From positions 1 through 42,297 of the IMG/VR virus record IMGVR_UViG_3300007540_000031: a DNA stretch of 42,297 nt. One strand, written 5' to 3'. Position 1 is the first letter of the stretch, and each line of letters starts with the position of its first letter. A program made the translations under genes and the position numbers. This stretch comes from a virus. This document shows positions 1 through 42,297 of the stretch, one piece after another. The notes beneath the pieces are model-generated. The model saw nothing but the letters and a program-made list of their open reading frames with translations, was not told where the DNA came from and made no database searches.

Positions 1-74
1 CAGGTTGGGAAAAAATGTGGCAAGACCATGGATATAAAAAACAATTTGTATTTTACGAATTACCAGTGGAGTAA
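1..74 (+). CDS. C-terminal end of an unidentified gene (cut by window start)
   Basis: An open frame enters from the left edge (frame starting at base 3) and ends at TAA 72-74. The visible tail reads GWEKMWQDHGYKKQFVFYEL followed by PVE. The next gene starts 5 bases after the stop in the same direction, so the two are probably cotranscribed. The aromatic, charged tail vaguely resembles the last strand of small GNAT-type acetyltransferases found in phages, but 23 residues are too few to assign a family. Confidence 0.5.
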   Translation, partial: GWEKMWQDHGYKKQFVFYELPVE

Positions 75-79
75 TATAA

Positions 80-1357
80 ATGTTGTTAAAACTAATACCT
101 AATAAATTAAAAGTATGGCTTATTAAACACCTTTATGCAGATGTTGCGAAAATGGGTGATGGTGGCGATACGGAACTTGCACACGTTAATCTTAAAGAAG
201 TAGCTATATTAAAAGCTCACGGTGGTGCTGGCACTATAAACCCTCGCACAGGCCTTGTTGAATTTAAAGGCAAAGGTGGTGGCGGTCCTTCAAAAACTAC
301 CTCTACATCTACAAATTTACCAGAGTATGCTAAACCTTTTTATGAAGAGCTATTAAAACAATCTGGCAAAGAAACCTATCAAACGGATGCTGCTGGAAAT
401 GTTATAGGTGTTAAAACTCCTGACCCTTACACAGGCGATAGATTAGCTGAATTTTCTGCAGACCAATTAGCAGCTCAAGGTGAAGTACGAGGCATGGGTC
501 CTCGAGGCGAGTTTACTGAAGCTATTACAGATACTGGAACTTTAACTGATTTAAGTGCAGGTACAGCAGCAAGTGGTATAGCAAGAGGGTTAGCTTTTAC
601 ACCTAGTGATTTAGAAAAATTAACGATGGGTGCTCCAGGAGAGTTTGATTCTGCTGCAGCTACTAAATACATGAGTCCTTACTCGGATAATGTAACAGAC
701 TTAGCTATTAAAGAAGCTAGAAGACAAGGGGACATTACAAAAAATAGAGCAGCTATGCAGTCTATTGGACGAGGTACTTTTGGAAGTGGGCGTGAAGCTT
801 TATTGTCAGGAGAAGCTGATGCTCGAACTAATGCGTTAATAGCTGACCTTCGTGCAAAAGGCGATGATAAAGCATTTAATCTAGCTCAACAACAATTCGA
901 AAGAGATAGAGCTGCGGGCATGACAGCAGAACAAGCAAATTTAAAAGCAGAAATAGATAGACGTACCCGAGGTCAACAAGGCGAACAATTTGGTGCGAAG
1001 CTACAAAAAGAGTTAGGATTAGCAGGATTGCAAGCTGGACTTAGAGGTGCAGGACAACAGGCTGATATAACAGGTGCAGACCAACGAGCTAATCTTGCAA
1101 GACTTCAAGCACAAGCAGCGGCTGGTGGTGAGCAACAAAATCTAGAACAAGAAAGACTTAACATGGCATATCAAGAGTTTATGGAGTTACAAAATGCACC
1201 AAGAGAAGCTCTTCAGTTTCAATCAGATATTTTAAGAGGTAATGCAGACGCGTTAGGAAATACAATAACTAGCTATGCTCCTCAACCAAGTATGGCATCT
1301 CAGATTGGTGGATTAGGACTAGCTGGGCTAGGTTTATATAATAAGTTAAGCGGATAA
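80..1357 (+). CDS. Probable internal virion / ejection-type structural protein
   Basis: 425 residues, start ATG at 80 with TGGAG about 8 bases upstream. The first ~70 residues are basic and glycine-rich (FKGKGGGGP near residue 65). From about residue 190 (KYMSPYSDNVTDLAIKEARR) to 390 the protein is a long Ala/Gln/Arg-rich helical region (AFNLAQQQFERDRAAG, EQERLNMAYQEFMELQNAPR), and it ends in a hydrophobic Gly/Leu segment (IGGLGLAGLGLY). I recognise this pattern from virion-associated proteins of marine podovirus-like phages, where it is generally annotated as internal or structural; the exact role is not established here. The next two genes follow within 7 bases, consistent with one late operon of internal proteins that may leave the capsid with the DNA. 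No catalytic motif is visible. Confidence 0.6.
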   Translation: MLLKLIPNKLKVWLIKHLYADVAKMGDGGDTELAHVNLKEVAILKAHGGAGTINPRTGLVEFKGKGGGGPSKTTSTSTNLPEYAKPFYEELLKQSGKETYQTDAAGNVIGVKTPDPYTGDRLAEFSADQLAAQGEVRGMGPRGEFTEAITDTGTLTDLSAGTAASGIARGLAFTPSDLEKLTMGAPGEFDSAAATKYMSPYSDNVTDLAIKEARRQGDITKNRAAMQSIGRGTFGSGREALLSGEADARTNALIADLRAKGDDKAFNLAQQQFERDRAAGMTAEQANLKAEIDRRTRGQQGEQFGAKLQKELGLAGLQAGLRGAGQQADITGADQRANLARLQAQAAAGGEQQNLEQERLNMAYQEFMELQNAPREALQFQSDILRGNADALGNTITSYAPQPSMASQIGGLGLAGLGLYNKLSG

Positions 1358-1360
1358 AAT

Positions 1361-2635
1361 ATGAATATTATTCAAATACAAGATAGACTTAAAGGTGTAC
1401 CTGACCAAGCATTGGTAGGGTATGTAGAAAATCCTACAGGAGATGTACCTACTTATTTAGCTTTAGGTGAACTTGGACGTAGAGAAGAGATGCGTAAGAA
1501 GTACCAAGCTCAAGCTAAACCTACCGAAACTGTAGCAGAAGAAATTGTATCTCAAGCAAAAGGTTTAGGTTCTATAGCTCCTCCAGGAATGACTCCTCAA
1601 TTACCCCCTCAAGAAGAAGTAATGTCCGAATCTATTACTGAAACAGGAGTAGCATCTTTACCTGCACCTAATGTAGGACAGAACTATGCAAACGGAGGAA
1701 TTATAGATTTTAGTCAAACAAATATAGATGACAGTATATATAATCCTAATGCAGGCACTATGTTAACTGATGATTTAACCACAGACTCTGTTCTAAACGT
1801 TGTCGGAGGAAGAAATTATTTCCCTTTTAATGAAGAAGTAGCAAACACATACGGCATGCCTAAAGAACCTGATGTTGCTGACTACAAAGCTTTTATGAAT
1901 CAAAAGAAAAAAGCTTTTGGTATAAATGATACATTTTATGATGACGAAAGAGCAGCTCTACAATTAGAAAAAGATGAGATAGCAAAAAGAAGAGAAGGAC
2001 TTATACCTGATGTTATGATAAGAGGAGGACTAGGTATTGCAGCAGGTCAAGACAAAAATTTTCTTACAAACGTAGCTCAAGGACTTACTCCAGCTTTTGA
2101 ACAGTTTGTTAAAGATGATGACTTACTCGACAAAGAAGAAAAGTTAAACCGTAAAGAAGGTCGAGCTGTAGGTAAGGCAATGAGAGCTGAAGCTTTAGGT
2201 GATATGCAAGGCTTTGAAACTTACAATAAAGAAATTAGAGCAACTCAACTTAAACTTATTGAAATACATCAAGATAAATTAAATAAACTTCTTACTGCTG
2301 GTGTAGCTTCAACCTCAGCAGAAGCTGATAGAAGAGATAAAGCTATGAAAGTTGCTTTAGAAACTTTAAAAGGACAATATGGTTCATCTGAAGCTTTAGT
2401 AACAAAATTTAAAACCGATAAAAAAGGATATACAAACGAATTAATTGATATATTTAGATTCCAATATGCAAAAGATGGGGATGGTGAATTATCCGATGAA
2501 TTTATTCAATCTTTAAAAGATATGGCTCCAGAACCTAAAGGTGTTGAGCAGGCAACAGAAATTCAAAATACACCTAAAGTAGTACCTAAGAAAGACCCCT
2601 CTGGTTTAGATGACCCAAAATATATAACAGGATAA
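1361..2635 (+). CDS. Conserved virion-associated protein, function unknown
   Basis: 424 residues; ATG follows the previous stop by 3 bases with only a weak GGAT ahead, suggesting translational coupling. The N-terminus (IIQIQDRLKGVPDQALVGYV, then YLALGELGRREEMRKKYQAQ and TVAEEIVSQA) resembles a widespread marine-phage family that also carries a short Gly-rich ANGGIIDF-type motif, seen here near residue 110. A Gly/Ala segment near residues 220-245 (IRGGLGIAAGQDKNFLTNVAQG) is followed by charged helices. It sits between two likely internal virion proteins, so a structural or ejection role is inferred. No enzymatic motif is seen. Confidence 0.5.
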   Translation: MNIIQIQDRLKGVPDQALVGYVENPTGDVPTYLALGELGRREEMRKKYQAQAKPTETVAEEIVSQAKGLGSIAPPGMTPQLPPQEEVMSESITETGVASLPAPNVGQNYANGGIIDFSQTNIDDSIYNPNAGTMLTDDLTTDSVLNVVGGRNYFPFNEEVANTYGMPKEPDVADYKAFMNQKKKAFGINDTFYDDERAALQLEKDEIAKRREGLIPDVMIRGGLGIAAGQDKNFLTNVAQGLTPAFEQFVKDDDLLDKEEKLNRKEGRAVGKAMRAEALGDMQGFETYNKEIRATQLKLIEIHQDKLNKLLTAGVASTSAEADRRDKAMKVALETLKGQYGSSEALVTKFKTDKKGYTNELIDIFRFQYAKDGDGELSDEFIQSLKDMAPEPKGVEQATEIQNTPKVVPKKDPSGLDDPKYITG

Positions 2636-2641
2636 TTTACA

Positions 2642-5600
2642 ATGGCTTTCGATGTAGAACAAGCATTAAGAGATGGCTATACTCAAGAACAAATTGATGC
2701 TTATATACAGCAAAATAATATTACTCCTAAACCTATTGAAGAAGTTACTGAAGAAGTTACTGAAGAAGTTATTACTGCTCCAACACCTCAACCCTCACCA
2801 GAACCTACACAAAAAACTTTTAACGTAGAACAAGCATTAAGAGATGGCTATACTCAAGAACAAATAGACAAACACCTAAAATTAAAAGAAAGAAAAAAAA
2901 CTTTTAACGTAGAACAAGCATTAAGAGATGGCTATACTCAAGAACAAATTAATACTTATCTTTTAGAAGGACCAGAACGTGCAGGATTTTTTGAGGCTGC
3001 TTTTGGTACATTAGGTGACCAATTTGATATGGCAGATGTAGGTTTAAGTACCATATTACCTGGCGGTAAAGACGCTAATCAAGCAGCTGCAGAACAAATA
3101 AAACAACAACAAACCGAACCTCAAGGAGCAAAATTTAGTTATGCTGCTATTGAAAATGCTTTTAAAAGAGGAGGAATAGAAGGGGTAAAAGAATTAGTTC
3201 TACAGCTTCCAGGTGGTGCAGGTACAGCTCTTGGTGCAATAGGTCCCTCTATAGCTGCAGGTATTGCTGGTGGTGTGGTAGGTGGTCCTGTAGGTGCTCT
3301 TGTAGCTATTGCGGCAGCATCTTTTTTACCTAATTTAGGGGGTAATGTTATAGAGCAGGCAGGTGCAGACATTGCAGAGGGTCGACCTTTAGATATAGAA
3401 GTGGCAACGGCAGTTACGGCAGCATTAGCTCAAGCAGGAATTGATGTTGTTCCTTTTAAAGTATCAAAAGCTTTAAAAAAACTAGTAGGTATAAAGCCAA
3501 AAGTAGGACCAGAATTAACTAAAAAAATAGCTGAACAAGGACTTACTAAAGCAATAGGTAAAGACGCTGCAGGTATAATTGCAGCAGAGTTACCTGCTGA
3601 AATATCTCAAGAAATAATTCAAAAATATCAAGCAGGAGTAGACCCATTTACTCCAGAAGCAATGGCTGAATACAAAGAAGTAGGAGCAGTAGTAGCTTTA
3701 ACAGGTGGATTAGGAGTTTACACTGGACCTAAAACTCGGTCTCAAGCTAGAAGAGCAATTGAAATTGAAGAAACTGAAAAAGCCGAAAAAGATTTTGAAG
3801 ATGAAAATAAAAAAGACCCTAGAGGGAAAAAAGTTAAAAGTATACTTGATGATGAAAAAGGTAAAATAAAAGTAGAGGAAGAAGAGGCTTCTGCTAGAAA
3901 AATTAGTAGAACTAAATTAACTACTATTAATGAGGAGATGTTAAAAGATTTAGGCATAAGTCCTAAAACTAATGCAGGTAAAGAATTACTAGGTAAAGAC
4001 ATAACTGACTTAGATAATATAGAAATGATAGAAAGAATTCTTGATAATGAAAATCTTACAGTTAAAAGTAATAAAAAAGCTGTTGAGAATTTTAAAAGAA
4101 AACTTAAAAGAGATAGAAAAAAAATATTAAAAGCTCAAAAGGAGGCATTAAATGAAGAATCCACCCTTAAAGGAAAAAGAACTAGAGCTCGCGATAAATT
4201 ATCTAACAAATCCAAGTCTGTCGTTACCACCGGAACTGGCTCATCTGACACAAACTCAATGGACACTAATCAGTCAGGTGCTGGAGAATCTGTTAGTGGA
4301 GCAAGAATCAGCGACGATACACTAAAAAAAGTAAGAGCTAAAGCAAAAAAAGATAGCGAAATTCTTTCGCCTTATAATAGAGGTTTTGTTGATAGTGAGC
4401 GAGCAATTGAACAACACTTAGGTAAAGAAGCTGCAGCAGAATATCGTAGGTTAGTTGACATAGAGTCTAAAAGAAAAGTAGAAGAGTATCAAAAAAAACA
4501 AAAGTCAAAACGTAAAAAACAAAAGGCAGTCCCAAAAAAAACAACAGACTTTAGTTCTTCAGACATTAGAAAAGAACAAGAAAAACAATTTGCTGACGCT
4601 GTAGTTAACGCTAGTGAAAAAGAACTTAATGAGGCAGGATTTGAATCATATATAGATATAGATAAAGATGGTAATGAAACAAAAAAATATAGAGAGATAA
4701 AAACAAAAAAACCTTTATTTGCAAAAGAACCTACTGATACAGAAAAAAAACTTACTGAAATAAGAAAACGTAAAAAATTAGCTATAGAAACATTTCGAAA
4801 TCAAACAGAGCAAGACGGAGGAATACCTTCTCCTGCATACCGTAAACCTATTATACAACTACAACAAATGGAAGATGAGCTTGTTAAACAAGACTCAAAA
4901 GAAAAGAAAGAAATTGCAGACCAAAAACGAAAAGATGATTTACCTCCAGAACAACAAGAATTATTTTCTAAAACAGAAGAATCCATACCCGACACAGGAG
5001 AAACTCAACAATCTATAATGGGGTCATTTGTAGAAGAGTTTGGAAATAATGTAAATTTAGGAGTAAGACGAGGGATTCTTAACATAGTAGATACTGTGGC
5101 TAATTTACCTAGCAGTATACCTAATTTAGATAGCCTGCCTGCTAATGTTAAAGCTATTTACTTTGATGGTAAGGCTTACTTTATAGCCGATAGAATTACT
5201 AAAGAAGATGCACCTCGTATGTTATTGCATGAAATAGGAGCTCATTATGGTTTAGAAGGAATGTTAGGTAAGGCTAACTATGACCGAACAGTTAAATCTT
5301 TAAGAAGTAAAAAAGAATCTGACAAAGAAATTAAAGCAGCTTTTGACTATGTTAGAGATAACTATCCTGAACTTAATGAATCATCTAATGATTTTATACA
5401 AGAGGTTATTGCAAACATAGCAGAAGATTCTCCTCAAAATACAGTCTTTCGTAAAATTGTAGGTTACATTAAAAACTTTTTATCTAAATTAGGTATGGGT
5501 TGGGATGTAGATAATATTAGTGTAGCTCAAATACAAGATATGGTTCAACATTCAGTAAGAGTAGCTTTATCACAACCTGAAGTATCATCCGATACAAAAG

Positions 5601-8600
5601 CATCTTTAGCAAGTAAAGATGAAAATACAGCAGGAAATATATTCTATAGTCCATTAGAAAAAGCTATTAACAATCAAAAAATGGAAAAAATGCCTATAGA
5701 AGATTGGAAAGTTTATCTTATAAAAAGAGCAAAAAAACAAGGGTTTACTAATCAATTAGATGCTACAGGTATTCTTGATTGGCTAGATATGTTACAAAGA
5801 AGAAAAGACATATTAGATAAAAATTTACCTAACGCTCCTATAGACATTGATGGCTTTGACCTAGACAACAGAGGTCGTTTATCTAAGTCTGATATTTTAG
5901 CTTGGTTAGGTCAATATGATATAACAGTAGTAGATGTAATACCTGAAGGCCCACTGACTGAGTCTGAAATAGAAAACATGAGAGAGGAGCGTCGGGAATA
6001 TGAAAAATCAGGATATGGGGAATATGAAAGAGATAACCTAAGAGAAGCTATAGAAGCTGAAGCTGGTTTTGTTGATGACTCTATACCTGGTGTATTTAGA
6101 GTGTTTGGTTCTCAAAATAGAGATGCAGACCCAAAATATACAGATGAACCTTATATGATATTTGTAGATAAAAATTTACTTGATGACGAAAAAGAAATGA
6201 CTCCTATTGATGTAGTAGCTTCACAAACTAATGAAGGAACTATTATTGATAGAGGACCAGTACAAGCGTATATTAATTTGGCTAAAGAAAAAGGATGGAA
6301 TATAGAAATAATTGATGAAGGACCATATGCACCTGCAAGAGCGCTTGAAGAATACAGAACGGGAGAAGACCAAGCTTATGATTACCTTTACGAGATTCAT
6401 AATCCACAAATAGAAAAAGTAGATAAGAAATTTGAATTAGTATATAACAGTATGATTGAAGAAAGAGTAGATAACTATATAAGAGAAGTTATAGAAGATA
6501 ATGAGCAAAGAAGATATGCGGGTATGCAAAGAACAGAAGCACAAGGGGATGTGTTTGATAGTGATGATACATTTCTTCCTCAAGAATATTTTGAAATTAT
6601 ATTATCTTTAGATAACACAGGTACGTCTCCAAAGTATGGTTCTTCTAGTAATATTTTTGAGTCATCTCATTGGGAAGGTGTAAACAATCCAATACTTCAT
6701 ATACGTGCAGACATAAGATATGACAGTAAAAATAATAGAGTACTATTTGTAGAAGAAGTACAGTCAGATTGGGCAGAAAAAATAAGAAAAGGTTATTATC
6801 CTGAACTTGCAGCTGCTTTTGTAGAAGACACTCAGTTGTGGACTAAATTAGCTGTAAAAAGAATTATTAGATTAGCTGCAGAACAAGATGTAGATAAAGT
6901 AGCTTTTTTAAATTCTGAACAAGCTCTAATCAATCACAATAGGTCAGACAAAGGTGCTGATTACTACAATACAATATTACCTTCAGTAGCACGTAAAACT
7001 ATAAATAATCTTGAAAACACTAGCAGACAAGAATTAGAGACAATAGTTTTTAAACCTAGATATAAACCAGATAATAAAACTCTTGACTTACTTTTTGAAA
7101 TTTTTAACACACGTGATTTAAATCCTACTACACAAGAAGAAATAAACAAGTTTTTAGAATTAAGGACTAAGTTAACACGTAAATTAAATGCTATATATCC
7201 TACAAAAGGACCAATATCATTTGAATGGGCTTATGGCCTTGCAAAAACATTAAGCGAAGTGACTAACCTAGAGAGAGATTATATACACAGGACTGAATAT
7301 GAAACAACTCCAGATTTATTAAATCCTGCAACTAGAGATGAAGCAAAAAGAAGTATTAGAAATGAACTCTCACAATATCAACTAACTAAAAATAGAATGG
7401 AGGCAGCAGAAAAAAAACTAGCAGCTTTGAAAAGAGAAAATAATTTACTTCGAATCGAAATAAATAGGTTCGAGGCGCTTTTAAATAAGGAAACAGATCC
7501 GTTTAAATCAAATGATATGCGCCAAGAATTAAAGAGGTTATACAACGAGCGAGAAAAAATAAGAGATAATAATAGCCGTCTAGTAGATACAGGCATGGAA
7601 TTAAGAAGAAATTTTGATGCTTATAAATTTGAATTTTTAAGAAACCTTTTAGAAAAAAATATAATAATAAGACCTGAATTAACTAATGAGCACAAAGGGT
7701 TTACTTTGACCCCTAGATTAAAAAAAGTAGCTGAAGCAGGCATGCCCTTATTTGCAAAACAAGGTAGTAAAACTAGAAAACAATTAATGCAAGAAATAGA
7801 AGATGGTAAAACTAACAAAGAAAAACTAAATGACAAACGTAAGAAAGTAGGAAAGAAAACTGATGACCCTGCAGACCCATTTTATAAAAGTAATAAAACT
7901 TTAGGAGAAAAAGTTCGAGGTTTTCAAAATGGTGTATTTGGATATGACATAGGTCTTTATAATAAATTAAAAGATGAAATAGTAAGAGTAAGTAAAAGCA
8001 AGTCTGTTCAAGAGTCAAAAAAATTCATAGAGGATACCTTAGCAAAAATAAGTATAGCTCAAGCAGTTCATGCAGAAACATTAGCAGGAGCATTTAAACA
8101 GTTAGGGGGTATAGTTTTTAACCCAACTATTGAAAAATTTGAAATAATACAAGACGCAAATAACTTAAAATCAATAGAAAAAAAAGTTCGTCAATTTGCT
8201 GAAACTAATTTTAAAAAAGGTTTAGTACTTACACAAGATGATGTAATTGCAGCTGAAAAATTTATCTCTCAAGCTATTACGGCTTTACAATTTAAACGCA
8301 TTGTAGAAAATAATAAAAAGCTTGAAGCTGATGCTAGACTTTTAGTAAGACAAGGCAAAGAAGCAGAAGCCAAAAAAGTAATGGAAGGTTATATTCTTGT
8401 AGACCAAACAGAAGCTCAACTAGATGCTATGACTGACCGTTTTAATCAATACCCAGAACTAAAAGAAATTCAACAATCTTGGATAGGAGTAAAAAACAAT
8501 GTACTTCAATTTTTATTAGAGAGTGAAGTAATAGACCAAGAACAATTTGATGCATATACTTTAGAAGGAGGCGTAATTAAAAACGATGTCTTTATACCTC

Positions 8601-10810
8601 TTTATAGGGAGGGACAACCAGATGTACCTAGGTCTGTTAGAAAAGGAACTAAAAGCGGTAAAGGTATATTTGTTCCAAGACGAGGCTCTATTGAACCAGT
8701 AGATAATGTATTTTCAAACATGAATATTTTTGTTCAAGCAGGTATTACTCAAGGTATAGCAAATAAAACAGCACTTCAAAAAATAAGAACAGCTCAAGAA
8801 GTTCAACTAGAAGATGCTTTAATTGTAAGACCTACTGCAGAAAGAACACCAGGGTTTGAAGAAAACGCAGTAGAAGTAAGTGAAATTGATTCTAATGGTA
8901 AACAAAAAAAACAACTGTATGAATATTCCAATGTAATGTATGCAAACGCTACCAACGGGGCTGCAAAAGCTATGGATATGGGGAATGTATTTGCTAATGC
9001 GTCTACATTGTTAAGAGACCAAATTGTTTTAAACCCTGTATTTGGAGTAGCTCAAACATTTATACAGGATATGTATAGTGCAATGTATACCTCGGGATTA
9101 AGATATGGTTGGCTTATAATTCCTTTAAGAGTATTAAAAGAATTTCCTTTAACTATATTAAATTTAAGTAGCACTCATAATAAATTAAGTAAATTTGGAG
9201 CTGTTGGAGGCTATGCATTTAAACAAAATGATAATACTATTGATTCAGATATAAATGCTCCTGGATTTTATAATGCTTTAATAAGAAGATTAAGTCGCAT
9301 TCCGGGAACTAACCTACCCACAGGTTTAACTCAAGCAGGTGCTATAAGAGTAGGTGATACAAAATTATCTATAGGTGGTCTTTTAAATAGAATTGCTATG
9401 GCTTCTGATAACTCTGTAAGACAAGCAGTATATGAACAAGCGTTATTAGAAAACAAAAGTCAAAGAAGAGCCCTTGAAATGGCTTTTGAAATAATTAACT
9501 TTAGAAAAACAGGAGACCACAAAATAGTTACTGCTGCAAGACAGTATATTCCTTTCTTTGGAGCTGCTCTACAAGCACTATCTGTACAAGGCAAAGTCAT
9601 ACAAGGACTTGTTAAACAACAATCAGGAGTAACTCCTACTGATTTAAAAGAAGCACGAATAAACTTTTTTATTACTTGGGCTGGAACAGCAGGTATAACT
9701 TTGTTGTATAACATATTAATGGACGACGAAGAAGATAAAATAATAGAATCCTTTTCTCCTCAACCTATGTCTAAAGAACTTAAAAAACAACTTAGAGACG
9801 TAAGAAAAAACTTTGGTCAACTGGATAACAAAATTAGGGATAGAAGATTTATTATAGGAGATGATGGATTTCATTTAACTCTTCGTCCAGACTTTTTTAC
9901 TTACATAGGAAAAATAATACCCGAACAAACATACCAAACTATAATTGCAGAAAATCAAGACGCTGCTAAATTTTGGACTAGTATTAAAAGAAATTTAAGA
10001 GAGATAGTATCATTAAACTTAATACCTCAATTAGTACGTCCTTTAGTAGATGTGTATTATAACCAAGACAGCAGAACAGGAAGACCAATTATTCCTAGAA
10101 GAATGGAAGAACTTACTCCTGAAATGCAGTCTACTCCAGGTACTTCTGAAGCAGCTAAAAAAATAGGGGGTATTATTGGGTACTCTCCTATACTAGTAGA
10201 TTATTTCTTTAGACAATATACAGGGTACACTGGAGGTTTAGTATCAATGCTATCCGATGCATACTTCTTAGAAGCTGATACCAATCCTCTTAGAAAAAAT
10301 AGACCTGCTAAAACCACAAGAGATCAAATAGCTTCTTTTCCTGGTATGACTAACTTCTTTTCAAGAGATAAAGATAATAGATTTATGTCTGATTTCTATG
10401 AATTAAAAAATAAAACATCTCAAGTTGCTGCTATATTTAACGCTTTAAATAAATCTCCTAACCCTGAAGATGGACTTAAAGCTCAAAAATTTCTTAATGA
10501 AGGTAATAATCAAAAACTTTATGATGCAAATCAAAGAATAGAAGTTATACAAAACACACTTACTAAAATAAGACAACGTCGTCAAAATATTTATGACCAA
10601 CCTGCAAACGCTATGTATGATGGTAGACTAATGACAGATGAATTTAAACGATTATTATTAAAAGATTTAGACCGACAAGAAGTTAATGCTCTTGACACCA
10701 TACATAATATAAGAGTAGGTATTTATGGGACTAATCCTTTTTATAAAAAAGATACAGAAGAGTCTTTCCCTGGATTTGATATGACTGATTTACTTGATAA
10801 AGGTAGCTAA
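2642..10810 (+). CDS. Giant polyvalent virion protein with metallopeptidase-like domain
   Basis: 2722 residues, start ATG with AGGA upstream. The N-terminus has three near-identical copies of VEQALRDGYTQEQI (about residues 5-18, 62-75, 90-103). A Gly/Ala hydrophobic stretch follows (about 185-235), then charged coiled regions. A zincin-like motif HEIGAH lies at about residues 863-868 with a downstream EVIANIAED that could supply a further ligand. After it come segments typical of phage and plasmid polyvalent proteins: FYSPLEKAI...DWLDMLQRRKDIL near 1000-1065 and VLFVEEVQSDW near 1368. The C-terminal third (LLRDQIVLNPVFG near 2130, and a hydrophobic segment near 2345) resembles large polyvalent protein-associated C-terminal domains. 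Such proteins are packaged and delivered into the host with the DNA. The peptidase activity is inferred from the motif only. It converges with the minus-strand gene next to it, overlapping by 4 bases. Confidence 0.7.
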   Translation: MAFDVEQALRDGYTQEQIDAYIQQNNITPKPIEEVTEEVTEEVITAPTPQPSPEPTQKTFNVEQALRDGYTQEQIDKHLKLKERKKTFNVEQALRDGYTQEQINTYLLEGPERAGFFEAAFGTLGDQFDMADVGLSTILPGGKDANQAAAEQIKQQQTEPQGAKFSYAAIENAFKRGGIEGVKELVLQLPGGAGTALGAIGPSIAAGIAGGVVGGPVGALVAIAAASFLPNLGGNVIEQAGADIAEGRPLDIEVATAVTAALAQAGIDVVPFKVSKALKKLVGIKPKVGPELTKKIAEQGLTKAIGKDAAGIIAAELPAEISQEIIQKYQAGVDPFTPEAMAEYKEVGAVVALTGGLGVYTGPKTRSQARRAIEIEETEKAEKDFEDENKKDPRGKKVKSILDDEKGKIKVEEEEASARKISRTKLTTINEEMLKDLGISPKTNAGKELLGKDITDLDNIEMIERILDNENLTVKSNKKAVENFKRKLKRDRKKILKAQKEALNEESTLKGKRTRARDKLSNKSKSVVTTGTGSSDTNSMDTNQSGAGESVSGARISDDTLKKVRAKAKKDSEILSPYNRGFVDSERAIEQHLGKEAAAEYRRLVDIESKRKVEEYQKKQKSKRKKQKAVPKKTTDFSSSDIRKEQEKQFADAVVNASEKELNEAGFESYIDIDKDGNETKKYREIKTKKPLFAKEPTDTEKKLTEIRKRKKLAIETFRNQTEQDGGIPSPAYRKPIIQLQQMEDELVKQDSKEKKEIADQKRKDDLPPEQQELFSKTEESIPDTGETQQSIMGSFVEEFGNNVNLGVRRGILNIVDTVANLPSSIPNLDSLPANVKAIYFDGKAYFIADRITKEDAPRMLLHEIGAHYGLEGMLGKANYDRTVKSLRSKKESDKEIKAAFDYVRDNYPELNESSNDFIQEVIANIAEDSPQNTVFRKIVGYIKNFLSKLGMGWDVDNISVAQIQDMVQHSVRVALSQPEVSSDTKASLASKDENTAGNIFYSPLEKAINNQKMEKMPIEDWKVYLIKRAKKQGFTNQLDATGILDWLDMLQRRKDILDKNLPNAPIDIDGFDLDNRGRLSKSDILAWLGQYDITVVDVIPEGPLTESEIENMREERREYEKSGYGEYERDNLREAIEAEAGFVDDSIPGVFRVFGSQNRDADPKYTDEPYMIFVDKNLLDDEKEMTPIDVVASQTNEGTIIDRGPVQAYINLAKEKGWNIEIIDEGPYAPARALEEYRTGEDQAYDYLYEIHNPQIEKVDKKFELVYNSMIEERVDNYIREVIEDNEQRRYAGMQRTEAQGDVFDSDDTFLPQEYFEIILSLDNTGTSPKYGSSSNIFESSHWEGVNNPILHIRADIRYDSKNNRVLFVEEVQSDWAEKIRKGYYPELAAAFVEDTQLWTKLAVKRIIRLAAEQDVDKVAFLNSEQALINHNRSDKGADYYNTILPSVARKTINNLENTSRQELETIVFKPRYKPDNKTLDLLFEIFNTRDLNPTTQEEINKFLELRTKLTRKLNAIYPTKGPISFEWAYGLAKTLSEVTNLERDYIHRTEYETTPDLLNPATRDEAKRSIRNELSQYQLTKNRMEAAEKKLAALKRENNLLRIEINRFEALLNKETDPFKSNDMRQELKRLYNEREKIRDNNSRLVDTGMELRRNFDAYKFEFLRNLLEKNIIIRPELTNEHKGFTLTPRLKKVAEAGMPLFAKQGSKTRKQLMQEIEDGKTNKEKLNDKRKKVGKKTDDPADPFYKSNKTLGEKVRGFQNGVFGYDIGLYNKLKDEIVRVSKSKSVQESKKFIEDTLAKISIAQAVHAETLAGAFKQLGGIVFNPTIEKFEIIQDANNLKSIEKKVRQFAETNFKKGLVLTQDDVIAAEKFISQAITALQFKRIVENNKKLEADARLLVRQGKEAEAKKVMEGYILVDQTEAQLDAMTDRFNQYPELKEIQQSWIGVKNNVLQFLLESEVIDQEQFDAYTLEGGVIKNDVFIPLYREGQPDVPRSVRKGTKSGKGIFVPRRGSIEPVDNVFSNMNIFVQAGITQGIANKTALQKIRTAQEVQLEDALIVRPTAERTPGFEENAVEVSEIDSNGKQKKQLYEYSNVMYANATNGAAKAMDMGNVFANASTLLRDQIVLNPVFGVAQTFIQDMYSAMYTSGLRYGWLIIPLRVLKEFPLTILNLSSTHNKLSKFGAVGGYAFKQNDNTIDSDINAPGFYNALIRRLSRIPGTNLPTGLTQAGAIRVGDTKLSIGGLLNRIAMASDNSVRQAVYEQALLENKSQRRALEMAFEIINFRKTGDHKIVTAARQYIPFFGAALQALSVQGKVIQGLVKQQSGVTPTDLKEARINFFITWAGTAGITLLYNILMDDEEDKIIESFSPQPMSKELKKQLRDVRKNFGQLDNKIRDRRFIIGDDGFHLTLRPDFFTYIGKIIPEQTYQTIIAENQDAAKFWTSIKRNLREIVSLNLIPQLVRPLVDVYYNQDSRTGRPIIPRRMEELTPEMQSTPGTSEAAKKIGGIIGYSPILVDYFFRQYTGYTGGLVSMLSDAYFLEADTNPLRKNRPAKTTRDQIASFPGMTNFFSRDKDNRFMSDFYELKNKTSQVAAIFNALNKSPNPEDGLKAQKFLNEGNNQKLYDANQRIEVIQNTLTKIRQRRQNIYDQPANAMYDGRLMTDEFKRLLLKDLDRQEVNALDTIHNIRVGIYGTNPFYKKDTEESFPGFDMTDLLDKGS
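2654..2949 (+). repeat. Three identical 41-base direct repeats inside the giant virion gene
   Basis: The same 41 bases, starting GTAGAACAAGCATTAAGAGA, occur at 2654-2694, 2825-2865 and 2909-2949. They encode the VEQALRDGYTQEQI unit. Identity at the DNA level, including synonymous positions, points to recent duplication or gene-conversion-like homogenisation. Between copies 1 and 2 is a micro-repeat of GAAGTTACTGAA units encoding EEVTEEVTEEV. Confidence 0.9.
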
Positions 10811-11001
10811 CCTATTCTCCAAGCTCTAACACCCAGATGATTATCTTTTGATGTAGCAAACGTTTTAACTTTTATTCCTGCTCTTTTAGCCCCTGACTCT
10901 ATTGCATATATCATGTGAGAAGTTTTAAGAGTAGGCACAAAAAAACTTTCCCCTATCTCCATACCATCAAAAGGAAAGACCCATTCTATTTCCTCATACA
11001 A
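10807..11001 (-). CDS. Small protein of unknown function
   Basis: 64 residues, last gene of the minus-strand replication operon. Its start overlaps the end of the primase-helicase gene by 8 bases, and its stop overlaps the stop of the converging giant virion gene by 4 bases. The sequence contains FPFDGMEIGESFFVP and ends HLGVRAWRIG. The pattern (predicted strand, turn, helix AIESGAKRAG, then a positively charged strand) resembles small phage proteins of unknown role found next to replication genes. No motif assigns a function. Confidence 0.6.
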   Translation of the reverse strand: MYEEIEWVFPFDGMEIGESFFVPTLKTSHMIYAIESGAKRAGIKVKTFATSKDNHLGVRAWRIG

Positions 11002-13840
11002 GTTCAGGGTCTATTTCCTTTATAACATCCTTTGGTAAGGTGTCAGTATTTATAATATAAGCATTAAGATTAAACTCATCTAAACCAGGCTTCCAACCTG
11101 ATGCCATTTTCTTACGTTTCTCTGTAATGTCTATACCAAGTTCTTTCATATTATGTATAAACACTTTAGGAGATATACTTTCTTCTTCTATCAACCACTT
11201 TCTAAATGTAGACTTAACAATACACAGTTCTTTTTTGTCGGTATCAAGTCTAATAAGAAGTTGATTTCTAGGCTCTACAATAACCTTGTTCTCATGTATT
11301 TCTAGTATAGAGTTATTGTTCTTAGATATAAATTCTCCAACCAAGGATTGGTAGTTTCTATCGGCACCCTTCTCTACATTATCTCGAATATCTAACATCT
11401 CACCTACTACTTTTTTAAATACTCTATCTATATCAATACTTACAATGTTAGCTTGATGCGCTATCTCTCCTGATACCATAGCTACGGAAACTAAATTCTC
11501 ATAAAATCTGTATGCAGTGTCATCACCAAAGTCTGTTTTAAATTTAGTTACCCAATAGTCTAACTTTTTATCTATCTCACTTCTTTCATACTTTAGTAAT
11601 GCCTTAATAAACTCTGGACCTGCCCATCCATGATTAGTTAGTAGAGGATTAAACATGTTACGCCCTTCAGCAGGGTTATCTACAAGTATCTGAGGTTTAT
11701 GTAAGTAAAACTCAATAAGTCTTGCTATCTCACCATTAGGGTCTTTCTTAGTAATAGTTAGTTTATCTATCAAAGAGTGATTAGTAGTAAACATTCCTAT
11801 GAGTGATGCATTATCTTCGTGTTCTCTTTCAGCATTGATAGATGCTTGCATGCGAAGCTTGGCTTTACCTTGAGATATTTTATGAATAGTTTGGGACAAC
11901 AATGTCCCATCCATGTTACCTACTTCATCTAATCCCATAGGTATGTTATGTAAACCTAAAAACCTACCTGTTAATGCATTGTTAGTCGTTTCTAATACAG
12001 ACAAGTGTTTAGGATGCCCCCATATACTTAAAGCTGAATACAAAGCACCCGTCTTGCCTGCACCTGTATCTCCTGTCAAAGATATACTTACCCCTGAAGT
12101 AGAAGTGTAAGGCATTAAAGCTGAACCAAAGCCTGCCAACATAACAAAAGCATGCAACTCTAGTCCTGGTTGATTTAACTTATTCATAACTTCTTTCCAT
12201 TTATTAAAGTCACCACCTCTTTCTAAGTGCCGTGATATGTTATGACATAATGCAGATGTAGGACTACTTACTTCTTCTCCATTTCTTTTTATTTCTATCT
12301 CTCCTATAACAAACGCATCTTCGTTAGGAGTCCAACCCATTTGAGTTCTCATTCTTGATGCAGCTTTGTCAGCTTGTAAATATGTACCCCATGCTACTAA
12401 GTAATCCATAATAAGTTTCCATTGATTGTTTTTAGGGTTAAATAACACCCCGTTTTTTGATACCAACTTTCGTAGTTCATTACCATCGTATATTATACTA
12501 AACGGTATATAAAATTCTGCAGGTTCATCGTGAGGTGGGTCCATCTTCATAAGCATGCAGTTACCTTCATGTGAACTAATAACTCTCTTCAGTGAATAAA
12601 AATCATAAGTAGAAACAAGTTGTGTCTTCTGTTCTACTAACTGCCCATTCTCGTCATAGACTGGTGCAGGTTTAAAGTATATACCACCACTCTGACCTCT
12701 ATAAAATCCCTCTCGTTCTATCTCTGAGGGAAGTCCTTGTAGACTGGTAGTTACCGAAGGTACTCCGTTAGGTAATATTTCTTTTTTAGTTACTATAGGA
12801 TTTCTAGTAGTAGGAGCAGGAACAAATACTTTGCCTAATACTAAAGGGTTAGTAATCTTCCCTTGATGTGGACACTGTTCGCATACCCCAGGATTAAGAT
12901 TATCAAAGACAGTGCATGATTGAGGTTTATCTTGTGTTTGATTAGCTTTTCTTTCAGTACCTTCTTTAGTATATCCAGGGTAATCTTGAGATAATCCATG
13001 TATCGCTGTGTCTCTATCTATACAATGTTGTGCTATTGATAACCCTGCGTACCACAAAGGTTCTGGTAAAGATGTTCTATTCCTAATGATGTGTCTTATC
13101 TGTAAACAACCCTCAGTTGATTCTTCGTCTAAACTTTTAGTAGCTAGTGTATCAAACTTAGAGGAATAGTTATCCACACCGTTAAGTTTACGAGATACTT
13201 CTGATAGTTTAGTTTTTACTATCTCTTCTAAAGGCATAACGACTTCGCCTAAAAACTGTTTGAACATACTAAACTGATATACTTGAGTAGTTTGGTCAAG
13301 TATTTTAGTAGGGGTTGGGGGGTTAGACTTAAAGTTTAATGTATCTGGGCATCTAAGTATTCGAGCTTTGTCTGCCGTAACGGCAGGGTCAATGTTAAGT
13401 CCACTACTTAAACACAACTGTTTAAATTTTTCTGCATAGAGTTTCCACTCTTGCACTGGAACATCTTGGTCAAGCATCCAGTAAGCATGTATACCATTAC
13501 CGCTATCGACAGTAACTGGCGGTGGTAATTCTTGTGATTGTATAAATTTTTCTAACGCGTCTAACGCTTCCTGTTTACTATCGAAGTCTTTAGTTTCTCC
13601 TACGTCTAAATCTACAAAGAAAGACTTAAGGTACTTAGAGTTTTTTCTACTATGTCCATCAAAGCTTGCCATGCCAATAAATACATGATTATCTTCTTTT
13701 TTATCTTCTATAGTAGAAACTAACTCCTCTATGGATTCAACAAAGATATGACGCATATGAGCCCCTTCACCCGAGGGTAGAACAGCGACACAATAGGTAC
13801 CTGATGTAGGTAATAAGTTTTTATAGAAGTCTAGACTCAT
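10994..13840 (-). CDS. Primase-helicase: AEP-like primase plus DUF927-type helicase domain
   Basis: 948 residues; ATG overlaps the stop of the upstream helix-turn-helix gene (ATGA), so it is translationally coupled. Residues about 70-170 carry the motif set of archaeo-eukaryotic primases of the RepB-primase type: DLD (D77, D79), SGNGIHAYW (H118) and RILRCPDTLNFK. A Cys cluster (CTVFDNLNPGVCEQCPHQG, near 308-325) may bind zinc. The C-terminal half has a Walker A-like GDTGAGKTG near residue 590 and LDEVGN near 640, in a context typical of DUF927 superfamily helicases. It is predicted to prime and unwind DNA at the phage fork, together with DNA polymerase A and the DNA-binding protein encoded nearby. 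Confidence 0.8.
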   Translation of the reverse strand: MSLDFYKNLLPTSGTYCVAVLPSGEGAHMRHIFVESIEELVSTIEDKKEDNHVFIGMASFDGHSRKNSKYLKSFFVDLDVGETKDFDSKQEALDALEKFIQSQELPPPVTVDSGNGIHAYWMLDQDVPVQEWKLYAEKFKQLCLSSGLNIDPAVTADKARILRCPDTLNFKSNPPTPTKILDQTTQVYQFSMFKQFLGEVVMPLEEIVKTKLSEVSRKLNGVDNYSSKFDTLATKSLDEESTEGCLQIRHIIRNRTSLPEPLWYAGLSIAQHCIDRDTAIHGLSQDYPGYTKEGTERKANQTQDKPQSCTVFDNLNPGVCEQCPHQGKITNPLVLGKVFVPAPTTRNPIVTKKEILPNGVPSVTTSLQGLPSEIEREGFYRGQSGGIYFKPAPVYDENGQLVEQKTQLVSTYDFYSLKRVISSHEGNCMLMKMDPPHDEPAEFYIPFSIIYDGNELRKLVSKNGVLFNPKNNQWKLIMDYLVAWGTYLQADKAASRMRTQMGWTPNEDAFVIGEIEIKRNGEEVSSPTSALCHNISRHLERGGDFNKWKEVMNKLNQPGLELHAFVMLAGFGSALMPYTSTSGVSISLTGDTGAGKTGALYSALSIWGHPKHLSVLETTNNALTGRFLGLHNIPMGLDEVGNMDGTLLSQTIHKISQGKAKLRMQASINAEREHEDNASLIGMFTTNHSLIDKLTITKKDPNGEIARLIEFYLHKPQILVDNPAEGRNMFNPLLTNHGWAGPEFIKALLKYERSEIDKKLDYWVTKFKTDFGDDTAYRFYENLVSVAMVSGEIAHQANIVSIDIDRVFKKVVGEMLDIRDNVEKGADRNYQSLVGEFISKNNNSILEIHENKVIVEPRNQLLIRLDTDKKELCIVKSTFRKWLIEEESISPKVFIHNMKELGIDITEKRKKMASGWKPGLDEFNLNAYIINTDTLPKDVIKEIDPELV

Positions 13841-14148
13841 AAGATAGGTCTAACTTCAGATTCTACAAATACTTTTGCACTAGCTAGATTATCAGCGGGT
13901 AATACACCATCTGCTAACCCTTGCTCAATTATATTTATAAATTTTTTTACCTTTATAATATTTCGTTGTCTTATGTCTCCACCTCTAAACCACGTATGCA
14001 AAGTCATACGAGATACACCTAATCCTTCAGCTACATATTTAATTGCTAAATTTGCTTTAATACACGCTCTAGCTAATTTAACTCCATCTTTAGATTCATT
14101 AGCTTTGTCTAATCCTAATATAAATCTTTCACTTAATGGTCGTGGCAT
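13837..14148 (-). CDS. Small helix-turn-helix DNA-binding protein
   Basis: 103 residues. Residues about 30-60 (AIKYVAEGLGVSRMTLHTWF) form a classical helix-turn-helix: the AEGLGVSRMTLHTWFRGG stretch matches the turn and recognition helix of Cro/XRE or resolvase-like domains. A strong GGAGG precedes the ATG, which overlaps the stop of the upstream gene. It sits inside the replication operon, directly ahead of the primase-helicase. It may be a transcriptional regulator of this operon or an origin-binding accessory protein; the sequence cannot separate these. It is the only clear helix-turn-helix regulator candidate in the window besides the 72-residue protein at 23.7 kb. Confidence 0.65.
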   Translation of the reverse strand: MPRPLSERFILGLDKANESKDGVKLARACIKANLAIKYVAEGLGVSRMTLHTWFRGGDIRQRNIIKVKKFINIIEQGLADGVLPADNLASAKVFVESEVRPIL

Positions 14149-14984
14149 TATTTATTCCTCCATTTATCTACTATTTTTTTAGCATCTTCTGCTTCTTGTG
14201 ATGTTTTAGTTATTACTTTATCTTCTGTAGTTGCTTCAAACGCTTCAAACTTAACTGCTTCTTTTTCAGTCGTAATGTCTGGTTGATAAACAGTTAACTT
14301 AATAGCGTTGTGAGCTGCTTGATTTTCACCTTGGTTTTTCACGGTATCTAAATCATAATCTTCAACTGCATCTACAGGAGAAAATAAAGCTCTTGGTTTT
14401 TGAGAGTTAGGGTCAAATTGCATTTTAGTCACAATCCTACCTGCACTTACATTATTATCTGCAAGCATTTGAATGTATGGTTTGAAAGGCCATTTACCTT
14501 TTTCTTCTTTTCCAAAACAAGAGTTAGAAGGAAGAACTAATTCTAAAATATCTCCACTTGGGTTATTAGCTAAAACTAAAGCCACTCTCCAAGATATTCT
14601 ACAAGAAGTTCCTACACCTCCATGGCCAGAGCCTCGCACACTGTGTGGACACGTATGACAAGACTCGGCTTGAGGTCTCCTTACTTCTTCATCTGGTTTA
14701 TTGGAATTGTTAGACCAACATACAGGACTCACTTTCTTCCCCTCTTCATACGAATCTTCATAATACACCCTAGACGGAGTATGTGCCATCTTGACTATTA
14801 TTATATTCATGATATAAGAGTCAGCCGTACTTACCTCTTTACCCCCAACTATTTTTCTAAACTTACCTCCTCTCAATGAAATACGTTTAGTCTGATTAGA
14901 GAAATTACTCTGTGATACTGCAATAGTATCTTCATCTAATCCTATGTTAGGGTTTTTTTCTAGTATGGCTTTGAGTTTATCCAT
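14148..14984 (-). CDS. Conserved Cys-rich phage protein of the replication operon
   Basis: 278 residues; starts 6 bases after the DNA-binding protein gene, without a strong Shine-Dalgarno, so probably coupled. A Cys/His cluster lies around residues 80-130: SPVCWSN, then ESCHTCPHSVRGSGHGG and TSCRISWRVAL, which could bind one zinc ion. The rest is beta-rich (DILELVLPSNSCFG) with an acidic C-terminus. I recognise the arrangement, with a partner of the gp2.5-like family next door, from marine phages, but no function has been assigned that I know of. A role in DNA replication or recombination is inferred from position. Confidence 0.55.
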   Translation of the reverse strand: MDKLKAILEKNPNIGLDEDTIAVSQSNFSNQTKRISLRGGKFRKIVGGKEVSTADSYIMNIIIVKMAHTPSRVYYEDSYEEGKKVSPVCWSNNSNKPDEEVRRPQAESCHTCPHSVRGSGHGGVGTSCRISWRVALVLANNPSGDILELVLPSNSCFGKEEKGKWPFKPYIQMLADNNVSAGRIVTKMQFDPNSQKPRALFSPVDAVEDYDLDTVKNQGENQAAHNAIKLTVYQPDITTEKEAVKFEAFEATTEDKVITKTSQEAEDAKKIVDKWRNK

Positions 14985-14990
14985 AAGCTT

Positions 14991-15677
14991 TTATTTTGCT
15001 CCCCACTTACTTACAATGTCGGCAATGTCTTTACTACCGTCATCAGTGGGTTGAGTCTTAACAACTTCTGGTTCAGGTACAACTTCAGCTACTTTTGGTT
15101 CAGGTACTATTCCACCTTCTTCAAAAATCTCTGCTGCTGTTTCCTTCTCAGCATGTACATAGCCTGTAGTTTCTTCAAAGCCAAAACGTCCAGCTCCTTC
15201 AGACCCTTCGACTAGTGCAATAACTTGTACTGCTCTAAGACGTAAGGCAACACCTGCTCCTACTGTCGGAGTAAAGTACGGAGATACAGAAGCATTTACG
15301 CGTACTTCTGAGCCTCCCCATATATTACTTCCTACCATCGTATTACCTTTGGCATCAAAGAGTGCAGGTTTATACATTGCTTTAGATTTGAATTTAAAAA
15401 TAACATTTCCAGTAGCTTGACCATTATCATCAAGCTCGTCTTGGTATGGGGGATTTGCTGTTTTTAATTCTTTCTTTTTTTGCTTCTTCATTTCAGATTG
15501 TAAATTCTCTGAAAAAACTTCATTGATTGTATCAACAATAGGTTTTGCATCATCCTTAGATAATACAAGATTTACTTTATACTCACCTTCTGTTGAAAAT
15601 TTAGTATCTGGTTTTGATAACCAAGGATACAAAGCTACTCCCGTAGGGGTAGTTACTAAAGTTGGCTGTTGTGCCAT
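14991..15677 (-). CDS. Single-stranded DNA-binding-like protein (T7 gp2.5-like / DUF2815-like)
   Basis: 228 residues, ATG preceded by AGGAGAA. The core has the look of phage OB-fold DNA-binding proteins: TPTGVALYPWLSKPDTKF near residue 10, EGEYKVNLVLS, VIFKFKSKAM, VNASVSPYFTPTVGAGVALR and a long acidic tail ending ADIVSKWGAK. An acidic C-terminal tail is typical of single-strand DNA-binding proteins, which use it to contact polymerase and helicase. It sits between the helicase/coiled-coil genes and the Cys-rich protein in the replication operon. The family name is my recognition from pattern, not a search result. Confidence 0.6.
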   Translation of the reverse strand: MAQQPTLVTTPTGVALYPWLSKPDTKFSTEGEYKVNLVLSKDDAKPIVDTINEVFSENLQSEMKKQKKKELKTANPPYQDELDDNGQATGNVIFKFKSKAMYKPALFDAKGNTMVGSNIWGGSEVRVNASVSPYFTPTVGAGVALRLRAVQVIALVEGSEGAGRFGFEETTGYVHAEKETAAEIFEEGGIVPEPKVAEVVPEPEVVKTQPTDDGSKDIADIVSKWGAK

Positions 15678-15688
15678 AATTATTTCTC

Positions 15689-16135
15689 CTATTTACTGGT
15701 TGGTTTACGTACTACAATATTGAACTCTCTCATGGAACTAATTCCTGGAGGTAGTCCTTCTTCGGTGCGACTAGATAAAAACTCTTTAAAGTTTGATTGG
15801 TGTATGCGTTGTTGTAATAACTCTACGGCCTTGTTATCTAACACAAAGTCTTTAAAATTAGTCCAATCAGAACATACATAATTTTCTTTTAAAGTTTTAA
15901 TAACCGTACCACTTGAAGTCTTGATGCTATCTGCACCTACTTCATTACAAGAGTGAAGCATCACTTGTTCTAATTGAGCAAGCTCGGCTTTTAGCTCTTG
16001 GTCTTTTTTTTGAAACTCTCTAGCACGTCTGTCTTTATCGTTTCGAATCGTTATATAAGCATTAACTACTTCATCTAACGGAATCTTATCGTTGTTGACA
16101 GGTTGTTCTAGAACTTCTTCTACTGAATCGTTCAT
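15689..16135 (-). CDS. Coiled-coil protein, possible Gp157/Gam-like accessory protein
   Basis: 148 residues; ATG overlaps the stop of the helicase gene (ATGA). Residues about 25-60 (KDRRAREFQKKDQELKAELA) predict a coiled coil. It is followed by SIKTSSGTVIKTLKENYVCS, a beta-hairpin pattern seen in Gp157-, Gam- and host-nuclease-inhibitor-like phage proteins, and by a C-terminal region rich in aromatic and charged residues (GLPPGISSMREFNIVVRKP). That C-terminal PPG-x-x-M-x-x-F motif is typical of such proteins in marine phages. Function unknown; a role alongside the helicase and DNA-binding protein is inferred from operon position. Confidence 0.5.
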   Translation of the reverse strand: MNDSVEEVLEQPVNNDKIPLDEVVNAYITIRNDKDRRAREFQKKDQELKAELAQLEQVMLHSCNEVGADSIKTSSGTVIKTLKENYVCSDWTNFKDFVLDNKAVELLQQRIHQSNFKEFLSSRTEEGLPPGISSMREFNIVVRKPTSK

Positions 16136-17697
16136 GAATCTAACTCCTCGCGATATAAATCAACTAATTTAGTATGCGCATCTACCTTACCTTGTAGCAT
16201 TGCATACAGCCTTTTTTCAACATCAGAACCTTGTAGATGAACAACTGTCATTTTGTTCTTTTGTCCTACCCTATCCATCCTAGCAATACACTGTAAATAA
16301 ACCTCTACACTCATAACAGGAGACCAAAACACAACTGTGTCTGCTTTAGTCAATGTCACTCCGTGAGATGCTGATTGTGGTTGTATTACCAAAACTCTAG
16401 GTTCATCCTGAGTTTGAAACTTGTTTATGATGCTTGCCCTTTCAGTGGCAGAGACAGCACCATTAATAACTGAATTTGTAATTTTTTTAGAAATAAGAAA
16501 CTCTGATAAAAATTCTATCGTATGTCTGTAAGGAACAAACAAAAGAATCTTATGGTCAGTATCATCTAATACTTCAAGTAATGCGTTTAGTCTAGGTGAA
16601 ACATCAAACTTAATAGTCTCATGCTCGTCTGTATAAACTGCACCACCAGAGATTTGTAAAAGTTTATTCATTCCTGCTGCAGCGTTTACTGCGGTAACTG
16701 ATTCATCTCCTGTAGCTATAATCATTTGAGTCTTTAATTGTTTGTAGTATTTTTCTACTTGTTTAGTCAAAGGTACAACTCTTGTTTGATACATAACTTC
16801 AGGTAAATCTAGACACTGATCTTTAGCAAATCTTATAGCAGGTTGTAAAGCTTTAAATACAGAATCTTTTGCATTAGGTCTTGGTAGCCATTTAAATCTA
16901 GAGATTTGATACATTACTTTTTCTCTCCACGCAGCTGATAATCTAGGAACTCTATCAGGGCAAATTAACTTACCAAGTCCAAAAGCGTCCATCGGTGATT
17001 GTGATGCAGGTGTGCCTGTCATCATCCATATTCTTGTGTTAGGGCTAAGTATTTTATTTAAGGTCTTCCATCTTACTGTAGTGTGAGATTTATATGCGTT
17101 GCATTCATCAACTATTATTAAATCAAAGTTTGCTTTTTTTATATCGTCTTTAACAATATTAACTCCATCATAATTAATAATAGTAAAATCATAGTCACCC
17201 TCAATAATTGTTTTTCTTTTGTGTGCGGGTCCATAACAAACAACAGCACTTCTATGCATACAAGTATTAAATACATCTCCCTGCCATGCAGAATACATAA
17301 TAGATAGAGGGCATATAATTAATACTTTCTTAATCTTACCTTGTGTCATTAAATAATCAGCAGCCCACAATGCAGAAGAAGTTTTACCTGTACCAGCTTC
17401 ATTAAAACAAAAAGCTTTTTCATTGATACTTAAAAATTCTGCGGTAGTAGCTTGATGGTCAAAAGGTTTATATAGACCTGGATATTTGTAGTCTCTACGA
17501 ATGGGGGAAGGTAAATTATTTTTGAGTCGTACAAGTTTATTTAGTTTAGTCATCTCTTCTAAACCCCAATAAACTAATAGATTGGACACACCGTTTTGTG
17601 AATCTAATATTTCACTTTGCTCTATATTATCTATAATTGTGTTACTTAATTCTATAGGCAAAGCAAGTTTAACTGCTTTATCTTTAACTAATTCCAT
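16132..17697 (-). CDS. SNF2-type superfamily 2 helicase
   Basis: 521 residues. Motif I NEAGTGKTS at about 99-107, motif II DECN at 197-200, motif III MTGTP at 226-230, and C-terminal lobe motifs including VLVIQPQSASHGVTLTKAD, VFWSP and QCIARMDRVGQ (motif VI arginine finger region). The FDHQATTAEFL sequence before motif I corresponds to the Q-motif area. This is the standard phage SNF2/DEAD-like helicase, ATP-driven, acting on DNA in replication, recombination or remodelling. It is the first gene of the operon behind the promoter at 17735-17764. The start ATG is the only sensible one; upstream is GGAAGTT. Confidence 0.85.
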   Translation of the reverse strand: MELVKDKAVKLALPIELSNTIIDNIEQSEILDSQNGVSNLLVYWGLEEMTKLNKLVRLKNNLPSPIRRDYKYPGLYKPFDHQATTAEFLSINEKAFCFNEAGTGKTSSALWAADYLMTQGKIKKVLIICPLSIMYSAWQGDVFNTCMHRSAVVCYGPAHKRKTIIEGDYDFTIINYDGVNIVKDDIKKANFDLIIVDECNAYKSHTTVRWKTLNKILSPNTRIWMMTGTPASQSPMDAFGLGKLICPDRVPRLSAAWREKVMYQISRFKWLPRPNAKDSVFKALQPAIRFAKDQCLDLPEVMYQTRVVPLTKQVEKYYKQLKTQMIIATGDESVTAVNAAAGMNKLLQISGGAVYTDEHETIKFDVSPRLNALLEVLDDTDHKILLFVPYRHTIEFLSEFLISKKITNSVINGAVSATERASIINKFQTQDEPRVLVIQPQSASHGVTLTKADTVVFWSPVMSVEVYLQCIARMDRVGQKNKMTVVHLQGSDVEKRLYAMLQGKVDAHTKLVDLYREELDS

Positions 17698-17734
17698 AAC
17701 TTCCTAACTTAATGTTTCACTTAACTGGATAACT

Positions 17735-17764
17735 ACTATACACCCTAAACTAAAAATAGGTCAA
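17735..17764 (-). promoter_or_regulatory. Sigma70-type promoter for the replication operon
   Basis: On the minus strand, TTGACC (17759-17764) and TATAGT (17735-17740) are separated by 18 bases, matching five of six bases in each consensus hexamer. It lies 38 bases upstream of the helicase ATG and overlaps the stop codon of the preceding gene, so it would give the replication genes their own transcription start. Confidence 0.6.
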
Positions 17765-18102
17765 GTTTTTTTTCTTTTTTTCTTAACTATTTTCTTTTTT
17801 CTTTCTCTAGTGCTTGTTTCTGATACTAATTTTCTTGCAGAGTTTCTTTTAAATGAACGATTTTTAGATTTAGATTGTACAGTTACTCCGTGTGAATTCT
17901 TTCCACCTTTAGATAAGGCTCTTTTATGAGCAATGTCTTTTCCTTCTCTTTTATCTGCTTTACCATTACCATTTTTATCTGGACTTGTTGCGTCCATTTT
18001 TCTACGAGCTCTAGCTCTAGTTGCTCTAGCTTTTTTCTCGTTACGTTTTTTTTCTAATTCCCATTCTCTTTTGTAAGGTCTGGGACTTTTTGTATATGCC
18101 AT
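17761..18102 (-). CDS. Very basic small protein, HNH-derived domain
   Basis: 113 residues, extremely rich in Lys and Arg (ends KKKIVKKKRKKT). The middle has GKDIAHKRALSKGG and VTVQSKSKNRSFKRN, which follows the D-H...L-S-K-G-G...N-R-S layout of HNH nuclease cores but lacks the CxxC zinc pairs. I read it as an HNH-related or degenerate HNH DNA-binding protein common near phage replication genes. It overlaps the upstream HNH gene by 62 bases in another frame; AAGG precedes the ATG. Nuclease activity is uncertain. Confidence 0.55.
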   Translation of the reverse strand: MAYTKSPRPYKREWELEKKRNEKKARATRARARRKMDATSPDKNGNGKADKREGKDIAHKRALSKGGKNSHGVTVQSKSKNRSFKRNSARKLVSETSTRERKKKIVKKKRKKT

Positions 18103-18523
18103 TTTTAGCTACCTTTTTACACCATCGTATAAATTCTCTGACTGTTAAGTCATGTCTAAAAGAGTTTACCGCTCTGCAAACTAATTGAACGTTCTCTATA
18201 TTATACTCTCCTCCTGCAATTATTCTATCTATACTTGCGTTAGTTTTTATGTATAATCCTCTTACTTTTTTGCAAGTTAGTCTTTCACCTGACAATGCAC
18301 ATTTTCCATTTTGTCTATATAAAAGTTCAACTAACTGTTCAGCAGTAAGGTCACCTTTTTTCTTTGATAATAAATGTTTAAAATATAAATTCCAATTACC
18401 TGACAGTCTTATATATTTTTTATTTGCTTTATTAATTTTTCCACATTGAGCTGAACAACATAAGTATTTAGGGTGGTGAGTCATAAACTCTTTACTACAT
18501 ACTATGCAGTTAACTTTATACAT
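18041..18523 (-). CDS. HNH-type endonuclease with N-terminal zinc finger
   Basis: 160 residues. N-terminus CIVCSKEFMTHHPKYLCCSAQC is a zinc-finger-like CxxC...C...C cluster. The C-terminal half has NGKCALSGERLT, then NASIDRI and YNIENVQLVCRAVNSFRHD, the usual layout of phage HNH / endonuclease VII-like proteins (S-I-D-R-I followed by G-Y-x-x-x-N-V). Likely nicks or cuts DNA, and could be a homing-type or replication-associated nuclease. It overlaps the basic HNH-derived gene downstream. The ATG shares its first bases with the end of the RecB-like gene. Confidence 0.7.
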   Translation of the reverse strand: MYKVNCIVCSKEFMTHHPKYLCCSAQCGKINKANKKYIRLSGNWNLYFKHLLSKKKGDLTAEQLVELLYRQNGKCALSGERLTCKKVRGLYIKTNASIDRIIAGGEYNIENVQLVCRAVNSFRHDLTVREFIRWCKKVAKNGIYKKSQTLQKRMGIRKKT

Positions 18524-19194
18524 TAGGTTGGAAAAAATTTAGGTCGATGAAATTCACAACTATCTACTGAACACCATCCACACAAAGGAGTAGGATTAGC
18601 ATCCCATTGATTATAATCATAACTTGTCTCTAATCTTTTTAAAGGTTGTTCAAAAGATTTCCATAATTTATCTATATCTTTTCTATGGTATTCTTCTGTC
18701 AAGAAACTATTTTTTAATACAAATAATAATCCAGCTTTTATTTTAACCACTTCAGGCATATGAGTAAATAACATTATAGCCATTAATTTTAATTGTTTAG
18801 GGTCAGGATATTTATTACTACCTGTTTTGTAATCTACTATATATGCATCAGAACCATCAACAATAACTAAATCTGCTATACCTCTAACCCATCTATTTTT
18901 ATCATTAAAATCGCAGGGTTCTTTATTGTATGTCAATGCCATTTCATATTCACACAACTTATCTCCTTTTATTGCTATCAAAGAGTCTACCATTCCTTTA
19001 AAACGTTGATAATTTTTAGCTAGTTTAACACCATCTCTTACATAGTTTTCTAATGCTGCGTGTACTTCTTTACCATATATCATGGCTTCATTTTCTTTTA
19101 CCGTATAATTTTTAAGTACCCGTATTTCATGGTACTGTTTTGGACAATTTTGATATTGTTTGAGTGATGAGTAACTCCACGTAAAGTCTGCCAT
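18523..19194 (-). CDS. Cas4/RecB-like PD-(D/E)XK exonuclease with probable Fe-S cluster
   Basis: 223 residues. The nuclease core has YGKEVHAALENYV (motif His-containing helix near residue 42), GIADLVIVDG (Asp) and YIVDYKTGS (D-x-K, catalytic), the PD-(D/E)XK signature of the RecB/Cas4 family. C17 (SYSSLKQYQNCPKQY) and three C-terminal Cys (C205, C208, C213 in LCGWCSVDSCEF) match the four-Cys pattern that holds a 4Fe-4S cluster in Cas4 and AddB. Expected role: 5'-3' or 3'-5' processing of DNA ends in recombination or replication. No CRISPR array or Cas1 is seen, so this is a phage recombination nuclease rather than part of an adaptation module. Confidence 0.8.
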   Translation of the reverse strand: MADFTWSYSSLKQYQNCPKQYHEIRVLKNYTVKENEAMIYGKEVHAALENYVRDGVKLAKNYQRFKGMVDSLIAIKGDKLCEYEMALTYNKEPCDFNDKNRWVRGIADLVIVDGSDAYIVDYKTGSNKYPDPKQLKLMAIMLFTHMPEVVKIKAGLLFVLKNSFLTEEYHRKDIDKLWKSFEQPLKRLETSYDYNQWDANPTPLCGWCSVDSCEFHRPKFFPT

Positions 19195-19195
19195 A

Positions 19196-19423
19196 TTAAT
19201 ACTTTACAGTGCCTGTTCTCATATCTATAGATTTAATTAATGTATCTTTAGGAAGATTTATGTACTCTTGAAGTAAACATTTAGAAGCTTTAGCATCAGG
19301 TCGATGAAGTGACATCCACAAATGAGCAATCTTGCACGACTCAAAGTTACCCTGATACTCCCATTTATCCACCGTAGAGCTAGTGCTAATAACTAATACA
19401 AATGCAAATTCAATCATTACCAA
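19196..19423 (-). CDS. Small protein with hydrophobic N-terminus, unknown
   Basis: 75 residues. The first ~15 residues are hydrophobic (MVMIEFAFVLVIST), like a weak signal or anchor, and the rest is soluble with two Cys (FESCKIAH, SKCLLQEY) that could form a disulfide in the periplasm. Overlaps the end of the dioxygenase-like gene by 7 bases, so it is part of the same operon. No family recognised. Confidence 0.45.
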   Translation of the reverse strand: MVMIEFAFVLVISTSSTVDKWEYQGNFESCKIAHLWMSLHRPDAKASKCLLQEYINLPKDTLIKSIDMRTGTVKY

Positions 19424-20067
19424 AATACCTCCAAGTCTCCGTTGCGTCTTACAGTATGTCCTTGTAATGTAATTCTATACTCATTAGGTATATATTCTTT
19501 TAGCCCTGCTATACGATGTACAGTCTCACCATTATGTATAACTAAGTTTCTTTCATTATACTCTAGGTACTGTGGTAAATGAAACTGATCTATATAATCC
19601 ATACCTCCTCCTGATACAGGAAGTCTTATCGGTAATGTAAAAGCATATGTATCTTGACCCTCTAACTCTAAAGTTGCATGTGGATAATCCTGATGCCACT
19701 TTCCTGCTATAGATAAAAATTTAGAATCAGAAGGAAAAATATGAAATCCAGGTAATGCTAAATCATGGGCTAGATAAAGTTCCTCATTAAATACTTGCTT
19801 TAAAACCTTTAACATTTCTTCATAAAGCTCTTCAAATTCACCTAGTAATATATCATTTTGCCATCGAGAGTCTTTGTAATATGCATCGGTTTTACCATCA
19901 AGATAAGCACTGCGGCCTAAAGTAAAGAATGGATATTCAGTTGACCTCGAAATCCATATCTCTCTTAAACTTAATACTTTATTAACTATATCAAAAGTAT
20001 CTATGTCTGTAGGTATTGATGTAAATCCTAAATCAGGCGAATCTTCCCATTCAATTTCTATATCCAT
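19417..20067 (-). CDS. Probable 2-oxoglutarate/Fe(II)-dependent dioxygenase
   Basis: 216 residues. The metal-binding facial triad of this enzyme class is visible: H125-Q-D127 (KWHQDYPHATLE) and distal H184 (NGETVHRIAG), followed 14 residues later by R198 (NEYRITLQGH), the usual 2-oxoglutarate carboxylate ligand. Between them lies the beta-rich YAFTLPIRLPVSGGGMDY. The gene directly follows the C5-cytosine methyltransferase, sharing a base with its stop. Family knowledge: members hydroxylate proteins, nucleobases or small molecules. Context suggests, but does not prove, oxidation of methylcytosine as in TET/JBP-type phage enzymes. Alternatives are a peptide prolyl-hydroxylase-like or PhyH-like enzyme with another substrate. 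Confidence 0.6.
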   Translation of the reverse strand: MDIEIEWEDSPDLGFTSIPTDIDTFDIVNKVLSLREIWISRSTEYPFFTLGRSAYLDGKTDAYYKDSRWQNDILLGEFEELYEEMLKVLKQVFNEELYLAHDLALPGFHIFPSDSKFLSIAGKWHQDYPHATLELEGQDTYAFTLPIRLPVSGGGMDYIDQFHLPQYLEYNERNLVIHNGETVHRIAGLKEYIPNEYRITLQGHTVRRNGDLEVFW

Positions 20068-21458
20068 CAGTTACTCCATTTAGCTTGCCCTAAAATGTGT
20101 TTAATAACATCTACTGTCCATCCATTACCTAACATCTTGTATCGCTGTGTATTAGATACTCCCTCGGTATAGTTATCTGGGACAGTTTGTAAGCGCTCAC
20201 ACTCAACACACGTTAATTTTCTGTAAGTTGGGTGTTCATATCTCATGTAATCATAGTTAGCAGCAGTCAAACAATTACTTTTATCTTTCATATTTCTACC
20301 ACGTCGTGTTTTACTTGAAGGAAAAGTTGCATCAAAACAATCTCCATCTTTTATTTCTGTGTATCCTTTTTTAGTTGCCTCTGCAATAACTAACACATTA
20401 TCTTTCTGTACTGTAGTTAATGAATTAGTTTTCTCATCAGGTCTCATTTCTAATTGTTGTTTTATAGAACCATCCTCTTCATATCTTCCTCTTATTGCTC
20501 CTCCGACTATAAGCATATTTCCATTGCCTGCAGTCCCACCACTTTGAGCAGTAAGAGAGATTCCTTTTCCCTCAGGTGAATATATTCTATCTCCTTGTCC
20601 ACCTTTGTTAACTGTTCCTACTTGTACAGAACCCAACATAACAAGCTGTCTTCTAGATTTAGTTTTATATTGTTTCCAATTAGCACCTTTATAATAATTA
20701 GCGTCTAAGCAATATGATTTATCTCTGTCAACACTTGGTATTTGATATAAGCCTGTTTTTCCACCTTGTCCACCACCATTAGCCATTAATGATTGTGATT
20801 TGTCATCAGTAGAATAAATGCGTGTTGCTTGTGCGGGTTTATTTCCTACGTACCCAACACAACCTTTTTCTTTACCATTTAATTTTACATATGGTTCGGT
20901 GTATTCATTTTCTGTTTCATATTGCAATATATCTTTTAATAAAATATTTTTATCTTCAGGCTGCGTTATGTTAGGGATGTTAGTCCAGTACAATCTGACT
21001 CTGTTCTGTGCAGACAGTAGTGAACTATTTATCATGATAGGTTCTACACCTAAATCTTTAGTGATGATTGCTTGGAATTCTTTCTTCATCCTTACGTTTT
21101 CTAGTAAAAAGTATTTAGGTTTAGTCTCTTTAAGTAATCTAACAAACTCAAAATACAATGCACTACGAGGGTCTTTGAAGTTTAGCTGCTTGCCCGCAAA
21201 AGAAAATCCTTGGCAAGGTGAGCCCCCTATCATAAGGTCTATCTTATCTAACTTTGTACCATCAACTTTAGTTACATCACCTATGTGTATGGTATTAGGA
21301 TAGTTTTTCTTAGCAATTTCCATTGCATATTTATCTACTTCAGAAGCATAGTATTTATTTACTTTTACTCCTAGTCTATCTAATGTTATTTGACCACAAC
21401 TCATTCCATCAAATAGGCTTAACACATTTATCTTAGCAGTCTCCATAGTTTTTAGCAT
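20067..21458 (-). CDS. DNA C5-cytosine methyltransferase with repeated target region
   Basis: 463 residues. All core motifs are present: I VLSLFDGMSCG, IV GGSPCQGFSF (catalytic C82), VI ENV (120-122), VIII QNRVRLYW (151-158), IX RKLTCVECERLQ (413-424) and X LGNGWTVDVI (443-452). The enzyme transfers a methyl group from S-adenosylmethionine to cytosine C5. The region between VIII and IX, which normally holds target recognition, is long and contains five K-x-x-x-L-x-A-like units (see findings). The first ATG (21458) has AAGGAG only 3 bases upstream; a second ATG at 21446 is possible. The gene overlaps the end of DNA polymerase A by 26 bases. No partner restriction enzyme is seen, so self-protection or base modification is more likely than restriction. 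Confidence 0.9.
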   Translation of the reverse strand: MLKTMETAKINVLSLFDGMSCGQITLDRLGVKVNKYYASEVDKYAMEIAKKNYPNTIHIGDVTKVDGTKLDKIDLMIGGSPCQGFSFAGKQLNFKDPRSALYFEFVRLLKETKPKYFLLENVRMKKEFQAIITKDLGVEPIMINSSLLSAQNRVRLYWTNIPNITQPEDKNILLKDILQYETENEYTEPYVKLNGKEKGCVGYVGNKPAQATRIYSTDDKSQSLMANGGGQGGKTGLYQIPSVDRDKSYCLDANYYKGANWKQYKTKSRRQLVMLGSVQVGTVNKGGQGDRIYSPEGKGISLTAQSGGTAGNGNMLIVGGAIRGRYEEDGSIKQQLEMRPDEKTNSLTTVQKDNVLVIAEATKKGYTEIKDGDCFDATFPSSKTRRGRNMKDKSNCLTAANYDYMRYEHPTYRKLTCVECERLQTVPDNYTEGVSNTQRYKMLGNGWTVDVIKHILGQAKWSN

Positions 21459-23295
21459 ACGCTCCTTCGCAAGTTATCGGACAATCTTTAGCCCAGTCTG
21501 GCGGCTTAGACATTTCTTCCATTATATAATTTAAAGCTTCATCCTTTTCTTTCTCTGATGCTACACATACAATAGCGTCATGTACTGTTAACACAGGTCT
21601 ATATTTGTGGCTGATAGCGACCATCTGCTCACCAATAATAATGCGAGCCAATGCTTGAACCACATTCTCAACTATTGAACCTCCCCATGTACCTACCTTA
21701 CCTCTCCTACTTTTATATACATATCCTCCCTTTAATTCAGAGGTGTCCCACTCTAGTTCAGGATAATATATGTATAACCCATTAGGTAACTTTAATCCTT
21801 TAGGTGTAACTAATACTGCTTCTTTTTGTCCTATATAATATTCAGGTTTATCTTCAGGCCATGACGCAATGTCTGCCAAAGCACCATCACAATCTCGCCA
21901 CAGCTGAACTACTTTATCGTTTAACTCTCTGTATAAATTAACTAATCGTTGACACTCAGTCTCGGATAAATCTGCACCTCCAAGTTTTAGTACGTTCTGC
22001 AGCTTCATCGCACCTGTGCCATACCCTAATCCGAGAATACAAGTCTTACCAACAAACCTTTCTATCTTATCTGCTTTAGTTAACTTACGGTTGTATACCT
22101 TACTCGCAAACTCTAGGTAAACATCTCGCCCTTCTCTAAACCATTGAGTAACATCTTCTTGCCCTGCTAACCAAACTAATACTCGTGCCTCTATCTGTGA
22201 ACTATCTACATTCATAATAACACTATCATCTGGTGGGATCAAGGCTTGCTTCAACGCTTTCTTCTTTGCATCTCTTGATGGTAAGTTTTGAAAGTTAACT
22301 TTGTCTGAACCTGACCAACGCCCCGTGTGTGCTCCATAATATTTTAAAGGAATAGGTAACATGCCTTTATTCCTAGCACCAATGCCTATAAAACGTTCTA
22401 TTCTTGATTCTTCTATAGTAGATTTTGTACCAAGACGTACGGCACAAAGGTCTTGAATGAAAGGGTCTTCATGTTGTTGTAAATTAATAAACCCTTCATC
22501 TGTTTTAGCTAAAGCATACGTTTGTTTACCTGTTACAGGAGATTCTTTTAAAGGTGTGTTTACTCCCAACTCTTCTAACAACTCAGCAAACTGATTATTA
22601 CTTGCTAATTTCTTTCTAACTTCTTCCTCACTATCACATTTAAGTTTTGCTTTTAACCCTGATAGTAACCCTTCTTTTTCTTTTTTTACTTCATCAAGTC
22701 TTTCTAATAATAATGCATCATCAACTTGTAATAAAGGTTGAGTAAACATTCTTATAGTTAAATCAATAAGTTTTAATTCTCCAGGAGGAAAGTTTTGTAT
22801 GATTATATTAAATAAACTATAGGTTAACTCCGTATCGTTTTTACAGTATTCACCATACCTATGAAGTTCATAAGGTTGAAAGTCCTCTAATCGTTTACCT
22901 TTCGCATCGAGAACTTCTGTTCCTTTTGCCCCCAGATTATAACGTTCAGCTAATGCTTTAAGTGAGCCGCCCGCATTTGTTCCGTGCAATGCTCTAGCAA
23001 TACAAAGAGTATCAAAATAAACTTTAGGTATTATATTAAATACCCATGCTAAGATAGCCCCATCAAACATCATATTGTGACACACTAACGAGGCCCTATC
23101 CCAGGCAATAGTGTTTAGCACATCTTGAAGTTCCTCTCGTGTTCCTGTATACCACTTTGTCTTACTATCATTAATCTTTATAGATAGACCTATGACTTGG
23201 AACATAGGAGATTTTATATATTCTTCTGTAGTTAACTTATTAAGACCATAGCCTGTATCATAAAATGTTTCAAAATCAATCGTTATTAGATTCAA
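21433..23295 (-). CDS. polA: Family A DNA polymerase with 3'-5' exonuclease domain
   Basis: 620 residues. Exonuclease motif ITIDFETF (D7, E9) opens the protein. Polymerase motif A is NVDSSQIEARV near 361, motif B ERFVGKTCILGLGYG near 408-425, motif C TVHDAIV near 573. No 5'-nuclease domain, as usual in phage enzymes. At the position equivalent to E. coli Pol I F762 the residue is Leu (K-T-C-I-L-G-L-G-Y-G). The start codon is TTG at 23293-23295, preceded by GAAAGGAAAAAC; no ATG fits because the next upstream small gene overlaps. It copies the phage genome together with the primase-helicase. Confidence 0.93.
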   Translation of the reverse strand: MNLITIDFETFYDTGYGLNKLTTEEYIKSPMFQVIGLSIKINDSKTKWYTGTREELQDVLNTIAWDRASLVCHNMMFDGAILAWVFNIIPKVYFDTLCIARALHGTNAGGSLKALAERYNLGAKGTEVLDAKGKRLEDFQPYELHRYGEYCKNDTELTYSLFNIIIQNFPPGELKLIDLTIRMFTQPLLQVDDALLLERLDEVKKEKEGLLSGLKAKLKCDSEEEVRKKLASNNQFAELLEELGVNTPLKESPVTGKQTYALAKTDEGFINLQQHEDPFIQDLCAVRLGTKSTIEESRIERFIGIGARNKGMLPIPLKYYGAHTGRWSGSDKVNFQNLPSRDAKKKALKQALIPPDDSVIMNVDSSQIEARVLVWLAGQEDVTQWFREGRDVYLEFASKVYNRKLTKADKIERFVGKTCILGLGYGTGAMKLQNVLKLGGADLSETECQRLVNLYRELNDKVVQLWRDCDGALADIASWPEDKPEYYIGQKEAVLVTPKGLKLPNGLYIYYPELEWDTSELKGGYVYKSRRGKVGTWGGSIVENVVQALARIIIGEQMVAISHKYRPVLTVHDAIVCVASEKEKDEALNYIMEEMSKPPDWAKDCPITCEGAYAKNYGDC

Positions 23296-23434
23296 GTTTT
23301 TCCTTTCGTTTTTGATTTTTACACAACCCTTTTAAATCTCTTGTATGTGTACACCACCACTTTTTATAAAAAAATTTCGCAGGGCTTCCACATACATGAC
23401 ACACTCTTTTAGTTTTATTATAGTTTGTTGGCAT
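23276..23434 (-). CDS. Tiny 52-residue zinc-finger-like protein
   Basis: ATG at 23434, TGA at 23276-23278. The translation contains RVCHVCGSPAKFFYKKWWC then THTRDLKGLC, a CxxC...C...C pattern that could bind one zinc, and ends with a basic tail. It overlaps the last bases of the upstream 64-residue zinc-finger gene and runs 20 bases into the polymerase gene, whose TTG start lies inside it in another frame. This packing and the paired zinc motif in the neighbour support it being a real gene. Function unknown. Confidence 0.6.
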   Translation of the reverse strand: MPTNYNKTKRVCHVCGSPAKFFYKKWWCTHTRDLKGLCKNQKRKEKLESNND

Positions 23435-23612
23435 AAAGCATATGCTCGTCTCGACACTCAGCTGAACACCATCGTCTTTTATCTTTTACAGGTTTACTAC
23501 ACCAAATACACTTCCCACTATCATTTTCCTCAACAGATATATCAACGCTTTTTAATGTGGCATCTAACTGTTTCTGTACCTCATCGTTGGCTATATCTAT
23601 TTCATCAGACAT
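23418..23612 (-). CDS. Small zinc-finger protein
   Basis: 64 residues. Acidic N-terminal half (MSDEIDIANDEVQKQL) and a C-terminal zinc-finger GKCIWCSKPVKDKRRWCSAEC followed by RDEH: CxxC plus CxxxC with nearby His. It resembles a treble-clef or HNH-like zinc knuckle without catalytic residues. Its ATG overlaps the stop of the upstream 72-residue gene. Probably binds nucleic acid or protein; the specific role is unknown. Confidence 0.6.
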   Translation of the reverse strand: MSDEIDIANDEVQKQLDATLKSVDISVEENDSGKCIWCSKPVKDKRRWCSAECRDEHMLYANKL

Positions 23613-23830
23613 TAATATATTCCTTTACCCCACGGAGTAGATTTTATTCTTTGTTTATCTGTCATTTTAGGTGGTAGTTTTAACAGTCCATCTTTTTCCC
23701 ATCTTTCCAATATTGAAACTGCACACCCTGCATACTGAGCTACTCGTGCTCTCGGTGCTTTGGGTTTTAACGTCATATAATCTTTCGCTCTTCGTAACAT
23801 TGTTTCTTTGTCTTCCTTTGAATATGGCAC
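23612..23830 (-). CDS. Small helix-turn-helix-like protein (GTG start)
   Basis: 72 residues, initiated by GTG at 23828-23830 with AAAGGA six bases upstream. Residues about 25-50 (PRARVAQYAGCAVSILERWE) resemble a helix-turn-helix (R-V-A-x-Y-A-G-C-A-V-S-I-L-E-R-W) and the C-terminus is basic (DKQRIKSTPWGKG). A perfect TATAAT sits just upstream at 23844-23849. A DNA-binding regulatory role is likely but the target is unknown; the TCACTATCACA element at 23856 lies immediately upstream. Confidence 0.55.
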   Translation of the reverse strand: MPYSKEDKETMLRRAKDYMTLKPKAPRARVAQYAGCAVSILERWEKDGLLKLPPKMTDKQRIKSTPWGKGIY

Positions 23831-23843
23831 TCACTATCCTTTC

Positions 23844-23849
23844 ATTATA
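23844..23849 (-). promoter_or_regulatory. -10 box upstream of the 72-residue HTH-like gene
   Basis: Minus-strand TATAAT, 13 bases ahead of the GTG start with AAAGGA between. No convincing -35 hexamer is present at 16-18 bases; instead the composite repeat at 23856-23887 occupies that place, as expected for an activator-dependent or unusual promoter. The AUG-proximal position would leave a leader of only a few bases. Confidence 0.4.
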
Positions 23850-23855
23850 AATTAC

Positions 23856-23895
23856 TCACTATCACAAGGTAGGTAGAAACTGGCGACGCACGTAG
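23856..23895. repeat. Composite intergenic repeat, copy 1
   Basis: TCACTATCACA (23856-23866), AGGTAGGTAG, AAACTGGCGAC (23877-23887) and CACGTAG (23889-23895). The same modules recur at 31.3 and 32.3 kb, 7-8 kb away, and nowhere in the same form inside long coding regions. Confidence 0.75.
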
Positions 23896-23897
23896 CT

Positions 23898-24155
23898 TCA
23901 GTCGTCGCAATGTCCACCTACACAAAACTTACCATTTAATATCTCTTGTGCTAAATCATCACTTACTACTTTACGTTCAGCATCATCAATATGTTTTTCT
24001 ACTTCTTTTAATTCATCTGATTTTAATAATATATCAATCTCATCTATGATAGCTTGAGCATCGTCTGCATGAGTATCACCTATTGCGTGTTCATTAAGCA
24101 CTTTGATATGACCAGATAAAAGACTTCTAACTCTTTTAAATAAATCTGCACTCAT
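23898..24155 (-). CDS. Small acidic helical protein, unknown
   Basis: 85 residues, acidic, mostly predicted helix (DDAQAIIDEIDILLKSDELK). A C-terminal GKFCVGGHCDD has two Cys and one His in eight residues, a possible metal site. The ATG follows a weak GGAA. It lies between the VRR-NUC nuclease gene and the composite repeat at 23856, so it may end a transcript. No family recognised. Confidence 0.5.
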   Translation of the reverse strand: MSADLFKRVRSLLSGHIKVLNEHAIGDTHADDAQAIIDEIDILLKSDELKEVEKHIDDAERKVVSDDLAQEILNGKFCVGGHCDD

Positions 24156-24164
24156 CTGATTTCC

Positions 24165-24461
24165 TTATATATTGTTTTTGTTAGTAGTAATAAAACACTC
24201 TAGCATATCAATATTTGATTCGTCAATAACCAATGCTTGCCCTTTGGCGTGGCTAATATCATTGAGATGTTTCTTCTGTAAAGCAGTAGGTTTATTACCA
24301 CCACTCTTACACTCTATTCCTATAAATCTGCCGCAATAACATACTAATATATCAGGCACTCCACTTGCACCATAACCACCTGTCGATGGCATACAATAAT
24401 AACAATTTAATTTTTTTAATATCGCCTTCACTTTCATTTTAACTTTCTTCTCGTTTGCCAC
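24165..24461 (-). CDS. VRR-NUC domain endonuclease
   Basis: 98 residues. GYGASGVPDILVCYCGRFIG followed by IECKSGGNKPTALQ gives the PD...ExK catalytic core (D in VPD, E and K in IECKS) and the KPTxLQ tail typical of VRR-NUC proteins. Stand-alone phage members are small nucleases predicted to act on branched DNA such as Holliday junctions or replication intermediates. Overlaps the upstream gene by 23 bases. The length is usual for phage versions. Confidence 0.85.
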   Translation of the reverse strand: MANEKKVKMKVKAILKKLNCYYCMPSTGGYGASGVPDILVCYCGRFIGIECKSGGNKPTALQKKHLNDISHAKGQALVIDESNIDMLECFITTNKNNI

Positions 24462-24867
24462 TTTCTATTTCCTTTAACTGTTTGTCGGTCATCACTATTA
24501 TATAAGTGTCAGTATAAACCCTCCACCCTATATCTTGGAAGTCAGATTCACCATCATCTAGATACTGGTGATGCACGTAGAAATCAGCTTCAGAATAGTT
24601 TTCTAGCCAAAATTTTATTGGAGTGCTTATGGCATTTATCATGGTAAGTTTTAAATGTAGCCATGCAGGTAAGTCTTCAGAAGAAATAAATCTTGTAGTG
24701 TTTAAGTTAATATAAATTTTGTAGCGTGGGAATTGTCGAAGGGTGTCGACGGAATCGATTTGCATCAAAACCATACGACACCCTTCATTATTACTATTGA
24801 AGTGAGTAACAGGAGAAAGTTTTACATCTTCTCCTCCAATACTTGAGTTTCTGTCTCTGTAGTGCAT
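24439..24867 (-). CDS. Hypothetical protein carrying one palindrome site
   Basis: 142 residues from the ATG at 24867, but this overlaps the upstream gene by 46 bases; an internal ATG at residue 32 (RMVLMQID), preceded by GAAGGG, is an alternative start. The sequence contains DSVDTLRQFPRYKIYINLN and a beta-rich C-terminus (WRVYTDTYIIVMTDKQLKEI). The VDTLRQ hexapeptide is encoded by the 20-base dyad at 24733 and not by protein homology to others carrying it. Function unknown. Confidence 0.55.
   Translation of the reverse strand: MHYRDRNSSIGGEDVKLSPVTHFNSNNEGCRMVLMQIDSVDTLRQFPRYKIYINLNTTRFISSEDLPAWLHLKLTMINAISTPIKFWLENYSEADFYVHHQYLDDGESDFQDIGWRVYTDTYIIVMTDKQLKEIESGKREES
24733..24752. repeat. 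20-base dyad site 1
   Basis: TTGTCGAAGGGTGTCGACGG: one arm TTGTCGA, other TCGAC plus two mismatches, six-base core AGGGTG. Lies inside the gene at 24439-24867. Confidence 0.75.
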
Positions 24868-25946
24868 TCATCACCTTTTGCAATTAGCAACCAATATATA
24901 GAGAACGGATTAGATGATTGTTGTTCACTATAAATTTTTGCTTTGTATAAAACACCCAACTCTTCAATCCAAGTTAGATAGCTACTGTTAATCCAATACT
25001 CGTCAATAATCTGAAAAGAATAGTTATCATTTTCTTTCTCTTCCAAAGTAATTTTAAGCATTGTGAGTATAGAGTGTATATCATCATAAGACTTATAATC
25101 TTCTATACCTTGAATGACTTCTGTATCTTGTAGTTTCCAATACTGTCTATCACCATGCTTATCATATTTTTCATCATGTACATAAGTACCTGCTATCACA
25201 GTTTCAGTACAAGCGTTTATACCAAAAGCATAAAATCCATTCTTTGTTTCAGAGTCCACTATTTCTTTAGCAGACTCATAAGTCTCGCATAATTTTTTAC
25301 CTTTGTCTATAAACTCATTAAAGAATTTATCAAATTCGTGAGCTATAGGTTTTTTATCTCCATACACATTATCAATAAGTGCAAGCATAGAGTCTCTTCC
25401 CTCATAACTATCAAGTAAAGATTTTTGATGAGATTTAGATTTATCGTGCATACTTGTAAGAGCTTTACCATCAACTTGATAATGACCTTTAGTAGTCGTT
25501 GCATCTATCAGGTGGTCATAAGCACTTGCAAAGTTAATATCTTTCTTATGGATAGTTTTAATTATCTGAGATATTTTTACAGAAGATATTGTTTTCCTGT
25601 CCCAAGAGTTTCTACCTCTCTCTTTGACTGTTGCTCTGTAATGAAAAGAATACCTGTCATTTGGTGTATCATAAAATACTAATGCAGTAGGTAGACCTCG
25701 ATGACTTACCATAAAACAATCCATGATATTACAATTGTTTACGCTTGATTCTGATGGATTATTCACACCATATCTATATTGATATTTACCATCATATTCG
25801 TGCGATGATATTGGTTGTACAGAACTTACCTTAAGTTCAAAGACTAGATAGAGTTCTTGTATCAGAGGATAAACTTTTGCATTTTTTATCTGTTCCTCCA
25901 ACTCTTTAGTATATAGTTCTGGTTCAATACAATCTTTTATATTCAT
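24822..25946 (-). CDS. Conserved phage protein, unknown
   Basis: 374 residues, ATG with AAGGAAAAAC upstream, and directly downstream of the VWA/MoxR cluster. It has beta-rich stretches (YQYRYGVNNPSESSVNNCNI, DRYSFHYRATVKERGRNSW) and helical parts (FDKFFNEFIDKGKKLCETYE). The pattern of a folded N-terminal domain about 1-150 and another about 230-370 resembles uncharacterised phage proteins near MoxR-like ATPase genes, with no recognised catalytic motif. The association with the MoxR/VWA genes is inferred from position only. Confidence 0.5.
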   Translation of the reverse strand: MNIKDCIEPELYTKELEEQIKNAKVYPLIQELYLVFELKVSSVQPISSHEYDGKYQYRYGVNNPSESSVNNCNIMDCFMVSHRGLPTALVFYDTPNDRYSFHYRATVKERGRNSWDRKTISSVKISQIIKTIHKKDINFASAYDHLIDATTTKGHYQVDGKALTSMHDKSKSHQKSLLDSYEGRDSMLALIDNVYGDKKPIAHEFDKFFNEFIDKGKKLCETYESAKEIVDSETKNGFYAFGINACTETVIAGTYVHDEKYDKHGDRQYWKLQDTEVIQGIEDYKSYDDIHSILTMLKITLEEKENDNYSFQIIDEYWINSSYLTWIEELGVLYKAKIYSEQQSSNPFSIYWLLIAKGDECTTETETQVLEEKM

Positions 25947-25967
25947 AGTTTTTCCTTATAGTTTAAT

Positions 25968-27197
25968 TTATACATTGTCCCAAGACACTGCTGCGTGACC
26001 AGGACGGCTTGTAAAGTCTCTCTCTTTGTTTTGAGTAACAACCCACAAAGTCGGTGTTGGTATATCCCAACTTATCTCATCTTCACTTTCCACATAACCA
26101 TCAGTAAATACAATGATAGCTTCAGGCTTTATGTTGTGTTCGACTAGATACTTACTTACGCATGACACCCTAGTACCCCCACCCCCATCAGGTTTAAGTA
26201 AGTCTCGAATTTGTTGGTAGTCACCTTTGTTAAACACTTGCTCTTTGGCAACTTCATAGTCCCACCAAAGCACTCGTATTTTTTCAGGAGTTACTGTATC
26301 GCATATAGATACAATCTCGCTACCAAACTCTGCCAACTCTTTCTCTCCAATAGACGCACTCGTATCAATAGCAAGTACCAACTCCCCAATCGTTTCGTTC
26401 TCCATAGATGGTAGGTACAGGTCGTTTGCCATCATGCGTTTGTTAAACTTACGCCATGTATACTCATCGCTACCCCTGATTGCCGATTGTATAAAATCTC
26501 TCAAGACATCTCGCCAATCAATCTTAGGTTCAAACAACTCTTCAATGGCTCTTGGTATTTTGTTACCAAACTTCCCTGCAAAAATAGCACCCTCTTTCAA
26601 AGCATTCTCAACTTTTTGTTTTATCTCTTTGAGTTCTTTAGGAGTTTTTTTGGTGTCTGCAAAGTTATGTTCGTCTAGAGTCTTTAAACTATCAGACGAA
26701 ACTCCTTTACCCGTAGAAGTGTTGCCGTTCGATCTTGCGTCAGAATTGTCGACACCTTTCGACAACTGTTGTTCAAGGTCATCATACACTTCCTTGACAC
26801 TCCAATTGTGATACTTGTCTTCATACAATCCACCCTTCGGCAGCGTACATAAGTTCTTGTCTTTGAGATGGACAATGACATCGTTGACAACATAATCTGC
26901 ACAAGCATTCATAAGCATAGGGTTCGCTTGAAACAATGTTTTGAATCTGTCAACATGATTGAGTGCAATGTGTAAGTTCTCATGTAATACCAATGCTCTC
27001 AACTCAGAGTCATTTAGTGACTCAATAAACTTTCTACCATAGTATTTATTGATACCATCTGTATACGCTGTTGGTATGTCATCTTTAACTTCTGATTTAC
27101 CCATCATGATAATGCCTGAATACAAGGCAGTCTCTTGATGTTTCATCAAGGCCACGTGTGCTCTCTTGAGTCTTTGGCTCTCGTTGTAATTCTTCAT
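25968..27197 (-). CDS. VWA-domain protein with putative metallopeptidase domain (MoxR partner)
   Basis: 409 residues, ATG after AGGAGAAAACT. The N-terminal part has LVLHENLHIALNH (H72, E73, H76, H81), an HExxH zinc-peptidase-like motif of the DUF2201 N-terminal type. The C-terminal part is a von Willebrand A domain with MIDAS residues: LAIDTSASIG (DxSxS), GGGGTRVS (Thr) and VFTDGYV (Asp). This two-domain architecture occurs next to MoxR AAA+ ATPases, which are thought to act as chaperones for VWA partners that insert metal or remodel complexes. The next gene downstream in transcription order is the unknown 374-residue protein; the MoxR ATPase is just upstream. The dyad at 26746 lies in this gene. 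Confidence 0.8.
   Translation of the reverse strand: MKNYNESQRLKRAHVALMKHQETALYSGIIMMGKSEVKDDIPTAYTDGINKYYGRKFIESLNDSELRALVLHENLHIALNHVDRFKTLFQANPMLMNACADYVVNDVIVHLKDKNLCTLPKGGLYEDKYHNWSVKEVYDDLEQQLSKGVDNSDARSNGNTSTGKGVSSDSLKTLDEHNFADTKKTPKELKEIKQKVENALKEGAIFAGKFGNKIPRAIEELFEPKIDWRDVLRDFIQSAIRGSDEYTWRKFNKRMMANDLYLPSMENETIGELVLAIDTSASIGEKELAEFGSEIVSICDTVTPEKIRVLWWDYEVAKEQVFNKGDYQQIRDLLKPDGGGGTRVSCVSKYLVEHNIKPEAIIVFTDGYVESEDEISWDIPTPTLWVVTQNKERDFTSRPGHAAVSWDNV
26746..26765. repeat. 20-base dyad site 2
   Basis: TTGTCGACACCTTTCGACAA: both 7-base arms perfect, core CACCTT. It encodes LSKGVDN in the minus-strand VWA gene. Confidence 0.85.
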
Positions 27198-27206
27198 AGT
27201 TTTCTC

Positions 27207-28259
27207 CTAGAATAAGTAATGATTTTCTTTTGCCCACTTTGCAATCTCAGGATTATTCCTTGCTATCTTTACAGTCTTAGAGTTTAGTGTAATCATAGAA
27301 AAGAAAACGGCTTGCATCTCATTACTTTCTATACGATTGAGATACTTCATAAAGGAAGTTAGTGTAGCCGAGTTATCCATCTTGTCCACTGCTTGGAACA
27401 TAAGCATCAACTGAGCAGATTTCTGTTCAGGTATCTTTGCCGACATAGGACTTGTAATAATATCTGTAAAGACTGGAAGGTCTTTCTCTAGTCTCAAGAA
27501 TGCACTGAAATCAACACTTGCACTTTGTCCAATCGTACCACTCAATGCACACATGGTAGCGTTATCCCCTAGCTTTTCATGGTTCTCAACAATCACCGAA
27601 CACTTATCCAACGAACGAGGCGAGACAAACGACAACTGTTGTTTCTTTGGATTGAATATGTAAGGATTGTTTTCTTGTCCTTCATCGAGATAACTCGCCA
27701 AACATCTAGGGAACGTATGCACAAAGGCTCGGACTAGATGAGACACACTATTTTCAGTCGCCCATACAAGCCATTCATCAACACTAGGTTTTTCCATTCG
27801 CATAATACAAACTCTATTTCCTGAGTGAGCTAGCATACCATCACCTACTCCGTCTGATTGATTGTTAGAAGTACCAAATACTATTGAGCCTTCAGGCAAT
27901 GGTGTATCACCAATAGTTCTTTCAAGCATAAGTCTAGTAAACATAACTTGTAACAACTTAGGTGCTTTCATAAACTCATCAAGTAGTATCACCTTAGGTT
28001 TGTTACTATCAAGTTTAAAGATAGTACCTACATAATGTTCTAGTGATTTAGTATCATGATTAGGTATGGTCATAGCTATGTCAGACATATCTTTGACAGG
28101 ACAATCTACATAGATGTAGTCATACTTATCTCCCAAATCTGACTCCAACATTTTTAGCAATGAAGTTTTGCCGCACCCAGGTTCGCTTTGTATAATCGGT
28201 GTAATGGTTGTACCGATTGTTGGTATGATATTTCGTAGTTCTTTAATTGTTACTTTCAT
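27207..28259 (-). CDS. MoxR-type AAA+ ATPase
   Basis: 350 residues, ATG with GGAGAAAAAC. Walker A EPGCGKTS at 26-33, Walker B KVILLDEF (D94, E95), sensor 1 VFGTSNN near 160, and a C-terminal helical lid. Similar AAA+ proteins are annotated as CobS-like in T4-like cyanophages. They power assembly or activation of complexes, usually with a VWA-domain partner, which is the next gene downstream here (10 bases apart). The phage role of the pair is not known to me. Confidence 0.85.
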   Translation of the reverse strand: MKVTIKELRNIIPTIGTTITPIIQSEPGCGKTSLLKMLESDLGDKYDYIYVDCPVKDMSDIAMTIPNHDTKSLEHYVGTIFKLDSNKPKVILLDEFMKAPKLLQVMFTRLMLERTIGDTPLPEGSIVFGTSNNQSDGVGDGMLAHSGNRVCIMRMEKPSVDEWLVWATENSVSHLVRAFVHTFPRCLASYLDEGQENNPYIFNPKKQQLSFVSPRSLDKCSVIVENHEKLGDNATMCALSGTIGQSASVDFSAFLRLEKDLPVFTDIITSPMSAKIPEQKSAQLMLMFQAVDKMDNSATLTSFMKYLNRIESNEMQAVFFSMITLNSKTVKIARNNPEIAKWAKENHYLF

Positions 28260-28274
28260 AGTTTTTCTCCGTAG

Positions 28275-29186
28275 TTAATTAAATTTAGATAGTATGTCAT
28301 CTAGGTCAGTCTTTACTTTCTCTCTTACTGCGTCACTATCTCTCAATAGTTCCGTTGATACACCCGTGAGGGTTGTCTCAAGTTCATTGACAACTTGAGT
28401 TAGCTTTACGCTTTTCTCATTGTCAATAGGCTTGAAGTTCTTAATCGTATTAGCTAGTGCTTTTGCTCGATTAAATGTAGTGTCATAGATAGGACGTTTC
28501 TTAAAGATAGGGTTACCCTCTTTGTCTTTACCCTCATTGACACCACAACAATGACTCAGACTTTCTAGTACATCTGTAATTCTAGTAGTCTGTTCATCAA
28601 TTACTTTATGCACTATCTCATCTGCTTGGTCTTGGTATTGAGACTTCAAATCATTCGCAATATCCTCTGACACTTGACATCTGAAATCATGACTAGGTAC
28701 TTCTGCTACATATAATTTCATACCGAACTTTTGTCGAAGCGTGTCGACATCAGGATAATCATTACTATCAAACATATCCCCTTGCTTGAATGCCATGTCA
28801 GACACTAGGTTCTGGTAGTTAGTTAGGAAGTCTTCTACGGCAGTATTAAACTCACTCTCAAACTCATGATATTCTTTTTTAAACTTCTCAATATCAATAG
28901 TCGGTAGTAAATCTTGTGAGTTATTCCAACGATATGTACTTGTCTTTGCCCACTTGTAGATCAACTGACGTAGCTTTATTATCCTGTGATGTTTAGGGTT
29001 CTTAGCAAACAGATACTTGGTAAACATACCCATACCTGACTCTGCTTTTTTCATTGTAGTAACCTCATCTGAGATTCCCTTGTCTTGTTTGGTTGCCGTC
29101 CATACATTGACATCAACTGATACCAATACACTTGACGTAGCCAAAGACACAATGTGTTTCGGTTGTTCTAGTTCAAAGTTCATCAT
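28275..29186 (-). CDS. Conserved protein of the MoxR/VWA cluster
   Basis: 303 residues with GGAGG before ATG, 15 bases upstream of the MoxR gene. The N-terminus has VSVDVNVWTATKQDKGISDE and the rest is mostly helical, including a central YHEFESEFNTAVEDFLTNYQ and a C-terminal coiled region (LTQVVNELETTLTGVSTELL). The layout resembles DUF3150-like proteins that accompany MoxR/VWA genes, but I cannot confirm this. It probably forms a third component of the module. A dyad (28731) lies in it and encodes DVDTLRQ. Confidence 0.55.
   Translation of the reverse strand: MMNFELEQPKHIVSLATSSVLVSVDVNVWTATKQDKGISDEVTTMKKAESGMGMFTKYLFAKNPKHHRIIKLRQLIYKWAKTSTYRWNNSQDLLPTIDIEKFKKEYHEFESEFNTAVEDFLTNYQNLVSDMAFKQGDMFDSNDYPDVDTLRQKFGMKLYVAEVPSHDFRCQVSEDIANDLKSQYQDQADEIVHKVIDEQTTRITDVLESLSHCCGVNEGKDKEGNPIFKKRPIYDTTFNRAKALANTIKNFKPIDNEKSVKLTQVVNELETTLTGVSTELLRDSDAVREKVKTDLDDILSKFN
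28731..28750. repeat. 20-base dyad site 3
   Basis: TTGTCGAAGCGTGTCGACAT: arms TTGTCGA and TCGACA(T), core AGCGTG identical to sites at 31294, 31893 and 32366 (latter two inverted). Confidence 0.85.
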
Positions 29187-29676
29187 TACTTACCTCCTCT
29201 TGTTTAGGTTTTGTCGATACGTTTCGACGATGTCTGTCTGCAGTATCAAAGTTTGTACTTTCTATTTGATAATATGAAACAACTCTAGCTAACTCATACC
29301 CTTCGTTCTCATACCTAGTCTCGACATCACCCTCTTCCTCGCCAATTCTTATGTATGCCGCATGAATATAATCTTCATAATCCTTACCAATCATATCCAT
29401 GAGAGCCGTGAAAGATTGTACCTCATCAAAACTGTCATACCACTTGACATTATCAAACTCTATGAGGATAGCATTGTTATCACTATCCATTCCCCCTCTC
29501 CACCACAAGTCTGATTCTTTCATAGCTTCGTACTCACCCGATTGGTCAATCATAGACATTGCATGTTGCGTGGTCGGACAGTTCCTCGCTTCGGCTAGAA
29601 ATATAAACCACTTTTCTAGACTTTCCTCGTTGCGAGTAGGTTGTATTGCATAAATTACTTCGCTTCTATATCCCAT
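29173..29676 (-). CDS. Conserved hypothetical phage protein
   Basis: 167 residues, strong AAGGAGG before ATG. N-terminal MGYRSEVIYAIQPTR and a central GGMDSDNNAILIEFDNVKWY suggest a small alpha/beta domain; a tail from about residue 115 (AYIRIGEEEGDVETRYENEG) is acidic and the last 25 residues are basic then acidic. MGYRS-type proteins are common, uncharacterised phage genes. It overlaps the downstream gene by 14 bases. Confidence 0.55.
   Translation of the reverse strand: MGYRSEVIYAIQPTRNEESLEKWFIFLAEARNCPTTQHAMSMIDQSGEYEAMKESDLWWRGGMDSDNNAILIEFDNVKWYDSFDEVQSFTALMDMIGKDYEDYIHAAYIRIGEEEGDVETRYENEGYELARVVSYYQIESTNFDTADRHRRNVSTKPKQEEVSNDEL
29211..29230. repeat. 20-base dyad site 4
   Basis: TTGTCGATACGTTTCGACGA: arms TTGTCGA and TCGACGA, core TACGTT. 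It encodes RRNVSTK near the C-terminus of the minus-strand 167-residue protein. Confidence 0.75.
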
Positions 29677-29894
29677 TACTTTTTACCTCCTTTATCATCT
29701 AAGTTAATACAGAACATCGGTGGTTCTACTTTCACAAACACTCTACTGTTCGGACTTATAGATTCTAGTAGAAACCCTTTCTTTGCATGGCAGTGATACA
29801 TTTTCTTAGGTTCAACCTGCAACATTATGTAAGTTAATGCCACTATCCATGCTACTGCTACACCAATCAAAAACGGTGGTAGATACTTAATCAT
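29676..29894 (-). CDS. Small single-pass membrane protein
   Basis: 72 residues, AAGGAGG before ATG. An N-terminal transmembrane segment (LPPFLIGVAVAWIVALTYIM, about 5-24) is followed by a hydrophilic domain with two Cys (YHCHAKKGF, PPMFCINL), ending in KGGKK. Stop and start overlap with neighbours by 1-4 bases. It may be an inner-membrane protein with a periplasmic or cytoplasmic Cys-containing domain; role unknown. Confidence 0.6.
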   Translation of the reverse strand: MIKYLPPFLIGVAVAWIVALTYIMLQVEPKKMYHCHAKKGFLLESISPNSRVFVKVEPPMFCINLDDKGGKK

Positions 29895-30100
29895 TTTACT
29901 AACCCTCCTTTGTTGTTGATACCTTTCAATAAGCTCAAGTCAGTAATCAACATATAGTTCGACTTGTGCATAGGCACGACAGTATGTTTTTTACTCTGGG
30001 CAACTTTGTCGCCACAAGATAAACACACATCGTAGCCTATCGCTTTGCGTTTGATACTGTATTCAACACCACATGATTTGCATATAGGTTTGATTTTCAT
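29891..30100 (-). CDS. Small zinc-ribbon protein
   Basis: 69 residues, AGGAGG ahead of ATG. PICKSCGVEYSIKRK and VCLSCGDKVAQ give a two-CxxC zinc ribbon at about residues 6-32. Its ATG overlaps the previous stop (4 bases) and its stop overlaps the membrane protein start. Zinc ribbons of this kind bind nucleic acid or protein partners; nothing more specific is visible. Confidence 0.6.
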   Translation of the reverse strand: MKIKPICKSCGVEYSIKRKAIGYDVCLSCGDKVAQSKKHTVVPMHKSNYMLITDLSLLKGINNKGGLVK

Positions 30101-30456
30101 GAGCCAACTACCTCCTGTCGATACGCTTCGACAATCTTTGCTTTGGAAAACAAAAAGTCAACCATAGAACCTTGGCGAACTAATAGCTTCATGTCATTAG
30201 TATCCAACCATGTTTCGACAGGCTGCGTAGGCCTCGCTTGGGATTGGTGTTTAGATGTTGTAACACTATATTTATCTTTGTTACCGAACCACATAGTAGC
30301 ATTTCGGTCATAGATATACATTGGGAAGTGATACCCGTACGAATACACAATGTATAGATGGATATGATTTTCAGAAAATGTATTAGCACCATTGAAAAGT
30401 CTTAGTCCATCAACGTATTCTGCAGCATCACAATTGTTGATTTTAGGTATACTCAT
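30097..30456 (-). CDS. Hypothetical protein (start at internal ATG)
   Basis: 119 residues from the ATG at 30456, which overlaps the stop of the tiny membrane-protein gene upstream (ATGA) and has AGGGAG nine bases ahead. An upstream ATG at 30519 in the same frame lacks a ribosome site and would bury this overlap, so I reject it. The protein has NHIHLYIVYSYGYHFPMYIY near the middle and a helical C-terminus (IVEAYRQEVVGS). Function unknown. The dyad at 30115 encodes part of IVEAYRQ. Confidence 0.6.
   Translation of the reverse strand: MSIPKINNCDAAEYVDGLRLFNGANTFSENHIHLYIVYSYGYHFPMYIYDRNATMWFGNKDKYSVTTSKHQSQARPTQPVETWLDTNDMKLLVRQGSMVDFLFSKAKIVEAYRQEVVGS
30115..30134. repeat. 20-base dyad site 5
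   Basis: CTGTCGATACGCTTCGACAA: arms (C)TGTCGA and TCGACAA, core TACGCT, near the 3' end of the 119-residue gene. A degenerate half (TTTCGACAGG) is also present at 30213-30222. Confidence 0.8.
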
Positions 30457-30560
30457 ATCAATATCTCCCTTACTAGATAGCCGAGGATAAATCCAATAGC
30501 TAGTCCGAGAAGATACCAATTGCGTTTCTTACGACGTACTTCAAATGTCTCATAACTCAT
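30453..30560 (-). CDS. Tiny 35-residue membrane protein
   Basis: ATG at 30558-30560 with AGGAG nine bases upstream; TGA at 30453-30455 forms an ATGA overlap with the next gene. The translation starts MSYETFEVRRKKRNW and continues YLLGLAIGFILGYLVREILI, one transmembrane helix flanked by a positively charged N-terminal end. It is the promoter-proximal gene of the long minus-strand run and would be missed by length cut-offs. Function unknown. Confidence 0.65.
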   Translation of the reverse strand: MSYETFEVRRKKRNWYLLGLAIGFILGYLVREILI

Positions 30561-30588
30561 AATAAACTCCTGTACTGATTAACTGAAT

Positions 30589-30608
30589 ATGTCGAAACGT
30601 GTCGACAA
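30589..30608. repeat. 20-base dyad site 6
   Basis: ATGTCGAAACGTGTCGACAA, core AACGTG, between the 35-residue gene start and its promoter, i.e. in the leader of the leftward operon. Confidence 0.85.
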
Positions 30609-30688
30609 AACTTACGTAACTAAAAGTGATAAAGATGTAGACATAACGGAAAACTAGATGTAATGGCTAAGTCTCTATCACTATATAT

Positions 30689-30717
30689 ATTATCTCATAA
30701 CTTGACATATAAGTCAA
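30689..30717 (-). promoter_or_regulatory. Sigma70-type promoter of the long leftward operon
   Basis: Minus strand: TTGACT (30712-30717), 17 bases, GATAAT (30689-30694); each hexamer matches five of six consensus bases. The -35 box lies within TTGACATATAAGTCAA (30702-30717), an inverted repeat that could be an operator. Transcription would start near 30682 and run through dyad site 6 into the 35-residue gene. Confidence 0.6.
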
Positions 30718-30840
30718 TAGATACACCATTTAGTAAGTAAGATATTGACGTTGGTCTAACCCACGTAGTTACATATTGTTAGTCGGTGGACTCCCATCCC
30801 TGCTACGTAAGTATTTGTTTTCACTGACATAATACAAAAA

Positions 30841-31211
30841 GTTCACGGTTCTGTTTAGCCCTAAGTTTACTAATGTGAACTGGAACTGGACATATAGTAA
30901 TATGTAAAGAGTTAGTAAGTCCCTGATGCTACAGGTAAGTTCTAAAGTTTCTATACTTATTATTATATTATTACTTTACTATCTACTACTGGTAGTTCCT
31001 AAGTTCCGTGTTTTTTTAAGGTTGTATCCTCGGTGCTATAAATTATTTCACCGCGTAATCGGTACTAACGATTACTTAAATATCAAAAACCATTCACTAT
31101 CATACAAAACATGGAACTATGGAACTATCCAAGTTAATCAAACACTTAACATGGAACTTTCATAGGAACCACGTGCGATCAAAACGGAACTTAGCTGCAA
31201 CGTCCCGGAAC
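30841..31211. repeat. GGAAC/GTTCC word cluster (iteron-like)
   Basis: GGAAC occurs at 31113, 31121, 31153, 31165, 31186 and 31207, with GTGAACTGGAACTGGA near 30876 and reverse words (GTTCAC, GGTTC, two GTTCC) between 30841 and 31005. The spacings are irregular, so this is a motif cluster and not a clean tandem repeat. Confidence 0.5.
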
Positions 31212-31293
31212 CCTCACTAACTATCAAAGATATAGCCACGTAGAAACTGGTCATCCCAAGTGGGTACGCTTTACATATTTTTAAGTTTACATA

Positions 31294-31313
31294 TTGTCGA
31301 AGCGTGTCGACAA
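31294..31313. repeat. 20-base dyad site 7
   Basis: TTGTCGAAGCGTGTCGACAA, the best match to the consensus: both 7-base arms perfect. TTTACATA precedes it, as also near site 9. Confidence 0.9.
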
Positions 31314-31316
31314 AAC

Positions 31317-31402
31317 TCACCATCACACGCAAGGCCAAGAAACTGGTTAAAAACTGGCGACCCACGCAAGGCCAGAAATAATCTCACCATCACAGAAACT
31401 GG
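31317..31402. repeat. Composite intergenic repeats, copies 2 and 3
   Basis: TCACCATCACA at 31317-31327 and 31384-31394; AAACTGG at 31340, 31351 and 31396; CACGCAAGGCCA directly repeated at 31326-31337 and 31363-31374 (37 bases apart). A related CCACGTAG-AAACTGG is at 31236-31250. Confidence 0.75.
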
Positions 31403-31443
31403 TGACAAATTGATCCACGTGGGCAAAACGGCAGCACAAAAAA

Positions 31444-31463
31444 AAGCCCACCGAAGTGGGCTT
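31444..31463 (-). terminator. Rho-independent terminator of the 237-residue gene
   Basis: GCCCAC-CGAA-GTGGGC (31446-31461); on the minus strand the hairpin is followed by eight U residues. It lies 18 bases beyond the stop codon. Confidence 0.85.
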
Positions 31464-31480
31464 CAAGTTCCTAGAAAAGT

Positions 31481-32194
31481 TTATGAAAGTTTTTTCAAGT
31501 CTGCTATAAATTTCTTAGCAAGAGCTTCAAATTTATCAACGTCAATCATATCATTTTTATCATTGATACATTTTCTATTGAGACTTCCTGAGTAAGGCAT
31601 ATCAGGGGAACACCTATCAGGCTCGCCTAAAATATTCCATGCACAAGTCTCAACAAAATCTCTATCGGCTTTTGGTTTAGTTTCTGTCTCATCTTGAGTA
31701 TCAAGAGCCTTAGCTTGATTTTGCCAATACTTGATTCTTTTTGCCCAAACATCTTTTCTGAATTTTCGGTTAATTTCTGAGACTACTTTTTTAACTGCCT
31801 TTAGTTTGCTACTAGGTTTAGTATTTGAAACCATAGTGTCAATGGTAAGATGAAAAAGTTTAGAAGTATCCTCTAATTTTTCTGCGTGTTTTTTGTCGAC
31901 ACGCTTCGACAATCCGTCAACCTCTTGATAATATCCGAGAGGGGATTTTTTTATCAAAGATAATTCATTAATCCATTCAATAGCAATTTGTCGCATGGTA
32001 ACATCTATGAATTCAAGAGGAAGTGTCATTGGTGTTGCTTCATACCACTTGCCCTCTATTAGATTATCGTTCCATTCTTCAAAGATGCTACCTCTTTCTC
32101 CATCTGTAGAAACTAACGTTCCTGTTTGTGCTACTAAGTCTTTTGCTTCAATGTTACCAAGTGCTAGGTTTACTGCTTTTTTAGTAGTATTCAT
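31481..32194 (-). CDS. Stand-alone leftward gene, unknown function
   Basis: 237 residues, ATG with AAGGA upstream, own promoter at 32256-32283 and own terminator. Central YWQNQAKALDTQDETETKPK and a Cys-containing FVETCAWNILGEPDRCSPDM are visible; the C-terminus is helical and basic (FEALAKKFIADLKKLS). Overall composition is mixed helical, with no catalytic motif. An isolated gene surrounded by operator-like repeats could be an early regulatory or host-takeover gene; this is inference. Dyad site 8 lies inside it and encodes LSKRVDK. Confidence 0.6.
   Translation of the reverse strand: MNTTKKAVNLALGNIEAKDLVAQTGTLVSTDGERGSIFEEWNDNLIEGKWYEATPMTLPLEFIDVTMRQIAIEWINELSLIKKSPLGYYQEVDGLSKRVDKKHAEKLEDTSKLFHLTIDTMVSNTKPSSKLKAVKKVVSEINRKFRKDVWAKRIKYWQNQAKALDTQDETETKPKADRDFVETCAWNILGEPDRCSPDMPYSGSLNRKCINDKNDMIDVDKFEALAKKFIADLKKLS
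31893..31912. repeat. 20-base dyad site 8
   Basis: TTGTCGACACGCTTCGACAA: the exact reverse complement of site 7, both arms perfect. Confidence 0.9.
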
Positions 32195-32255
32195 AATGAA
32201 TCCTTATATAGTTTTTAAAGTATGACAAAGCGTTTTTCTCTTTACCATAGTATAT

Positions 32256-32283
32256 ATTATACTCTCATAATTGGTTATTACAA
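32256..32283 (-). promoter_or_regulatory. Promoter of the 237-residue gene
   Basis: Minus strand: TTGTAA (32278-32283), 16 bases, perfect TATAAT (32256-32261). Start would fall near 32249, about 55 bases ahead of the ATG. The composite repeat lies directly upstream of the -35 box, a usual place for an activator site. Confidence 0.6.
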
Positions 32284-32303
32284 TAGATACGCCAAATATA
32301 TTT

Positions 32304-32331
32304 TCACTATCACAGGTAGCAAAACTGGCGA
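32304..32331. repeat. Composite intergenic repeat, copy 4
   Basis: TCACTATCACA, GGTAGCA and AAACTGGCGA in the same order and close spacing as copy 1 at 23856, here upstream of the promoter of the 237-residue gene. Confidence 0.75.
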
Positions 32332-32365
32332 TTTTCCCTTTATAATCAAAGACTTACTTTACATA

Positions 32366-32385
32366 TCGTCGACACGCTTCGACGA
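32366..32385. repeat. 20-base dyad site 9
   Basis: TCGTCGACACGCTTCGACGA, core CACGCT; each arm differs from the consensus by one symmetrical change. Preceded by TTTACATA like site 7. Confidence 0.8.
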
Positions 32386-32401
32386 ATCCCACGCAGAAAA
32401 A

Positions 32402-32424
32402 CCCCACTCCCCCCCACCCCACGC
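32402..32424 (-). other. G-quadruplex-capable run
   Basis: The minus strand reads GCGTGGGGTGGGGGGGAGTG then GGG: four runs of three or more G can be formed with short loops. Such G-richness is exceptional in this AT-rich sequence. Confidence 0.4.
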
Positions 32425-32609
32425 AAATAATTTTAGGAGTCTCACAGTCACTATTACACTGTGCAACACATAAATAATCCTAGTAATTTCAAATACCTAC
32501 CCCCTTACTTTACAAATAGCTAAACAAAAAAAATTTCTACAAAAAATTCTCAAAACCCTGAATGAGTCTCAGTACCACATGAACAAAGGAATCCCGCTAG
32601 AATACGACT

Positions 32610-32681
32610 ATGGAAAATATATCTTTATACATAGTGTTCTTATTAATGCTGTTTGGTTATTGCCTTGGGTTAGTTTATTAG
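32610..32681 (+). CDS. Possible 23-residue membrane peptide
   Basis: ATG at 32610, TAG at 32679-32681. The translation (MENISLYIVFLLMLFGYCLG, then LVY) is a single hydrophobic helix. No good Shine-Dalgarno lies at the correct distance; AAAGGA is about 20 bases upstream. It is in the plus-strand direction ahead of the packaging genes. Small membrane peptides are common in phages, but a chance frame is a real alternative. Confidence 0.3.
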   Translation: MENISLYIVFLLMLFGYCLGLVY

Positions 32682-32732
32682 TTATACTTCGGTCATAGCT
32701 GCAAATAAAACCAAAGGTGTAACAGCAAACAC

Positions 32733-33308
32733 ATGCAAGAACAAAACTCAGACAACAAAGTTATGGTGCCTCACATAGAGGAGGACATTGCATTACCTAA
32801 GAATGCACGTGAAGCTTTACCTGAAATGACTCCTGAAGAAGAACTTAGTATGCGGTCGAACACCGTCAAGCTTATCTCGGATTTAGCTGGGGAAAACATA
32901 GAGCCCACTAAAGAAAACATGGAAGAAGCTGAAGAGGTGGCAAAATCCATGATGAAAAATCCTGAGTTAAAACCTGATTTCGGCACTTACCCTAACGAAA
33001 CGATAGCCTACCTTGCCGGCATGGTCTCGCAGACTAGCCATATGGTGGCTAAAGATTTGGCAGATATAAAGTTATCGGTACTTAATGGGCTACTTCAAGA
33101 AGCGTCGCTAGCTAAGAGTTCTCGAGAACGCATATCAGCATGGAAAGCAATTGGTGAAGTAGATGGGGTAGACGCATTTAAAAAGAAAACAGAGATTACA
33201 CACATTAATAAGTCAGGGGAAGAACTTGAGAAAGAGTTACTACAGACTATTGAAGAGTTAAAAGGCAAAGTTATTGAAGGTGACCATGAGATAGTAGACG
33301 ATGATTAG
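32733..33308 (+). CDS. Terminase small subunit-like protein
   Basis: 191 residues, immediately ahead of and overlapping the large terminase gene by 8 bases. A central helical region (HMVAKDLADIKLSVLNGLLQ) and a C-terminal KKKTEITHINKSGEELEKEL followed by QTIEELKGK match the last part of phage small terminases, where such a tail contacts the large subunit. The acidic N-terminus has no obvious DNA-binding helix-turn-helix, so the assignment rests on position plus the tail. It would recognise the packaging site and bring the large subunit to DNA. Confidence 0.55.
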   Translation: MQEQNSDNKVMVPHIEEDIALPKNAREALPEMTPEEELSMRSNTVKLISDLAGENIEPTKENMEEAEEVAKSMMKNPELKPDFGTYPNETIAYLAGMVSQTSHMVAKDLADIKLSVLNGLLQEASLAKSSRERISAWKAIGEVDGVDAFKKKTEITHINKSGEELEKELLQTIEELKGKVIEGDHEIVDDD

Positions 33309-34827
33309 TCCTCAAGACTTAGACCTACTACAAAAAGCATTACCACATATGTCTGAAAGTGACAGGAAAAAGAATTTATTATTACTACAACAATACAAGA
33401 AAGAACTTACACAGAAAAAGGGGAAGGCACAATTTTTAGATTTTATAAAACACGTATATCCAGACTACAAAGTAGGAGCACATCATGCCAAGCTTGCTAA
33501 ACTCTTTGAAGAAATCGCTCAGGGCAAACGCAAAAGAGTTATCGTTAACATTGCCCCTCGACATGGAAAGTCGGAGCTTATTTCCTATCTGGCGCCAGCC
33601 TGGTATTTGGGCAATCATCCTGCTAAAAAAGTTATCATGGCATCTCACACTGCTGATCTTGCGGTTAATTTTGGTCGTCGAGTCCGAAATCTTGTGGGTT
33701 CAGACCCGTATAAGGACATCTTCCCTGACATCAGTCTACAAGCGGATAGTAAATCTGCCTCGAGGTGGGGTACTAATTTTAATGGTGAGTATTTTGCTAT
33801 TGGTGTTGGCGGTGCTCTTGCTGGTAGAGGTGCTGACCTTTTTATAATCGATGACCCACACTCTGAACAAGACGCAAAGCTGGGTAAAGGAGATGTTTTT
33901 CTTCCTGCTTGGGAGTGGTTTCAGTCTGGACCTTTGCAAAGGCTTATGCCTGGGGGGGCTATTATTGTGGTTATGACTCGATGGTCTAAATTAGACCTGA
34001 CAGGACAGATAGTTAACCAAATGATAAAGAATGATGACGTGGATGACTGGGAAATAGTAGAGTTTCCAGCTATTTTAGAAGATAAACGTGGAGAAGAAGT
34101 ACCGTTATGGCCAGAGTTCTGGCCCATAGAAGAATTACAGGCTAGACGAGCAGCTTTGGATGTAAGATATTGGAACGCTCAGTACTTACAAAACCCAACA
34201 TCGGAAGAAGGTGCGTTAATTAAGCGAGAATGGTGGGAAATATGGGAAGAAGAAGAGCCACCAGCTTGTGAATTTATAATAATGACACTTGATGCTGCAC
34301 AAGAAGCTAATAATAGAGCCGATTACAACGCATTAACTACTTGGGGTGTCTTTTTTAACGAAGAAACTAATAATTATAATATAATACTATTAAACGCAAT
34401 AAAAGAACGGCTAGAATTTCCAGAATTAAAAGAACTTTGTATAGAAGAATATAAAGAACAAGAACCTGACGCTTTTATTGTAGAGAAAAAGTCAAACGGT
34501 GCTGCACTTTACCAAGAGTTTAGACGTATGGGTATACCTGTAGGAGAGTTTACCCCTGGAAAAGGACAAGACAAGATAAGTAGAGTAAATGCAGTGTCAG
34601 ATTTGTTTAGTTCAGGCATAGTTTGGGCTCCAGATAGACGATGGGCTAAAGAAGTTATAGAAGAATGTAATGATTTTCCGTCGGGGGCTAATGATGACTT
34701 GGTGGATGCAACAACTCTAGCACTTGCTAGGTTTAGGCAGGGTGGATTTATTCGCTTGCCAAGTGACGAAGAAGATGATATACAGATGTTTAGAGGTCGT
34801 AACTACAAAAAACATTATGCGATGTAA
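33301..34827 (+). CDS. terL: Terminase large subunit
   Basis: 508 residues. ATPase: Walker A-like IAPRHGKSE (85-92), Walker B LFIIDDP near 180-186, coupling motif in VVMTRWSK. Nuclease: IIMTLDAAQEANN (first Asp near 330), IVEKKSNG near 398, and GANDDLVDA near 463, the RNase H-like triad of terminases. It packages DNA into the prohead using ATP and cuts the concatemer. The overlap with the small subunit gene indicates coupled translation, and the portal gene starts 14 bases later. Confidence 0.93.
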   Translation: MISPQDLDLLQKALPHMSESDRKKNLLLLQQYKKELTQKKGKAQFLDFIKHVYPDYKVGAHHAKLAKLFEEIAQGKRKRVIVNIAPRHGKSELISYLAPAWYLGNHPAKKVIMASHTADLAVNFGRRVRNLVGSDPYKDIFPDISLQADSKSASRWGTNFNGEYFAIGVGGALAGRGADLFIIDDPHSEQDAKLGKGDVFLPAWEWFQSGPLQRLMPGGAIIVVMTRWSKLDLTGQIVNQMIKNDDVDDWEIVEFPAILEDKRGEEVPLWPEFWPIEELQARRAALDVRYWNAQYLQNPTSEEGALIKREWWEIWEEEEPPACEFIIMTLDAAQEANNRADYNALTTWGVFFNEETNNYNIILLNAIKERLEFPELKELCIEEYKEQEPDAFIVEKKSNGAALYQEFRRMGIPVGEFTPGKGQDKISRVNAVSDLFSSGIVWAPDRRWAKEVIEECNDFPSGANDDLVDATTLALARFRQGGFIRLPSDEEDDIQMFRGRNYKKHYAM

Positions 34828-34841
34828 TTTAAGGAAAAATA

Positions 34842-37424
34842 ATGGCAGATATAGATAAGGGATTATATGCAGCTCCAGTAGGAGTTGAAGAAATGGCTGA
34901 ATCAGAAGAAGCTATTGAAATAGAAATAGAAGACCCAGAAAAAATTACAATTGGTATAGGCGATGATGAGATTGTTATAGACCCTGATGCTATGGCAGAC
35001 GAAGAGTTTAATAAAAACTTAGCTGAAGACTTAGATGAACAATATATAGCAGAGTTATCTTCTGACTTGTTAGAGGATTTTTCTAATGACATAAACTCAC
35101 GAAAAGATTGGCTAGAAACGTATGTTGATGGACTAGAATTACTAGGACTTAAAATAGAAGAACGTTCCGAACCATGGGAAGGTGCATGTGCTGTTTACCA
35201 CCCGTTACTTTCTGAGGCATTAGTTAAATTCCAAGCTGAAACTATGATGGAGACTTTTCCAGCTGCAGGCCCTGTAAAAACTTCTATTATTGGTAAAGAA
35301 ACAGACGAGTGTATTGAAGCAGCAGCTCGTGTGCAAGAGAATATGAACTACCAACTCATGGATAAAATGCCAGAGTACCGACCTGAACACGAAAGAATGT
35401 TATGGGGATTAGGTTTAGCAGGTAATGCATTTAAAAAAGTTTATTATGACCCAGCTTTAGAACGTCAAGTATCTATCTTTGTACCAGCTGAAGATATGGT
35501 AGTACCTTATGGTGCATCTAACTTAGAAACAGCTGAACGTGTAACGCATGTTATGCGTAAAACAAAACAAGAACTACATTATTTACAAGAAATGGGTTTT
35601 TACCGTGATACTGAACTAGGCGAGCCAAGCTATGACTTGGATGAGGTAGAAAAAAAGATAGCTGAACAGATGGGCTTTGATGCTACCAATGATGACCGAT
35701 ATAAAATATTAGAAATGAATGTTAACCTTGACTTAGAAGGTTATGAAGATAAAGATGGAAATAGAAAAACAGGAATAGCACTTCCTTATATAGTTACTAT
35801 TGATAAAGGTACTACGGAGATTCTAGCTATTAGACGTAATTGGAATCAAGACGACAGTATGAAAAAGCGTAGAGAACATTTTGTTCATTATGGTTATATT
35901 CCAGGTTTTGGATTTTATTGCTTTGGTTTGATACACCTAATTGGTGGATTTTCAAAATCAGGCACAATGCTATTAAGACAGTTAGTAGACGCAGGTACAT
36001 TATCAAATCTCCCAGGTGGTTTTAAAGCAAGAGGCTTACGTATTAAAGGTGATGATACACCGATTGGTCCAGCAGAATGGCGTGATGTAGACGCACCGTC
36101 TGGAACTATACGAGATAACCTAATGCCATTACCTTACAAAGAGCCTAGCCAAGTGCTTGCTGCTTTGATGGATAAAATTATTGATGAAGGTAGACGTTTT
36201 GCTTCTGCTGCAGATATGAAAGTATCTGATATGTCAGCCAACTCTCCAGTTGGTTCTACTCTTGCTATTCTTGAACGTACCCTCAAAGTAATGTCGGCAG
36301 TTAATGCTCGTATTTATTATGCAATGAAAAAAGAGTTTGGTCTACTTAAAACTTTAATAAGAGACTACACTGACCCTAATTATCAATATGACCCTTCAAC
36401 AGGAACACCAGGAGCTAAACAAGCAGACTATGATAAGGTATCACTTATACCTGTAGCTGACCCAAATGCTGCAACCATGGCACAAAAAGTTGTGCAGTAC
36501 CAAGCAGTGATGCAAATGGCTCAACAAAACCCTGATATATATGACTTACCAGAACTTAATCGTCAGATGTTAGATGTATTAGGAGTTAAAAACGCTGAAA
36601 AATTAATACCTAATGAAGATGATATTAAACAATTAGGTCCAGTAGCAGAAAATATGAATATTATTAATGGTAAGCCAGTTAAAGCATTTCTTGACCAAGA
36701 CCATGAAGCACATATCGCAGTGCATATGGCGTTTGCCGAAGACCCTAAAATTAAACAATTAGTAGGGCAAAGTCAAAAAGCAGGAATGATTGTAGCAGCT
36801 ATGGAATCGCATGTTGCAGAACATATTGCCTTCCAATATAGAATAGAAATAGAAAAACGATTAGGTGTACCACTTCCTCCAGCTGAAGAACCACTTCCAG
36901 TTGATATTGAGAATGAAGTAGCTAGGTTAACTGCAGCTGCTGCTAGAAAAGTATTACAAGATAATACTGTTGAAGCACAACAAGAAGAAAAACAAAAACA
37001 AGCAGAAGACCCAATCTTGCAAATGCAAAAAGAAGAACTACAAATTAAACAAGAAGAAGCTAAAGTTAAAGCACAAAAAACTATGGCTGATATTGCATTA
37101 GAAAAAGAAAAACTTGAGTTTGAAAAACAAAAAGCTATGACTGATGTACAACGTGATGTCATGCTTGAGCAAGCTAGAATTACTTCACAAGAAACTATTG
37201 TTGGAGCTCAAATAGGAGCTAAAGCAGAGATGGAGCAAAAACAAATTAATACTAAAGAAGTTTTAGAAGGAGCTAAATTAGGAGCGGCAGCAGTTAATAA
37301 ACAAAAAGATATTAACCTGCGCGAAAAAGAATCTAGGTTACGTAATGAGACTACAGCACATGTGCAAAAGTTAAAAGACAAAACCGAGATAGAAGAAACC
37401 AAAGATGAGGATAACACTAACTAA
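34842..37424 (+). CDS. Portal protein
   Basis: 860 residues, ATG with AAGGAAAAAT. An acidic N-terminus is followed by RKDWLETYVDGLELLGLKIE then WEGACAVYHPLLSEALVKFQ, the typical start of the core of long podovirus-type portals, and later GNAFKKVYYDPA, RRNWNQDDSMKKREHF-like segments and SPVGSTLAILERTLKVMSAV. The last ~150 residues are a long Lys/Glu/Gln-rich coiled region (from about residue 700), probably the barrel/core extension. Twelve copies are expected to form the DNA channel at one capsid vertex. It is positioned between terminase and scaffold, as in most head modules. Confidence 0.88.
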   Translation: MADIDKGLYAAPVGVEEMAESEEAIEIEIEDPEKITIGIGDDEIVIDPDAMADEEFNKNLAEDLDEQYIAELSSDLLEDFSNDINSRKDWLETYVDGLELLGLKIEERSEPWEGACAVYHPLLSEALVKFQAETMMETFPAAGPVKTSIIGKETDECIEAAARVQENMNYQLMDKMPEYRPEHERMLWGLGLAGNAFKKVYYDPALERQVSIFVPAEDMVVPYGASNLETAERVTHVMRKTKQELHYLQEMGFYRDTELGEPSYDLDEVEKKIAEQMGFDATNDDRYKILEMNVNLDLEGYEDKDGNRKTGIALPYIVTIDKGTTEILAIRRNWNQDDSMKKRREHFVHYGYIPGFGFYCFGLIHLIGGFSKSGTMLLRQLVDAGTLSNLPGGFKARGLRIKGDDTPIGPAEWRDVDAPSGTIRDNLMPLPYKEPSQVLAALMDKIIDEGRRFASAADMKVSDMSANSPVGSTLAILERTLKVMSAVNARIYYAMKKEFGLLKTLIRDYTDPNYQYDPSTGTPGAKQADYDKVSLIPVADPNAATMAQKVVQYQAVMQMAQQNPDIYDLPELNRQMLDVLGVKNAEKLIPNEDDIKQLGPVAENMNIINGKPVKAFLDQDHEAHIAVHMAFAEDPKIKQLVGQSQKAGMIVAAMESHVAEHIAFQYRIEIEKRLGVPLPPAEEPLPVDIENEVARLTAAAARKVLQDNTVEAQQEEKQKQAEDPILQMQKEELQIKQEEAKVKAQKTMADIALEKEKLEFEKQKAMTDVQRDVMLEQARITSQETIVGAQIGAKAEMEQKQINTKEVLEGAKLGAAAVNKQKDINLREKESRLRNETTAHVQKLKDKTEIEETKDEDNTN

Positions 37425-37438
37425 TATAAAGGATTAAC

Positions 37439-37690
37439 ATGGCAGAGAAAGAAACGCTTATGCTTTTATCAAGCCAGATAAAAGAAAGACGCAACGAAGT
37501 AACGGAAGACATGGCTAGAGGGGGTGCAGACCTTGGAGGTTATCAACATGCATGTGGACAGATTAGAGGATTTGATACAGTCCAAATGATGATTTCTGAT
37601 ATGCTAGTAGTGCACAAAAAAGAAGAAGAAGACTTTGAAAGTAGTCCTACGGACAATATAGTTAAGATGGATAAAGGGGATAAAAAATGA
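37439..37690 (+). CDS. Small head-module protein, unknown
   Basis: 83 residues, AAAGGATTAAC before ATG, overlapping the next gene by 4 bases. A helical N-terminal half (LLSSQIKERRNEVTEDMARG), then GGYQHACGQIRGFDTVQMMI and an acidic tail. Its place between portal and capsid-assembly genes in a tight operon suggests an accessory head gene; no family recognised. Confidence 0.5.
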   Translation: MAEKETLMLLSSQIKERRNEVTEDMARGGADLGGYQHACGQIRGFDTVQMMISDMLVVHKKEEEDFESSPTDNIVKMDKGDKK

Positions 37691-38172
37691 GTATAGACCC
37701 TAATATTGAAAGTGACTATCTTTTAGCTACACCGGATAAAACTATAGTAAACTCTGGTGGTAAGCCAATTAAAAAACCCAAAAACACAACTACCACAGAA
37801 GGTAAAAAAGTAAGTGAGGATGAAGCATTAGCTAAACTTACTACTCAACTTCCTGATGTTAAAGGCTATCGTATTTTATGTATGGTGCCTGAAGCAGATG
37901 AAAAGTATGAAAGTGGTCTTATTAAATCAGATTCTGTAAAACAAATACAAGAGCATTCAACAGTGGTTTTATTTGTTATGCAGCTAGGAGATTTAGCTTA
38001 TCAAGATGAAGCTAGGTTTCCGTCAGGTGCTTGGTGTAAAGAAGGAGACTTCGTTATAACTCGTGCTTACGCAGGAACTAGAATTAAAATCCACGGGAAA
38101 GAATTCCGCATTATTAACGACGATACCGTAGAAGCAGTGGTCGATGACCCACGTGGCTACGAACGCGCATAG
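37687..38172 (+). CDS. GroES-like co-chaperonin
   Basis: 161 residues. After a ~55-residue disordered basic/acidic lead, the domain reads GYRILCMVPEADEKYESGLI, aligning with the GroES start strand and the mobile loop (SGLI with KSDSV, like GGIV...). Then KEGDFVITRAYAGTRIKIHG with KEFRIINDDTVEAVV corresponds to the GroES segment K-V-G-D-x-V-I-F...Y-G-x-x-x-K-I-D-x-x-E-x-L-I-M-x-E-x-D-I-L-A-I-V. T4 gp31 is a known phage GroES substitute that lets GroEL fold the capsid protein; this gene lies between portal and scaffold/capsid, the same functional setting. The identification is from motif alignment by eye. Confidence 0.65.
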   Translation: MSIDPNIESDYLLATPDKTIVNSGGKPIKKPKNTTTTEGKKVSEDEALAKLTTQLPDVKGYRILCMVPEADEKYESGLIKSDSVKQIQEHSTVVLFVMQLGDLAYQDEARFPSGAWCKEGDFVITRAYAGTRIKIHGKEFRIINDDTVEAVVDDPRGYERA

Positions 38173-38181
38173 GAGATTAGC

Positions 38182-39204
38182 ATGGCAGAAATAATTAATG
38201 AAATGCCCGACGAAGTAGAAGGTGAAGAACTTGAGGTAGATTTAAATAAAAAAGAATCTAAACCTGAAAAGTCTACTGCAGATGTAGAGCGAGTAGAACA
38301 ACCTAAAAAAGCAGATGCGGAGTTAGAAATTGAAGAAGAAGATGATACTCCACCTGAAGACCAAGGCAAAGAACCTTTACCAAAAGAAATGGTAGAGGAG
38401 TTAGAAAAAGATACTTTAGAAGATTATTCTGAACGTGTTAAACAACGCATGTCTCAACTTAAAAAAGTGTGGCATGATGAAAGACGAGCTAAAGAAGAAG
38501 CAGCCCGTGAAAAAGAAGAAGCTATTGCTTACGCACAAAAAGTGTATGAGCAAAATAAAAAACTTCAAACTACGTTAAGCACAGGTGAAGAAGATTATAT
38601 TAAGACATTAGTAAAATCGGCAGAAACTGAATTAAGTTTAGCTAAACGAGATTATCGTGAAGCTTATGATGCTGGTGATACAGAGAAAATAATTGAGGCA
38701 CAAGGAGCAATGAATAGTGCTCAAATGAAATTATCTCAAGCTTCAGCATTGAAACCTCAATATACCTCTTCACAAACTTCTGAAAGTAGTGTAGAGTCTA
38801 ATCAACAACCAGTACGTCCTCAAGTACCTCAACCAGACGCTAGAGCTCAGGCTTGGCAAGCAAAAAATACCTGGTTTGGTAAAGATGAAGAGATGACTTC
38901 ATTAGCTTTAGGAGTACATGAAAGATTAGTTAGAAGTGGCATAAACCCTACTTCTGACGAATACTACCGTCGTATAGATGAAACGATGCAAAAACGATTC
39001 CCTGAGAACTTTGGGGATAATTCGTTGGAACCGGAGAAACCCGCCCAACGCAAACCTTCGAATGTAGTTGCACCGGCAACGCGAAGTACTGCGCCAAAAA
39101 AAGTACGCCTAAGTAAGACACAAGTTGCTTTTGCTAAAAAGCTTAAGTTAACACCGGAGCAATATGCACGAGAAATGATTAAATTGGAGAACGCAAATGG
39201 ATAA
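38182..39204 (+). CDS. Capsid scaffold protein
   Basis: 340 residues, AGGAGATTAGC before ATG. Very acidic N-terminal 80 residues, then a long helical KEEAAREKEEAIAYAQKVYE coiled coil, a Gln/Pro-rich hinge (VRPQVPQPDARAQAW near 215) and a basic C-terminus (KKVRLSKTQVAFAKKLKLTP) like the capsid-binding end of scaffolds. Composition and position just before the capsid genes support the call. It directs prohead assembly and then leaves. It overlaps the next gene by 8 bases. Confidence 0.75.
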   Translation: MAEIINEMPDEVEGEELEVDLNKKESKPEKSTADVERVEQPKKADAELEIEEEDDTPPEDQGKEPLPKEMVEELEKDTLEDYSERVKQRMSQLKKVWHDERRAKEEAAREKEEAIAYAQKVYEQNKKLQTTLSTGEEDYIKTLVKSAETELSLAKRDYREAYDAGDTEKIIEAQGAMNSAQMKLSQASALKPQYTSSQTSESSVESNQQPVRPQVPQPDARAQAWQAKNTWFGKDEEMTSLALGVHERLVRSGINPTSDEYYRRIDETMQKRFPENFGDNSLEPEKPAQRKPSNVVAPATRSTAPKKVRLSKTQVAFAKKLKLTPEQYAREMIKLENANG

Positions 39205-39649
39205 GGTAAAAAGAGAATCAAGGGAAACAGAAGTAAGACAAGACGAATCGAAAAAATGGCAACCTGCCTCACTCCTTCCGGAGTTCACAAAACAACCGGG
39301 ATGGGCGTATCGTTGGGTTAGAGTTTCTTTACTTAATGAAGCCGATAACATGAACGTCTCTTCAAAAATGCGTGAAGGCTGGGAACCGGTGAAGCATTCG
39401 GAACACCCAGAAGTCATAATACAGGCAGACCCCAATAGCCAATTTAAAGAAGGCATAGAAGTTGGAGGTCTATTACTTTGTAAAGCTCCTCAAGAAATGA
39501 TGGACCAAAGAGCAGCACATGTTAATGAAAAAACACGTGCTCAGACTGAAGCAGTAGATGCGTCATACATGAATCAAAGCGACCCACGTATGCCTAAATT
39601 TGCTGAAGGTCAAGAAAATGGTCGAAGTTTTGGAAAGGGGAAAAAATAA
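39197..39649 (+). CDS. Head-module protein, unknown
   Basis: 150 residues, start overlaps the scaffold stop. Contains PGWAYRWVRVSLLNEADNMN and WEPVKHSEHPEVIIQADP, then a Gln/Asn-rich tail with GRSFGKGKK. Proteins of this type (a W-x-W...G-W-E-P core) lie between scaffold and capsid in many marine phages, but no function is known to me. It could be a minor head component. Confidence 0.5.
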   Translation: MDKVKRESRETEVRQDESKKWQPASLLPEFTKQPGWAYRWVRVSLLNEADNMNVSSKMREGWEPVKHSEHPEVIIQADPNSQFKEGIEVGGLLLCKAPQEMMDQRAAHVNEKTRAQTEAVDASYMNQSDPRMPKFAEGQENGRSFGKGKK

Positions 39650-39664
39650 TTAGGAGAAACAATC

Positions 39665-40282
39665 ATGGCAACTACAGCTACGCCCTATGGGCTTAAAGCA
39701 GTAAACCATATAGGCGGTACTCCGTACGCGGGTTCTACACGTCTATTACCGATTGCTTCTGGATTTGGTACTAACATATTTAATGGCTCTATTGTTAAAA
39801 TAGCAGCCGCGGGAACTATTGAAGTTGTCACAGTTACAGGTAATGGAGGTGGCGGAGCAGCCGCATCATTCCCAGCTGGTACAATTGGTGTTTTTGTAGG
39901 TTGTACTTACACAGACCCTAGTCTCGGCACAGTAGTATTTAGGCAAAGTTTCCCAACAGGAACAGTTGCTGACGATATTCAAGCATATGTTATTGATGAC
40001 CCAGATGTAATCTTTCAAGCACAAGCGGACGGTGCAGTGACACAAGCTGACTTAGGTCAGAACACTCACTTAGCAGCAGCACAATCTACAACTACAGGCG
40101 ACACTACTACAGGTAACTCTACTTCTGCAGTAACAGCCACAACAAATACGACAAACACTTTTGCTTTCCGTATTGTTGACTTTGTAGATAGTCCAACTTC
40201 AACCGTGGGTGATGCATTTACCGACTTATTGATTAAATTCAATCCAGGTATGCACTCTTACACTAACGCAACTGGAATCTAA
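39665..40282 (+). CDS. Head decoration-like protein
   Basis: 205 residues, TTAGGAGAAAC before ATG. Small residues dominate: N-terminal TPYGLKAVNHIGGTPYAGST, a Gly-Ala strand VTGNGGGGAAASFPAG, and a Thr/Ser-rich stretch (about 140-170) with many TTT repeats, then an aromatic strand (FAFRIVDFVDS). All-beta composition just ahead of the major capsid gene fits a capsid-surface or decoration protein, and I recognise this family in marine phages as capsid-associated. Certainty about role is moderate. Confidence 0.55.
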   Translation: MATTATPYGLKAVNHIGGTPYAGSTRLLPIASGFGTNIFNGSIVKIAAAGTIEVVTVTGNGGGGAAASFPAGTIGVFVGCTYTDPSLGTVVFRQSFPTGTVADDIQAYVIDDPDVIFQAQADGAVTQADLGQNTHLAAAQSTTTGDTTTGNSTSAVTATTNTTNTFAFRIVDFVDSPTSTVGDAFTDLLIKFNPGMHSYTNATGI

Positions 40283-40298
40283 TTAAGGAGAATATGAT

Positions 40299-41228
40299 AT
40301 GGCGATTTCAAGAGCCCAGCTCCTTAAGGAGCTATTACCAGGACTTAACGCTTTATTTGGTTTAGAGTATGAAAAATATGGCGAAGAGCATAAAGAACTT
40401 TATGAGACCGAGTCTTCAGACCGTTCTTTTGAAGAAGAAACAAAACTAGCTGGCTTTGCAGGTGCACCTCTGAAATCTGAAGGAGCAGCGATTGCGTATG
40501 ACAACGCACAAGAAGCTTTTACAGCTAGGTACAATCACGTAACAATTGCTTTAGGATTCAGTTTAACTGAAGAAGCGGTTGAGGATAATCTATATGATAG
40601 TCTTTCAGCTCGTTATACTAAAGCTCTTGCTCGTTCAATGGCAAACACTAAGCAAGTTCGTGCAGCTAATGTTTTAAACAACGGCTTTAACGGTGCTTTC
40701 TTAGGTGGTGACAATCGTTCACTATTTGGTACAGCCGCTGGCGGTGCAGTTACTAACCACCCATTAGTTTCAGGTGGTACAAACAGTAACGTACAGGCAG
40801 TTGCAACAGACCTTAACGAAACAGCATTAGAAAACGCAGTGATTCAAATCGCAGCGTGGACCGATGAAAGAGGGTTATTGATTGCTGCTAAACCTCGTAA
40901 GTTGGTAATTCCACCAGGATTACAATTCGTTGCTACTCGTTTATTAGACACCCAACAGCGTGTTGGTACAGCTGATAACGACCTTAACGCATTGAGAAAC
41001 AATGGTGCAATTCCAGAAGGTTACACAATCAATCACTATCTAACAGACGGTGATGCATATTTCTTAACAACCGACGTTCCTAACGGTATGAAGCATTTCG
41101 AAAGAACTCCGCTTACTACTTCTATGGACGGTGACTTCGACACAGGCAATGTTAGATACAAAGCTCGTGAAAGATACTCATTTGGTTGGTCAGATCCTCT
41201 CGGTATGTGGGGTTCACCAGGTGCTTAG
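40299..41228 (+). CDS. Major capsid protein
   Basis: 309 residues, strong AAGGAG before ATG. Starts MAISRAQLLKELLPGLNALF, followed by YEKYGEEHKELYETESSDRS and GFSLTEEAVEDNLYDSLSAR, the layout of HK97-fold heads related to Mu gpT-like major head subunits. Late-operon position after scaffold and decoration-type genes and a terminator just behind support the identification. It should be the most abundant virion protein. Confidence 0.85.
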   Translation: MAISRAQLLKELLPGLNALFGLEYEKYGEEHKELYETESSDRSFEEETKLAGFAGAPLKSEGAAIAYDNAQEAFTARYNHVTIALGFSLTEEAVEDNLYDSLSARYTKALARSMANTKQVRAANVLNNGFNGAFLGGDNRSLFGTAAGGAVTNHPLVSGGTNSNVQAVATDLNETALENAVIQIAAWTDERGLLIAAKPRKLVIPPGLQFVATRLLDTQQRVGTADNDLNALRNNGAIPEGYTINHYLTDGDAYFLTTDVPNGMKHFERTPLTTSMDGDFDTGNVRYKARERYSFGWSDPLGMWGSPGA

Positions 41229-41255
41229 TTTTATATAGTTCTAAGCTACCTCCTG

Positions 41256-41283
41256 AAAACCCGGCTCCTCTCTGTCGGGTTTT
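41256..41283 (+). terminator. Terminator after the major capsid gene
   Basis: AAAACCCG (41256-41263) pairs with CGGGTTTT (41276-41283), loop 12 bases, then a U-rich run. It ends the head operon. Confidence 0.8.
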
Positions 41284-41296
41284 CTTTTATATAAGG

Positions 41297-41302
41297 TATA
41301 AT
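41297..41302 (+). promoter_or_regulatory. -10 box for the lysis-type genes
   Basis: Perfect TATAAT nine bases before the ATG at 41311, right after the capsid terminator. No clear -35 hexamer; an extended or weak promoter, or a chance match in AT-rich DNA. Confidence 0.35.
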
Positions 41303-41310
41303 AAGAGTAA

Positions 41311-41592
41311 ATGATTAAGTGGATATTACTACTAAGTTTCTTTTTATCAGGGTGTACGTATTTTATACACAATGAGTATTATCAATTTATAGACAAAAGT
41401 AGAAATATTTATGATGTAGGAACACTATTTAATGATAAAAAATCTAGTACAGAAATATTAATAGACGCATTTAAAGAAAAACCAACAAGAGTAACAGGGT
41501 TTAGTTGTGGTAATAAACTATATTCTGACTATCCATGTATGGAAGCTTTAGGTTGTATAATAATCGAGGAAAAAAATGCAGTATTTGATTGA
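41311..41592 (+). CDS. Small lipoprotein, possible lysis accessory protein
   Basis: 93 residues. The N-terminus MIKWILLLSFFLSGC is a lipoprotein signal with lipobox L-S-G-C (lipid-modified C15). The mature part is short, mixed and contains three further Cys (GFSCGNKLYSDYPCMEALGC). It overlaps the holin-like gene by 17 bases, so a lysis role such as an outer-membrane spanin-like or lysis-timing protein is plausible, though it lacks the proline-rich body of Rz1. An entry-exclusion lipoprotein is an alternative. Confidence 0.55.
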   Translation: MIKWILLLSFFLSGCTYFIHNEYYQFIDKSRNIYDVGTLFNDKKSSTEILIDAFKEKPTRVTGFSCGNKLYSDYPCMEALGCIIIEEKNAVFD

Positions 41593-41917
41593 TATGTTTG
41601 GAGTTAGCGTTGTATGTATGGTTGCGTCTGTATTAGGAGGTTTCTGTAATTACAATGTTAAAAAAGCTAAAGGCAAAGTGCCTCGTGGTGGACATATTAA
41701 TTGGCTTGTAGAGCGTAAACGTGCTCGCGTAGAATTTATGTTATCCGTATTTATTGCAGCTATATCAGCTGAGTTCTTCGTACCACCTATTATTAATCAA
41801 TTTGGTCTTCATATAACATTTTCTCCAGCCATAGCTTTCTTTATTGGATATAGTGGTATGAGACTTATACCTATGATGGAACGTAAAGTATCGCAAGCAC
41901 TTGATAAGTTGGGATAA
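41576..41917 (+). CDS. Holin-like membrane protein
   Basis: 113 residues, GAGGAAAAAA before ATG. Three transmembrane segments: about 6-24 (DMFGVSVVCMVASVLGGF), 54-74 (FMLSVFIAAISAEFFVPPII) and 80-98 (ITFSPAIAFFIGYSGMRLI), with a basic loop between 1 and 2 (KKAKGKVPRGG, VERKRAR) and a charged C-terminus (MERKVSQALDKLG). Size, helix count and neighbour fit a class I holin. No endolysin gene is visible in this window. Confidence 0.65.
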   Translation: MQYLIDMFGVSVVCMVASVLGGFCNYNVKKAKGKVPRGGHINWLVERKRARVEFMLSVFIAAISAEFFVPPIINQFGLHITFSPAIAFFIGYSGMRLIPMMERKVSQALDKLG

Positions 41918-41956
41918 ACTCATGAATTTACTTAGTGCACAAATGTAACTGAAAGA

Positions 41957-41982
41957 TATAATATTTGTATCAGCAATGCTGA
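41957..41982 (+). promoter_or_regulatory. Promoter-like -10 box and dyad before the PqqA-like gene
   Basis: TATAAT at 41957-41962; no good -35. Just downstream is TCAGCAATGCTGA (41970-41982), a perfect 6-base-arm inverted repeat around one base, placed at or after the expected transcription start like an operator or 5' hairpin. Confidence 0.45.
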
Positions 41983-42006
41983 AATCTAATATAAAGGAGA
42001 AATACC

Positions 42007-42081
42007 ATGGCTTGGACTAAACCATCAGCGACTGAAATGCGTTTCGGTTTTGAAGTAACAATGTACGTAATGAACAAGTAA
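42007..42081 (+). CDS. pqqA: PqqA-like PQQ precursor peptide
   Basis: 24 residues: begins MAWTKPSATEMRFGFEVT and ends MYVMNK. PqqA is the ribosomal substrate from which PqqE links a Glu to a Tyr to start pyrroloquinoline quinone synthesis. The defining E-x-x-x-Y pair is present as E16-V-T-M-Y20, inside RFGFEVTMY, which matches the conserved core of gamma- and betaproteobacterial PqqA; W3 and K5-P6 also match the family's start. Length (22-29 typical) fits. AAAGGAGA ends six bases before the ATG, a very strong ribosome site. A promoter-like box lies upstream and a terminator follows the stop by 18 bases, giving a stand-alone unit. No pqqB-E gene is visible, so the host's enzymes would have to process it. 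Role as cofactor booster or as a competitor of host PqqA is inference. Confidence 0.8.
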   Translation: MAWTKPSATEMRFGFEVTMYVMNK

Positions 42082-42099
42082 TTGTTTAGTTTTAACTAA

Positions 42100-42119
42100 G
42101 GGACTTCGGTCCCTTTTTT
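42100..42119 (+). terminator. Terminator after the PqqA-like gene
   Basis: GGGAC-TTCG-GTCCC (42100-42113) followed by six T. The stable TTCG tetraloop makes this a clear Rho-independent terminator. Confidence 0.9.
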
Positions 42120-42156
42120 ATTGTGCAAAAGCATTAAATAGAGTATCATTAATTAT

Positions 42157-42213
42157 CTGGGAACATCCAGCTTATCAGACTGCCCCAGCAGACGCATACA
42201 CGACGGATAAGCT
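42157..42213 (+). ncRNA. Structured leader ahead of the last gene
   Basis: AGCTTATC (42169-42176) pairs with GATAAGCT (42206-42213); inside is CTGC-CCCA-GCAG (42180-42191), and CTGG-GAACAT-CCAG (42157-42170) abuts the outer stem and partly competes with it. The GC content is higher than the surroundings. The following ATG is 24 bases beyond the outer stem, with ATGGAGA as ribosome site. It could be a cis-regulatory RNA or an mRNA-stabilising leader; I do not recognise the family. Confidence 0.45.
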
Positions 42214-42237
42214 TAAACTTTGTATGGAGAAAAAATC

Positions 42238-42297
42238 ATGGCAAGAACCACATTTTCGGGACCAGTCGTATCACAAAGCGGCTTTCTATCCGACCAC
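42238..42297 (+). CDS. Start of a structural-type gene (cut by window end)
   Basis: ATG at 42238 preceded by ATGGAGAAAAAATC; the frame stays open to the window end. The first 20 residues read MARTTFSGPVVSQSGFLSDH. A M-A-R-T-T-x-S-G-P-V start with Gly/Ser is typical of abundant structural proteins in marine phages, and the strong leader is consistent with high expression. Identity cannot be settled from 20 residues. Confidence 0.55.
   Translation, partial: MARTTFSGPVVSQSGFLSDH

Follow-up and report, generated by a model that had tools for sequence, protein, structure and literature searches.

The window analysed here, a linear IMG/VR contig of 42,297 bases and 36% G+C, carries a stand-alone transcription unit whose product, judged by its sequence, is a genuine phage PqqA, the peptide precursor of the cofactor PQQ. 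Together the results make it quite likely that the phage, under host PQQ control, provides the substrate that PQQ synthesis uses up, sustaining methanol oxidation during infection.

The pqqA cassette and its candidate operator

The encoded peptide matches the full Pfam PqqA model with 43.5 bits against a cut-off of 21.1, and the NCBIfam equivalog TIGR02107 with 39.8 bits against a cut-off of 20 (Table 1); no PqqA family was matched in PHROGs. An earlier note on this DNA had called the frame PqqA-like, naming a crosslink pair and an RFGFEVTMY core, and had advised a search with the family model. The matches to both profiles are significant, and the translation contains both the E16-x-x-x-Y20 pair and the core. 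Binding of PqqA by PqqD and crosslinking by PqqE at E-x-x-x-Y are part of the making of PQQ. At about 70 bases, pqqA is shorter than the 90 bases that common gene callers require. The earlier note saw no other pqq gene, and tblastn with PqqB, PqqC, PqqD and PqqE likewise returned no homologue, an absence that holds for this linear contig only.

Table 1. Features of the pqqA cassette and its context in the window
Feature	Position	Strand	Evidence
Major capsid protein, context gene	40299..41228	+	pqqA cassette downstream in relatives
Operator-like dyad TCATGAATTTACTTA, common to host pqqA promoters	41920..41934	+	host-only matrix score 19.6
TATAAT -10 box	41957..41962	+	sequence; 22 nt after operator
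5'-terminal hairpin TCAGC-AAT-GCTGA, predicted transcript start	41970..41982	+	dyad in most relatives
Ribosome binding site AAAGGAG	41993..41999	+	sequence; 7 nt before ATG
pqqA, 24-aa PQQ precursor MAWTKPSATEMRFGFEVTMYVMNK	42007..42081	+	PF08042 E=2.8e-11; TIGR02107 E=2.7e-10
Intrinsic terminator AAGGGAC-TTCG-GTCCCTT + T-run	42098..42119	+	1 found, 0.2 expected

The ribosome site, the -10 box with a dyad and the TTCG-loop terminator described in the earlier note were each located. Its account of the promoter holds for the -10 box and the adjoining dyad but missed the 15-bp operator-like dyad further upstream, which is the top-scoring site of the window with a matrix trained on host promoters. 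The 16-mer TCATGAATTTACTTAG has a single occurrence in the window. The pqqA promoter of the window shows no consensus sigma-70 -35/-10 pair, and the centre of the operator would lie at about -42, provided that the predicted -10 box is right. Ribosome sites comparable to that of the window are present in nearly all relatives, and comparable terminators occur in its lineage. A dyad at the position of the hairpin is kept in most relatives with differing sequences, as judged by eye; taken across all phage pqqA upstreams, the bias towards folding is modest, with a mean z of -1.1.

Expectation-maximisation on 114 host pqqA upstreams yielded the motif TCATGAattTCaTtA, present in about 90% of them, and a separate run on 123 phage pqqA upstreams yielded TaATGATTTTCctTA. 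A matrix built from host pqqA promoters alone, with a threshold score above 11, identified the operator in 54% of the 123 phage upstreams (odds ratio 176), leaving 46% of phage cassettes below threshold; the controls gave 0.7% for the upstreams of 1,074 other ORFs of the same loci and 1.5% for random windows. MEP301 and Venkman each have a single site scoring above 12.5 genome-wide, directly upstream of pqqA, and in P19250A, as in the window, the top operator site is that of pqqA. The Melnitz operator, TAATGATTATCCTTA, lies 64 nt upstream of the pqqA start codon, and in MEP402 no operator was found within 160 nt of pqqA. A second strong match in the window, TAATGATTATCCTGA (28750-28764, minus strand, score 18.9), falls inside the coding frame 28275-29186. 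The distance from operator to TATAAT in phages peaks sharply at 22-23 nt (31/58), which places the operator near -42, a position that would be typical of activators replacing a -35 element.

The operator is common to the host pqqA and pqqBCDE promoters, as would be looked for in a PQQ regulon, and the dyad is a candidate operator of a PQQ regulon in Methylophilales. Of 44 perfect-pattern sites across six host genomes, 19 fall no more than 250 nt upstream of pqqA, against 0.03 expected. In OM43 LSUCC0665 the operator precedes the pqqA copies and pqqB, and none was found in the locus searched for its xoxF-type gene. The dyad ATGA-N3-TCAT presumably resembles the core of Fur-family boxes, which we treat as a lead only. 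We infer a regulator protein that would act through the operator by either activation or repression. Since the phage cassette keeps the operator of host pqqA and pqqBCDE, it is probably controlled by the host PQQ regulator.

Distribution, carrier lineage and selection

Comparison with 50,697 phage records by tblastn returned 12 PqqA matches, of which 10 are genuine phage: nine records of cultured OM43/LD28 methylophages (Venkman, P19250A, MEP301, MEP401, MEP402 and four Melnitz strains) and one uncultured spring podovirus. The gene is common to all of these cultured methylophages, a statement that covers the matching phages, the taxonomy also listing MEP431-434, HIM624-A and others. It is apparently unannotated in them; no phage record inspected bears a pqqA annotation, and the feature lying under the match, where there is one, is an antisense hypothetical protein. 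The other two records (CAKLQF020000010 and CAKLQH020000055, 'Acinetobacter phage MD-2021a', L009 and L010) contain pqqBCDE, and one of them a polyphosphate kinase; they were read as bacterial chromosome and left out because they were the only matches with pqqB-E and are chromosome-like. All representative phage peptides pass TIGR02107, with six other phage PqqAs scoring 34-41 bits.

By comparison of their genes, the pqqA phages, including the window, fall into six unrelated lineages with near-identical pqqA genes; five of them have cultured members that infect methylotrophs, and head and replication genes are unrelated among the six. The Venkman-like pair has 22 ORFs in common, the remaining genomes share few ORFs with one another and no head module, and Melnitz is T4-like. 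Cultured genomes were compared for this purpose instead of pqqA loci, nearly all of which were merged via shared genes by single-linkage clustering.

A degenerate R-x-G-F-E-V-T-M-Y pattern has at least 120 matches in IMG/VR. All 119 of the 119 sites inspected among the matches listed are complete PqqA ORFs, which rules out chance pattern matches, and nearly all of these have a ribosome site. The total was estimated, not counted, from a sub-pattern that fits 9 of the 119 listed matches and itself has at least 120 matches, giving about 1,600 or more pqqA contigs (95% range about 860-3,400). Thus the gene is probably present on more than 1,500 contigs of uncultured viruses in IMG/VR. No PqqB, PqqC, PqqD or PqqE was found in any genuine viral pqqA locus examined, nor was a methanol dehydrogenase homologue. 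Among the neighbours of divergent pqqA copies are terminases, portals and head proteins, which belong to several unrelated families. Divergent PqqA-type peptides such as RLGFEVTMYFKNR, on viral contigs L013, L026, L036, L084 and L116, occur without the Methylophilales operator; these may be phages of other PQQ makers, e.g. methanotrophs.

In the window, terminase and capsid homologues identify a bona fide phage genome bearing a host-type gene, as the definition of an auxiliary metabolic gene (AMG) demands; the phage hallmarks around divergent copies and the host-like peptide and operator further support this assignment. The terminase is about 50% and the capsid 61-66% identical to those of the nearest relatives, the SAR11 podoviruses HTVC023P/HTVC027P, DSL-LC04, 023Pt_psg01 and MinM2-like phages. 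The capsid gene is followed by two small ORFs and then pqqA. This slot is likewise occupied in 13 of 80 capsid relatives, with pqqA lying 155-590 nt beyond the capsid gene. Presence of pqqA on the capsid tree needs seven state changes most parsimoniously, at least two of which are forced by well-supported branches, indicating that the gene comes and goes in this lineage. Such turnover is as expected if the gene tracks host type, and its presence in only 13 of 80 relatives means either that it is dispensable there or that its absence marks other hosts.

Two further features of the contig were observed. Nine near-TGTCGAAGCGTGTCGACA palindromes spread across 7.6 kb of a leftward-transcribed gene block (24734-32384) look like a putative phage-specific operator array; palindromes of this type give 19 strand matches in the window against 0.27 expected. 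Additionally, positions 2642-10810 encode a 2,722-residue protein that has an LPD38 domain and, at its N-terminus, three UBA-like repeats of nearly identical sequence (VEQALRDGYTQEQI).

Phage pqqA is under purifying selection, as expected of an AMG maintained for its protein. In a set of phage genes found via the capsid gene and not via the peptide, pN/pS was 0.112 overall and 0.020 in core codons 15-19 of the 23-mer. The earlier note had made conservation of E16 and Y20 in related phages a test of its proposal. Both residues are kept in 132 of 132 phage sequences retrieved with a pattern that leaves the two positions free, and also in the capsid-found set, so that the conservation holds after this check for pattern-selection bias. 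Six peptides are identical across the phage and host sets, and the closest host pqqA has a median DNA identity of 92% to the phage gene.

Proposed role and alternative explanations

We propose that phage pqqA would give extra PqqA during infection, which host PqqD, PqqE, PqqB and PqqC, none of them phage-borne, would convert to PQQ. The cofactor would keep the PQQ-dependent methanol dehydrogenase supplied, and methanol oxidation would in turn feed phage replication. If host transcription fails in infection, PqqA may become scarce first, and the phage copy behind the host PQQ operator would refill it. Expression in infection, processing of the peptide and higher PQQ are thus predicted steps. 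Each PQQ made uses up one PqqA, whereas PqqB-E are catalysts that can act again, which would explain why only pqqA is carried. In cell-free extract of Gluconobacter, added PqqA gave PQQ with 70-80% conversion (cited in PMC9851590), indicating that the PQQ enzymes can take extra peptide. In Acetobacter pasteurianus, overexpression of pqqAB raised PQQ by only 29%, versus eightfold for pqqABCDE (PMC7936290), indicating that PqqA alone is not limiting everywhere.

The earlier note had offered two mechanisms, a rise in PQQ output and a decoy, and the identity of many phage and host peptides favours the former. A decoy would occupy PqqD/PqqE and lower host PQQ or block methanol oxidation, and a strongly expressed cassette could indeed titrate PqqD. 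Such a role is highly improbable, because E16 and Y20 are not lost and the often host-identical phage peptides should be processed; the operator held in common with host pqq genes also speaks against it. Alternatively, the cassette could be a passive passenger that recombination brought in from the host and from which the phage draws no benefit. Its patchy presence in the window lineage (at least two, most parsimoniously seven, gains or losses) and the median 92% DNA identity of the nearest host pqqA are what a passenger would show. However, the gene is under purifying selection, recurs in six unrelated lineages and retains the operator, its spacing and often the terminator, and we regard passive carriage as improbable.

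PQQ is redox active, and the peptide or a modified form of it might do another job in infection, for instance in signalling or redox protection; the phage operator might instead titrate the PQQ regulator. The recurrence of the operator across unrelated lineages is in line with this, as is a PqqA-annotated RiPP family tied to defence genes by co-expression (PMC11118758). Nevertheless, PQQ supply accounts more simply for both the coding selection on the peptide and its near confinement to phages of the methylotroph type, and a separate role of this kind has little probability.

A broader claim may be considered, for which the chances seem about even: that phages of methylotrophs almost universally have a substrate-only pqqA on the host PQQ operator, acquired by many unrelated lineages of phage and hidden by gene-length cut-offs, since PqqA would be the component of C1 energy metabolism that becomes scarce in infection. 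If true, the cassette would mark such phages at the sequence level. Methylotrophs of the OM43 type oxidise methanol in coastal water via PQQ-dependent enzymes, and phage pqqA offers a handle on how phages steer C1 metabolism as well as a cheap host marker for uncultured phages.

Known systems and the host arrangement

Cyanophage psbA is alike in principle, in that the phage supplies a fast-consumed part of the host energy system; it differs in that psbA encodes a turned-over protein subunit, whereas PqqA is a substrate peptide. Whether phage pqqA genes had been described was left open in the earlier note. They have, in two virome surveys. The Lake Baikal Methylophilaceae virus VP_266 (Coutinho 2020, PMC7678222) has a phage PqqA proposed as a methanol-oxidation AMG but is T4-like and also carries a methanol dehydrogenase, of which no homologue was found in the viral loci examined here; the accessible part of that report does not mention other pqqA lineages or the operator. 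Virus-borne pqqA/pqqE/pqqD from reservoir sediment are also listed as AMGs (PMC13188868, 2026) but interpreted as serving phosphate solubilisation, with neither a stand-alone cassette nor a connection to methylotrophs in the accessible part of the text. The methylophage papers searched make no mention of pqqA. Thus the occurrence of pqqA in cultured methylophages, its breadth and the common operator appear to be new, no report of them having been found in the open-access literature searched.

The phage cassette most closely resembles host pqqA of Methylophilales. Among the listed matches to EMRFGFEVTMY in 84,980 genomes, nearly all are Methylophilales or unclassified Betaproteobacteria. This pqqA type occurs in 1-12 copies in each of 18 such genomes, often away from pqqE, and PqqE scores above cut-off in 16 of these genomes. 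The earlier note had suggested looking for pqqB-E in predicted hosts; the matching Methylophilales have pqqE, multi-copy pqqA and, where looked for, pqqB-D, and the host of the window phage is presumably a methylotroph. Several pqqA copies with a single pqqBCDE have already been noted in this family (PMC4109929). The host copies resemble the phage gene in their full-length profile match, in the six identical peptides, and in forming stand-alone, multi-copy cistrons behind the same dyad, often away from pqqBCDE. An orphan pqqA is therefore normal for the host, and the phage mirrors the host arrangement. The phage copy differs in having no pqqB-E beside it, in a dyad nearer the start codon and in a fixed distance from dyad to -10. 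OM43 LSUCC0665 has pqqBCDE and three pqqA copies far from it, and two tandem pqqA genes about 200 nt apart stand behind one operator (L375, 5053-5314); similar tandem pairs occur in other marine genomes.
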